Shown in pieces: positions 1-64,000 of a stretch of DNA of 64,000 bases. Numbering within the stretch: position 1 is the first letter of the stretch; each line of letters opens with the position of its first letter. Below the pieces are notes generated by a model. That model was not told the DNA's origin and ran no database searches. It saw only the letters and a program-made list of their open reading frames with translations. The translations under genes were made by a program, and so were the position numbers. Location of the stretch: NCBI GenBank assembly GCA_037833965.1, contig AP031354.1:10022001-10086000 (forward strand), given 5' to 3'. Source of the stretch: Marchantia polymorpha subsp. ruderalis. Its lineage: Eukaryota; Streptophyta; Marchantiopsida; Marchantiales; Marchantiaceae.

Positions 1-308
1 CTCTGCGCGTTTTGTGAGTTGAGAGTGTTGTTCACCGCGTATAAGTGACTTCGATCCGAAGTAGGCAGTCCAAACCAGGTTTCCTACGCTAGCAGCAAGC
101 TAGTGGAAGTGTTGTAAAAGCCGGAGTTGGGAGTCACTACCCGCAGCTTCGCCGAGTGCACTCGCGAGAGACTTCCCCCCTGAAATCTTGAGTTGAGGTC
201 CTAACGGATCTCTGGGTTGTGTTTCTGTAGTTTCAGGTGTGTGTGTGTGTGTGTGTGTTACGCTGCACTGTGCGACCTCCGAGTGCGCTCCGAGTGGACA
301 CTTGCAGG
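1..308 (+). mobile_element. Truncated LTR fragment (3' part of a giant LTR, LTR-1-like)
   Basis: This segment closely matches 55,948-56,253, the downstream part of the complete solo LTR at 51,008-56,403, including the long GT dinucleotide run near 240-258. The match stops at 308, immediately after CACTTGCAG; in complete LTRs the sequence continues TATTTCTGGGAG. From 309 the DNA is unrelated and belongs to a locally duplicated host segment. The upstream part lies outside the window. It is a decayed sense-orientation fragment with no coding content; the short ORF over 217-414 is not a gene. Confidence 0.85.
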
Positions 309-785
309 AGCCCTGTGGATGGTAGGTACACCAAAGTCAAGCAATCATCCTCTCGAAACCAGCGCGTCCAATAACGAACGAGCGCAACTTCAACATGATA
401 AAGCAAGAGGGTAGAATTCGACGATAAGATGAGTGATGGAGAGTGGAAGGCGGGCTGGAGTGAAGGAAGTCAACAAGAACTAGATGTGGTAAGAGATTCT
501 CCGGAAGTTGCTACTTCGTTCGATCTACTTTTTCAGCCAAAGAAAAATTCACTATTCGTTGTATATCGGCGTGAAGAAACGACCTTACTCGCCTTGCAGT
601 CCCATAGATCAGACTATAAGCTTTGCCATGTAAACTAATCATGAGTTTTTGCTACTCTCCGATTTGCTTCTATCTTAAGGTCTCGGCTTGATTTTCCACT
701 AATCTTTGCGGCCCTACAAGTGGTGCAAGTGGTGTTATGTAACTTGATCTCTCACTATACCAGCTGGTGAATTGGAAAAGTCTTG
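309..785 (+). repeat. Paralogous segment, copy A
   Basis: This stretch is repeated at 3,163-3,449 and 4,167-4,197. Shared blocks include GGATGGTAGGTACAC, AGCAAGAGGGTAGAATT, GATGAGTGATGGAGAGTGG and ACTATACCAGCTGGTGAATT. Copy A carries about 130 bp (around 515-650) that copy B lacks, and copy B carries a 717-bp insertion. A short open stretch begins with ATG at 429 and meets a possible splice donor (GTAAGA) near 489 in both copies, so an old exon is possible, but I recognise no protein. Confidence 0.75.
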
Positions 786-3162
786 TGCTATTGATTTCCC
801 ACTACCATCACATGATAGGAGTCTCTAGGCCTCATTTAATCTTCCCATAACATTAGACAAGAGTCACATTCGTAGATGGGACAATATGTCATAGTATATA
901 ATGGTTAAATTCCTAACTTTAGGTCAAAAAGAGACTCTTGGAACAATTGTCGCTATGAAACACTAAAGCCGTCTGTATAGATCTCTTCAGCCTCATACCC
1001 ACATGGTAGACTGAAGTTCAGATTTTGTTGATACTTTGGATACTTTCCAATCCATGGATGAAAATATTGCAGATATATAATTCCACAAGATTAATTGTGG
1101 AAACTCACAATTCTACACATTGTAACTACAAACTGAGCTTGGTCGGCAAGGATGACTGGATACAGTATCGATGACTTGAACCCTGCAGGTGCATGAGTCA
1201 CCGAGGCTTTCCATATTCTTGCGAACAAAGTCAGTCAAAACCTGCATAAATGTCTAACCTATACGCCACAAAAATTTCAAATGGAATAACTAGGCAATTC
1301 ACTTGCAATAGATTGGCCACAGCCAGTTGTGTCTAATCGATTAAGAAATGAGCGGTCACAGCCAGTTTTGAGCTTACGAGAGTATCTGCCATGTGAAAAA
1401 TTTGCCGTGGAAGCTTTCAAGGATTTTTGAAGGTATTTTTGAAGGCCGAAACTTGAGGCAGTAAAAATCTGACATCCCTTAACAAATCGGATATCTTCAT
1501 CTGATTTGGTTCGGCTTGCGGCAGTGTTGTCACCTCAAAGTAATTTATCTACTTTCTCTCTCAGTTCTTTATTTGCCAATATTATAAAAGTCTATATTTA
1601 TTATAATGTTTTGGGCTTCTTACGTTGTGTATATATATTCCTAAGGATTCTTTGTACGGTGTGAACCATATAGAGTATATTGATATATTTAATTATTTCA
1701 TTGATATAATCTATCTTGTGATCTTTAGAATCAACGTGTTGATACAAAGAAATAATTTTCCTAAAACACTTTTGATCATCTGAAATTTTTAGGGAATCTA
1801 CAACAGATATATGCATTATGGGATATTCAAATGGATCAAAGAATTCTTGATTCGTGCTAAATATTTCAGAGATGCGCTGCTATTGCACATAAACAAACTT
1901 ACTCTACTTGTAAATCCTGATGTGGCATTTGAGATTTCGTCTTGTCATATTGCTCTTCAATCTAATTTTTTTTCCCAGTGATAAGTTTAGACTTTTATTA
2001 TGCTTGACAAATTTCGGTTCGAGTATCGTGATGATTTGTAATTATACCATTGAATTGATTTGTGACCGCAGATGTGACATAGATTTGAACCTTTTTTTAA
2101 AGAGGTTCAAATCTATATTACATTTTAAAATTGATCAACAAAACATAAAATTCGAAAGTTTTGAGTTATAAAGACATTATATGCAATTGTATAATATCCT
2201 TATGTATCATTGCATACAAAGCATTTTTAGTAAAAACGAGCTTATGAATAGGTGATCAACATTTTACAATGTGCATTTGCTTTTCCTTTATATATATATA
2301 TATATGAGAATATAGCCAAATTTTTCCCTATTGAATTGACAATCATTGGACAAATAAATTATATTTGATTTGCGCTCGTCGTCGTACTGTTAGAGAACAA
2401 TTTTCTTATCTGAGACCATGCGCGTAGTCCTGCCCGAGGGACACAGGTTCATCTCTAACCCCGATGGGGGGTTAGTGTAACAAAAATAATGCAAAACGAA
2501 TACACTGTAAGGATATCAACTGCTTTTTCCCCATATACTTCAAAATATGTAAAATCATGGACGTAAATTTTGATGAATGTTACTGAGAGATAATATTCTT
2601 TAAGAATATATTGTACAGAATTTTGCTAACCTATACTGAAAGTTTTCATATCTTTAGCAGCGAGTGGAAAACTCATCACATTACATTATTCTTATGGGTA
2701 TGCAGACTTTATTTCTTTTTTGCATTCCGTTGAATTATAAAATTTGGATTCGCTAGTTACATCAGAAAAAATATTTTACAATATGGTGCTATGAAGAATT
2801 GCCCGTGTTACTTATTTGCTTTGATGCCGATGAGGCTTGATGGGACCTTCCCATCAAATTTGCTAAACGACATAGCCTCCTTCTTAGTTTAATCATCTCA
2901 TTTTCGCAATGGTCGAGATTCTTCCAGAAGGAGTGCAGTGCTGCCAGAGTTTCATCCCATAATCAGTACAGGAACAGACAGACGTGGCAAATACAGTAAA
3001 TTAGAATTTCTTATATTTTCACTCAGAAGATTGACAAGAAGTCAAACTCTGACAGTCTATCCTCTCGCTCCTGGCATCAGCTTCTGGACGAGACCAATGA
3101 TTAAAAATAACTGGCTTTTACTATGACTAACTCCGAGACTCTAGAAGCCTGCCACTAGGAGG
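786..3162. other. AT-rich intergenic DNA, no gene seen
   Basis: I see no credible coding region. The short open frames at 1,601-1,816 and 1,920-2,171 are AT-rich and have no recognisable motif. A TA-type simple repeat lies at about 2,290-2,306. A short GC-rich inverted motif (TAACCCC-GAT-GGGGGGTTA) lies near 2,456-2,476. Confidence 0.6.
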
Positions 3163-4197
3163 AGCCTTGTGGATGGTAGGTACACGAAAGTCAAGCGCTC
3201 CTCATCATCTCGAAACCAGCGCGTCCAATAACGAGCAAGAAATTCTTCATTATAATAAAGCAAGAGGGTAGAATTGGGCGATAAGATGAGTGATGGAGAG
3301 TGGAAGGCGGGCTGGAGTGAAGTAAGTCAACAAGAACTAGACGTGGTAAGAAATTCTCCAGAGGTTGCTACTCTCCGATTTGCTTATGTCGTAATGTCTT
3401 GGCTTGATTTGCCAGTAATCTTTGCGGTCCTACAAGTGGTGTGATGTAAAGTAGTATCCCGGTAGGAAATCTTTTTTCACAAACATAGGGCTCAACCCAT
3501 GACATGTCATTCATTTGGTTTATGGTCAAAAATTGTTACTACTTCTAGTGGTTGTGTCATATCTGATTCAACCTCTAGTGGCTGATACTCGTTTAACATT
3601 ACAGACAAATTCTCATAGTAGAGAAAAAAGCAAGACACTATTGCAAAATGAAGAAATGATATATCATCTTTTTGAGGTTTTAGATTATATTGGGCTATAA
3701 TAGTTAACGTCTCTAGAGTCCATGATAAAATTTCAAATCATTCTCCTAGAATCAACACCTTTTACAACTCACTTGGCAATTGAATACGACTTGGCTATTA
3801 TAAATATGTGCTGGAGTCCATATATGAAATAAATAAACTCAATGCAATATTTTTTTTATTTGGTGGTGTCAATAGATGTTAGAAGAGTGAGATTACAAAG
3901 TATTCTCTTTAACTTCATCCTACATTAAATCAATTTAGCTTTGTGATTTGTTCCGTTTGATCAAGTCACTTGCAAGTTCGAGCTCTTCCAATGGAATCAT
4001 GATTTTGCTCAGTTTCTCTAGGATATCAAATAGCGCCGAGTCATTTAGGAGTGTTTATATAAGGTTCCTTTGACAATACACTCAAATCAAACGATTAGGA
4101 AGTCAATATTCTTAAGTAGTCACAGCACTCCCGGGTTCAAAGTGCGTACTTAACCGGGAGACTACTGCATACTATACCAGCTGGTGAATTGGAAAGT
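3163..4197 (+). repeat. Paralogous segment, copy B, split by an insertion
   Basis: Positions 3,163-3,449 and 4,167-4,197 match 309-785 in the same order and orientation. Between the two matching parts lies 3,450-4,166, absent from copy A. Copy A therefore serves as the unoccupied site that reveals the insertion. About 130 bp present in copy A (around 515-650) is missing here. Confidence 0.7.
3450..4166. mobile_element. Candidate non-autonomous DNA transposon (MITE-like), 717 bp
   Basis: The ends are imperfect terminal inverted repeats. The left end reads AGTAGTATCCCGGT (3,450-3,463), and the right end reads AGTAGTCTCCCGGT on the minus strand (4,153-4,166), a 13 of 14 match. The repeats lie at the breakpoints defined by comparison with the uninterrupted paralogue at 309-785. 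There is no transposase; the 61-codon frame at 3,515-3,700 is not convincing. No clear target duplication is visible, because about 8 bp of the unoccupied copy have no counterpart at the right edge. The superfamily cannot be assigned. Confidence 0.5.
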
Positions 4198-4506
4198 ACA
4201 TTTATTCACATTCATACTTAGACGTCTATTAGAGGAGTACCATTGAGCGTCAGACTTCATTCATACTGGACACATATCATTCATTGCAAGAGCGGATTGC
4301 GACTAGAAATCCACTTCCACACCAGATTCTGCAATTTCCACTGCACAGGAATTCATCTGGTTTCGTCCACGGCATCTAGTCTCACCTCAGTGACCCTGGG
4401 ATTCGATTTGTTGTTGACAATAAGAGAGATTCCATATATATATATATATACATGTGTGCACTTCTGTTGTATAGTAAATCTTTTCCATAGTTACTTTATT
4501 CTCCAC
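4198..4506. other. Intergenic DNA with a TA microsatellite
   Basis: No gene is seen. A TA dinucleotide run lies at about 4,435-4,452. The 94-codon open frame across 4,243-4,527 has no recognisable motif and runs through the microsatellite and into the hairpin, so it is not reported as a gene. Confidence 0.5.
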
Positions 4507-4578
4507 TTGTGTATATCATCCTGTTGATCTCAGTGTATTGTGTAAGATACATAGAGATCAACAGGATGATATACACAA
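4507..4578. repeat. Perfect 25-bp inverted repeat (hairpin)
   Basis: Positions 4,507-4,531 are the exact reverse complement of 4,554-4,578, separated by 22 bp. A second, overlapping pairing exists: 4,531-4,544 is the reverse complement of 4,572-4,585. As RNA this would form a long stem with a short loop, resembling a foldback or small-RNA precursor, or the product of a template-switch error. No gene surrounds it. Confidence 0.85.
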
Positions 4579-4585
4579 TACACTG

Positions 4586-6505
4586 GCTATCATCAAGAAA
4601 ATACAATTGTCTATGATCTGCTTACAAGTAGAAACAAATATTTGCTGTCAGATTCCATCAACTTCATCCTTATGAGACCAAAAAGGCTGCCCCAATATGA
4701 TTCTTCATTTAAGAATCATTAACGGGCACAAGGTATTTCCCTTGAATTACTTTACCTAAGATACAACTCTAAGAAGCATTCCATGTTGACAGAAGAGAAC
4801 CTCTGGGTTTACACGGACTGTGCGTTGCAAGAAGCAAGACGGTCGAAGGACCCACTCCGATTGTAGCCAGCATAATTATAGTTCCTGAGGGTTTCATTCT
4901 TCTACACCTCTTTTAGCGACAAACTCAAGAGGAAGCACCCTTCTCGCAGGTATCACCATACCGTATGTAGGTGAGACTTAGCACAGTCTTTGCACCTATA
5001 ATAACTTAAAGAGGAAATTTGCACATCAGATTCTCTACCTTCATATCCAGTAGATCGCTAGTTTTGGAATCTACATTTTGTGGTTACAAACATAAACGTA
5101 AACGTTAGACCTCACTGAATTGTTTCCAAATATCAGACATTTGGAATGAATGATTGGTATATATACCTGACTTTAGTCGATAATATAATATTACCGGCTT
5201 GACTGGCATCAAAAGCCAACCTCGCAGTAAAGTTGAATAGACTTAATTAAACGCGAAAACGATGGACCACGTCTACAGACATTACTGCACATGAAATTAC
5301 ACGATCTTCGTTGATATATGAATTTTCTGCATTGATTGCACACACTTTTTCACCTCGTTCATAATAAAAAAAAAGTGTCTACATGCTTGAAAATAAACCT
5401 TTCAGACGATACAACTTGTACATTGCTTGCAAGGATATGAAGACCCATTCGCATGTGACTTGATGTGTGAGCTTGATATGACAATTTGTTGGAATCAGTG
5501 AAGTCAGTTATCTTGAAATGATGATCAGATCAGTTTTCTCTTCAAAAACACTAGGTGCTCCAGGCAAGAGACTTGAGGAGGAAATTGGGAGTGAGATTTT
5601 GAAGGTTGGCTGGATGTGACAAGTTTTCAACTTTGTCCCGCAACAATGCAACTCTACGACGTGATAAACGAGCAAGATAACTCTTAGCACGGACGAAGTT
5701 TGCTCTAATTTAGTGTTTGACGTCTGAAGGCCTCTGTAATTGAAACTGTGCATGTGCTCACATGATCCACTGTGGAGCTAGAAGAAGCTAGAAGAAAAAT
5801 CATACCAGCAATAGAGAACCTCGAGTATTCATACAATCTGTTCACAGGCTTTTCGACATTTTGTTTAGCAAACTACCCAAAAGCTGATCAGTTTGTTCTG
5901 AACCCGCGTTTTATGTATAAGATTCGACCGAGCTTGAAAGCAAGAATAAAAGCTTACCATATTTTGTCATTCAAGCTGAGTACCCATATGCCACATCAAG
6001 AAATATTCGCTTGCTTGAATACATCCTACATCCGAGGAAATTGATTCCATGAATAAAGACTCTGAAATCTCTGTTGTCAGCGTGACGACATCGAGTGTAT
6101 AGTCACATTGATGCATTCATCCACGCATTCTGTTCGCTTGCACAACAAAGTCAAGATTCACTCCCACCTTCTAAGACCATTTTCTAATCACACAGAATAT
6201 GGAATAACGCGCTTGTTCTGTTTGCATGTTGTCGTTACATGGACTGCTCACACGATTCAACGACAAGATCTGATTGAAGACGATGCCTGTTTTCCCAGGC
6301 GCTACCACTGTAGGGTCTGTACTCACATGGATCTTGATGCAGCTAGATTCGCATTCTCCCAGTCCAATTCTACTTTCAGTTTTTCACATCTCAGAGTACT
6401 TCAGATCTGAAATCTGCCTTTATATTGAATTCCATGATGTTTTGCGTCCAGATCCCTCCATCTTTGATACAAAATAGTCTTGTGGTGTTCACCTGCAGAG
6501 CTATC
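4586..6505. other. Intergenic DNA, no gene seen
   Basis: No coding region is supported. A 90-codon frame at 5,772-6,044 and overlapping frames at 6,108-6,477 have ordinary length for chance and no motif I know. Parts of the missing N-terminal exons of the downstream histidyl-tRNA synthetase relic could lie here, but I could not align any. Confidence 0.5.
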
Positions 6506-6571
6506 AGCTTGTCCACTCAGTTCGAGAAGTTTGAGAGGCGTTAGATGTGGACGGAACTGAGTGGACAAGCT
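6506..6571. repeat. Perfect 18-bp inverted repeat (hairpin)
   Basis: Positions 6,506-6,523 are the exact reverse complement of 6,554-6,571, with a 30-bp spacer. It lies just upstream of the first recognisable exon of the histidyl-tRNA synthetase relic. No function is evident. Confidence 0.8.
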
Positions 6572-6691
6572 TGAAGTTTCCGATTTCCTGACGAGGACTC
6601 TACAGGAAATGAAGCCATATATCAACTCTGACACGGACGTTTCCTCTCTTTCACCTGATGGAAACTAAGAGATGTTTCTACTGATAATCAG

Positions 6692-7913
6692 GCAGAAGCA
6701 GAACTTCTTTCCGCCATTGTCGCGTTCTTCTCCAAGCTCCGCATTAGGTCCAGTGACGTTGGTATTAAAATTTCAAATCGCAAGGTGAGTTGGTGCTGAC
6801 ATCATTTACATCATCACTATAGCCTGCAGTTATTCAATCCTACTATTTTTCATAATTTCTGCTCGAAATCACTGTTTATTCTATCTGCCTAGCACGTCGT
6901 GGAGGTCTTTTCGACCTTTAATGGACCACAAGCTCAATGTTTCATGGTAATCCCAAACATGTGCTGGCAGGTGCTACAAGAGGTCCTTGGACGCAGTGTG
7001 ATCCCAGAGAGCTCTTTTGCGGCTGTATGTGTTATTGTCGACAAGGTGTGTGCTCGATCAATGAATTGAAGGCTAAAAATTCCGTTATCTGTCCATGAAC
7101 ACTGCTGGGACAAGCTTAGATGTTCACTCATGTTAATCCTGCCTCTATCTTTCTCTTGTTTAGATTGAGAAGATACCAAGAGCAGAGGTGGAGAAAGAGT
7201 TAACAGCGTTGGGTCTTCCCGTGTAAGCTGTGGATACAATTCTAGGGTCTCTCACGTTACTTTCACTTGATAATCTTGAAGGTGCGTTAGTTTTTCGCGA
7301 TGCACAATTCAAACTCATTCACGTCTTTTCAGGTTCAAGGAAATTCCTGTGTTCATAGTTTGATTCTCCCTATTTCTGTTCTGATGTGGAAACTGTGCTG
7401 AATGACTTGAAACGATTTTCTCTTAAACTGGAGGACCCTAACAGTATTTTAGTCAGAGCACTGCTTTATTTCTGATGCTAAGATTTTTACTGCTGGTGCA
7501 GAAGTTTTAGGGTCAGACAACGAAGCAGTCGTAGAATTGAAGCAACTTTTTGAATTGGCTCGAGGATATGGTTTTGAAGACTGGTTGCAGTTTGATGCTT
7601 CTGTGGTCCGAGGTCTCGCATATTACACAGGAACAGTCTTTGAGGTCAAAGCTGAATCCACTTGTCTTTACCTTTAGAGCAGGAGTTTGTGCCTTATGAC
7701 TAGGATATGAGCTGCTCATTATCTATGTACTACTCTCGACTCAAGTTATGGTACTCCAGGATGTGGTATTTACCATGACCAATTCTGTTCGAAATTTTCA
7801 GGGACTCTACGTGCAATTTGTGGAGGGGGCAGATATGACAAGCTTCTGTCTACATTTGAGCGAGTAGACACTCCTGCCTGTGGATTTGGCTTTTGGCCGC
7901 AGTTATTGTCGAG
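6692..7913 (+). pseudogene. Intron-containing relic of histidyl-tRNA synthetase
   Basis: Five exon-like blocks with GT-AG borders translate to histidyl-tRNA synthetase segments in the family order: 6,692-6,784 (AEAELLSAIVAFFSKL...), 6,971-7,045 (VLQEVLGRSVIPESSFAAVC... then VIVDK), 7,164-7,281 (IEKIPRAEVEKELTALG...), 7,502-7,644 (containing [14 protein letters not shown], the family's histidine-binding region) and about 7,802-7,913 (LRAICGGGRYDKLLSTF, TPACGFGF). An in-frame TAA at 7,224-7,226 interrupts the third block. The last block needs a frame change at its start and has a frameshift after GFGF. The N-terminal catalytic part and the anticodon-binding domain are absent. Retained introns mean a DNA-level duplicate rather than a processed copy. 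The intact enzyme charges tRNA-His; this copy cannot. Confidence 0.85.
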
Positions 7914-8290
7914 GTGAGAACATAGAACGCAGTTATTGTGGAGAGACGTGAAGTTACTTCGCACATTCGCTCTGAATTCTTTTGGAACCAGAATCCAGGT
8001 TCTCACATTAATTCACATCTCTTTCCGTGCCCTCCATGCAGTTCGGACAGCTCCTGCTTCAACTTTGCACGATCGTCCTGCGTTACTAGTAATTGCTCAT
8101 GATCCGTTTATGAGCAGAGTACTGTGGATCGCTCCTCTTGCACCACGCTAATCTCAGGCCCAGCACGCACATGCACTCGAGTTGTTGTACTTCGACGGAA
8201 AATTCAGATTTCTCTGAGTGAACGGGGCTTGCGAATCGAGGAGGGGGACTCTTTTAGGCTCGGATTCAGTTTAGTTAAGTGGAGGGCAGA
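7914..8290. other. Spacer between the HisRS relic and the ROCO gene
   Basis: A 15-bp piece of the last relic exon (GCAGTTATTGTCGAG, about 7,899-7,913) is repeated nearly unchanged at about 7,930-7,944. The rest shows no recognisable coding sequence. It should hold the promoter and leader of the gene starting at 8,291, but I see no clear TATA box. Confidence 0.5.
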
Positions 8291-11200
8291 ATGAAAAGAG
8301 CCAGTGCGTCCATTCTCAGTCCCGCTGCTGAACTTGCCACACGGGGAATAGACTCCGCAGACGAGGAACCAGAGCTTCCCTCCCCTGTCAGCAGTTCTGA
8401 AGAGCTGAGCGTAAGAGATATTTGTGCGAAGTTCAACGCTAGCGAGTGGGAGGTAGTGTTGAGAGGTTTTAGGTCCAGCAGCGTTCTACGAAAGATGACA
8501 ATTGGCAGCCTGACATGGAGTTCCGAAGCGGATTTGGAGAGCTTGGGTTTACAGCTGGGGATAATTCTGAATACTTCTAGTGTAGCGGACTTGAAAATAT
8601 GGCAAGGGGGATTGACTGCGAGATTTTTCTTGAATCTCGCATCAGGACTGCGAGAAAATTCCCACTCGATACTCAAGTCTTTACAAGTAACTGACTTGGG
8701 GAACTCAAACGCGGTGAAGTTTATCGTTGAGGTGTTGAACGGTCATCATCAATTGGAAACTTTGAGTTTATTCAGCTGGAGATATGGTGGAGACCTCGTG
8801 GGCGATGAGGACGTTCGGCTCTTGTCCCAGACTTTAAAGCAGAACTCGAGTTTAAAAGAATTGGTTTTACAAGGAGGTGGATATGCCGCCTTATTGCGGT
8901 ACGCATTGGCCGGAGATGATGGCAACCGATCGATTGAGCAACTTGAGCTGAGAGTCATGTATGGAATCGGGAAAAGTTTAGCAGAAGTTTTCCTTTCCAA
9001 TCGATCATTGAGGGTAGTGATGTTGAACGACATCACCATGCCTGTGGAGGAATGGCGCTTGCTAGGCGAAGCCATACGTGACAATGCCACAGCGACAACT
9101 GTTATCGTACACACAGTCCTATCACGGAGATGTTTCAAAGAGCTTAAAGAGCTTTCCTGCGCTGCTAGCTCCGATGGGAAGGAACCCTTGTTGCATCTTG
9201 AAATGCATCAGGGGTTTTGGCGATACAAGTCAGAAGATGATGAAGATAATATGTTGGCAGGGTTCAAGCTTTTAGGTAGTGTATTGCGAGGGGAAATCAA
9301 GTCTGTAAAATCTCTTAGTTTACGGTTAAAGTATTTTACTCTATTCCGCGGAACAGAAGATATCCTTCCGATGAATGGAATAACTGGAGAAACCTCACGT
9401 CTGAAAAGACTACACTTAAGTTTTGGTCGTGGAGGTTTTCTGTTATGGAAGCACCTGGTTCAGTCTTTGCGTTGGAACACAAGTGTCACAAGCTTGTCTT
9501 TGTCTTTCAATCTACACAACGGGGAACCTGAGGAGTTGTTCAGGGACCTGATGGCGCTGTTGCAAGTGAATTTAACTCTCAAGGTAATACATGTCTCCGA
9601 GACCCAGTGGGCAAGGGATGGAAAGGCGGCGCTGATTGAAGCGGCCCTCAAGCAGAACCAGGAGCGGGCCATGTACATGTCAGTATTCACTGAAGCCAAA
9701 CTACAATTTGGAGATGCAAAAGCTGGTCGACTCTTCTTATGCGGCTCTCCTGGAGCAGGTAACATGCTCTTCAATTTGTCCTTTTATTTTCTCGATGTGT
9801 TCGAACTAGCAATATAAGGTCTTGCTTTTCTATTATAACATTTTATTTCTTTATATATATATATATATATCTCTGAAACTAGAAACAGAAATAGAAGAAA
9901 ATAAAATCATACAATATTCCAAATTTTGCTTCGATAGTTTCAACTCATATGGAAAATTAGCAAATATCTTCAATCCAATTTATCTACACTCTGTCTTTAG
10001 AAAATATCATATCAAATTATCTTTGAAGATATCGTGATTTATATGCAATGTACAGGCAAGACTCAATTGCGTCAAACTCTGATGAAGATAGTTCAGGACA
10101 AGACCTGGATCAGGGAAACATGGGAAAAGTTGTCAAGGACCAAAGGCATTGAGGTGGATTTCTTGCTGAACAATGAAGAAATGCAAATCTCAATTTGGGA
10201 TCTTGCAGGACAATGGATTTTCCGTACTCTCCAAAATGTACTCTTTCCTCAAACCAACGACTTTTGTGTTTTTCTTTTTGTGTATAGCCCTGTAGTTGAG
10301 AAAACATCTTCTCACAAACCACCCTCTTCTTTTCTGACTGAGTTGGAAGGCTGGCTGACTTTCATCTCATCCAGCACTAAAGTCATAGGCCATAATCTTC
10401 CTCAAGTTCTTGTTGTAATTTCACACAAGGATAAGATGGGATCCACCTCTTTGAATTGGGTTCACTCTATAGTGGAAGAACTCAAAGTAAGGTTTGCAAA
10501 GTATGTGGATCTCTGCCCTCTTCAAGATTTTTTTTATGTGAATGCTCGGAAAAGAAATCAAGTGATTCCTCTCAAAAATCACATTTTTGAGATGTTCAAG
10601 AGCTTGTTGAGTGAAAATTCCCCACGAGTTCCCCAATTATGCTTTCAACTCTCTTCCCGACTCCTTTCAAACATCAAGAAGGACAAAACTTGCCCTCTTT
10701 GGTCATTGGAAAAGTTTAGTGTTTTTTGTGATTCCAGCTTGAAACAACTCATTCTACCATCTTCTGTTGATCATACAAGATTATTAAAATCCCTCGTATC
10801 CTACTTAAATGATGTTGGATTCATCATTTATATTCCTAACCTTGATCACATAATCGTCCATCCGAGCTGGCTCACCAATTCAATTTTGGGTGAACTGATA
10901 GCTATGGGTCAACATTTTCAAGCTGAAGAGTCCAATGCTTATGAGATGGCGATGTCAAGTGACTCATACACAAGCAAGGACGGATTTGTGAGTGAGAGTG
11001 TCTTTACTCGATTAATGGAAACGTTTTTGAAAAAGCAACCACGCTATCAAAATGTTGACAGAGAGATCCTTGAAAAGATTCTTTTCAACTTAGATTTGGG
11101 TTTCAAGCTCGAAGATTCTTTTCAATATTTCATTCCCTCCTTCATCCCTGAGTATGCAAGCATGGAAGAACAGAAGCAGCAAGAAGGGGCGAGTGTGGTG

Positions 11201-12920
11201 TCAATGTCATGGAACTCTAAGGTTGCGAACCCAAATTTTGTCGGCATTCGGATTCGATGCGAAGATCTAAAAACAATGTCACTATCTGCTGCGTTTTTCC
11301 CACGCTTCCAGGTGAGATTGAATCATGAATGCATGAAGCCTGAGAAAATATTGAATTCGTCAAGTCATGATTATAATTTGTTTAAAATGAATTTAATTTT
11401 TCTTTTTCATCAATTATGTCAAATCAGTACAATGTCTCATTCAATCGGTTCCAAAATTTCCATCATTGTAGATGTTCATGAGACGCAAGTTGAAATTCGG
11501 GACAGTGACACTCTCACGACATTATCTACAACTTTTACTCGATGGTCACGAGATTTACGTGGAACACTTTCAGAGTGAAAAGTCGCGCAACTACGTAGAC
11601 GTTTTGATGTTATGCTCAGAGCATAAGTCAAAGGAGGAGTCCATCAAATATGTACTGAAGCATATTGTCCAGGAGTTGATATCCTTTTGTGCATCACCCA
11701 AAGGCTGTCCTGGCGTGGCGTTAGTGTTAGGTGTGATCCAAACAGTTTGCGTGGAGAAGCTAATTCCGAGTCATCTCAGAGGAGCCATTTTGATTGAGGA
11801 GCTCAAATCAGAGTTCTCTACTAGCATCAATGACAAACTTGAGGATTTTGCGTTGGATGGGTGGCAACTGGTTAAGGAGGAAGAGTTGCTCAACTACGAG
11901 TATACTTGGCCCGAGATTCCAGATTTGCATTTAAAGGCAACATCCGAACGTGCTACAAATCTGCTGTGGGAGAGAGATGTGGAAGCGGTTTTGAATGAGA
12001 TCCGACAGAAGCGCCATCAACTATTGGAGTCATTGCAGCAAAGCCTCGTCTGCTTGAACGATGATTTGGCTCATTCTCAGCCTGAAAGCGAGATAACGGT
12101 TAGCAACTCGAGTTTACCTCATAGAAAAGACTGCAATCCAGCTTCAGCCAGCTGCTCGGGCCAGGCCAGCACAAGTGGGGACACCCAACTTCTTTTGTTC
12201 AAGATGGATCAGATAGAAGGAAAGGTTGATGGTGTATATGAGAAAGTGACATCAGTGGAGAGCATTGTGCAAGGATTGGACGTGAAGTTGGGACAAATAA
12301 TCTCTCTTCAACAACAACTGCAGTCATCGTTCAGTAAATTCATGTCTAAAGTTGACAGGATAATCGAGTATTCAGAATCGCATCAGCAGACCAGAACGCC
12401 CAAGCGACCTTACGTCACGAATGATGTAGGCATTTTCTACAAGATGAGTGCACGTCTGCATCTCGGAACAACCGTTTGCTTACGTTTGATGTGTGAGGCC
12501 GTAACTGGGTTCCACCCTGTCAAAAATCAAGAAGGTTTGAAGCTTCGCTTGGATCAGGAGAATAGCGGATGGATTCCAAAGATTATTGAGATTTCATGCA
12601 AAGTCCTGTATTATGCTGTGAAGGCTGGACTGTCTGCGACCCTCCAGTTAGGCGAAGCTATTCCGCAGTGGGATGATTTGAAAACCGATATTCTTAAACT
12701 AGATGGTATTAGTAAACTAGATGGTAGGGCAATTCGGAAAGGTGGGCATAGCGAGGAGCTGAACGAAGCATGGTTGAGGATTCAGCAAACTCTTGCGCCT
12801 CACCTTAAAGATAGCTTATCAAAAATTTTCAGGTTGTATCAGGTGAAGTACGAAAATGGTGGGCATGCATGGGTGTGCGAGGAGTGCATGAGAAAAGGTC
12901 GTCTTTCTAGAATCCTGTGA
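8291..12920 (+). CDS. LRR-Roc-COR (ROCO family) GTPase, three exons
   Basis: Exons 8,291-9,758, 10,056-11,311 and 11,472-12,920 join in frame to 1,390 codons. ATG at 8,291 is the first methionine of the frame. Both introns have GT-AG borders (297 and 160 bp; the second is phase 0). The first intron splits the Walker A codon, and splicing restores GSPGAGKT. Residues about 60-470 hold leucine-rich repeats (LETLSLFSW, LKELVLQGG, LKRLHLSFG). Residues about 480-690 are the Roc GTPase: GSPGAGKT (G1), WDLAGQW (G3) and SHKD (G4). The COR region follows (HPSWLTNSILGEL near residue 758; FFPRFQ at 903-908). The C-terminal third contains a likely coiled coil and ends in a small Cys pair (CEEC). ROCO proteins are GTP-regulated dimers; no kinase domain is present, so the output is unknown. 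Confidence 0.85.
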
Positions 12921-14096
12921 GCACTTGAAAGAGGTTAGAATGTCATTATGCAATTGGCATGCATATGTTCAGACCCTCTTGCAATATAAACCTTTGCATG
13001 ATATTCCTTGTATTTTTCACTGGTACAGGCCTTTTATAAGTAATCATGTCATATCCGCGCAGTTATGTTTCTGAAGAAGATCACTGTTTGCTTAAACTAT
13101 CAAGAATCCTTTTTGAGGGCAGAGTGTTCTCACCATGATGACATACTTTCTATTCAAACGTGGGGTTGGTTATCTTGAATTTCGATACATTTACCTCAAT
13201 GAATATATTCAGGAGTGAATGAGCCAACCGGCGGATCCGCCATCAGACGCCCGCCAGCCTTGCCAGCCTGCCCTGAATGCGATTCCGCAGGTTTCAATGA
13301 AAGACTACTAGTTCATCCCCTGCTCGTTGCCTCCCCGTGCGACAACAACCTACGGCCTGAACTACAGCATCACTCTTGAAGCTCATTGCGAATACTACGA
13401 AGACAGCTCTTGCCGTGATCCATTTGGCATCTAGAAATCGAGACTGGTAGTATAAGCAATTGGTGCTAAGTTCAGATCTGGACTGAAAACTAATACGATT
13501 GAAACCTAATAAGACTGTAATATCAAGATTTTTCACGATATGCTTCCAGCTCGACTCTTCGCCTTCACTTACCCCTAGTTCTCAGTGCTTCGCTAATGTT
13601 GATCCGGATATTCGTCTGCAGGGATGGTTGAAACCATACTCCGCCTTCTGTTTCTTGAGAGATTTATTCGGAACATCAGATCATTCACAATGGGGTCGAT
13701 CTGCAGTTTTTTCTAACGAGAAGGTATCCTCGAATTCGATCGAATCCTCCTCTCTACTGAGGTAGTTTGTCGCTTGAAACATATAGAGGCCATGACTTTC
13801 AGTATCGTGAAATATGTATCCTTTAGAGAAGTAGATGTTTACAACCTATGTGGATGTTGTATTGCAGCTCGAACGTCTTACTGCACCTACTAGCCATCAC
13901 TACTCAGCACTTGCCTTCAATTACTACCTCCAATATCACGTGCATACAAATTAGCCGCTACTGCCCTTTCCCGGCCATGCTGTACTCGAGATTGGGTGGA
14001 CTGAGTCGGTTTCGGGTCAAGCCGCCTTCACGACGTTCGATCCATACAATCAGTCCCTGTAATCGGATCCATTTAAAATCAGCCGGGTGTACTGGA
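12921..14096. other. Intergenic DNA, no gene seen
   Basis: This is the 3' flank of the ROCO gene. No reading frame has a recognisable product. Open frames at 13,294-13,536 and 13,848-14,399 lack motifs; the second runs through the tandem repeat and palindrome described next, which argues against coding. Confidence 0.5.
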
Positions 14097-14162
14097 ACAG
14101 AAGCGGAGGACGTGATTACACATTCGTTGCACAGAAGCGAGGACGTGATTACACATTCGTTG
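14097..14162 (+). repeat. Two-copy tandem repeat, about 33 bp unit
   Basis: The unit at 14,097-14,130 is repeated at 14,131-14,162 with a 1-bp length difference inside (AGCGGAGGAC versus AGCGAGGAC). Both contain GTGATTACACATTCGTTG. The length difference would shift a reading frame, so this is unlikely to be coding. Confidence 0.85.
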
Positions 14163-14316
14163 ATTGAATGCAGAAATCATTCCACAAATCGCCACCTCCG
14201 AGCTAGCGTCATCCGCCATCGCGAATCCGGGACAAGAAATGCTAGACGAAAAGGCCGCCCGGTCTCGTCTTGGGCGGGAAGCTCGAAACGCGAAACCCCG
14301 GGTGACGGTGAAACCC

Positions 14317-14365
14317 ACGGTATACGTACACCGTTCGTTTGTAACGAACGGTGTACGTATACCGT
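14317..14365. repeat. Perfect 23-bp palindrome with 3-bp loop
   Basis: The arm at 14,317-14,339 is the exact reverse complement of 14,343-14,365, with only TGT between. It would extrude as a cruciform or form a near-perfect hairpin RNA. The arms contain TATACGTACACCGTTCG. Nothing nearby suggests a mobile element end. It lies about 0.9 kb upstream of the aquaporin start. Confidence 0.9.
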
Positions 14366-15058
14366 CAGACCGGAGAGCATTAAATCGGGGTTGTTCTAGC
14401 CAGAACCGATATAAGATCGCCTCTTCCGCTTCCCGGTACATTTATCACCTCCAGTTAATTTGTCCAATTAGAACTTCTCCCAGAACATAATGAGAACAGC
14501 ACAGTCCAGAGTTCAAATACGCATCGTATCGCTTAAAATTCGTAGTACAGTACAATTCTGTAGTCGTATGAGACAATCGACGATCTCATGTCGATAATAC
14601 GAACTGGTCAAAGCATGCCGACCAATACATACTAACCAGAGGGGCGGGGACGAACCACCAGATGGCATGCGCATGTCATGCCATGTGGTCGGGAAGTTTG
14701 TCGTTCGGACATGACGGAGACGGGCAGACGAGCAAAAGCGAACGCAGGGCTGTCGAGGGATTCGGCACCGGAGCCCAAAGATGCTGAAGCAAAGCGCAGG
14801 TGCAGGAGAAGATTGCCCTCTTCCTTCGCCTCTCCAGCTCGCGCATACGCCAGCGCCAGGTGGGATCGCGCAATTCGGACACACACGAGGGCCCGAGGGA
14901 GGGAGGAAGAGCGAGAGTGAAAGACTAATTGGGTGAGCGAGTGGAAGAGCGCAGCATCAAAAGCTGGTCCTAAAGTGAACCGAAAGCGGTGAGTTGCTTT
15001 GACTTAAATCCAAACCTCGGCACAGATGTTCTCCTGCTAGCAACTCTTAGCAACTCTT
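14366..15058. other. Upstream region of the aquaporin gene
   Basis: GC content rises sharply across this stretch toward the coding region. No gene is supported; several overlapping open frames on both strands (14,513-14,920) reflect the composition. It probably carries the aquaporin promoter and leader. Confidence 0.45.
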
Positions 15059-15083
15059 CTCTCTCTCTCTCTCTCTCTCTCTC
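15059..15083 (+). repeat. CT microsatellite in the aquaporin 5' region
   Basis: An uninterrupted CT dinucleotide run of about 12 units lies about 150 bp before the aquaporin ATG, followed by a GATC-rich stretch. Pyrimidine-rich tracts are common in plant promoters and 5' leaders. A regulatory role is only inferred from position. Confidence 0.7.
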
Positions 15084-15232
15084 GATCGTCTCGATCGATC
15101 TGAGCTGATCTCGCTCTCGCGGTATTACAGCGAGAGAGGTCGGTCGATCGAGAGCGGAGCTTGGAGGAAATTCTTGGAGCCGAGGCGCGATCGACATCGT
15201 CGGGGCAGCGGTAGGAGGAGAGAAGGAAGGAG

Positions 15233-15914
15233 ATGGGCAAGAGCGGGGTGATGAAGATGGCGGTGCTGGACGGGATCATGTCGTTCTTCTGGACGCTGAT
15301 AACATCGTCGATAGGGGCGGCGGCGTTCGTGATCGAGAGGTACACGCAGTACGAGGGCGATCGGACGCCGATCGTGTACGCGCTGGTGCTGGTGGTGAAC
15401 CTGGTGTTCGTCGAGTTCTCGTTCAAATTGGGCGGGCCGGCTTGGAACCCGACGGCGCCCGTTGCCTTCTACGCCGCGGGCGCCAGCGACGACACGCTGC
15501 TGACGCTGCTGGTGCGCATGCCCGCCATGGCAGCGGGCGCGGCCGCGGGGGTGCTGACCGCGACCAGCCTCATGCCGGCGCCCTACCGGCCGCTCATGGG
15601 GTCGGGCCCCAACTTGAAGACCGACCTCTGGACGGGCGCTCTGGCGGAGGGCGGCCTCACATTCGCCATCAATCTCATCGTGCTGTATGTCGTTCTGCGC
15701 GGGACCAGCAATCGGTTCCTGCAGACGCCTTTGATTGTGGCCTGCGCTCTGGTTCTCGTGCAGCAAGGCGCCAAGTACACGGGCCCTGCCATGAATCCTT
15801 CCGATGCCTTCGGCTGGGCCTACCTCAATAAGACCAGTTCGGTGTCCGAGCAGCTCGTGGTTTATTGGCTCTCTCCCCTGCTCGGGACTGTGGAAGCTGC
15901 CATGGTTTTCCGAG
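15233..15914 (+). CDS. SIP: SIP-type aquaporin (small basic intrinsic protein), 3' end unresolved
   Basis: Translation from ATG 15,233 (purine-rich lead-in GGAGATGGG) gives a membrane protein with the aquaporin fold: hydrophobic segments at about residues 10-33, 47-65, 93-112, 135-155, 165-180 and 207-226. The first pore motif is NPT (72-74, WNPTAPVAF), typical of SIPs, which sit in the ER membrane and conduct water or small solutes. The second motif is NPS (188-190, AMNPSDAFGWAY) instead of NPA. The family's short basic C-terminal tail is not visible: after MVFR the sequence reads into a plausible splice donor (GTGGGT at 15,915) or continues in frame into the next gene. No intron is seen within 682 bp. 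Very high GC content contrasts with the flanks. Assignment to SIP is secure; the gene end is not. Confidence 0.8.
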
Positions 15915-15982
15915 GTGGGTTCGGGTCCAGACTTGAATCCCATAATTGCAGCCTCCAATCCCACCGTAACATTGATGTGAAG

Positions 15983-18900
15983 ATGGCGCCGGGTCAGTTG
16001 ATTTTAGTTCTAGCATGTTTTCTCATTGGATTTTCTTCAACGAATTCATCAAAGATTTATCACCGTCGAGAGGGATTGTTGCATGATGATGAAACCGACT
16101 CCAGCTCCCATGGGTTATCACACGCTTCGTTTTTGGAACTAAGCTTGGGGTAAGTGAACTCCGGCTCCACTTTAAAAAACATATTTTCCAGATTGTGATC
16201 AAAGTTCCCAGAATGAGCAAATGAAACCTCGTTTTACCAAATAGTCTATTCTGCTTCAGATTGAGTTATGCTGTTAAGTTTCTTTTTCAGGGAGGCTGAT
16301 GCTCTTCTCGCCTTCAAGGACGGGATCGGGAACTATTTGGAGGGTGCGCTGGATGATTGGACTCCTGGCAAGCGATCAGAGTACTGTTCGTGGACCGGAG
16401 TCACTTGCAATCGTCAGCTGCATGTTACTGCTCTCAACTTGTCTTCGCTGGATTTGACTGGCTCGTTGGGCCCTTCCTTGGGCAATCTTTCGCACCTGGA
16501 AGAGCTCCATCTGGATCAAAACTTTCTGCACAGCAAGATTCCTCCGGAGTTAGGACGGCTCTCGAGGTTGCGAATCCTGAACCTGGAAGAAAATTGGCTC
16601 TATGGAAGCATTCCCAAAGAGCTGGGAAATCTGACAAGCCTGCAAGTACTGAACCTTGGCTCTCAGGGATCGTGGTTGAATGGAACAATTCCAGAAGAGC
16701 TCGGGCAGCTCTCGGAACTACGGTTTCTGAATCTCGGAGCTGTGAATAATTGGTATGCGGAGAAAGCCTTTTGGATGACCGCAACAAATAAACTCAGAGG
16801 CACAATTCCCAGTTCCCTAGGAAACTGCACAAAGTTGTGGTACTTGGATTTCTACGGCAACGAACATCTTACAGGTGTGATCCCAAAGGAGCTTGGAAAG
16901 CTTATACACCTGAAGTATCTCAGTTTTGAGCGAAATAATCTCACAGGAGCTGCACCACATCAACTGGGGAATTTGACCAAATGCAAATACCTTCTTCTTC
17001 GAAACAACTCACTGCAAGGGCATCTACCCGTGGGACTTGCAAATCTGTCTCGGCTCCTCGCACTCGATGTGGGCTTCAACATTTTCACTGGAAATCTGGT
17101 CCATGTCAGCTCCACATCATGGTCTGAATTAGTATATCTCTCTGCACATTATAATTCATTCACTGGAACATTTCCTGAGCTCCTTTTCTCTTGTAGCAAC
17201 TTGAAATTATTGTATCTCAGCTACAACAACTTCAGTGGTAATCTGCCTGCGGACCTTGGGAGGCTGTCAAGTGCGAGGATGATATTCATGGAGGAAAACA
17301 TGTTCGGAGGAGGGATCCCTGAATCTTTAACAAACATCAGCTTTCTCGCCCATCTCTCGCTCTCCAACAACAAGTTCACTGGTCCTTTGGATGCACTGAG
17401 AAATTCAACGAACCTGCAAGTTTTGAATTTGGGAAGTTCAGGTTTGGTCCAGAATAAATTCACGGGAAGTCTGACAAATGCGATGGTGAGGTGGTGGCCA
17501 AAAATGAAATATTTGTACCTCTACAACAATGCTCTGATGGGAAAGCTTCCCAGAGCCCTAGGTAATCTGACCCAACTTATAGGTTTGGCTTTATATACAA
17601 ACAAGTTTGATGGAGGCATTCCTGAGGAGTTGGGAGACATGCAAAAGTTGAAATATTTGTATTTGCAAGACAATGAGCTCACTGGAAAGATTCCCTCTAG
17701 CTTGGCGAACCTGCAGGATGTCATATCTATCTACTTGGGAAATAACAATCTAACAGGATCCATACCCCAGCAGTTGGGCAACCTCACCAAAATCTTACAC
17801 TTGAGTCTACACACAAACAATCTGACTGGGGAGATTCCACCGGATTTAGGTAACCTACAGACCTTGGAAATACTATACCTAGTCAACAACAATCTCATAG
17901 GCAATATTCCAGTTACACTAAGCAACTGCAGTGCCCTGAAGCAGATGAGACTGAGTTACAATTCTCTGACAGGGCACATAACTCACATAAATTTCATAGG
18001 ATTGGAAAATCTATGGATCTTGGCTCTCAACGGGAACCAATTGACTGGGCTCTTTCCCGTCACATTATGGAACTGCTCGAATCTGGAATTGTTGGATTTG
18101 AGTAGTAACCATTTGTCCGCGGTGCTGCCAAAATTCAATGTCCTTAATTTGCAGCTGGATCAACCACAAGTTTACCCCCTCAGGGGATTGAAAGTGTTGA
18201 GTCTGAGGTCCAACTTCTTCAGTGGCTCCATACCTTCTTCAATCTGGAAGCTGCCCGCACTGCAAGTACTTGACCTTTCTTTCAACTCGTTCACAGGTGT
18301 ATTGCCTCAGGACCTCTCAGGATTAGTTACCTACAAGCTCCCCGCTGAGAGGAAACTCCAGGAAGCAGAGCGGCGTCTATACAAAACGCTTACAGTAGAA
18401 GATATTTTTGAGGCAATATCACTCAGAAAAGCAGAGAACACTTTGCTGTACGTTGACGTGCAGCATGCAATGGCGTTGTTGGATATTTCTGTTGGATATT
18501 TTCAACTTACTGGAGAACTACCCGCGGAGCTGGGCACATTGCACCGTCTCACGACTCTATTCATGGCAGACAACAATTTCGAGGGATCTATCCCCGCCGA
18601 GCTGGGAGAAATTCCTGACCTCTTGGAGCTGGATTTATCGAAAAACCAGTTATCTGGTCCAATCCCAATGTCACTGAGCAGACTACGCTTGGGTTACCTT
18701 AACTTGTCGCTAAATCAACTATGTGGTCCCATTCCTATTGCAGAATCATTCGACACGCGCTTCTTTGGATCTTTTCAGCCTGGCAATCCCAAACTGTGTG
18801 GAGATTCCATAGACAAGCCCTGCGAATCTTTTGCATTTAGTTGCAATGGTCATCTTGATCCTGGTACTGTCACTCAACAGGAAAAGTCATGGAGTTTGTA

Positions 18901-19072
18901 TTTTCATGGTGAGTTCGTGACGGCCTTTGCAGTAGGAGCTTCAATTGGGTTCTCAACTGTCATCGGTCTGATCACTCTTATACCAACCTTCAGAAACAGG
19001 TTTTTATTTCAAAAATATCCAACTATAGATCATTCTCAATCTGACTACGGTCTCTTCCGCCGGCCTACTTAG
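15983..19072 (+). CDS. Receptor-like protein with extracellular LRRs, two exons
   Basis: Exon 1 (15,983-16,149) and exon 2 (16,291-19,072) join in frame across a 141-bp GT-AG intron (GTAAGTG ... TTTTTCAG), giving 982 residues. Residues 1-22 form a signal peptide with a hydrophobic core (LILVLACFLIGF). An N-terminal LRR cap follows (about 57-95, ALLAFKDG ... SWTGVTCN), then more than 20 plant-type LRRs (pattern LxxLxLxxNxLTGxIPxxLGNL) with many N-glycosylation sites. An island-like, charged non-LRR stretch lies at about residues 740-785. A single membrane span (about 928-953) precedes a tail of about 30 residues with no kinase. This is the layout of RLPs, which signal with partner kinases in defence or development. 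The ligand is unknown. The start could also lie further upstream, because the frame is open back through the aquaporin. Confidence 0.85.
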
Positions 19073-20742
19073 ATCTACGTATTGTCTGGTAATAAGTTTT
19101 CAGTACTGTACAAGAATCCATACGACAAATTCCTATAGCTTAGGCTTGTAGCACGTGGGCTTAAGTAGAATCTTGTAACATAGCCAGCTTGCGAGTGCAG
19201 ATTACGAGATTGTGCAACAAAGAGCAGTGAGCTCTTTCTTTCCATTGTTTGAATCAAGTTGATAATATTGCAATAAAGATAATGAGAAGTGCACCGGTTA
19301 ATAGTTGAGGTCTAGTCATGGAAATTTATTTTCAAATCAAATAAATGTGTATGTAGAGTAGCTTAGCTTACCATAGGGGAATCGATGGATGAATTGGACC
19401 CAACCATGTGAGTATGTGGATAGCAGATTTAAATATATGATCATAGAAAGCACTTAAACCTCGAACACATGGTTGAAGTTGCAATGATGTCTATAGCTAT
19501 GTTATATAATTTACACTTTGCGAAAGTGTGGTATACTCAATTGTTATTTGACTAGGTATAATCTTCGTTCATAGTTTGAGGTTTCGATATTGATTTCATA
19601 AATTATTCTAAAGACCTGTTTTCATCTTACTTGCACAATTAAGTAGATTGTTGCATTTACGTAAGTGTTGAATAAATTTATCCCACACATGAATTTATGA
19701 ATTACTCATAAGTTTAGATGTGAAATTTTATGATCAAATCACCTGAATGTATTTTGTTATGAGTTATTAAAACAAATTGGATTGCGAGAATATATCCAAG
19801 AGAATAAACGATATCTTGCTCATAATATATAGTAGAAAAGCATAACATGGCTCATATACAAATATTTAAAAAATTTCATTCAAAATGTTAATCATGATAA
19901 TTCAGCGGGGAGCCTGTGATACATTATAGGCTTCGCCAGTCGGATGTATCATACTAGCAAAAAATTTGTATGATTTTGCATGTACAAAATCAAACAAAGA
20001 ACTCCTGAAAATGGCTCTGACATTCCCCGATTAACCATTGCTTTAAGCGTCCTTACGGATATTTGTTTGGCATGATTTTTCTTTAGCATGAGTTTTGTTA
20101 ACTGCTCGAGTATGTGTCTTCGATGAGTAAATAGTCCGTTTGCTGGAACATTCAACACAGTTTCTACTCCTGAGTCTTAATAATCGGAAGCTCGTTTGCC
20201 CTCTTATTCTACTGTGATCCTTACTATCATCCAGTATTTTCCAGGCAGTAGGATCCCGGTTCAATGGTCTCTGATCCATCCGCGAACTTTCTGAGAACAT
20301 GTATTACACAGTATTCTACACGCATCAAGTTCATAAGCTCGCTGACTTGTAGTAGAAGTTGTTATTTGCTAGTCTCATCCGAAGGCAACTGAAACATCCT
20401 ACTGCATCTACATCTCGTCTCTACACATGTCGCATCTGTGTTTTTAATTATACAGTTATAGATTTTTAGCTGCTGTCTTGCCCATCGGGTTCTAAGACTA
20501 ATGGTGATGATGAAGGACTCAAGTGCAGCAGATATGAGAATTGGAAGATTATTGAGAGTATTCGAGTACTGGCATACAAACATAATAAGGAGAGAGATGT
20601 TACTCTTGAGGAACATGAGGTCTTTGCTTTGAGGACGAATTTAATTAAAACCGTGGAAGCTAAGTTTTTTACTTGAAACATTATTTATTCAGGCAGTTTT
20701 CAATTTATAAAGAACATTGCAAATTTATAGTATCATTACGAG
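19073..20742. other. AT-rich intergenic DNA, no gene seen
   Basis: This stretch is AT-rich with no recognisable coding sequence. The frames at 19,949-20,681 are short and without motifs. It includes the 3' flank of the receptor-like gene. Confidence 0.55.
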
Positions 20743-21000
20743 AACAAGGAGATGGTGATCCTGAAGGTGAAGAATATGCTGGACATCATAATGCCGAGTT
20801 GCCAATTCAAATCCATCAGGGACGCATACACAAGCCCGACGGGACCAAGGCCAACTACAGACGCATCGACGTCAAGGTAAGCACCAGCAACAGTATCGTG
20901 AGGCATTTCACGGGCTTCGAGCTGAAACGCTGGGCTCCCACCGCCGCTGATCTCAGAGTCACGCAGATCCATAACGTCCAGTAGATGAGAAAGGGCGTAG
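20743..21000 (+). pseudogene. Possible exon fragment of an unrecognised gene
   Basis: Composition changes abruptly to GC-rich, exon-like sequence. One open frame contains DGTKANYRRIDVKV and ends at a possible splice donor (GTCAAG then GTAAGC, about 20,876). A second block reads GFELKRWAPTAADLRV up to a stop near 20,983. I do not recognise the protein. The segment is cut off at 21,065 by an LTR, so it may be the remnant of a gene broken by retrotransposon insertion. Confidence 0.3.
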
Positions 21001-21064
21001 TGCTGGAGCACGTCCGCGTGCCCGAGCTCATGTACGTGCGCTTCCGACGTTTGCCTCGACTGCC

Positions 21065-22159
21065 TGTGGTACCCCACTTTTGATATTTTTGCGGAATTTA
21101 AAACATTTTTGGGAAATTGTACCACGGCAACAGTGTAAATAGCTATTGGTGCATCAAAATAGAGTGAAACTGGATGATCTCGGAGAATCTCGTAGAATCC
21201 AGGAGTTGGGCGCAACGTCTGGGACAGACGCCGCCCTAAACGACGGGCTCTCAATGAGTACCCCTTTGGCGCAAGGCGCATAATCCGCCTTCGGCGCTAC
21301 GCCCTCGGCGCTAGAGGAATCCCTCAGAATCTAAGCAATTCCCAAACGCCTTGACTTGGTTAGGGTTTCGTTGGAAAGAGCTTGACGCGCTGGTTCTAAC
21401 GAGCCCAAGAACGCCCGGAACGGATCAAGACTGAGGGAGTTGTGACGGTCGAAAGATACATAGACCTTCGCCTACGCATAGGCAAGGGAAGTTTGCCTAC
21501 GCATAGGCGAAATAGGGTTTGACGTCGGCGGGGAGTCCGCCGAGAATGCCGCCTACGCATAGGCGGGGAGGACTTGCACCTACGCATAGGCGAACGGAAA
21601 TCGCCTACGTATAGGCGCTTCGGCGTCGGCGGGAAGTCCGCCTTCGGCCCTAGAAATCCGCCTTCGGGGTTGGAACTTGTACAGCGCCTTCGGCGCCAGC
21701 GCATCACGGTTGGGCGAGCACCCAACGGAGTAGTAAAATCCGTACGGACCATACGGACTGTACGGACGAGTGCGCCTTCGGCCGGTCGGGGTTACGGAGA
21801 CAAGAGCGCCGACGGAGAGGCGAGAGAGATGGACAGACTGGACGGAGTGCGTTGACCGCGGTCAACGCCTTCGGCACAGCCGCCTTCGGCGCTGCGCCTA
21901 CGGCGAGGGACCTGCACGGACAACGTCCTGTGTGCGGACGGAATTCGCCTACGCATAGGCATAGCGCGTCGGCGAGAAATCCGCCTTCTGCGCTGCGCGA
22001 CCATGGCCGCGGCGTGGTACGCTGGCGGAGTTCAAATTACCAATTCGAGCGTGTGAGTGAAGTCGGCGTCGGCGGAGCGTGAAGCCGCGCGTGAAAGAGA
22101 AGGCCGTTAAACCGCGGAGCCGGCGCGACCATCAAGTGATTCGACTTTCACGACCGAGA
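21065..22159 (+). mobile_element. LTR-3, 5' fragment (outermost plus-strand LTR)
   Basis: The fragment starts with the terminal sequence TGTGGTACCCCAC and aligns with the first 1.2 kb of the solo LTR at 51,008. It stops at 22,159, where retrotransposon pol sequence begins. It ends TTCACGACCGAGA, and the plus-strand LTR resumes at 30,037 with AGAGCCGACC. This is what is expected if a minus-strand element inserted here with a target duplication beginning AGA and later lost its own 3' end. It carries six copies of a CCTACGCATAGG-type palindrome (21,471-21,959). The region holds no gene; it precedes the U3 ORF. Confidence 0.8.
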
Positions 22160-22741
22160 TCCTGGCACACCCGGATCTTACCCGTCAGTTTCTTGGGCAC
22201 GATTACGATAGGCGAAACCCACTCGCTACTGAGTACCGGATAGATGATCCCTGCGCTCAGGTACTTATCGATTTCGTCCTTCACCAATAATGAGTATTTT
22301 GGGTTGAGCCTGTATTGGCGTTGGCGAACCGGAAATGCCTCGTCCAACAAGTCGATTCTGTGCTCCCCATACCTTGCAGGTATGCCTTTCATGTCTTCAA
22401 TCTTCCATGCGAAGACATCCTCATACTGGCGAAGAAACGCCTGTACCCTGTTCAACTCTTCTCCTTGTACCTGGCTTGACACCTTCAAGCCTTTATCTGG
22501 ACTGAGCTGCAGTTCGCATCAGTCACTTGGGTCGACAATCCCCTCTGTGTGACTGATCTCGCTTCTGCCCAGTCCGGCTGCTAGTTGCTATTCGTCATCC
22601 GGATGCACATCGTCCCCTTCCTCCTCGATGGAGCAGCAAGTGACGTAACCCACAAACTCATCCGACATTTCTGTCTCTGAAGTGCATGACGAGCTGGTCT
22701 CCCCTCCAGTCGTGTAACCGGAGGTGGTCGAAGGTGTTTCG
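22160..22741 (-). pseudogene. Fragment of retrotransposon pro-pol (protease end to RT start)
   Basis: This matches about 47,835-48,430 of the better preserved element in the same orientation, covering the end of the gag-protease frame and the start of reverse transcriptase (EELNRVQAFLRQYEDVFAWK ... SAGIIYPVLSSEWVSP). It is joined to LTR-3 on the left and to a piece of LTR-2 on the right, both abrupt deletion joints. It retains the TGA stop (22,519-22,521) between protease and RT that is also present at 48,193-48,195. Confidence 0.85.
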
Positions 22742-23698
22742 GAGCAGGGAGTGCAGGCCCGACTGAGAACTTAACTGAGACATGTAATAACCCACCAAAG
22801 GCTAAAACTGCAGTATGGTGGTAAAAAGATCGAACCCACAGGGACAGAGGCAACACACAGAGTAAAAGTGTCACGTTTAACAGACTTTTGTAGAGTTTGA
22901 ATTCTAGGCGACTGTCACTCCCAGAAATACTGCAGTGCTCGACTCGGAGGCTCGACTCGGAGGAGGATCTCGACTCGGAGGATGCTCGGAGGATGCACGG
23001 TACAGCGTGGTCACTCAACACACACACACACACACACCTGAAACTGGCAAAAAGCACAACTCGGAGGTCGGTCAGGACCTCCGCTTCGGATTTCAGGAGG
23101 AAAGTGTCTCAAAAGTTCACTCAGAGGTTCTGCAGGTAGTGCCTCCCACTCCGGTTTTTACTGCCCTTCCGCCAGGAACTAGCGTAGGGTACCCGGACTG
23201 GACTTCCCACTTCGGAACGAAGCCTCTTCATACGCCGTGGACGTCACCCTCGACTCACACCAAACGCAGGGAGTGCAGACCCGACTGAGAACTTAACTGA
23301 GACACGATCCAGTAACACACACACAACCTGAATTGCAAACCAAGGCTTACACGAAGTAATAAAACTTCACTTTGGCATTCAGGGGAAACTTCCCGTAGGA
23401 GTACAATCAGGATATGTCACTCGAAGGAGTAAGGGGGAACTGTTCAAGTCTCTAACTCGCAGCCGGCTCTGAGCATCAGAAATCACCTGCAGGTGCAGAT
23501 CCGCACTACTGAAGTCTCTAACCGGGTACTAGCTCTGAACATTCAGCCGAAGGCCTTCAACTACAACATACGGTAACTTCGCTATGCTGCAGCTTCTCTA
23601 CGTGGTGCCAGGACCAAAATGCACAAACACGCCAAGAAAGTGAGTTCCTGATCTGCACTTCCGAAACTGGAAGAGTCCCAAGGCAAAACGCCTTGATC

Positions 23699-23707
23699 TA
23701 CTTTATA
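23699..23707 (-). promoter_or_regulatory. TATA box of solo LTR-2
   Basis: TATAAAGTA on the minus strand lies about 30 bp beyond the stop of the U3 ORF. It is followed on the minus strand by a short inverted repeat CAAGGC-GTTTT-GCCTTG. The same arrangement occurs in all LTR copies here, which marks the U3/R boundary region. Confidence 0.7.
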
Positions 23708-23739
23708 CCCTCAAAGGTCCTAACTAGCACTACGCTATC

Positions 23740-26582
23740 CTATCTACTACTCGCAACATCTGCGCGAAACCAAACTATACTACTGCACTCGGCGGATCCG
23801 GTGCTGCGCCTCCTGCGCGCCGGACTGCTCCGCTCGCTGTCTCTACCTTGCCAGTCTTCCGACCGGCTGCGGAACCCTAGGCGTCCGAGCGCTGTAGTGA
23901 CTTCCGACTCTAAGTGCGCCATAGTGTCGCGCGCACCCGACAAGAAGGTTTCTAATTTCCTCGCTACTCGCCGCCGACTCCGACTGTCACCCTCCGTCAA
24001 TGCCGCCGCCCGAAGCTCGAACTCCCTGAGTGTGATCCTCTCTTGAGCTGCCACCTCCCAATGGGCGTATCCTTTTAGACAATGAGTCACCCGCGTCGCC
24101 AACTCTTCTCGTGCCTTGCAGCTGCCTTCCACCTCTGCTAGCTGCATTTCCGCTTCCGCACGCTGCGCCCTCAAATCCGAGCACTCGGATTGCAAGTTGC
24201 GCAACAACTCCTCATCCTCCTTGCGGGCTCTTTGACTTTCTTCTAAGGCGCGCGTCTGGCGCGCAAGCTCGGCTGCTAGGACGTGGTTTTGTCTCCGCTC
24301 TTCCTGCAATTCCGACTCGATCTTTGCCCGCATTAGCTCAGCCTCCGCCTGGCTTTTCGTCGCCGCATCCTCCCTCTGCTGCTGCAAGGCTTGGTATAGC
24401 TTCTGTGTGACCGCCAGGTGTTGTCGGAGGGCGGTGTTCCTATCCACATATACTTGGCACCTAGAGGCCCAAATGGCCACCTTGCTCCTCGTCCTTCGCT
24501 TGATAGTCTCCACATAAGACTGCGGTTTTCCAGTACCCGCGTACTTGGATGTCTTGCGATCCAGATATCGCAGGAGTGGGACTATCTGCTCGCACAACAC
24601 CCCTGTTGGCGTTTTCTGCATAGAATCCGCTTCCTGCTCTTCCGAGCTCGTCTCATCCTCAGTCTCGAGGATTTCAGTCACCACCGAATCCCTTGGCGAC
24701 TTCCTGGAACTGTGGCGCGCAGCAGCTTCCGCTGCGACTGCTGCTCCACTGCCTGCTAAAATATCCAGGGCAGTGGGGGATCCCACTGCTTGAGCCCCTG
24801 TTCCGGCTCGATCTTCGGTCTCCGAAGGGGTCGACGCCGCAGTGACTCTTGTCACCTTTGCACCGCCCGCTTCTGCTGCCTGCCCTTCCGGCGCAATCTG
24901 CGCGGAAGGTGTCTTCGCTGAAGGTGCGTCCGCCGAAGGCGTCCGCACATTGGTCGCCGGCCCTGTCCGTCTCGAAGTCGGCGAATCCGGCCGTCTCTCT
25001 GTTGACCGACTCGCAGTCGGCCGACCAGCAGTTGTCCGACTGGGAGTCGGATACACCCTGCGCGTCTTCACTCCACTTGGCCTGCTTGCTGGTGGCGTTT
25101 TCCCAGAAGTGCCTTCCGCCGAAGACGACCTTCTGAGGGTTGTTGGCTCGTCAGCCAAACTCTCTTCTGCTTCCGGCCTGCTGTCCAGTTCAACGCGCCG
25201 TTCAGTTGGCCTTCCTTCCGCTTGTCGGCCTTCAGTCGCCCGACTCGTAGTCGGCCGACTGTCAGTCCGTCCATCTCCTTCCGAAGGCATTGGTGCCTTC
25301 TGCGCAGAGGTATTTGTCGACTTCCCTAGAATCTGCGCGATTATCTCCTCCTGCGTGAGATTCCGCCGGACCGGAGTACGCCCGGTCTCCTCAGTACTAG
25401 TTGGCATTTTGCGTGCCCTCTGTTTTGGTCGACTGTGAGGCTCGTGGGTGGGCCGACCACGAGTCGGCGAAGCTGGCACTTCCGGCTGCCTGTCCTTAGG
25501 TCTCTCATCCCACTTCCGCTTTCGCGGGATGCGCTCACTTCGACGTTCTTCTGCTGCTCTTGCTGGGGCCGGAGCCGGAGGCGGACTGGCAGGTTCCTCG
25601 TCCGGATCCGTGTCTACTTCGGCCTCCCGCGAGTATCTACCTGGATAGCTCCGGGTCAGTAGCGGAAACCGTGTTTTCTCAGAATTTGTCAAACATCCCA
25701 TCGCCCGATAAAACACAATCAGGTAAGGCGAAAGATGATTGAGGGTTCCTCCTCTCTCTTCTTGCGCATGTTGGCGCGTCACCTTCCACAGGAGCCGTGC
25801 CCAATGCACTGGAGCTCCTGACAACACTAGCTCCACAAATTCTACCTGCCAACCATGCATGTAAGCGGTCTTGGTCGGCTGCAATATCTGCAGCAATGCA
25901 GTCGCGACATTTCTCCGCAATCGATCTTTGTAATCCCGTGTCCGGAAACCGTTCTTGGGATGCCTGGCAACTTTGAAGAGCTCATTGTAGGAGATTTCTT
26001 CCTCCTGGGACACCTTCACGCTATCGGCCTCGAAGAGGAGATCCCCTTCCTCGCCGGCACACCTGCCCAACACCTGCGCCCAGTTACAAATGTCCCATCT
26101 TTCTGGATGTGGACGGAATCCGCGTGAGGGCTTGTGTCTCTCCTGCAGATACTCGCGCACCATCTCCGGACATGTCCAGTTCCACCCCCACAGGAGGAAA
26201 TCGAGCTTCAGCCCAGCAGCACATCTTGAAATGCGCGTAGACCGATCTGCGGCACCATGAGGGGAGACACTCGCAGCTAGGGAACCTTCGACATTGCGTT
26301 TCCTGCACACACAAACGTTCTCCCTTTCGCTCGCTCTCTCACAATCGCCACTGCGCGTCGGCCGCTCAAGCACTGACTGCTCACTCTCTCTTCGCTCACG
26401 CTCAAGTTCGCTACTCGCAATTCTCTCCAAGGTCTGTCAAGATCCTTGCGCAACTCGTCTCCGCACTCTCTCCTCTCACTGCAGGTCTCTCCGCCCTTGT
26501 GCGTAATCTTGGAAGCTGGGAATCGCAAAATCAAGAATGAGAGAATGAGACTGGAGCGCAGTCTTTTCTTCTCCGAATTCAA
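23740..26582 (-). pseudogene. U3-encoded ORF of LTR-2, nearly full length, broken
   Basis: The reading starts at 26,582 (MNSEKKRLRSS) and meets a TAG at 26,277 (CAG in other copies). A 1-bp loss near 26,212 (GCCC versus GCCCC) shifts the frame, after which about 820 codons stay open to 23,740. The conserved block LDFLLWGWNW ... VREYL ... FRPHPERWDICNWAQVLGRCAG is followed by a Pro/Ser/Arg/Thr-rich middle and a C-terminal coiled coil (RLRSQ/RAEAEMQLAEVEG region). It is the LTR-2 homologue of the 1,045-aa protein at 52,255. I recognise no named domain. Confidence 0.8.
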
Positions 26583-27825
26583 GAACGTCCAACGTTCTTA
26601 CTGGTTACAACGTACGCAGCCGGCTATACGGCCTAACGGTTCGCCCTTTGCATGTGCGAATTCACGTCTCCGCACTGCGCGCATTCGCATGCGTGAATGT
26701 TGAATTCTCCCGCCGCCGCCGCCTTCCAGACTCGAGTCCGCCGCAGGGTATACGTCGGCTATGTTGTCTTTCCCTAACCCGTCCATCACCGGAGGCGTGT
26801 CGCCGCTGGCGTGTTCCTTATCCCTCGGCGCCTTGCTGGAGGCGCACATCCAGTCGGCGCAAATTACGCCGGCGCGCATTCGTACCGCTTATTTTGTCCT
26901 TTATGCCTCGTCCATTGCTGACGGCGCATATCCGCCAGCGCAAATCATGCCAGCGCATCCGGCCATCAGCGCCACGTCGGAGGCGTACATCCGACCGGCG
27001 CTTTCCTTCCATGAGCAGCCGCCAAAGGCGCTTCCGACTCTGAGTTGGTTTCCTCCTTTGAGCGCGCGATTCCGCCGAAGGCGCATCGCCGAGGGCGTAC
27101 GGGAATCCTTTCCGGCTGTGAACCCTAGCGCGAACGGCGCATGTCCGGCTACGAGTTTTCCGACGCTCATAACTTCTCCGTCCCTGATCCATCTCCGACG
27201 CTCTTGGGCTCGTTAGAACGAGCGTCCCGAGCTCTTTCTAATGCAACTTCAACCAACTGGATCCACCGTGTATTCCGATCGTTATGAGGGTTTTCCCTTT
27301 CCGCACTAGCGGCGCATCGCCGAAGGCGCACTCATGGTCGGACGCCTTCAGAGGTCCGGGCCCTTCTCCTGACGTCTTTAGCAGAATCTCCTCCTGAGGT
27401 GTCTGCGCCGGGAGCGTAGCTTCCTTATACGCTGGAAGCGCGTGAGTAGAGACACCTCAGAAAAGGAGCTTTTGCCGAAGGCGCCAAAGACATTGGCGCT
27501 GGTACATCCGACTACGCGATTCTTCGTGACCTCGTGACGATCTCATCAATCCACTCTATTTAACGTACCCTTTTCTAACTACAAACACTGCTTCGGTACT
27601 AGTTTTCTAAAATTGTTTAAATTCTGTAAAAAAAATAAAAAGTGTGTTACCACAAGACACGATCCAGTAACACACACACAACCTGAATTGCAAACCAAGG
27701 CTTACACGAAGTAATAAAACTTCACATTGGCATTCAGGGGAAACTTCCCGTAGGAGTACAATCAGGATATGTCACTCGAAGGAGTAAGGGGGAACTGTTC
27801 AAGTCTCTAACTCGCAGCCGGCTCT

Positions 27826-28948
27826 GGGTGGGCCGACTACGAGTCGGCGCAGCTGGCACTTCCGGCTGCCTGTCCTCAAGTCTCTCATCCCACTTCCGCT
27901 TTCGCGGAATGCGCTCACTTCGACGTTCTTCTGCTGCTCTTGCTGGAGCCGGAGCCGGAGGCGGACGGGCAGGTTCCTCGTCCGGATCCGTGTCTACTTC
28001 GGCCTCCCGTGAGTATCTACCTGGATACCTCCGCGTCAGCAGCGGAAACCGTGTCCGCTCTGAATTTGTCAAACATCCCATCGCCCGATAAAACACAATC
28101 AGGTAAGGCGAAAGATGATTGAGGGTTCCTCCTCTCTCTTCTTGCGCATGTTGGCGCGTCACCTTCCACAGGAGCCGTGCCCAATGCACTGGAGCTCCTG
28201 ACAACACTAGCTCCACAAATCCTACCTGCCAACCATGCATGTAAGCGGTCTTGGTCGGCTGTAATATCTGCAACAACGCAGTCGCGACATTTCTCCGCAA
28301 TCGATCTTTGTAATCCCGTGTCCGGAAACCGTTCTTGGGATGCCTGGCAACTTTGAAGAGCTCATTGTAGGAGATTTCTTCCTCCTGGGACACCTTCACA
28401 CTATCGGCTTCGAAGAGGAGATACCCTTCCTCGCCGGCACACCTGCCCAACACCTGCGCCCAGTCACAAATGTCCCATCTTTCTAGATGTGGACGGAATC
28501 CGCGTGAGGGCTTGTGTCTCTCCTGCAGATACTCGCGCACCATCTCCGGACATGTCCAGTTCCACCCCCACAGGAGGAAATCGAGCTTCAGCCCCAGCAG
28601 CACATCTTGAAATGCGCGTAGACCGATCTGCGGCACCCTGAGTGGAGACACTCGCAGCTGGGGGGCCTTCGACATTGCGTTTCATGCACACACAAACGCT
28701 CTCCCTTCCGCTCGCTCTCTCACAATCGCCGCTGAGCGTCGGCCGCTTCGAGTCTCTCTCTCGCGCTCAAGTTCGCTACTCGCAAATTCTCTCCAAGGTC
28801 TGTCAAGATCCTTGCGCAACTCGTCTCCGCACTCTCTTCTCTCTCTGCAGGTCTCTCCGCCCTTGCGCATAATCTTGGAAGCTGGGAATCGCAAAATCAA
28901 GAATGAGAGAATGAGACTGGAGAGGAGTCTTTTCTTCTCCGAATTCAA
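27826..28948 (-). pseudogene. U3 ORF remnant of outer LTR-2, internally deleted
   Basis: This encodes the N-terminal part of the LTR-2 U3 protein (MNSEKKRLLSS..., then MSKAPQLRVSPLRVPQ and LKLDFLLWGWNW). A TGA near 28,680 replaces the GGA of other copies. The C-terminal half is missing: near 27,826 the coding sequence is joined directly to LTR 3' noncoding sequence. Confidence 0.8.
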
Positions 28949-30036
28949 GATCGTCCAACGTTCTTACTGGTTACAATTTACGCAACCAGCTATACGGCCT
29001 AACGGTTTGCTCTTGCATGCGCGAATTCAGGTCTCCGCACTGCGCGCGTTCGCATGCGCGAATGTTGAATTCTCCCGCCGCCACCGTCTTCCAGACTCGA
29101 GTTCGCCGCAGCGTATACGTCGGCTATGTTTGTCTTTTCCTAACCCGACCATCACTGGAGGCGTGTCGCCGCTGGCATGTTCCTTATCCGTCGGCGCCTT
29201 GCTGGAGGCGCACATCCAGTCGGCGCAAATTACGCCGGCGCGTATTCGTACCGCTTATTTTGTCCTTTATGCCTCGTCCATTGCTAACGGCGCATATCCC
29301 GCCGGCGCAAATCATACCAGCGCAAATCATGCCAGCGCATCCGGCTATCAGCGCCACGTCGGAGGCGTACCTTCGGCCGGCGCTTTTCTTCCGTTGCGCA
29401 GCCGCCAAAGGCGCTTCCGACTCCGAGTTGATTTCCTCCCATGAGCGCGTGATTCCGCCGAAGGCGCATCGCCGTAGGCATACGGGAGTCCTTTCCGACT
29501 GTGAACCCTAGCGCGAACGGCGCATGTCCGGCTACAAGTTTTCCGACGCTCATAACTTCTTCGTCCCTGATCCATCTCCGACGCTCTTGGGCTCGTTAGA
29601 ACGAGCGTCCCGAGCTCTTTCTAATGCAACCTCAACCAACTGGAACTACCGTGTATCCCGGTCGTTATGAAGGTTTCCCTTTCCGCGCTAGCGGCGCATC
29701 GCCGAAGCCGCACTCATGGTCGGAAGCCTTCAGAGGTCCGGGCCGTTCTTCTGACGTCTTTAGCAAAACCTCCTCCTGAGGTGTCTGCGCCGGAAGCGTA
29801 GCTTCCTTAAACGCTGGAAGCGCGTGAGTAGAGACACCTCAGAAAAGGAGCTTTTGCCGAAGGCGCTGAAGACATTGGCGTTGGTACATCCGACAACGCG
29901 ATTCTTCGTGACCTCGTGACGATCTCATCAATCCACTCTATTTAACGTACCCTTTTCTAACTACAAACACTGCTTCGGTACTAGTTTTCTAAAATTGTTT
30001 AAATTCTGCAAAAAAAACAAAAAGTGTGTTACCACA

Positions 30037-31807
30037 AGAGCCGACCATGACCTCCTGCGAGCGGACAGAGGACGCCCCATTCTTGAATTGGCGATTTCAA
30101 TTTCTGGTGCGAGCTGCGCGCGTCCACCTTCTAGCTGAGAGACGTTCTAGACATCACCGCGCGGAGAGTTACTCGGTGGCTGAGAGAGAATTGAGTGCGC
30201 GACATTTGGAATTGAGAGAGATTAGAGTTTGCAGAGGAAACAAAATCACGAGCAAGAGGCTCGGGCAGAGCACAAAGAGAGTTGTGCAAACCAATTTCAA
30301 GAACGCAATGTCGAAATCGATGAGGCTGCGGATGGTGCCACTCAAGCTCCCGCAGAATGGGTTGCGAGCCTTTGAGGACCGGCTGATTACAAGGAAACTA
30401 GAATTCTTGCTGTGGGGATGGAATTACGTGTGCGCAGACATGGTGCGCGAATGGCTGGACGAGGAACGACCACCTACGCGCGGATTACGTCCGCACGTAG
30501 ATAGATGGACTGTCCGCGATTGGGGACATGCATTGGGGAGGTGCGCAGGTGAGGACGGGTACCTATTGATCGACAGTGAAAGCGTCAAGGTAACGAAGCA
30601 GGACGAAGCCTCCTTCGTGGAATTGTTCAAGCGGGAGAGGTCTTCCAAGAACGGATACAGGACCCGCGACTACAAAGATCGTTTCCGCAGGACCGTAGCG
30701 ATGGCGCTGCTACAATTGTTGTAGCCGCACCGCACTACGTACATCACGTTGTGGCAGGTGTCTATCGTAGAGCTCACATTGGCCGGAGCTCCAGTTCACT
30801 GGTCGCGTATCCTGCATAGAGTGATGCGACAACATGCGTTTGAGGAGCGGGGAGGAACTCTCAATCACCTCTCCCCCTTCTTGATAAATTTTTATCGGGA
30901 GATGAATTGTTTAACCGCGGCCGAGCGTGCTCGATTTCCGCCATTGTCAGTCGACCATCCCGGGAGTTATGTGCGGAATAACGAGGTAGACACCGACGCG
31001 GAGGATTCGCCAACTTCCACTCCACCGACTCAACAGGATGCGGGGAGAGACACACCCGCAGCGCGAGTGCCGCGGAAGCGAAGATGGAGTGAGGAACCGG
31101 AGAAAGAGCAACATCGAGAATCAGCTGCTCTCTCCCGGAAGCGGCCACTGCACGAAGTCTGCAGCCGGCCGAAGCAGAAGGCGCGCAGACGACCGAAATC
31201 CTCAATTTGGAGGATGACGAAGAAGGAGTATCCATGGAATCAGTGTCGGGATCGGGATCCACCGAGGAGGAGGAGGAGGAATTAGTTGGTGCGCCGGCGG
31301 TGGCGCTCTGTGAGCAGGTAGTACCTCTGCTGAGGTACTTGGATCGCAAGATGGAGAAGTACGCGGATCCTCGCCAGCCTGGGTCCTACGTCGAGTTAGT
31401 GCGCAGGCGAACTCGCACTAAAGTCCACACCAGCAAGTTGCTAGCCCGGGTGGACCAGGAACTTAAGGCTCTGCGGGAGAAGCATCAATGCTTGTGGGGT
31501 CAGTACAACCTCAATCAGAAATTGTACAAACACTTCGACAGGGTGAAGGATGGGCGACTGGAAGAGCTCACCAAGGAGCAGGTGAAGCTCACGGAAGCGC
31601 TGGATTCTAAGCAGGCTCAGAATCAAATTTTGTCAGAGGAGCTCGTGCGACAGACGCGGTTGTTAGAGCAGTGTTAGCTCGCACGACAGGCGGATGAGGA
31701 ATTAATTCGCAAACTGCAATCTGAGTGTGGAGAATTGAGAGCACAACGTGCGGAGGCCGAGTTGTAGTTAGTTGTGGTTCAAGACGATCGCCGACGAGAG
31801 GCAGATC
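30037..31807 (+). mobile_element. LTR-3, middle fragment (plus strand)
   Basis: This continues the LTR interrupted at 22,159. It begins AGAGCCGACCATGAC, the sequence that also precedes the U3 ORF of solo LTR-1 (52,244), and ends at 31,807 in AGATC, the target duplication of the next nested element. The LTR resumes at 43,597 with the second AGATC. Confidence 0.85.
30047..31807 (+). pseudogene. U3 ORF of LTR-3, degenerate
   Basis: From ATG 30,047 it reads MTSCERTEDAPFLNWRFQ..., then the conserved LEFLLWGWNYVCADMVREW block. It stops at TAG 30,722 (LLQLL then stop, where other copies have CAG), resumes in frame, and has further stops near 31,675, 31,766 and 31,808. Around 31,190 the Pro/Arg-rich middle, about 1 kb in the homologue, is cleanly missing, joining KARR to the acidic region. 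The coiled coil follows (VDQELKALREKHQCLWGQY). Confidence 0.8.
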
Positions 31808-33690
31808 TGTAATAACCCACTAAAGGCTAAAACTGCAATATAGTGGTAGAAAGGTCGAACCCACAGGGACAGAGGAACACACAGGGTACAAAGTGTCACA
31901 TTTAACAGACTATTGAGGAGTTTGAATTCTCAGGCAACTGTCACTCCCAGAAATACTGCAAGTGTCCACTCGGAGCGCACTCGGAGGTCGCACAGTGCAG
32001 CGTAACACACACACACACACACCTGAAACTACAGAAACACAACCCAGAGATCCGTTAGGACCTCTACTCAAGATTTCAGGGGGGAAAGTCTCTCGCGAGC
32101 ACACTCGGCAAAGCTGCGGGTAGTGACTTCCAACTCCGGCTTTTACAACGCTTCCACTAGCTTGCTGCTAGCGTAGGAAACCCGGTTTGGACTGCCTACT
32201 TCGGATCGAAGTCACTCATACGCGGTGAACAACACTCTCAACTCACAAAACGCGCAGAGAACACAGGTCCGCACTGAAGGACTCACTGTGAAACATTCGA
32301 GTAACACAACAACAGTCTATTGAAGAGTTTGAATTCTCAGGCACTTGTCATTCCCAGAAATACTACAGGGGTTACCCTCAAGGCACCTGCTGCAGCGTAA
32401 CCTGAATTTACAACCAAGGCTTACACGAAGTAGCAAAACTTCACTTTGGCATTCAGGGGAAAAATCCCAAGGAGTACAATCAGAAAGAAACACTCGAAGG
32501 TGTAGGGGCGAAACTGTTCAAGTATCTAACTAGTCACTGGCTCTGAGCATCGGCAGTCACCCGCAGGTGCAGATCCGAACTACTCAAGTCTCTAACCAAT
32601 GTACTAGCTCTGAACATTCGGCCGAAGGCCTTCAGCTACAAAATGCGGAACGCTAAGTTGTAACTCCTCGTGCGTGGTGACAGAACTCAAGGACACAAAC
32701 ACGCAAAGGAAATGGGTTCCTGATCTGCACTTCTGATGGGAAAGAACCCCAGGCAAAACGCCTGGAACTATTTTATACCTTCTAAGTCCTACCTAACACT
32801 ACATTGCACTACGCTACACGCCTGCGCGGAACCACGCTACACTACACTCCGCGGAACCTGTGCTACGTCTCCTGCGCGGCGGACTGCCGCGCACTAACTC
32901 CCTACCCTGCCAATCTTCCGCTCGACTACGCAGTCCCAATCGCTGCAACGCCGCGGACACCTCCACTTCGAGGGCGGACATGGTATCCTGCGCCTTCGAC
33001 AGAAAAGCATCGAGCTTCTTTGCTACCTTCCGCCGACTCCTACTGTCGCCTGACAACAACCCGGCTGCGCGAAGTTCAAACTCACGCAGTGTGAGTTTCT
33101 CCTGCGCCTTCACTTCCCAGTGGGCGTAGCCCTTGAGACAGTGGGCGACACGCCTCGCCATCTCCACCTTTGTGCGATCTGCCTCCTTCCTGCGATCCTC
33201 TTCAACTATCACTAATTGCGATTCGGCCTCAGCACGTTGCGCTCTCAATTCGCCACACTCTGACTGTAGCCTGCGGATTACCTCCTCATCCGCCTGCCGT
33301 GCGAGCTGACACTGTTCCAACAACCGCGTCTGTCGCACGAGCTCCTCTGACAAAATCCGATTCTGGGCCTGCTCAGAAATTAGTGCTTCCGTGACCTTCA
33401 CCTGCTCCTTGGTGAGCTCTTCCAGTTTCCCATCCCTCACCTTCTCGGAGTACTTGTAGAATTTCTGATTAAGTTTATACTGACCCCACAAGCATTCATG
33501 CTTCTCCTTCAATTCCCTCAACTCCTGGTCCACTCTAGCTAATAGCTTGCTGGTGTGGACTTTAGTGCGAGTCCGCCTGCGCACTAACTCGATGTAAGAT
33601 CCCGGCTGAAGTGGGTCGGCGTATTTATCGACTTTGCGATCCAAGTACCTCAGCAACGGAATCACCTGCTCAGAGAGCGCCGCCGCCGGC
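31808..33690 (-). repeat. Extra tandem copy of the 3' part of LTR-1
   Basis: This 1,883-bp block repeats the adjacent 33,691 to about 35,573 almost exactly: LTR 3' noncoding part, TATA box (32,768-32,777) and the last ~290 codons of the U3 ORF (32,814-33,690). The joint places the LTR terminus TTATTACA directly against GCCGGCGGCGG inside the ORF. It could come from unequal recombination or from a reverse-transcription jump during insertion. Confidence 0.85.
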
Positions 33691-34653
33691 TGTAATAACC
33701 CACTAAAGGCTAAAATTGCAATATAGTGGTAGAAAGGTCGAACCCACAGGGACAGAGGAACACACAGGGTACAAAGTGTCACGTTTTAACAGACTATTGA
33801 GGAGTTTGAATTCTCAGGCAACTGTCACTCCCAGAAATACTGCAAGTGTCCACTCGGAGCGCACTCGGAGGTCGCACAGTGCAGCGTAACACACACACAC
33901 ACACACACCTGAAACTACAGAAACACAACCCAGAGATCCGTTAGGACCTCTACTTCAAGATTTCAGGGGGAAAGTCTCTCGCGAGCACACTCGGCAAAGC
34001 TGCGGGTAGTGACTTCCAACTCCGGCTTTTACAACGCTTCCACTAGCTTGCTGCTAGCGTAGGAAACCCGGTTTGGACTGCCTACTTCGGATCGAAGTCA
34101 CTCATACGCGGTGAACAACACTCTCAACTCACAAAACGCGCAGAGAACACAGGTCCGCACTGAAGGACTCACTGTGAAACATTCGAGTAACACAACAACA
34201 GTCTATTGAAGAGTTTGAATTCTCAGGCACTTGTCATTCCCAGAAATACTACAGGGGTTACCCTCAAGGCACCTGCTGCAGCGTAACCTGAATTTACAAC
34301 CAAGGCTTACACGAAGTAGCAAAACTTCACTTTGGCATTCAGGGGAAAAATCCCAAGGAGTACAATCAGAAAGAAACACTCGAAGGTGTAGGGGCGAAAC
34401 TGTTCAAGTATCTAACTAGTCACTGGCTCTGAGCATCGGCAGTCACCCGCAGGTGCAGATCCGAACTACTCAAGTCTCTAACCAATGTACTAGCTCTGAA
34501 CATTCGGCCGAAGGCCTTCAGCTACAAAATGCGGAACGCTAAGTTGTAACTCCTCGTGCGTGGTGACAGAACTCAAGGACACAAACACGCAAAGGAAATG
34601 GGTTCCTGATCTGCACTTCTGATGGGAAAGAACCCCAGGCAAAACGCCTGGAA

Positions 34654-34663
34654 CTATTTTATA
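34654..34663 (-). promoter_or_regulatory. TATA box of the LTR-1 3' LTR
   Basis: TATAAAATAG on the minus strand lies about 37 bp beyond the U3 ORF stop and is followed by the inverted repeat CCAGGC-GTTTT-GCCTGG. It is identical in placement to 55,429-55,438 in the plus-strand solo LTR. Confidence 0.75.
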
Positions 34664-34699
34664 CCTTCTAAGTCCTAACTAGCACTACACTGCACTACG

Positions 34700-37600
34700 C
34701 TACACGCCTGCACGGAACCACGCTACACTACACTCCGCGGAACCTGTACTACGTCTCCTGCGCGGCGGACTGCCGCGCACTAACTCTCTACCCTGCCAAT
34801 CTTCCGCTCGACTGCGCAGTCCCAAACGCTGCAACGCCGCGGACACCTCCACTTCGAGGGCGGACATGGTATCCTGCGCCTTCGACAGAAAAGCATCGAG
34901 CTTCTTTGCTACCTTCCGCCGACTCCTACTGTCGCCTGACAACAACCCGGCTGCGCGCAATTCAAACTCACGCAGTGTGAGTTTCTCCTGCGCCTTCACT
35001 TCCGAGTGGGCGTAGCCCTTGAGACAGTGGGCGACACGCCTCGCCGTCTCCACCTTCGTGCGATCCGCCTCCTTCCTGCGATCCTCTTCAATTATCACTA
35101 ATTGCGATTCGGCCTCAGCACGTTGCGCTCTCAATTCGCCACACTCTGACTGTAACTTGCGGATTAACTCCTCATCCGCCTGCCGTGCGAGCTGACATTG
35201 TTCCAACAACCGCGTCTGTCGCACGAGCTCCTCTGACAAAATCCGATTCTGGGCCTGCTCAGAAATAAGTGCTTCCTTGACCTTCACCTGCTCCTTGGTG
35301 AGCTCGTCCAGTTTCTCATCCTTCACCTTCTCGGAGTACTTGTAGAATTTCTGATTAAGTTTATACTGACCCCACAAGCATGCATGCTTCTCCTTCAATT
35401 CCCTCAACTCCTGGTCCACTCTAGCTAACAGCTTGCTGGTGTGGACTTTAGTGCGAGTCCGCCTGCGCACTAACTCGATGTAAGATCCCGGCTGAAGTGG
35501 GTCGGCGTATTTATCGACCTTGCGATCCAAGTACCTCAGCAACGGAATCACCTGCTCAGAGAGCGCCGCCGCCGGCGCTCCAACAATTTCCTCCTCCTCC
35601 TCCTCGGTGTCCTCTGCTCCTGACATTTCTTCGGTGGAGCCTCCGTCGTCATCATCCGAGTGGAGAATTTCAGTCGCCATTGATTGCGTCGGCGACTGCC
35701 CCGAGTGGGGCTACACGTCGTCGACGTGTGCTGCCTGCGAAGGCACGGCTGCAGCCTCGCTGCTCTTCGCCAAAATGTCTAAGGCGGTAGGCGAATGTGC
35801 CCGTGCGGCATCCCCGCCGCTCGCTTGTTGGTCGTCTACCGTGTCCTCTCTGCCGCCGACGCCCGCCGCCGAAGGCGATCGAGCGGAGGGTGGCTGCGCG
35901 GGGTTTGATTGCGCATCGCGCATCGAAATTTCATCCCACGGACAGTCACTCCGCTCCTCCGTCTGTTGCTGCTCCCTTGATCGGTCCGTGGGGGCTGTGC
36001 TCGGCCTGTGCGCAGGCGCCAATGCCGGCGCCTTGTCCGCCGCAGGCGTAGCGCCGCGGACATCCATCGCCAAAGGCGACATGGCCGGGGGCCGCTCGCC
36101 CGATGTCCCTTGGCCTATAGGCCCTACCGCCGAAGGCGCATCTATCGGCGGACTACCCGCCGATGGTGCGGCCTCCGCACGCTCCCTGCTCGTATCTCCT
36201 CGGCTCGAAGGCCCTGGCGCCGAAGGCGCAAATTGCGGCGCGTGATGCGCCGGAGGGTCTGGCCCCGAGGGCCGGTGTCTCGTAGGCGGTTCTTCCGCCG
36301 GCTCCTTCCCCTTCCTACGTTGGAACGGGGGTGATTCTTGCCTGTGCACAGGCGGCACGTGTGGAGGTGTCCTGTGCACAGGCGAGCGCCTGTGCACAGG
36401 CGGACTGCTCCTTCCCACGCGTAAGCGTAGATCCACGTCCACTTGTGATCGCCTGTCCGCGGAGGCTCGTCCGTCCGCGGAGTCTCGTCTGTGCGCAAAC
36501 GGAACATCTGTCCGCAACGCACGTGGTAACTCCGGAGGCCCTTGGCCCGTAGGCGGCCTTTCTCCCGTCGAGGTTGCAGCGTGGCCCGTTGCTCCTGCGG
36601 TCGTCCGCGCTTCCTCATGCTTCTCTGGCGACGCACTTCCTTTCTCCGTCGCAATCGTCGCCGTGTCCGCACTGTCGGCTAGTAACACCAGTCTGCGTGC
36701 CTTCTGCTTCGGCCGGCTGTATGACTCGTACAGCGGCCGCGGTCGAATGGGAGCAGAGGGTTCTTGATGCTGCTCCTCTTCGGACTCTTCTCTCCATCGC
36801 CGCTTCCGCGGCACTCGTGCTGCAGGAGTGTTTCTCCCTTCGTCCCTCCGCCTTGATGGGGTAGAAGTCGGTGACTCCTCTGCATCAGTGTCGACCTCAT
36901 TCTCCCGCACATACTTCCCGGGATGGTCGACGGACAATGGCGGAAAATGCTCAAGCTCCGCCGCTGTCAAACAATTCCGCTGTCGATAAAAATTGATGAG
37001 GAAAGGAGAAAGATGGTTTAGAGTTCCCCCCTTCTCCTCAAAAGCGTGCTGTCGCATCACCCTGTGCAGGATGCTCGCCCAGTGAATTGGAGTTCCCTCG
37101 ATGACGCACTCCACAAAAGAGACCTGCCACAATGTGATGTAGCAGGCGCGGTGTGGCTGCAGTAATTGCATCAGCGCCGCGGACAAAGTCCGGCGAAATC
37201 GATCCTTGTAATCACGGGTCCTGTACCCATTCTTGGTAGACCTCCCGGTTTTGAACAGCTCCACAAATTGCGCCTCTTCCTGCTTGGTCACCTTGATGCT
37301 CTCACTGTCGAAAAGGAGATGCCCTGGCATGCCAGCACATCTTCCCAACGCCTGCGCCCAATCTTGGACTGTCCACCGATCAACATGCGGACGCAATCCG
37401 CGCGAGGGTGGTCCCTGTGGCTCTAGCCACTCGCGCACCATATTCGCACAGATGTAGTTCCATCCCCATAGCAAGAAATCGAGCTTTCTTGCTATTAAGC
37501 GCTCCTCGAAAGCGCGCAGCCCGTTCTGTGGTAGGCGAAGTGGCACCATCCGCAATCTGCCCGGTCTCGTCATTGCGTTCCTGGGGTTCGCTCGCCCGCT

Positions 37601-37825
37601 CATTCTACTTCCGCACCGCCCGAGCTCCTTTCTCTCTCGGCAAACTCTAATCGCCCTCAATTCCAAATCACGCGCATTCACTTCTCCCTCAATCAACAAG
37701 AAATCTCCTGTGCGGCGACGTCGAGAATGTTTAGCAGCCAGCAGATGGATGCGCGCAGCGCGCACAAGAGATTGGAATCGCGAATTCAAGAATGGGACGT
37801 TCTCCGCCGCCCGGTCGAAGGTCAT
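34700..37825 (-). pseudogene. U3-encoded ORF of LTR-1, one premature stop
   Basis: From 37,825 (MTFDRAAENVPF) to 34,700 (VAWFRAGV) the frame is open for 1,041 codons apart from one TAG at 35,711-35,713, where the intact homologue at 52,255 has CAG (AHVDDVQPHSG). Domain order is as in that homologue: conserved block (LDFLLWGWNYICANMVREW), Pro/Arg-rich palindrome-encoded middle, acidic stretch, coiled coil. The single stop makes it barely inactive; the C-terminal 326 residues could start from a downstream Met (35,680). Confidence 0.85.
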
Positions 37826-39069
37826 GGTCGGCTCTTGCTCGTGGAGAACGTCTCACTTGATGGCCGCGCCGGCTCTACGCTGGAACGGTCTCCGCTCTCA
37901 CGCGCGGCTTCACGCTCCGCCGTCGCCGATTAAACTCTCACGCTCGAATTGGCGGATTTGAACTCCGCGAGCGTATTACCCCGCGGACATGGGGGCGTAG
38001 CGCCGAAGGCGAGTTTTCCGCCTTGCGCGGTACACTTGTTCGTACCGCCCCTCGGCCAATCCCCCTCTGCCTTGACGCGTGTGTCCGCATATCGGACAAA
38101 AGTTCAACTCCTGCCTGTGCGCAGGCAATTTCCTCGGCGGATTCTCCGCCGTCGCGGAACTTCATCCTCCTGTGCACAGGCGCTCGCCTGTGCGCAGGCG
38201 AATTCCGTGCGCGGCGTAGCGCTGGCGCGGAAGGCGTTGACCGTGGTCAGCCGTCTCCGTCCAGTCTGTCCGTTTCTTGTCTCTTCGTCGGCGCTTCCGC
38301 CGCCGCAACTCCGTCCGTCCAGGAGCGCATCCACCCGTCCCGTCCGCATGGTCCGTACATATTTGATTACTCTGGCGGCTCTTCCGCCGTACGCGGCGCT
38401 GCGCTGGCGCGGAAGGCGCCGTACACTTTCTACCTCACAAGGCGCATTTCTAGGGCCCAAGGCGGATTTTCCGCCGACGCCGAAGCGCCTGTGCACAGGC
38501 GAACGCCTGTGCGTAGGCGGACTTCGCGCCTCCCCAAACCCTACTTCGCCTGTGCACAGGCGAACGCCTTCGTCCGCGTATAGGACAAAACTTGATTCCC
38601 CCTTCCGCGTAGGCGGAATTCCCGCCGGTGGCGAACTCCTTCCGCCGAAGGCGACCGTCTCCGTATCTTCCAATAGTGATAACTCCCTAAGTCCTCATCC
38701 GTTCCAAGCGTTCTTGGACTCGTTGGAATCAGTGCGTCGAGCTCTTTCCAACGAAACCCTAACTTGGTCAAGGCGCCCGAGGGTTGACCTAATTATGGAG
38801 GATTTCCCTACCGCCGCGGACGCAACCTCCGAAGGCGGGTTTTGCGCCTTGCGTCGTAGGGGTCCTAACTGCAGAGCTCGCAGGGAGGGTGATGCCTGTC
38901 CTTACTGCTGCACCCCAAATCCTAGATTCTACAAGATCCCTCGAGAATCCCCGCGATCTTCCGGATTCACTCCGTTTTGATGTACCGAAGGCTATTTACA
39001 ATGCTGCCAGGGTACAGTTTTCCAAAAATGTTTTAATTTCCTCAAAATTGCCAAAAGTGGGGTACCACA

Positions 39070-39082
39070 TGCTCCCCTCCTC
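39070..39082 (-). promoter_or_regulatory. Polypurine tract of the LTR-1 element
   Basis: On the minus strand GAGGAGGGGAGCA lies 25 bp beyond the pol stop and abuts the LTR start TGTGGTACC. Polypurine tracts prime plus-strand DNA synthesis and by definition mark the U3 start, so this site fixes the LTR boundary. Confidence 0.9.
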
Positions 39083-39106
39083 AATTGTGAGCGCCCACGC
39101 GAACAC

Positions 39107-40805
39107 TCACATGTGGTATTTCTTCAACCGCCACCCGTTCACTCGGGTGCCTAACAAATCGCCGGCCAGGTCCGCAAGTTGGATGGATCCATTCGGGAAG
39201 ACTTCGACAACCCTGTAAGGTCCCATCCATCTTAGGTGCAGTTTGCCTGGGAACCTGGCATGCCTGCTGTCGTAGAGCAATGCCAAATCACCTGCCTGCA
39301 GGGGTACAGGTTTGATCTTTTTATCGTATCTCTCCTTTCGACGGAGCTGGATTTTCCTGGTGCGATCTTCGGCGTCTCGTCTCCTCTCATCCAGCAGCGT
39401 GACCTCCTGTAACCTGTAGAGCTGACTCTCCTCTGCGCCCATCCTCTGCAAATCCAACGTTCGTTGGGTGGGTACTTCAAATTCGATCGGGAGGATCGGG
39501 TGTTGCCCATACACCAGAAAGTATGGTGTCTGTTTGGTCGTGATCTTCTCAGCTGTCCGGTACGCCCATAGAGCGGCTGCTAGCTTCGTATCCCAGTCGT
39601 GAGCGTGATTCACCGTGACCTTGAGTAGTATTTTACACAGCAGACCATTGGACTTCTCCGTCAGTCCATTCGCCTTGGGATTGTATGGAGTAGTCTTCCG
39701 GTGCTTGATGTGGAAATACCGTGTCAGATCTTCGATGATCTGATTCAGAAAATGCGTGCCCCGGTCGCTGACTAGCTCTAAGGGACATCCGTAGCGTGTC
39801 ATAATCGACTCAAACAAGAAGGCTGCCACTGTGGCAGCATCATCCCTTCTGGTGGCCCTGGCCTCCACCATTTTGGTGGCGTAGTCCGTTGCTACCAGAA
39901 TGTAGCGCCTTCGTGTGCTTCTAGTCACTGGTTGTATCGGCCCTACAAAGTCAATGCCCCACTTTTCGAAAGGTGCTAGAGGCATGATGGGAGTCAGGGG
40001 CCAGCGTGTTGTAGGCGTCGGTCTCCCCGTCCTCTGGCAACTGTCGCACTTGCGGATGTAATCGAGAACATCCTTAAACATGGTCGGCCACCAATACCCC
40101 GCATTTAGAATCTTTGTGACCGTGTTCCTGGTGGCATAGTGTCCACCCGCCTCCTCTGTATGCATCGCACTCACTATTCTTGGTACCTCTGATTCCTCCA
40201 GGCATCTGCATAAGCGCTCATCTGCCATCTTCTTGAACAAAACCCCCTGCTGGAGTTGGTACGGGCCTGCCTTATGAATAAAGACAGTTCGCTGTTCCAA
40301 ATCCATGCCTACGGGACACTGGAGGGTTAGCAGATATCGATACAGGTCGGCATAGCGGGACTCATGCCCTGCAGACAACTGAAATAACTCTTCATCTGGA
40401 AAATCGTCCACCAATTCCTCCTCTGTCGGCTGGGTCCATAATCGGGACAAGTAATCCGCATTTTCGTGGTGCACCCCTTTCCTGGTCTGGACTGTGTAGG
40501 TGAACTCTTGTAGTAACAACACCCACCTGGCGATCCGACCGGATAGGTCGGCTTTCTTGACTAGGTGTTGCAATGCGTAGTGGTCCACATGGAACACAAA
40601 CTCGTAGCAGATTAGGTAGTGACGGAACTTTTTACAGGAGTACACCATCCCCAACGCTTCTCTCTCCGTCGTGGTGTACTTCCGCTCTGCTAGAGACAGC
40701 TGTCGGCTCGCGAAGTAGATCGGGTAGTCCTTTTTGTTGTCATCCTTTTGACTCAGTACTACACCGATGGCGAATGCAGATGTGTCAACGTAAACATGGA
40801 ATGGT
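39107..40805 (-). CDS. pol: Retrotransposon RNase H-integrase part of pol (5' truncated, otherwise intact)
   Basis: About 565 uninterrupted codons. The N-terminal part is RNase H-like (HVYVDTSAFAIGVVLSQ, YTTTEREALGMVY, VFHVDHYALQHL). Integrase follows: zinc-binding His/Cys region (HYATRNTVTKILNAGYWW, CDSCQRTG), then the catalytic core with D in WGIDFVGP, D in VSDRGTHF and E in NGLTEKSN, 35 residues between the last two, the classic D,D35E spacing. The C-terminus ends KKYHM with no chromodomain. RT is missing: upstream of 40,806 the sequence is LTR. In the family this protein degrades the RNA template and inserts the cDNA. The codons are intact, but there is no promoter or start of its own, so function alone is unlikely. 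Confidence 0.85.
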
Positions 40806-42368
40806 CGCAAATTGCGGCGCGTGGTGCGCCGGAGGGTCTGGCCCCGAGGGCCGGTGTCTCGTAGGCGGCTCTTCCGCCGGCTCCTTCCCCTTCCTACGTT
40901 GGAACGGGGGTGATTCCTGCCTGTGCACAGGCGGCACGTGTGGAGGTGACCTGTGCACAGGCGGACTGCTCCTTCCCACGCGTAAGCGTAGATCTACGTC
41001 CACTTGTGATCGTCTGTCCGCGGAGTCTCGTCTGTGCGCAAACGGAACACCTGTCCGCAACGCACGTGGTAACTCCGGAGGCCCTTGGCCCGTAGGCGGC
41101 CTCTCGCCCGTCGAGGCTGCAGCGTGGTCCGTTGCTCCTGCGGTCGTCCGCGCTTCCTCATGCTTCTCTGGCGACGCACTTCCTTTCTCCGTCGCAATCG
41201 TCGCCGTGTCCGCAGTGTTGGCTGGTAACACCAGTCTGCGTGCCTTCTGCTTCGGCCGGCTGTATGACTCGTACAGCGGCCGCGGTCGAATGGGAGCAGA
41301 GGGTTCTTGATGCTGCTCCTCTTTGGACTCTTCTCTCCATCGCCGCTTCCGCGGCACTCGCGCTGCAGGAGTGTTTCTCCCTTCGTCCCTCCGCCTTGAT
41401 GGGGTAGAAGTCGGTGACTCCTCTGCATCAGTGTCGACCTCATTCTCCCGCACATACTTCCCGGGATGGTCGACGGACAACGGCGGAAAATGCTCAAGCT
41501 CCGCCGCTGTCAAACAATTCTGCTGTCGATAAAAATTGATGAGGAAAGGAGAGAGATGGTTTAGAGTTCCCCCCTTCTCCTCAAAAGCGTGCTGTCGCAT
41601 CACCCTGTGCAGGATGCTCGCCCAATGAATTGGAGTTCCCTCGATGACGCACTCCACAAAAGAGACCTGCCACAATGTGAAGTAGCAGGCGCAGTGTGGC
41701 TGCAGTAATTGCATCAGCGCCGCGGACAAAGTCCGGCGAAATCGATCCTTGTAATCACGGGTCCTGTACCCATTCTTGGTAGACCTCCCGGTCTTGAACA
41801 GCTCCACAAATTGCGCCTCTTCCTGCTTGGTCACCTTGATGCTCTCACTGTCGAAAAGGAGATGCCCTGGCATGCCGGCACATCTTCCCAATGCCTGCGC
41901 CCAATCTTGGACTGTCCACCGATCAACATGCGGACGCAATCCGCGCGAGGGTGGTCCCTGTGGCTCTAGCCACTCGCGCACCATATTCGCACAGATGTAG
42001 TTCCATCCCCATAGCAAGAAATCGAGCTTTCTTGCTATTAAGCGCTCCTCGAAAGCGCGCAGCCCGTTCTGTGGTAGGCGAAGTGGCACCATCCGCAATC
42101 TGCCCGGTCTCGTCATTGCGTTCCTGGAGTTTGCTCGCCCGCTCATTCTACTTCCGCACCGCCCGAGCTCCTTTCTCTCTCGGCAAACTCTAATCGCCCT
42201 CAATTCCAAATCCCGCGCACTCACTTCTCCCTCAATCACCAAGAAATCCCCTGTGCGGCGACGTCGAGAATGTTTAGCAGCCAGCAGATGGACGCGCGCA
42301 GCGCGCACAAGAGATTGGAATCGCGAATTCAAGAATGGGACGCTCTCCGCCGCCCGGTCGAAGGTCAT
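40806..42368 (-). pseudogene. U3 ORF of LTR-1, 3' truncated copy
   Basis: This reads MTFDRAAESVPF ... HHAPQFA and is then cut by the pol joint. It differs from the 3' LTR copy mainly by a few substitutions and a short in-frame loss in the palindrome-encoded region (one RRSPVHR-type unit less). It has no internal stops. Confidence 0.85.
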
Positions 42369-43596
42369 GGTCGGCTCTTGCTCGTGGAGGACGTCTCACT
42401 TGATGGCCGCGCCGGCTCTACGCTCGAACGGTCTCCGCTCTCACGCGCGGCTTCACGCTCCGCCGTCGCCGATTAAACTCTCACGCTCGAATTGGCGGAT
42501 TTGAACTCCGCGAGCGTATTACCCCGCGGACATGGGAGCGCAGCGCCGAAGGCGAGTTTTCCGCCTTGCGCGGTACACTTGTTCGTACCGCCCCTCGGCC
42601 AATCCCCTTCTGCCTCGACGCGTGTGTCCGCATGTCGGACAAAAGTTCAACTCCTGCCTGTGCGCAGGCAGACTCCTCGGCGGATTCTCCGCCGGCGCGG
42701 AACTTCATCCTCCTGTGCACAGGCGCTCGCCTGTGCGCAGGCAAATTCCGTGCGCGGCGTCGCGGTGGCGCGGAAGGCGTTGACCGTGGTCAGCCGTCTC
42801 CGTCCAGTCTGTCCGTTCCTTGTCTCTTCGTCGGCGCTTCCGCCGCCGCACTCCGTCCGTCCAAGAGCGCATCCACCCGTCCCGTCCGCATGGTCCGTAC
42901 GGATTTGATTACTCTGGCGGCTCCTTGCTCGTCCGCGGCGCCGCGCTGGCGCAGAAGGCGCCGTACACTTTCTACCTCACAAGGCGCATTTCTAGGGCCC
43001 AAGGCGGATTTTCCGCCGACGCCGAAGCGCCCGTGCGTAGGCGGACTTCGCGCCTCCCCAAACCCTACTTCGCCTGTGCACAGGCGAACTTCCTTCGTCC
43101 GCGCATAGGACAAAACTTGATTCCCCCTTCCGCGTAGGCGGAATTCCCGCCGGTGGCGAACTCCTTCCGCCGAAGGCGAACGTCTACGTATCTTCCAATA
43201 GTGATAACTCCCTAAGTCCTCATCCGTTCCAAGCGTTCTTGGACTCGTTGGAATCAGTGCGTCGAGCTCTTTCCAACGAGACCCTAACTCGGTCAAGGCG
43301 CCCGAGGGTTGACCTAATTATGAAGGATTTCCCTACCGCCGCGGACGCAACCTCCGAAGGCGGGTTTTGCGCCTTGCGTCGAAGGGATCCCAACTGCAGA
43401 GCTCGCAGGGAGGGTGGTGCCCATCCTTACTGCTGCACCCCAAATCCTAGATTCTACAAGATCCCTCGAGAATCCCCGCGATCTTCGGGATTCACTCTGT
43501 TTTGATGTACCGAAGGCTATTTACAATGCTGCAAGGGTACAGTTTTTTCCAAAAATGTTTTAATTTCCTCAAAATTACCAAAAGTGGGGTACCACA
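40806..43596 (-). mobile_element. Truncated 5' LTR of the LTR-1 element
   Basis: On the minus strand it starts TGTGGTACCCCAC at 43,596 next to the target duplication and aligns with the 3' LTR to the middle of the U3 ORF, where it breaks at about 40,806 and joins pol. The U3 ORF start (MTFDRAAESVPF, 42,368) and about 520 codons are open to the joint. The remaining 2.6 kb of LTR plus the internal 5' half were deleted in one step. Confidence 0.85.
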
Positions 43597-43832
43597 AGAT
43601 CGCACGAAGGAAGAGATGGCGAGGCGAGTCATCCACTGTCTCAGGGGCTACGCCCACCGGGAAGTGGCGGCGCAGGAGAAACTCACACTGCGTGAGTTAG
43701 AGCTTCGTGCAGCCGGGTTGTTGACAGGTGACAGTCGGAGTCGGCGGCAAGTAGCGAAGAAGCTGGATTCTTTTCTGTCGAAGGCGCGGGACACCATGGC
43801 CACCCTCGAGACGGAGGTCTCTGCGGTGTTGC
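43597..43832 (+). mobile_element. LTR-3, 3' fragment (plus strand)
   Basis: Starting with AGATC, this continues the LTR broken at 31,807. It encodes part of the coiled-coil end of the U3 ORF (EEMARRVIHCLRGYAHREVAAQEKL, AKKLDSFLSKARDTM). At about 43,832 it is joined to minus-strand LTR-2 sequence (GGATGTGGACGG), a rearrangement joint with no target duplication. Confidence 0.8.
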
Positions 43833-45382
43833 GGATGTGGACGGAATCCGCGTGAGGGCTTGTGTCTCTCCTGCAGATACTCGCGCACCATCTCCGGACA
43901 TGTCTAGTTCCACCCCCATAGAAGGAAATCGAGCTTCAGCCTCAGCAGCACATCTTGAAATGCGCGTAGACCGATCTGCAGCACCCTGAGTGGAGACACT
44001 CGCAGCTGGGGAACCTTCGACATTGCGTTTCCTGCACACACAAACGTTCTCCCTTTCGCTCGCTCTCTCACAATCGCCACTGCGCGTCGGCCGCTCAAGC
44101 ACTGACTGCTCACTCTCTCTTCGCTCACGCTCAAGTTCGCTACTCGCAATTCTCTCCAAGGTCTGTCAAGATCCTCGCGCAACTCGTCTCCGCACTCTCT
44201 CCTCTCACTGCAGGTCTCTCCGCCCTAGCGCGTAATCTTGGAAGCTGGAAATCGCAAAATCAAGAATGAGAGAATGAGACTGGAGCGCAGTCTTTTCTTC
44301 TCCGAATTCAAGAACGTCCAACGTTCTTACTGGTTACAACGTACGCAGCCGGCTATACGGCCTAACGGTTCGCCCTTTGCATGCGCGAATTCACGTCTCC
44401 GCACTGCGCGCATTCGCATGCGTGAATGTTGAATTCTCCCGCCGCCGCCGCCTTCCGGACTCGAGTCCGCCGCAGGGTATACGTCGGCTATGTTGTCTTT
44501 CCCTAACCTGTCCATCACCGGAGGCGTGTCGCCGCTGGCGCGTTCCTTATCCGTCGGCGCCTTGCTGGAGGCGCACATCCAGTTGGAGCGAATTACGCCG
44601 GCGCGCATTCGTATGCTTATTTTGTCCTTTATGCCTCGTCCATTGCTGACGGCGCATATCCGCCAGCGCAAATCATGCCAGCGCATCCGGCCATCAGCGC
44701 CACGTCGGAGGCGTACATCCGACCGGCGCTTTCCTTCCATGAGCAGTCGCCAAAGGTGCTTCCGACTCTGAGTTGGTTTCCTCCCATGAGCGCGCGATTC
44801 CGCCGAAGGCGCATCGCCGAGGGCGTACGGGAGTCCTTTTCGGCTGTGAACCCTAGCGCGAACGGCGCATGTCCGGCTACGAGTTTTCCGACGCTCATAA
44901 CTTCTCCGTCCCTGATCTATCTCCGACGCTCTTGGGCTCGTTAGAACGAGCGTCCCGAGCTCTTTCTAATGCAACTTCAACCAACTGGATCTACCGTGTA
45001 TTCCGATCGTTATGAAGGTTTTCCCTTTCCGCGCTAGCGGCGCATCGCCGAAAGCGCACTCATGGTCGGACGCCTTCAGAGGTCCGGGCCCTTCTTCTGA
45101 CGTCTTTAGCAAAACCTCCTCCTGAGGTGTCTGCGCCGGAAGCGTAGCTTCCTTATACGCTGGAAGCGCGTGAGTAGGGACACCTCAGAAAAGGAGCTTT
45201 TGCCGAAGGCGCCGAAGACATTGGCGTTGGTACATCCGACTACGCGATTCTTCGTGACCTCGTGACGATCTCATCAATCCACTCTATTTAACGTACCCTT
45301 TTCTAACTACAAACACTGCTTCGGTACTAGTTTTCTAAAATTGTTTAAATTCTGCAAAAAAAACAAAAAGTGTGTTACCACA
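43833..45382 (-). mobile_element. Truncated 3' LTR of the LTR-2 element
   Basis: On the minus strand it begins TGTGGTAACACAC at 45,382, right after the polypurine tract, runs through the LTR leader and into the start of the U3 ORF (MSKVPQLRVSPLRV near 44,025), and ends at 43,833. The remaining ~3.3 kb is missing. Confidence 0.85.
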
Positions 45383-45395
45383 TGCCCCCCTCCTC
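45383..45395 (-). promoter_or_regulatory. Polypurine tract of the LTR-2 element
   Basis: GAGGAGGGGGGCA on the minus strand lies between the integrase stop and the LTR start TGTGGTAAC. It is the counterpart of 39,070-39,082. Confidence 0.88.
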
Positions 45396-45419
45396 AATTG
45401 TGAGCGCCCACGCGAACAT

Positions 45420-48192
45420 TTACACGTGGTATTTCTTCAGACGCCACCCGTTCACGCGGGTGCCTAGCCATTCTCCTGTCAGTTCTGCGAGTTGGATTGA
45501 TCCATTGGGGAAAACTTCGATCACCTTGTAAGGTCCCATCCATCTCAAGTGTAGCTTGCCTGGAAATCTAGCATGTCTGCTATCGTAGAGCAGAGCCAAG
45601 TCGCCCTTCTCAAGTAGTACTGGTTTGAGTCTTCGATCGTACTTCTCCTTCCGCCTGAGTTGTAGTTGCTTTGTTCGATCTTCGGCCTCTTGACGTCTTT
45701 CCTCCAGTGCCATTACTTCTTGCAGTCGATATGCCTGACTTTCTTCCGCATCCAGCCTTCTCTGATCTAAAGTCCTCTTGGTGGGTATCTCGAATTCGAT
45801 GGGTAAGATCGGATGCTGCCCATAAACTAGAAAGTAAGGTGTTTGCCTGGTGGTGACTTTTTCTGCCGTTCTGTATGCCCATAAGGCGGCCGGTAGCTTG
45901 GTGTCCCAGTCGTGAGCATGATTCACAGTCACCTTGAGGAGTATCTTACAGAGCAATCCATTGGACTTCTCTGTCTGGACCATTCGCCTTGGGGTTGTAT
46001 GGAGTAGTCTTCCGATGCTTAATCTGGAAGTGCCGCGTCAAACTTTCTATCACCTGATTCAGAAAGTGCGTTCCCCTGTCACTGACTATTTCTAGTGGGC
46101 ACCCGTAGCGTGTGATGATTGATTCGAATAGGAACCGTGCTACTGCTGCTGCGTCGTCGTGCCTTGTGGCCTCTGCCTCCACCATTTTGGTCGCATAGTC
46201 TGTTGCTACCAATATGTAGCGCCTGTGCGTGCCTTTAGTGACAGGTTGTATTGGTCCCACGAAGTCGATCCCCCATTTTTCAAATGGTGCCAAGGGCATG
46301 ATCGGTGTCAGAGGCCATTTCGTGGTCTGAGTCGGCCTTCCCGTCCTCTGGCAGCTATCGCATTTGCGAACGTAGTCGTGTACATCTTTGAACATCGTCG
46401 GCCACCAGTATCCTGCATTCACAATTTTGGTCACTGTATTCCTGGTGGCGTAATGACCACCAGCGTCCTCTGTGTGCATGGCTTTAACGACTCGCGGAAC
46501 TTCGGACTACTCTAAGCATCTGCACAGCCTCTCGTCTGCCATTTTCTTGAATAAGACCCCCTGTTGGAGCTGGTAAGGTCCCGCTTTATGAACGAAGACT
46601 GTGCGCTGCTCCGCATCCAATCCTAGCGGACATTGGAGTGTGAGCAGAAACCTGTATAAGTCCGCGTACCTGGACTCATGGCTGGCGGACAACTGAAAAA
46701 GTTGTTCGTCGGGAAAATCATCCACTACTTCCTCTTCTATGGGTTCGGTCCATAGTCTGGAGAGGTAGTCCGCGTTCTCATGGTGAACGTCTTTCCTAGT
46801 CTGCACAGTGTAGGTGAATTCTTGCAGCAGTAGTACCCACCTGGCAATTCGTCCGGACAGATCCGCCTTCTTCACCAGGTGTTGTAAGGCGTAATGATCC
46901 ACGTGAAACACGAACTCGTAGCAGATCAAATAATGTCGGAACTTCTCACAGGAGTACACCATTCCCAACGCCTCCCTCTCAGTTGTCGTGTACTTCTTCT
47001 CTGCTGCTGACAACTGACGGCTCGCGAAGTAAATCGGGTAGTCTTTCTTGTTGTCGTCCTTCTGACTGAGAACCACTCCGATTGCAAATGGCGACGTGTC
47101 TACATAGACATGGAAAGGTTTGTTCCAATCCGGACTTCTCAGAACCGGAGCAGTCGTCAGTTTGGCTTTGAGTGTTTCAAAGGCTAGCTGTTGCTCCTTG
47201 CCCCACACATAGGGTTCCTCCTTCTTAAGCAGCTTCGTCAGATCGGCTGCCAAGATGGCATACATATTTATGAACCTTCTGTAATAGCCTACATGGCCAA
47301 GGAAGGCCCTCAACTCACGCAGGTTCGTCGGCGGCTGAAGTTCGAGAATAATTTTCACCTTCTCTACATCCACTGCAATGCCATCGGACGAAACTCGGTG
47401 CCCCAGCAGGATTCCGCTGGTCATGAAGAAAAAACACTTCTCAGGGTGCAAGGACAAGCTGCTCTCCCGACATCTGTCAAACGTCTGCCGAAGATGGTTA
47501 AGGTGCTCCGACCTCTTACCGAAAACACAAAAGTCGTCGATGAAAATTTCCAGGAACTTCCTCAGGTGCTCTTGGAAGATGTTTGTCATCATCCGCTGGA
47601 ACGTCGCTGGCGCGTTGCACAGCCCGAACGGCATCTTGTGATAAACATAGGTTCCCCAGTCGGTCGTGAAGGTTGTTTTGTCCTTGTCCTGTTCCCTGAT
47701 GGACACCTGGTTGTAGCCGAAGAATCCATCTAGGAAACTGTAGCATTCATGCCCTGCGACATGGTCCAAAATAGAGTCCGTGAAAGGGAGAGGGTGATGG
47801 TCCTTCCTCGTTGCTGCGTTCAGCTTTCGGAAGTCCTGGCACACCCGGATCTTACCCGTCAGTTTCTTGGGCACGATTACGATAGGCGACACCCACTCGC
47901 TACTGAGTACCGGGTAGATGATCCCTGCGCTCAGGTACTTATCGATTTCGTCCTTCACCAATAATGAATATTTTGGGTTGAGCCTGTATTGGCGTTGGCG
48001 AACCGGAACTGCCTCGTCCACCAAGTCGATCCTGTGCTCCCCATACATTGAAGGTATGCCTTTCATGTCTTCAATCTTCCATGCGAAGACATCCTCATAC
48101 TGGCGAAGAAACGCCTGTACCCTGTTCAACTCTTCTCCTTGTACCTGGCTTGACACCTTCAAGCCTTTATCTGGACTGAGCTGCAGTTCGCA
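45420..48192 (-). pseudogene. pol: Retrotransposon RT, RNase H and integrase (pol), disabled
   Basis: RT lies at the start: KIRVCQDFRKLN, FLDGFFGYNQ, TFQRMMTNIF, catalytic box FIDDF (F in place of the usual Y), and LGHRVSSDGI. RNase H follows (YVDTSPFAIGVVLSQ). A TAG at 46,507-46,509 splits the frame where the sister copy has GAG (CLEESEVPR). Integrase continues from there: CDSCQRTG, GIDFVGP, VSDRGTHF. A 1-bp insertion near 45,965-45,970 shifts the frame just before the catalytic Glu; the rest of integrase is open to KKYHV at 45,420. In the family the product copies RNA into DNA and integrates it. It is disabled here, but divergence from the sister copy is modest. Confidence 0.9.
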
Positions 48193-48254
48193 TCAGTCAC
48201 TTGGGTCGACAATCCCCTCTGTGTGACTGATCTCGCTTCTGCCCAGTCCGGCTG

Positions 48255-51007
48255 CTAGTTGCTAGCTGCTAGTTGCTCGTCATCCGGATGCGCATCGTCT
48301 CCTTCCTCCTCAATGGAGCAGCAAGTGACGTAACCCACAAACTCATCCGATGTTTCTGTCTCTGAAGTGCATGACGAGCTGGTCTCCCCTCCAGTCGTGT
48401 AACCGGAGGTGGTGGAAGGTGTTTCGCCCTCGTGTGGTACCTTGGTCCATGGTACGGTAATGACAGTCGGAGGGTTCGCAGGGTTCCGAAACTGTAATCT
48501 CTTCCTCCTCCAGTCGCACCTTGCTTTGGCATCGTATAGCCACGGTCTCCCAAGCAGCACATCATAACCTTTCTTCATTAGAGGTTGCAATATTATGTAG
48601 GACAGTTGAAAGTCCACTCCTCCAATGTTGGTTCTCACATTGCTCAACATTCCTAGCGGCATTCTGCGCGTTTGATCGGCCAGTCGCAACACTCGGGATG
48701 TAGGCTCGAAGGTCTGGAACCCCAAGGAGTTCGCTGTCTCCTCGGTCATGATGTTCACGCCCGAGCCGGAGTCCACTGGTACCTTCTGTATGACGCAGCC
48801 TCCGATCTCTACTTCGATCTCTGGAGGTCCTAGGTCTCCTCCTTCCACTCTGTACACAGCCGGAAGTTTCTCTTTTCGGGGTTTGCGTGGTCGGCGCAGC
48901 GAAAGCATCAGCATCCTTCTGTACGTCTTATTGTCCTCCAACAGCTGGTGGAAGGAAATATTTGCCCTCTGACTCCCTATGTCCTCCACTATGTCGTAGG
49001 AAGTGTTGGAAGTCACAGCCGGAAGTTTCCCTGTACTCGCGGTCGGAAGTGGTGTAGGGGGCCTAGCCGCCTTCCGGTCGTCGGATGTCGTTCCGGCGCC
49101 CAGTGCTTCCTTGATGAGGTGACTCACCTCATCTTTGATGTCCGGAAGGTAGTCTCGGGTCCGGAACTCTTCCGAAGACCTGTCCGCCTTCTCTGAGTTC
49201 TGCTCCGGCTGGATGTTCCGCATCGCCGGAGGTGTACCCGGCCTTCTCCTTCGGCCTTCTCTAACTTCTTTAGACATCCTCCTCTCTTCCCTGCGCTCGA
49301 GGCGGCGAGTGTCCTCGTGGTCTTCTCCCCTCCTCTTCGAACTTCGGGTCTCTACTCGTCCGCACATTACTTCTTCTTCCGGCCATACTTCGTCTTCTTC
49401 AGCTGGGTCCGGGCTCAGTTCTACCTGGTTGACCTGCACTTCTTCCTTGCCAGGCGTCGATACGAAACGCACGGATGGCCTGGGAACTGGTGGCTGATCA
49501 CATTCGGCTGCCGTATGTCCCGACTTCTTGCAATTGCTACACAACGGTGCATACCCCATTTGCTTCCTCGGGTGAAGACAGCTTGGCGCGTAATGTCCCA
49601 TGTCCCCGCAGTTGTAGCAACCATTGAATTGTGGTGGAGGTCGGTTGTAATTGCCTGGCGGTGCCATGCGTCTCGGTGGGAGCGTACCCGCCATTTCCCT
49701 CAGAACAAAGCGCGGTATATGCACCGGTGGGTTCGGAGTTGTAGCTGGAGTTGTCTGTACCGCGTAGGCGGTGTCCTCAACCGGCTCAGCATAATACATG
49801 GGATTCTCCCACTGTGGTGCCCATTCGACCGCATTCACTGGGTAAGTCGGGCGAGCGGACATGCACTCCGTGTTGGCATGTCCCACCTGTCCGCACGTAG
49901 TACACCAGAGATTCGCTCGCTGTCTCGCAGGTGATTTACGTCGGTCTTGGCCTCCCACTACATGAACTTTCAGGTCCGCAAAATTCTTCACCAGGTTGTC
50001 TACCTTGGCTGCGATGTCCCCTTGACTCTTCACTAGGATTCCCCTACCTCGATCCTTCTTCTTGATCGTACTGCGTTTCTTCTTCCGTCTTTCTTCTTCT
50101 GAAGATGACGAGTCCTCTTCCTCTTCCGAGGAAGAACTTGATTCGGAGGAGCTTGATTCTTCTGTCGAGGAAGGCGAGTTCCTTCTCTTCCGACGTCCGC
50201 CTTGCGATTTCTTCTTCGTCGACCGTCGGTCGCGTCTTCGAGTGTCAAGGGTTGACGTCTCAAAGGTCTCCGCGGAAGCTATCACATCTTGGATTGTGTC
50301 AGTCTTGTCTCTCCTACAGAAGGTCTCCATTTCTCTTGAGAGCCCTGTCACATACCAATCCACTGCTTGTACCGAAAATGGTTCTCCTGGGCCTGTCTTC
50401 GGAATTCGATCTAGGAGGTCTTGGAATCTCTCAGTATAGTCTCAAAGATTCTCCTTCCGCTCGCGTCGAAGATTTCGAAGCCGGGTCAGTACTCGACTGT
50501 CATATCCGAGTTCGCGAAACCGCCTCAGAAACTTTTCCTTGAGCTGAGCCCAGGTCCGGATGCCAGTGGGGTCGGTGCTCTCATGGTTGTACCAGCTACG
50601 AGCTCGCCTGCGTAGCAGGCTAGGAAAGATTCGCAGTCTGTCTTCATCACTGGTCTCACGATTGGCGATGGAGACAGACTCGAAGAGCTTTATGTATGAG
50701 TCTGCATCATCATCGTCGCCCGTTCCCGTGTATCTTGGATACGAATGTTTGGTGATAGGTTGGGAAAACACCTGGCGGAGATTGGCTTGATGGTCTGCCA
50801 TTGGTGATCCTGTCAACGGACTGATCCTAGGTTGGCCAAACTCAGGAAGAGTTTCTGTCGGAGGAATTTCCAATAGAATTGTTAGCTCAATGCTCGCGGT
50901 AGGTGAACTGGAACGCCTTTGTCTTCTAGTAGTCGGTGACGGCGATCTTTCTGCAGAGTCCTCACCGGGAGTCTTCTTTTTAGTTCGCCGTTTTGCTTCT
51001 ACGGCTT
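48255..51007 (-). pseudogene. gag: Retrotransposon gag and protease, disabled
   Basis: Gag: capsid-like helical region (RARSWYNHEST, WAQLKEKFLRRFRELG), an in-frame TGA at 50,442-50,444 (KENL then stop, then DYTERFQDLLDRI), a Ser/Glu-rich and Lys/Arg-rich stretch, and three CCHC zinc knuckles (CTTCGQVGHANTEC, CYNCGDMGHYAPSC, CSNCKKSGHTAAEC). An aspartic protease follows with active site VDSGSGVNIM and flap-distal LLGRPWL. A short duplication near 48,250 (GCTAGTTGCTAGCTGC) adds a stop (48,255-48,257) relative to the older copy at 22,590. The 5' end lies across the solo LTR at 56,404-56,478. Confidence 0.9.
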
Positions 51008-52254
51008 TGTGGTACCCCACTTTTGGCAATTTTGAGGAAATTAAAACATTTTTGGAAAACGGTACCCTGGCAGCATTGTAAATAGCCTTCGGTACATCAA
51101 AACAGAGTGAATCCGGAAGATCGCGGGGATTCTCGAGGGATCTTGTAGAATCTGGGATTTGGGGTGCCGCAGTAAGGACAGGCACCACCCTCCCTGCGAG
51201 CTCTGCAGTTAGGATCTCTACGGCGCAAGGCGCAAAACCCGCCTTTGGAGGTTGCGTCCGCGGCTGTAGGGAAACCCTCCCTAATTAGGTCAACCCTCGG
51301 GCGCCTTGACCAAGTTAGGATCCCGTTGGAAAGAGCTCGACGCACTGATTCCAACGAGCCCAAGAACGCTTGGAACGGATGAGGACTTAGGGAGTTATCG
51401 CTACTGGAAGAAACGGAGGCGGTCGCCTACGGCGGAAGGAGTTCGCCACCGGCGCGAATTCCGCCTACGCGGAAGGGGGAATCAAGTTTTGTCCTATGCG
51501 CGGACGAAGGCGTTCGCCTGTGCACAGGCGAAGTAGGGTTAGGGAAGGCGCGAAGTCCGCCTACGCACAGGCGTTCGCCTGTGCACAGGCACTTCGGCGT
51601 CGGCGGAAAATCCGCCTTGGGCCCTAGAAATGCGCCTTGTGAGGTAGAAAGTGTACGGCGCCTTCCGCGCCAGCGTAGCGCCGCGTACGTCGGAAGAGCC
51701 TCCAGAGTAACCCAATCGGTACGGACCATGCGGACGGCACGGGTGGATGCGCTCTTGGACGGACGGAGTTGCGGCGGCGGAAGCGCCGACGGAGAGACAA
51801 GGAACGGACAGACTGGACGGAGACGGCTGACCACGGTCAACGCCTTCCGCGCCAGCGCAGCGCCGCGGACGGAATTCGCCTGCGCACAGGCGAACGCCTG
51901 TGCACAGGAGGATGTTCAAGTTCCGCGCCGGCGGAGAATCCGCCGAGGTTCCTGCCTGCGCACAGGCAGGAGTTGAATTTTTGTCCGACATGCGGACACA
52001 CGCGTCAAGGCAGAGGGGGATTGGCCAAGGGGTGGTACGAACAAGTGTACCGCGCAAGGCGGAAAACTCGCCTTCGGCGCTACGCCCCCATGTCCACAGG
52101 GTGACACGCTCGCGGAGTTCAAATCCGCCAATTCGAGCGTGAGAGTTTAATCGACGACGGCGGAGCGTGAAGCCGCGCGTGAGAGCGAAGACCGTTCCAG
52201 CGTACAGCCGGCGCGGCCTTCAAGTGAGACGTTCTTCACGACCAAGAGCCGACC

Positions 52255-55200
52255 ATGACCTTCGACCGGGCGGCGGAGAACGTCCCATTCTTGAATTCGC
52301 GATTCCAATCTCTTGTGCGCGCTGCGCGCATCCATCTGCTGGCTGCGGAACATTCTCGACGTCGTCGCACAGGAGATTTCTTGTTGATTGAGGGAGAAGT
52401 GAGTGCGCGTGATTTGGAATTGAGAGCGATTAGAGTTTGCCGAGAGAGAAAGAAACGCGGGCAGTGCGGAAGTAGAATGAGCGGGCGAGCGAACCCCAGG
52501 AACGCAATGACGAGACCGAGCAGATTGCGGATGGTGCCACTTCGCCTGCCGCAGAACGGGCTGCGCGCTTTCGAGGAGCGCTTAATAGCAAGAAAGCTCG
52601 ATTTCTTGCTATGGGGATGGAATTACATCTGTGCGAATATGGTGCGCGAGTGGCTAGAGCCACAGGGACCACCCTCGCGCGGATTGCGTCCGCATGTTGA
52701 CCGGTGGACAGTCCAAGATTGGGCGCAGGCGTTGGGAAGATGTGCTGGCATGCCAGGGCATCTCCTTTTCGACAGTGAGAGCATCAAGGTGACCAAGCAA
52801 GAAGAGGCGCAATTTGTGGAGCTGTTCAAGACCGGGAGGTCTACCAAGAATGGGTACAGGACCCGTGATTACAAGGATCGATTTCGCCGGACTTTGTCCG
52901 CGGCGCTGATGCAATTACTGCAGCCGCACCGCGCCTGCTACATCACATTGTGGCAGGTCTCTTTTGTGGAGTGCGTCATCGAGGGAACTCCAATTCACTG
53001 GGCGAGCATCCTGCACAGGGTGATGCGACAGCACGCGTTTGAGGAGAAGGGGGGAACTCTAAACCATCTTTCTCCTTTCCTCATCAATTTTTATCGACAG
53101 CGGAATTGTTTGACAGCGGCGGAGCTTGAACATTTTCCGCCCTTGTCCATCGACCATCCCGGGAAGTATGTGCGGGAGAACGAGGTCGATACTGATGCAG
53201 AGGAGTCACCGACTTCTACCCCATCAAGACGGAGGGACGAAGGGAGACACACCCCTGCAGCGCGAGTGCCGCGGAAGCGGCGATGGAGGGAAGAGTCTGA
53301 AGAGGAGCAGCATCAAGAACCCTCTGCTCCCATTCGACCGCGGCCGCTGTGCGAGCCATACAGCCGGCCGAAGCAGAAGGCACGCAGACTGGTGTTACCA
53401 GCTGACAGTGCAGACACGGCGACGATTGCGACGGAGATCGGAAGTGCGTCGCCAGAGAGGCGAGAGGAAGCGCGGACGACCGCAGGAGCAACGGGCCACG
53501 CTGCAACCTCGTCGGGAGAGAGGCCGCCTACGGGCCAAGGGCCTCCGGAGTTACCACGTGCGATGCGGACAGATGTTCCGTTTGCGCACAGGCGAACCTC
53601 CGCGGACGGACGAGCCTCCGCGGACCGGCGAACACAAGTGGACGTGGATCTACGCTTACGCGTGGGAAGGAGCAGTCCGCCTGTGCACAGGCGCTCGCCT
53701 GTGCACAGGTCGCCTGTGCACAGGACACCTCCACACGTGCCGCCTGTGCACAGGCAAGAATCACCCCCGTTCCAACGCAGGAAGGGGAAGGAGCCGGCGG
53801 AAGAACCGCCTACGAGACACCGGCCCTCGGGGCCAGACCCTCCGGCGCACCACGCGCCGCAATTTGCGCCCTCGGTGCCAGGGCCTTCGAGCCGAGGAGA
53901 TACGAGCAGAGAGCGTGCGGAGGCCGCACCATCGGCGGGAAGTCCGCCGATAGATGCGCCTTCGGCGGTAGGGCCTATAGGCCAAGGAACATCGGGCGTG
54001 CGGCCCCCGATCATGTCGCCTTCGGCGATAGATGTCCGCGGCGCTACGCCTGCGGCGGACAAGGCGCCGGCAAATGCGCCTGCGCACGGGCCGGGCACAG
54101 CCCCCACGGACCGATCAAGGGAGCAGCAGACGGAGGAGCGGAGTGACTGTCCGCGGGATGAAATCTCGATGCGCGATGCGCAATCCAACCCCGCGCAGTC
54201 ACCCTCCGCTCGTTCGCCTTCTGCGGCGGACGACGGCGACAGGGAGAACGCGGTAGGCAATCAACCAGCGAGAGACGGGGATGCCGCTCGGGTACATTCG
54301 CCTTCCGCCTTAGACATTTTGGCGACGAGCAGCGAGGCTGCAGCCGTGCCTTCGCAGGCAGCACACGTCGACGACGTGCAGCCCCACTCGGGGCAGTCGC
54401 CGACGCAATCAATGGCGACTGAAATCCTCCACTCAGATGATGACGACGGAGGCTCCACGGAAGAAATGTCAGGAGCAGAAGACACCGAGGAGGAGGAGGA
54501 GGAAATTGTTGGAGCGCCGGCGGCGGCGCTCTCTGAGCAGGTGATTCCGTTGCTGCGGTACTTGGATCGCAAGGTCGATAAATACGCCGACCCACTCCAG
54601 CCGGGATCTTACATCGAGTTAGTGCGCAGGCGGACTCGCACTAAAGTCCACACCAGCAAGCTATTAGCTAGAGTGGACCAGGAGTTGAGGGACTTGAAGG
54701 AGAAGCATGAGTGCTTGTGGGGTCAGTACAAGCTTAATCAGAAATTCTACAAGCACTCCGAGAAGATGAAGGATGAGAAACTGGGCGAGCTCACCAAGGA
54801 GCAGGTGAAGGTCAAGGAAGCACTCGATTCTGAGCAAGCCCAGAATCGGATTTTGTCAGAGGAGCTCGTGCGACAGACGCGGTTGTTGGAACAATGTCAG
54901 CTCGCACGGCAGGCGGATGAAGAATTAATCCGCAGGTTACAGTCAGAGTGTGGCGAATTGAGAGCGCAACGTGCTGAAGCCGAATCGCAATTAGTGATAA
55001 TTGAAGAGGATCGCAGGAAGGAGGCGGATCGCACGAAGGTGGAGACGGCGAGGCGAGTCGCCCACTGTCTCAAGGGCTACGCCCACTGGGAAGTGAAGGC
55101 GCAGGAGAAACTCACACTGCGTGAGTTGGAATTGCGCGCAGCCGGGTTGTTGTCAGGCGACAGTAGGAGTCGGCGGAAGGTAGCAAAGAAGCTCGAAGCC

Positions 55201-55392
55201 TTTCTGTCGAAGGCACAGGATACCATGTCCGCCCTCGAGGGGGAGGTGTCCGCGGCGTTGCAGAGGTTGGGACTGCGCAGTCGAGCGGAAGAGTGGCAGG
55301 GTAGGGAGTTAGTGCGCGGCAGTCGGCCGCGCAGGAGACGTAGTACAGGTTCCGCGGAGTGTAGTGTAGCGTGGTTCCGTGCAGGCGTGTAG
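52255..55392 (+). CDS. Intact LTR-encoded protein (U3 ORF), 1,045 aa, function unknown
   Basis: ATG at 52,255 follows the motif AGAGCCGACC, shared with the LTR-3 copy at 30,037; an internal Met (52,507) conserved in all families is an alternative start. Residues 85-320 are the block conserved between LTR families: LRLPQNGLRAFEERL, LDFLLWGWNYICANMVREW, RGLRPHVDRW, YRTRDYKDRFRR, GGTLNHLSPFLINFY. I do not recognise it as a named family; the layout faintly recalls plant gypsy-associated transposase-like proteins. Residues about 330-720 are Pro/Arg/Ala-rich, partly encoded by palindromes (repeats of SPVHR). An acidic stretch lies at about 725-755 and a long coiled coil at about 800-1,000. No membrane segment, RT, integrase or zinc finger is seen. 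Three LTR families preserve the domain order, arguing for a selected function. Confidence 0.8.
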   Translation: MTFDRAAENVPFLNSRFQSLVRAARIHLLAAEHSRRRRTGDFLLIEGEVSARDLELRAIRVCRERKKRGQCGSRMSGRANPRNAMTRPSRLRMVPLRLPQNGLRAFEERLIARKLDFLLWGWNYICANMVREWLEPQGPPSRGLRPHVDRWTVQDWAQALGRCAGMPGHLLFDSESIKVTKQEEAQFVELFKTGRSTKNGYRTRDYKDRFRRTLSAALMQLLQPHRACYITLWQVSFVECVIEGTPIHWASILHRVMRQHAFEEKGGTLNHLSPFLINFYRQRNCLTAAELEHFPPLSIDHPGKYVRENEVDTDAEESPTSTPSRRRDEGRHTPAARVPRKRRWREESEEEQHQEPSAPIRPRPLCEPYSRPKQKARRLVLPADSADTATIATEIGSASPERREEARTTAGATGHAATSSGERPPTGQGPPELPRAMRTDVPFAHRRTSADGRASADRRTQVDVDLRLRVGRSSPPVHRRSPVHRSPVHRTPPHVPPVHRQESPPFQRRKGKEPAEEPPTRHRPSGPDPPAHHAPQFAPSVPGPSSRGDTSRERAEAAPSAGSPPIDAPSAVGPIGQGTSGVRPPIMSPSAIDVRGATPAADKAPANAPAHGPGTAPTDRSREQQTEERSDCPRDEISMRDAQSNPAQSPSARSPSAADDGDRENAVGNQPARDGDAARVHSPSALDILATSSEAAAVPSQAAHVDDVQPHSGQSPTQSMATEILHSDDDDGGSTEEMSGAEDTEEEEEEIVGAPAAALSEQVIPLLRYLDRKVDKYADPLQPGSYIELVRRRTRTKVHTSKLLARVDQELRDLKEKHECLWGQYKLNQKFYKHSEKMKDEKLGELTKEQVKVKEALDSEQAQNRILSEELVRQTRLLEQCQLARQADEELIRRLQSECGELRAQRAEAESQLVIIEEDRRKEADRTKVETARRVAHCLKGYAHWEVKAQEKLTLRELELRAAGLLSGDSRSRRKVAKKLEAFLSKAQDTMSALEGEVSAALQRLGLRSRAEEWQGRELVRGSRPRRRRSTGSAECSVAWFRAGV

Positions 55393-56403
55393 CGTAGTGC
55401 AGTGTAGTGCTAGGTAGGACTTAGAAGGTATAAAATAGTTCCAGGCATTTTGCCTGGGGTTCTTTCCCATCAGAAGTGCAGATCAGGAACCCATTTCCTT
55501 TGCGTGTTTGTGTCCTTGAGTTCTGTCACCACGCACGAGGAGTTACAACTTAGCGTTCCGCATTTTGTAGCTGAAGGCCTTCGGCCGAATGTTCAGAGCT
55601 AGTACATTGGTTAGAGACTTGAGTAGTTCGGATCTGCACCTGCGGGTGATTGCCGATGCTCAGAGCCAGTGACTAGTTAGATACTTGAACAGTTTCGCCC
55701 CTACACCTTCGAGTGTTTCTTTCTGATTGTACTCCTTGGGATTTTTCCCCTGAATGCCAAAGTGAAGTTTTGCTACTTCGTGTAAGCCTTGGTTGTAAAT
55801 TCAGGTTACGCCGCAGCAGGTGCCTTGAGGGTAACCCCTGTAGTATTTCTGGGAATGACAAGTGCCTGAGAATTCAAACTCTTCAATAGACTGTTGTTGT
55901 GTTACTGGAATGTTTCTCAGTGAGTCCTTCAGTGCGGACCTGTGTTCTCTGCGCGTTTTGTGAGTTGAGAGTGTTGTTCACCGCGTATGAGTGACTTCGA
56001 TCCGAAGTAGGTAGTCCAAACCGGGTTTCCTACACTAGCAGCAAGCTAGTGGAAGCGTTGTAAAAGCCGGAGTTGGAAGTCACTGCCCGCAGCTTTGCCG
56101 AGTGTGCTCGTGAGAGACTTTCCCCCTGAAATCTTGAAGTAGAGGTCGTAACGGATCTCTGGGTTGTGTTTCTGTAGTTTCAGGTGTGTGTGTGTGTGTG
56201 TGTGTTACGCTGCACTGTGCGACCTCCGAGTGCGCTCCGAGTGGACACTTGCAGTATTTCTGGGAGTGACAGTCGCCTGAGAATTCAAACTCCTCAATAG
56301 TCTGTTAAAACGTGACACTTTGTACCCTGTGTGTTCCTCTGTCCCTGTGGGTTCGACCTTTCTACCACTATATTGCAGTTTTAGCCTTTAGTGGGGTATT
56401 ACA
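55393..56403 (+). other. 3' noncoding part of LTR-1 (R/U5 region) with internal duplication
   Basis: No gene is present. Two related blocks about 400 bp apart share TATTTCTGGGAATGACA or TATTTCTGGGAGTGACA followed by GAGAATTCAAACTC (near 55,846-55,892 and 56,251-56,300), indicating an internal tandem duplication. A GT microsatellite lies at about 56,185-56,205. Near the end CTGTGGGTTCGACC precedes the terminal GTGGGGTATTACA. Confidence 0.65.
55429..55438 (+). promoter_or_regulatory. TATA box of solo LTR-1
   Basis: TATAAAATAG lies 37 bp after the ORF stop. It is followed at 55,441-55,457 by CCAGGC-ATTTT-GCCTGG, an inverted repeat kept in LTR-2 with a paired change (CAAGGC/GCCTTG). Transcription from here would start near 55,460 and leave the ORF upstream, which places the ORF in U3. 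Confidence 0.75.
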
Positions 56404-56478
56404 GGCTTTTTCTGAATCTCGACGGAGTTTTCGTGTGGCTCTCGCACTCAGGTTTCCCACACTATCGCTCGTCGACAT
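56404..56478 (-). pseudogene. gag: 5' end of gag, separated by the solo LTR
   Basis: The minus-strand ATG at 56,478-56,476 opens MSTSDSVGNLSARATRKLRRD and runs into the GGCTT target duplication; the frame resumes at 51,007. It begins about 40 nt after the primer-binding site. Adding it gives a typical basic gag N-terminus. Confidence 0.7.
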
Positions 56479-56519
56479 TCACCGAGCATTGCTGCTCAAG
56501 TATTCTGGTGTTGACGCAC

Positions 56520-56539
56520 TGTCCCCGGCAGCGGCGCCA
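56520..56539 (-). promoter_or_regulatory. Primer-binding site complementary to tRNA-Asp
   Basis: TGGCGCCGCTGCCGGGGA on the minus strand matches the complement of the 3' end of plant tRNA-Asp (TGGCGCCGTTGCCGGGGA) with one difference. This is the primer site used by Athila/Tat-type elements. It lies 22 nt beyond the LTR end (56,562), a somewhat long gap. Confidence 0.88.
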
Positions 56540-57457
56540 AAAAGAAGTTGTCGGCTCCTTATGTAATAACCCACCAAAGGCTAAAACTGCAGTATGGTGG
56601 TAAAAAGATCGAACCCACAGGGACAGAGGCAACACACAGAGTAAAAGTGTCACGTTTAACAGACTTTTGTAGAGTTTGAATTCTAGGCGACTGTCACTCC
56701 CAGAAATACTGCAGTGCTCGACTCGGAGGCTCGACTCGGAGGAGGATCTCGACTCGGAGGATGCTCGGAGGATGCACGGTACAACGTAGTCACTCAACAC
56801 ACACACACACACACCTGAAACTGGCAAAAAGCACAACTCGGAGGTCGGTCAGGACCTCCGCTTCGGATTTCAGGAGGAAAGTGTCTCAAAAGTTCACTCA
56901 GAGGTTCTGCAGGTAGTGCCTCCCACTCCGGCTTTTACTGCCCTTCCGCCAGGACTGGACTTCCCACTTCGGAACGAAGCCTCTTCATACGCCGTGGACG
57001 TCACCCTCGACTCTCACACCAAACGCAGGGAGTGCAGACCCGAATGAGAACTTAACTGAGACACGATCCAGTAACACACACACAACCTGAATTGCAAACC
57101 AAGGCTTACACGAAGTAATAAAACTTCACTTTGGCATTTAGGGGAAACTTCCCGTAGGAGTACAATCAGGATATGTCACTCGAAGGAGTAAGGAGGAACT
57201 GTTCAAGTATCTAACTCGCAGCCGGCTCTGAGCATCAGAAATCACCCGGAGGTGCAGATCCGCACTACTCAAGTCTCTAACCGGGTACTAGCTCTGAACA
57301 TTCAGCCGAAGGCCTTCAACTACAACATACGGTAACTTCGCTATGCTGCAGCTTCTCTACGTGGTGCCAGGACCAAAATGCACAAACACGCCAAGAAAGT
57401 GAGTTCCTGATCTGTACTTCCGAAACTGGAAGAGTCCCAGGGCAAAACGCCTTGAAC

Positions 57458-57466
57458 TACTTTATA
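57458..57466 (-). promoter_or_regulatory. TATA box of the LTR-2 5' LTR
   Basis: TATAAAGTA on the minus strand, about 33 bp beyond the U3 ORF end, should drive the genomic RNA of the LTR-2 element. The following inverted repeat is slightly imperfect here (CAAGGC/GCCCTG). Confidence 0.7.
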
Positions 57467-57498
57467 CCCTCAAAGGTCCTAACTAGCACTACGCTATC

Positions 57499-60332
57499 CT
57501 ATCTACTACTCGCAACATCTGCGCGAAACCAAACTATACTACTGCACTCGGCGGATCCGGTGCTGCGCCTCCTGCGCGCCGGACTGCTCCGCTCGCTGTC
57601 TCTACCTTGCCAGTCTTCTGACCGGCTGCGCAACCCCAAACGTCGGAGGGCTGCAGTGACTTCCGACTCTAAGTGCGCCATAGTGTCGCGCGCACCCGAC
57701 AAGAAGGTTTCTAATTTCCTCGCCACTCGCCGCCGACTCCGACTGTCACCCTCCGTCAATGCCGCCGCCCGAAGCTCGAACTCCCTGAGTGTGATCCTCT
57801 CTTGAGCTGCCACCTCCCAATGGGCGTATCCTTTTAGGCAGTGAGTCACCCGCGTCGCCAACTCTTCTCGCGCCCTGCAGCTGCCTTCCACCTCTGCTAG
57901 CTGCATTTCCGCTTCCGCACGCTGCGCCCTCAAATCCGAGCACTCGGATTGCAAGTTGCGCAACAACTCCTCATCCTCCTTGCGGGCTCTTTGACTTTCT
58001 TCTAAGGCGCGCGTCTGGCGCGCAAGCTCGGCTGCTAGGATGCGGTTTTGTCTCCGCTCTTCCTGCAATTCCGACTCGATCTTTGCCCGCATTAGCTCGG
58101 CATCCGCCTGACTTTTCGTCGCCGCATCCTCCCTCTGCTGCTACAAGGCTTGGTATAGCTTCTGTGTGACCGCCAAGTGTTGTCGGAGGGCGGTGTTCCT
58201 ATCCACATATACTTGGCACCTAGAGGCCCAAATGGCCACCTTGCTCCTCGTCCTTCGCTTGATAGTCTCCACATAAGACTGCGGTTTTCCAGTACCCGCG
58301 TACTTGGATGTCTTGCGATCCAGATATCGCAGGAGTGGGAATATCTGCTCGCACAACACCCTGTTGGCATAGAATCCGCTTCCTGCTCTTCCGAGCTCGT
58401 CTCATCCTCAGTCTCGAGGATTTCAGTCGCCACCGAATCCCTTGGCGACTCCCTGGAACTGTGGCGCGCAGCAGCTTCCGCTGCGACTGCTGCTCCACTG
58501 CCTGCTAAAATATCCAGGGCAGTGGGGGATCCCACTGCTTGAGCCCCTGTTCCGGCTCGATCTTCGGTCTCCGAAGGGGTCGACGCCGCAGTGACTCTTG
58601 TCACCTTTGCACCGCCCGCTTCTGCTGCCTGCCCTTCCGGCGCAATCTGCGCGGAAGGTGTCTTCGCTGAAGGTGCGTCCGCCGAAGGCGTCCGCACACT
58701 GGTCGCCGGCCCTGTCCGTCTCGCAGTCGGCGAATCCGGCCGTCTCTCTGTTGACCGACTCGCAGTCGGCCGACCAGCAGTTGTCCGACTGGGAGTCGGA
58801 TACACCCTGCGCGTCTTCACTCCACTTGGCCTGCTTGCTGGTGGCGTTTTCCCAGAAGTGCCTTCCGCCGAAGACGACCTTCTGAGGGTTGTTGGCTCGT
58901 CAGCCAAACTCTCTTCTGCTTCCGGCCTGTTGTCCGGTTCAACGCGCCGTTCAGTTGGCCTTCCTTCCGCTTGTCGGCCTTCAGTCGCCCGACTCGTAGT
59001 CGGCCGACTGTCAGTCCGTCCATCTCCTTCCGAAGGCATTGGTGCCTTCTGCGCAGAGGTATTTGTCGACTTCCCTAGAATCTGCGCGATTATCTCCTCC
59101 TGCGTGGGATTCCGCCGGAGCGGAGTACGCCCGGTCTCCTCAGTACTAGTTGGCATTTTGCGTGCCCTCTGTTTTGGTCGACTGTGAGGCTCGTGGGTGG
59201 GCCGACCACGAGTCGGCGCAGCTGGCACTTCCGGCTGCCTGTCCTCAGGTCTCTCATCCCACTTCCGCTTTCGCGGAATGCGCTCACTTCGACGTTCTTC
59301 TGCTGCTCTTGCTGGGGCCGGAGCCGGAGACGGACTGGCAGGTTCCTCGTCCGGATCCGTGTCTACTTTGGTCTCCCGTGAGTATCTACCTGGATAGCTC
59401 TAGGTCAGCAGCGGAAACCGTGTTCGCTCTGAATTTGTCAAACATCCCATCGCCCGATAAAACACAATCAAGTAAGGCGAAAGATGATTGAGGGTTCCTC
59501 CTCTCTCTTCTTGCGCATGTTGGCGCGTCACCTTCCACAGGAGCCGTGCCCAATGCACTGGAGCTCCTGACAACACTAGCTCCACAAATTCTACCTGCCA
59601 ACCATGCATGTAAGCGGTCTTGGTCGGCTGCAATATCTGCAGCAATGCAGTCGCGAGATTTCTCCGCAATCGATCTTTGTAATCCCGTGTCCGGAAACCG
59701 TTCTTGGGATGCCTGGCAACTTTGAAGGGCTCATTGTAGGAGATTTCTTCCTCCTGGGACACCTTCACGCTATCGGCCTCGAAGAGGAGATCCCCTTCCT
59801 CGCCGGCACACCTGCCCAACACCTGCGCCCAGTTACAAATGTCCCATCTTTCTGGATGTGGACGGAATCCGCGTGAGGGCTTGTGTCTCTCCTGCAGATA
59901 CTCGCGCACCATCTCCGGACATGTCTAGTTCCACCCCCATAGAAGGAAATCGAGCTTCAGCCCCAGCAGCACATCTTGAAATGCACGTAGACCGATCTGC
60001 GGCACCCTGAGTGGAGACACTCGCAGCTGGGGAACCTTCGACATTGCGTTTCCTGCACACACAAACGTTCTCCCTTTTGCTCGCTCTCTCACAATCGCCA
60101 CTGCGCGTCGGCCGCTCAAGCACTGACTGCTCACTCTCTCTTCGCTCACGCTCAAGTTCGCTACTCGCAATTCTCTCCAAGGTCTGTCAAGATCCTCGCG
60201 CAACTCGTCTCCGCACTCTCTCCTTTCACTGCAGGTCTCTCCGCCCTTGCGCGTAATCTTGGAAGCTGGAAATCGCAAAATCAAGAATGAGAGAATGAGA
60301 CTGGAGCGCAGTCTTTTCTTCTCCGAATTCAA
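57499..60332 (-). pseudogene. U3 ORF of LTR-2 in the 5' LTR, several stops
   Basis: The reading starts at 60,332 (MNSEKKRLRSS) and stops at about 59,925 (LLWGWN then TAG, for TGG). It resumes MVREYLQERHKPSRGF, stops again near 59,400 (PLLT then TAG), continues MPAAPTRGRPTHEPHS to about 58,360, and after a small deletion and a stop near 58,142 ends with the coiled coil (QEERRQNRILAAELARQTRALEE) at 57,499. Most stops are TAG from CAG, TGG or CGG. Confidence 0.8.
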
Positions 60333-61403
60333 GAACGTCCAACGTTCTTACTGGTTACAACGTACGCAGCCGGCTATACGGCCTAACGGTTCGCCCTTTG
60401 CATGCGCGAATTCACGTCTCCGCACTGCGCGCATTCGCATGCATGAATGTTGAATTCTCCCGCCGCCGCCGCCTTCCAGACTCGAGTCCGCCGTAGGGTA
60501 TACGTCGGCTATGTTGTCTTTCCCTAACCCGTCCATCACCGGAGGCGTGTCGCCGCTGGCGCGTTCCTTATCCGTCGGCGCCTTGCTGGAGGCGCACATC
60601 CAGTCGGAGCGAATTACGCCGGCGCGCATTCGTATGCTTATTTTGTCCTTTATGCCTCGTCCATTGCTGACGGCGCATATCCGCCAGCGCAAATCATGCC
60701 AGCGCATCCGGCCATCAGCGCCACGTCGGAGGCGTACATCCGACCGGAGCTTTCCTTCCATGAGCAGTCGCCAAAGGTGCTTCCGACTCTGAGTTGGTTT
60801 CCTCCCATGAGCGCGCGATTCCGCCGAAGGCTCATCGCCGAGGGCGTACGGGAGTCCTTTCCAGCTGTGAACCCTAGCGCGAACGGCGCATGTCCGGCTA
60901 CGAGTTTTCCGACGCTCATAACTTCTCCGTCCCTGATCTATCTCCGACGCTCTTGGGCTCGTTAGAACGAGCGTCCCGAGCTCTTTCTAATGCAACTTCA
61001 ACCAACTGGATCTACCGTGTATTCCGATCGTTATGAAGGTTTTCCCTTTCCGCGCTAGCGGCGCATCGCCGAAGGCGCACTCATGGTCGGACGCCTTCAG
61101 AGGTCCGGGCCCTTCTTCTGACGTCTTTAGCAAAACCTCCTCCTGAGGTGTCTGCGCCGGAAGCATAGCTTCCTTATACGCTGGAAGCGCGTGAGTAGGG
61201 ACACCTCAGAAAAGGAGCTTTTGCCGAAGGCGCCGAAGACATTGGCGTTGGTACATCCGACTACGCGATTCTTTGTGACCTCGTGACGATCTCATCAATC
61301 CACTCTATTTAATGTACCCTTTTCTAACTACAAACACTGCTTCGGTACTAGTTTTCTAAAATTGTTTAAATTCTGCAAAAAAAACAAAAAGTGTGTTACC
61401 ACA

Positions 61404-63996
61404 GCCGCCGACTCCAACTGTCACCCGTCAACAACCCGGCTGCACGAAGCTCTAACTCACGCAGTGTGAGTTTCTCCTGCGCCGCCACTTCCCAGTGGGC
61501 GTAGCCCTTGAGACAGTGGGCGACTCGCCTCGCCATCTCTTCCTTCGTGCGATCAGCCTCTCGCCGGCGATCGTCTTCAATTACTACCAACTGCGATTCG
61601 GCCTCCGCACGCTGTGCTCTCAATTCTCCATACTCCGACTGCAGCCTGCGGATTAATTCCTCATCCGCCTGTCGTGCGAGCTGACACTGCTCCAACAACC
61701 GTGTCTGTCGCACTAGCTCCTTTGACAGAATCTGATTCTAAGTCTTCTCATAAATCAATGCTTCCGTGGCCTTCACCTGATCCTTGGTGAGTTCTTCCAG
61801 TCTCCCATTCTTCACCTTGTCGTAGTGGGTGTACGTTCTCCGAATGAGATTGTACTGACCCCACAAGCATTCATGCTTCTCCTGCAGTTCCTTAAGTTCC
61901 CGATCCACCCGAGCTAGCAGCTTGCTGGTGTGGACTTTAGTGCGAGTTTGCCTGCGCACTAATTCGATGTAGGACCCAGGCTGGCGAGTATCAGCGTACT
62001 TCTCCATCTTGCGATCCAAGTACCTCAGCAGAGGTACTACCTGCTCACAGAGCGCCGCCGCCGGCGCACCAACGATTTCTTCCTCCTCCTCCTCGGTGTT
62101 TCCCGATCCCGACACTGATTCCGTGGATCCTCCTTCGTCATCATCCGAAGGGAGGATTTTGGTCGCCATTGATTGCGTTGGTGACTGGCCTGAGTGGGGC
62201 TGCGAGTGGTTTGCGTGTTTTGCCGCCGATGGCGCTCCTGCAGCCTCGCTGCTCCCTGCTAAAATGTCCAAGGCGGTGGGTGAATGCGGCCGTGCCACAT
62301 CCCCATCGTCCGCCTGTCGTGCGTCGATCGTAACTCCCTCGCCGTCTGCGTCCACCGCCGAAGGTGATCGCGCAGAATGTGTTTGCGCGGGGTGCTATTG
62401 TGCATCGCGCACGCGAATTTCATCCTGCGGACAGACAATCCGCTCCTCCGTTAGGTCCTGCTCTCTCGATCGGTCCTGCTCCCTCGATCGGTCCTGCGCA
62501 AGGGATGCGTCCGGCCTACGCGTAGGCGCAAATCTTGGCACGTTATCCGCCGAAGGCGCAGCGCCGAAGGCCGCCCGCCCGATGTCCCTTGGCCCGAAGG
62601 CCCTTCCGCCGAAGGCGCATCTTCCGGCGGATTTCCCGCCGAAGGTGCGACCTCCGCACGCTCCCTGCTTGTAACTCGTTGGCCCGAAGGCCCTGGCGCC
62701 GAAGGCGCAAATCCCGGCGCTCTGTTCGTCGGAGGGCCTTGCCCCGAAGGCCCTTGAGCCGAAGGCGGATCTTCCGCCGGCTACTTCCCCTTCCTACGTT
62801 GCATCGGGGGTGAGTCCTGCCTACGCGTAGGCGGCCGCCTATGCGTATGCGAACTTTCTCTGCCTACGCGTAGGCACAGGTCCACGTCTGCAAGGGGTCG
62901 CCTATCCACAGGAAGTCGCCTGTGCGTAGGCGGCACACTCGTCCGCACCGCACGTGGTAACTCCTGACCCGAAGGCCGTCTCTCGTCCGCTGAAGGCATA
63001 GCGTGGTCCACCGCTCCTGCGGACGTCCGCGCAGTCCCCTCCTTCTCCGGGGACGAACTTCCCTTCTCCGTGGCGATCGTCGCCGTTTCCGCGCTGTTGG
63101 TTGGTAACACAAGCCTGCGCGCCTTTTTGCTTCAGCCGGCTGCACACTTCGTGCAGTGGTCGCTTCCGTATGAGAGCAGTGGGTTCTCGATGTTGCTCCT
63201 CCTCCGGTTCCTCTCTCCATCTTCGTTTCCGCTGCACTCTCGCTGCGGGTGTGTTTCTTCCCTCATCCTGCTGAGTCGGTGGAGTGGAAGTTGGCGAATC
63301 CTCCGCGTCGGTGTCTACTTCGTTATTCCGCACATACTTCCCGGGATGATCGACTGACAATGGCGGAAAGCGAGCATGCTCCGCCGCGGTCAAACAATTC
63401 CTCTGTCGATAAAAGTTTATCAAGAAGGGGGAGAGATGATTGAGAGTTCCTCCTTTCTCCTCATATGCATGCTGTCGCATCACCCTATGTAGGATGCGCG
63501 CCCAGTGAACTGGAGCTCCGGCTAATGTGAGCTCTACAAAAGATACCTGCCACAACGTGATGTACGAAGTGCGGTGCGGCTGCAACAATTGCAGTAGCGC
63601 CGCCGCTACAGTTCTGCGGAAACGATCTTTGTAGTCGCGGGTCTTGTGCCCGTTCTTGGAAGACCTCTCCCGTTTGAACAATTCGACGAATTGCGCTTCG
63701 TCCTGCTTCGACACCTTGACGCTCTCACTATCAAATAGGAGGTACCCGTCGTCGCCTGCACACCTCCCCAATGCCTGTGCCCAATCGTGGACGGTCCATC
63801 TATCTACGTGTGGACGCAATCCGCGCGTAGGAAGTTGCTCCGCGTCCAACCATTCGCGCACCATGTCTATACACACGTAATTCCATCCCCACAGCAAGAA
63901 CTCAAGTTTCCTTGCAATCAGTCGGTCCTCAAAAGCACGCAACCCATTCTGTGGAAGCCGGAGTGGCATCATCCGCAGCTTGTTCAACTTCGACAT
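61404..63996 (-). pseudogene. U3 ORF of LTR-3, minus-strand copy, degenerate
   Basis: From 63,996 (MSKLNKLRMMPLRLPQ, the conserved internal Met) the N-terminal block LEFLLWGWNYVCIDMVREW and HLSPFLINFYRQRNCLTAAE are open for about 290 codons. A 1-bp gain in a T run near 63,124 shifts the frame. A TAG near 62,783 follows RRKGK, with further stops in the middle. The acidic segment and coiled coil are open at 62,355-61,738 and again to 61,404. It diverges from the plus-strand LTR-3 copy, so it is a separate insertion. Confidence 0.8.
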
Positions 63997-64000
63997 CGCG
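61404..64000 (-). mobile_element. LTR-3, minus-strand copy, interrupted and running off the window
   Basis: This carries the U3 ORF of LTR-3 from near its start to the coiled coil, where the LTR-2 element inserted (61,403/61,404, at SRR within GDSxSRR). The rest of the LTR would lie beyond the insertion but has been lost on the left side. Its upstream part lies beyond 64,000. It contains CCTACGCGTAGG palindromes at 62,515, 62,820 and 62,863. Confidence 0.82.

What the first reader, a model, noticed from the sequence alone, without database searches (positions are those of the whole stretch)
51008..56403. Giant LTRs that encode a 1,045-aa protein in their U3 region
The sequence shows an intact 3.1-kb ORF wholly inside a 5.4-kb LTR. 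Boundaries are fixed three ways: the GGCTT target duplication around a solo LTR; a polypurine tract after pol followed at once by the same LTR start in two elements (39,069 and 45,382); and a tRNA-Asp primer site 22 nt after the LTR end at 56,562. The ORF precedes the LTR TATA box, so on genomic RNA it would be the last gene, copied into both LTRs, like sag in the MMTV LTR. Three diverged LTR families keep the same protein layout, which suggests selection. I know of no described plant element with this arrangement.
Basis: partly seen in the sequence, partly recalled or inferred. Interest (0 to 1): 0.88.

Follow-up and report, generated by a model that had tools for sequence, protein, structure and literature searches.

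The report
Retrotransposon gene inside giant LTRs
A family of plant "jumping genes" carries a long protein-coding gene inside the repeated ends that normally hold only control signals, so a complete insertion holds that gene twice and left-over single ends can hold it alone.

Summary
51008-56403 is a solo 5.4-kb LTR with a GGCTT target duplication. Genome-wide, 4 of 6 candidate family-A elements fetched are complete LTR-gag-pol-LTR insertions with perfect 5-bp duplications, so the ORF lies in the duplicated region. Family B shows the same order: PPT, 4.87-kb LTR with ORF, primer site. The coding start is corrected: the ATG conserved in families A, B and C is at 52507, giving 961 aa; the 84 codons upstream show no coding signature. 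The ORF ends 32-36 nt before a TATA box conserved in A, B and C, so it is in U3 and would be the last gene on genomic RNA. Selection is clear: dN/dS 0.11-0.35 between families; within family A the N/S ratio falls as variants become commoner. The protein has a helical N-domain, a disordered middle and a helical C-part, no membrane segment and no Pfam match. Best reading: a third, element-selected accessory protein housed in U3; the analogy to MMTV sag is positional only. Expression is unproven and function inferred. The open-access papers searched showed no plant element with this layout. The host is probably a Marchantia-like liverwort.

The parts
51008..56403 (+). Solo LTR of family A (5396 bp); target duplication GGCTT at 51003-51007 and 56404-56408
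   Evidence: similar copies genome-wide
51008..52506 (+). 5' part of U3, non-coding. LTR 1001-1300 (52008-52307) is somewhat better conserved A-C (0.80-0.86 per 100 nt) than most of it; the last 200 nt before the ATG are not (0.70-0.77). Candidate promoter/5' UTR, inferred only
52507..55392 (+). U3 ORF, 961 aa from the ATG conserved in families A, B and C, plus stop
   Evidence: dN/dS
52507..53211 (+). N-terminal domain, residues 1-235
   Evidence: low-confidence helical model
53212..54576 (+). Middle, residues 236-690: P/A/S/R-rich, repeat-bearing, probably disordered; in-frame length variants
54577..55389 (+). C-terminal part, residues 691-961: L/E/R/K-rich, probably helical, weak heptad signal, basic tail
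   Evidence: conserved A versus B
55429..55434 (+). TATA box (GGTATAAAATAG), the only TATA[AT]A in this LTR, 36 nt after the stop; taken as mark of the U3/R border
55435..56403 (+). Putative R-U5; identity to B 0.72-0.93 per 100 nt, against 0.26-0.71 in U3
33690..39069 (-). Family A 3' LTR (minus strand) following the PPT; beyond its end lies a tandem partial LTR copy
39070..39082 (-). Polypurine tract of a family A element, just after pol
56562..61403 (-). Family B 5' LTR (4842 bp); its U3 ORF is broken in this copy
56522..56539 (-). Primer binding site TGGCGCCGCTGCCGGGGA (tRNA-Asp type, recalled), 22 nt after the LTR end
   Evidence: same in family A
46507..50363 (-). Gag-pro and pol ORFs of the family B element; the solo family A LTR is inserted 75 nt into its gag
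43833..45382 (-). Family B 3' LTR, truncated, 98.8% identical to the 5' LTR start; PPT at 45383-45395
22782..27654 (-). Further family B LTR copy with an 898-codon open frame (start region shifted)
61404..63996 (-). Part of a family C LTR with the same ORF (conserved ATG at 63996), cut by the family B insertion

Best explanation
These are Ty3/gypsy-order LTR retrotransposons with three genes: gag-pro and pol in a 5.8-kb internal region, and a third gene placed inside U3 of 4.9-5.4-kb LTRs. Shown: the third ORF lies between LTR start and TATA box, is duplicated with the LTR in complete insertions, is present alone in solo LTRs, and evolves under selection for protein sequence in three families. 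Inferred: RNA from the 5' LTR TATA runs through gag-pol, the PPT and U3 into the 3' R, so the ORF is its last gene and is made from a spliced or subgenomic RNA, or else from a TATA-less promoter upstream of the ATG. Most likely product: a cytoplasmic or nuclear, multimerising accessory protein (helical N-domain, disordered linker, helical C-part), not an envelope. It acts in the element's favour, for instance as RNA/particle cofactor or against host silencing.
For: Four complete elements with TSDs, primer site and PPT around ORF-bearing LTRs; E1 LTR pair identical over 5391 bp. pol ends 24 nt before the PPT in 5 of 5 internal regions, so there is no room for a third gene inside. Family B: PPT, LTR with 851-aa ORF, primer site, gag. 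TATA 32-36 nt after the ORF stop in A, B and C, and R-U5 more conserved than U3. Selection: A-B2 dN/dS 0.19 (NG86); A-B53 0.11-0.28 and A-C 0.29-0.33 by two methods, A-C 0.35 by YN00; codon position identity .56/.66/.39 A-B. Within 24 family A LTRs, omega 0.43 for singletons, 0.31 at two carriers, 0.17 at three or more, and 6 stops, each in one copy only. ORF indels 8 of 10 multiples of 3 against 3 of 21 outside. Intact ORF in 17 of 28 complete family A LTRs.
Against: No transcript or protein data. No function tested; the N-domain model is poor (mean pLDDT 50.5), no PDB fold match (best E 0.26), no Pfam family. 11 of 28 complete LTRs have a broken ORF, so the protein may act in trans or be dispensable per copy. 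Seven of the eight 3n indels lie at LTR 2590-2715, in or beside short repeats whose units are 3n anyway. In one search the two LTRs of E1 and of E3 count as two carriers each, so the two-carrier class holds some private variants. A-B synonymous sites are near saturation, so those ratios are rough.
Confidence: 0.78

Rival explanations
1. The U3 ORF is expressed mainly from its own TATA-less promoter inside U3 (upstream of 52507), so every LTR, solo ones included, can be a stand-alone gene; the protein is a trans-acting factor of the whole family.
For: The leader LTR 1221-1499 is conserved A-C2 (0.70-0.79 per phase) above third codon positions (0.53) without coding periodicity; A-C identity 0.80-0.86 at LTR 1001-1300; intact ORFs in solo LTRs.
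Against: No TATA-like site in the first 1500 nt of LTR A; A-C identity just before the ATG (0.70-0.77) is no higher than in the rest of the 5' U3 or at third positions (0.71); weak against B (0.43-0.57). A conserved leader could equally be a splice or RNA signal.
Confidence: 0.22
2. Env-like gene: the protein is the counterpart of the env-like ORF that other plant elements carry between pol and the 3' LTR, merely caught inside the LTR by a PPT shift.
For: Same order and strand as sense aORFs between pol and the 3' LTR (PMC7264820, section 4); last gene on the RNA.
Against: No membrane segment (maximum 19-residue Kyte-Doolittle mean 1.14); no match to any Pfam family; PF20167 not found in the genome, though that search rang in no control either.
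Confidence: 0.12
3. Copy-control: the LTR protein limits the element's own transposition, which favours long-term persistence in a small genome.
For: The ORF is intact in many solo LTRs and lies in the part that remains when the element body is lost.
Against: No homology to gag (hhalign probability 0.2%), which known gag-derived inhibitors have (recalled); selection on young copies fits a benefit to transposition more simply.
Confidence: 0.07
4. The open frame is a passive by-product: captured host sequence or GC-rich composition without function.
For: Long open frames arise more easily at 55-60% GC.
Against: dN/dS 0.11-0.35, conserved ATG and stop positions in three families; omega falling with carrier number.
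Confidence: 0.03

Closest known systems
MMTV sag (LTR-encoded superantigen)
   Same: Sense ORF in the LTR, last gene on genomic RNA (recalled), copied into both LTRs; sag too is reported under purifying selection, with recombination inside the gene and some positively selected sites (PMC11998498, abstract and passages)
   Different: No sequence comparison made; Sag is a type II transmembrane protein (same passages), this one has no membrane segment and is about 3 times longer (recalled size); host and element lineage differ
Plant Ty3/gypsy elements with sense extra ORFs between pol and 3' LTR (aORF-3S / eORF-3'F)
   Same: Gene order gag-pol-extra ORF, same strand
   Different: Those ORFs are described in the internal region (PMC7264820, passages and section 4; PMC6317226, passages); here pol ends 24 nt before the PPT and the ORF is inside the LTR
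OTA non-chromoviruses (Athila, Ogre, Tat) with LTRs up to about 5 kb
   Same: Large LTRs, no chromodomain match, tRNA-Asp type primer site (tRNA-Asp is among the primers of plant non-chromoviruses, PMC6317226 passages)
   Different: No aRH, Athila ORF-1, plant mobile domain or Transposase_28 match in the proteins scanned; RT tree not built
Rice Retrosat2 family with ORF0
   Same: LTRs over 3 kb plus one extra ORF of unclear role (PMC3485330, passages)
   Different: ORF0 is upstream of gag-pol, not described in the LTR

Membership tests
Ty3/gypsy LTR retrotransposon | pol order RT-RH-INT, gag with zinc knuckle, aspartic protease | tested here: met
   L010: RVT_1 130-289, RNase H 353-482, H2C2 585-640, rve 658-757; Retrotrans_gag, zf-CCHC, Asp_protease_2
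Ty3/gypsy LTR retrotransposon | LTR pair with TG..CA ends, 5-bp TSD, PBS, PPT | tested here: met
Chromovirus | Chromodomain after integrase | tested here: not met
   No chromodomain at E <= 0.01 in the 946-aa pol of L010
OTA/Athila lineage | tRNA-Asp primer site | tested here: inconclusive
   Site TGGCGCCGCTGCCGGGGA; assignment to tRNA-Asp is recalled, no tRNA alignment made
OTA/Athila lineage | RT phylogeny inside OTA | not tested
   No reference RT set available
Element with internal env-like ORF (aORF-3S) | Extra ORF between pol and 3' LTR, outside the LTR | tested here: not met
Env-like protein | Transmembrane segment | tested here: not met
   Maximum KD19 1.14; no dedicated predictor run
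MMTV-sag-like arrangement | Sense ORF within U3, upstream of the TATA, duplicated with the LTR | tested here: met
   transcription start not measured
MMTV-sag-like arrangement | Made from a spliced or subgenomic mRNA | not testable with these tools
   No RNA data
Known plant eORF families (PF10536, PF04195, PF03078, PF20167) | Pfam match | tested here: not met
   No Pfam family at E <= 0.1 for the whole protein; at E <= 10 only FXR_C1, E 1.5, in one of 4 pieces. That each of the four models is in the library copy was not checked, except PF20167

The most novel reading that the evidence does not exclude
The LTR itself is a selfish gene cassette: each LTR, solo ones included, carries a promoter, a full protein gene and an R-region terminator, so recombination that deletes the element body leaves many working copies of a trans-acting factor that keeps the family unsilenced or mobile.
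Probability: 0.16. Interest if true: 0.88.

Novelty: new variant of a known kind. Interest (0 to 1): 0.7.

Why it matters
LTRs are taken to be regulatory, and extra genes of plant elements have been described in the internal region (PMC7264820, PMC6317226, passages). A protein of about 850-960 aa kept by selection inside U3 in three families shows that a plant element can store a gene in its repeats. Solo LTRs, normally read as scars, then hold intact genes. It makes the role of such accessory ORFs directly testable, since family A is young (one LTR pair identical) and the families are common in this genome.

Tried and rejected
Rejected: ATG at 52255 as start (leader A-C2 codon phases .73/.70/.79, no coding signal); a spliced-exon start just before residues 'KLDF', considered after because A-B2 similarity seemed to begin there, dropped because family B shares the upstream ATG; a gag-derived N-domain; an env-type protein. 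Not informative: PF20167 search (no control rang); PDB fold search with a weak model; hairpin in the LTR-PBS spacer (not more stable than shuffles, z 0.03 and 0.81); NCBIfam; Rfam. YN00 failed on saturated pairs, so NG86/LWL85 were used. The genome searches score only the best candidates, so more distant homologues of the ORF were not reached. In one search BLAST found nothing, probably because of invalid scoring options; redone. One search stopped part way; redone in part. In one search one of five rows (L052) came out empty. The conserved-stretch correction lowers the own-promoter rival (0.25 to 0.22) and the novel case (0.18 to 0.16).
Full report
Setting. The window is C5:10022001-10086000 of a 241.5-Mb, 9-contig genome. 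A NAC-domain search gave 14 exon matches, which I group into nine loci (no control genome rang): a land plant with very few NAC genes. The seven contig lengths printed leave 37.1 Mb for C1 and C2, and C2 reaches at least 30.87 Mb, so C1 is at most about 6.3 Mb. Eight large chromosomes, one small one and nine NAC genes resemble Marchantia (recalled); the species is not identified.

Anatomy in the window. Solo LTR A (51008-56403, +) sits 75 nt into the gag of a family B element on the minus strand: 5' LTR 61403-56562, 22 nt, primer site, gag/pol ORFs 50363-46507, PPT, truncated 3' LTR from 45382. The family B 5' LTR borders a family C LTR (61404-64000). The PPT-LTR junction recurs for family A at 39069.

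Is the ORF really in the repeat? I fetched six candidate family A elements from hit pairs. Four of six (E1, E2, E3, E5) have a 5' LTR followed by the 22- or 23-nt spacer and primer site, a 3' LTR preceded by the PPT, and identical 5-bp target duplications. E4 has a rearranged 3' LTR, and the sixth pair proved not to be a complete element. For a sample not chosen by the ORF I used the 40 scored matches to the first 993 nt of the LTR (of 2510 candidates): the window copy and 34 others in 35 stretches were examined; five were not fetched. 28 of these 35 LTRs had both ends: 11 solo LTRs with perfect TSD (window included), 11 5' LTRs with primer site, 5 3' LTRs with PPT and 1 unclear. The other seven were incomplete, one of them only because it was split over two stretches. 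17 of 28 hold the ORF intact from the conserved ATG to the conserved end; 11 do not. E1's two LTRs are identical over 5391 bp and E3's differ at 8 of 5362, so family A moved recently.

Family B repeats the pattern. In L053 the order is PPT, 4873-bp LTR with an 851-aa ORF, 22 nt, primer site, gag. Solo B LTRs L049 and L050 and the solo LTR L051 carry intact ORFs (851, 851 and 936 aa) with duplications CTTCT, GCAAG and ATGAT. L051 is called family C because its N-domain is 87% identical to the window's C copy; its rest is closer to A. Genome-wide, 40 of 44 scored family A ORF matches (13,378 candidates) and 22 of 51 scored family B matches (14,467 candidates) have no stop inside; these are best-scoring matches, so biased upward, and frameshifts were not counted.

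Where U3 ends. The LTR of family A has one TATA[AT]A, 36 nt after the ORF stop; families B and C have it 32 and 36 nt after theirs. Downstream, A-B identity is 0.8 or more in 8 of 10 windows of 100 nt, while it is 0.26-0.71 upstream; A-C is 0.84-0.91 at LTR 3901-4500 and 0.92-1.00 beyond. This fits a U3/R border there. Transcription start sites were not measured.

True start. A, B, C and C2 share CGC(A/G)ATG at the homologous place, window 52507. Upstream, A-C2 identity by codon phase is .73/.70/.79; inside the ORF it is .80/.89/.53. So the protein has 961 aa, not 1,045, and the leader is non-coding.

Selection. A-B2: dN 0.53, dS 2.75, ratio 0.19 (NG86, 864 codons). A-B, A-C and B-C: 0.20, 0.29 and 0.17 by NG86, A-C 0.35 by YN00; with LWL85 0.24-0.33 between families. 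A-B dS is near saturation, so ratios are rough, but third positions (0.38-0.39 identical) are plainly less conserved than second positions (0.66-0.67). For comparison, gag-pro A-B (756 codons) LWL85 0.14 and RT-RH 0.04. Amino-acid identity A-B is 0.50 for the U3 ORF, 0.63 for gag-pro and 0.91 for RT-RH. Within 24 family A LTRs, N:S is 108:110 for singletons, 17:24 at two carriers and 22:55 at three or more (opportunity 2.3), and in the N-domain 0:11 at three or more; the 6 stops are singletons. ORF indels: 8 of 10 are multiples of three, against 3 of 21 elsewhere; seven of the eight lie in or beside short repeats, which weakens that count.

Protein. Residues 1-235 helical in a low-confidence model, 236-690 P/A/S/R-rich, 691-961 rich in L/E/R/K with weak heptad signal; largest hydrophobic 19-mer mean 1.14. 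No Pfam family, no NCBIfam match near a cut-off, no relation to the element's gag, no fold match. The large protein database could not be asked.

Mechanism. The internal region is full: gag-pro (943 codons) and pol (946 codons) lie in the same frame with one stop between them in 5 of 5 internal regions (two of the five have a further stop), and pol ends 24 nt before the PPT in 5 of 5. The third gene therefore has its place only beyond the PPT. Reverse transcription copies U3 from the RNA's 3' end into both LTRs (established for LTR elements), so the gene is duplicated at each full insertion and kept when LTRs recombine to a solo LTR. How the mRNA is made is not shown. What the protein does is inferred only from its selection, layout and lack of membrane segments.

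Comparison. Position matches MMTV sag; the protein does not. The plant review and survey that I looked into place extra ORFs in the internal region or relative to the polyprotein (PMC7264820, passages and section 4; PMC6317226, passages). The survey notes non-chromovirus LTRs up to about 5 kb and does not, in the passages seen, report ORFs inside LTRs. [quoted passage not shown] Eight paper searches listed, by title and start of abstract, no plant element with an LTR-internal gene; of six papers searched inside five gave passages and one (PMC5408684) held none of the terms. Subscription papers and preprints were not covered.

Noticed in passing
L010, L013, L016, L019, L022: gag-pro and pol are in the same frame separated by one stop codon in 5 of 5 internal regions examined, suggesting stop readthrough.
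   Followed up: partly
window 56540-56561 (-); L009, L012 and others: A 22- or 23-nt spacer separates LTR end and primer site in families A and B, so this stretch would have to be removed before integration; its AAGAAG/CTTCTT arms can pair but not beyond chance.
   Followed up: partly
LTR A about 4440-4460, window about 55447-55467: A short palindrome-like stretch (AGGC..TTTTGCCT) follows the TATA box in A, B and C.
   Followed up: no
L051 versus window 52507-55392: A-C synonymous distance is 0.80 in the N-domain but 0.42-0.44 in the rest, and R-U5 is nearly identical: the LTRs look mosaic.
   Followed up: partly
G000 C3:10615793-10641359; C7:197728-210043: Evenly spaced copies (11,210 bp for A ORFs, 10,663 bp for B pol) suggest LTR-internal-LTR-internal-LTR arrays; the LTR between the two C7 pol copies was read.
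   Followed up: partly
window 8279-19072: Part outside the LTR families with Roc/COR-like, aquaporin-like (MIP) and 934-aa LRR ORFs.
   Followed up: no
window 51556-51912: Imperfect inverted repeats of about 50 nt (83%) inside the 5' U3.
   Followed up: no
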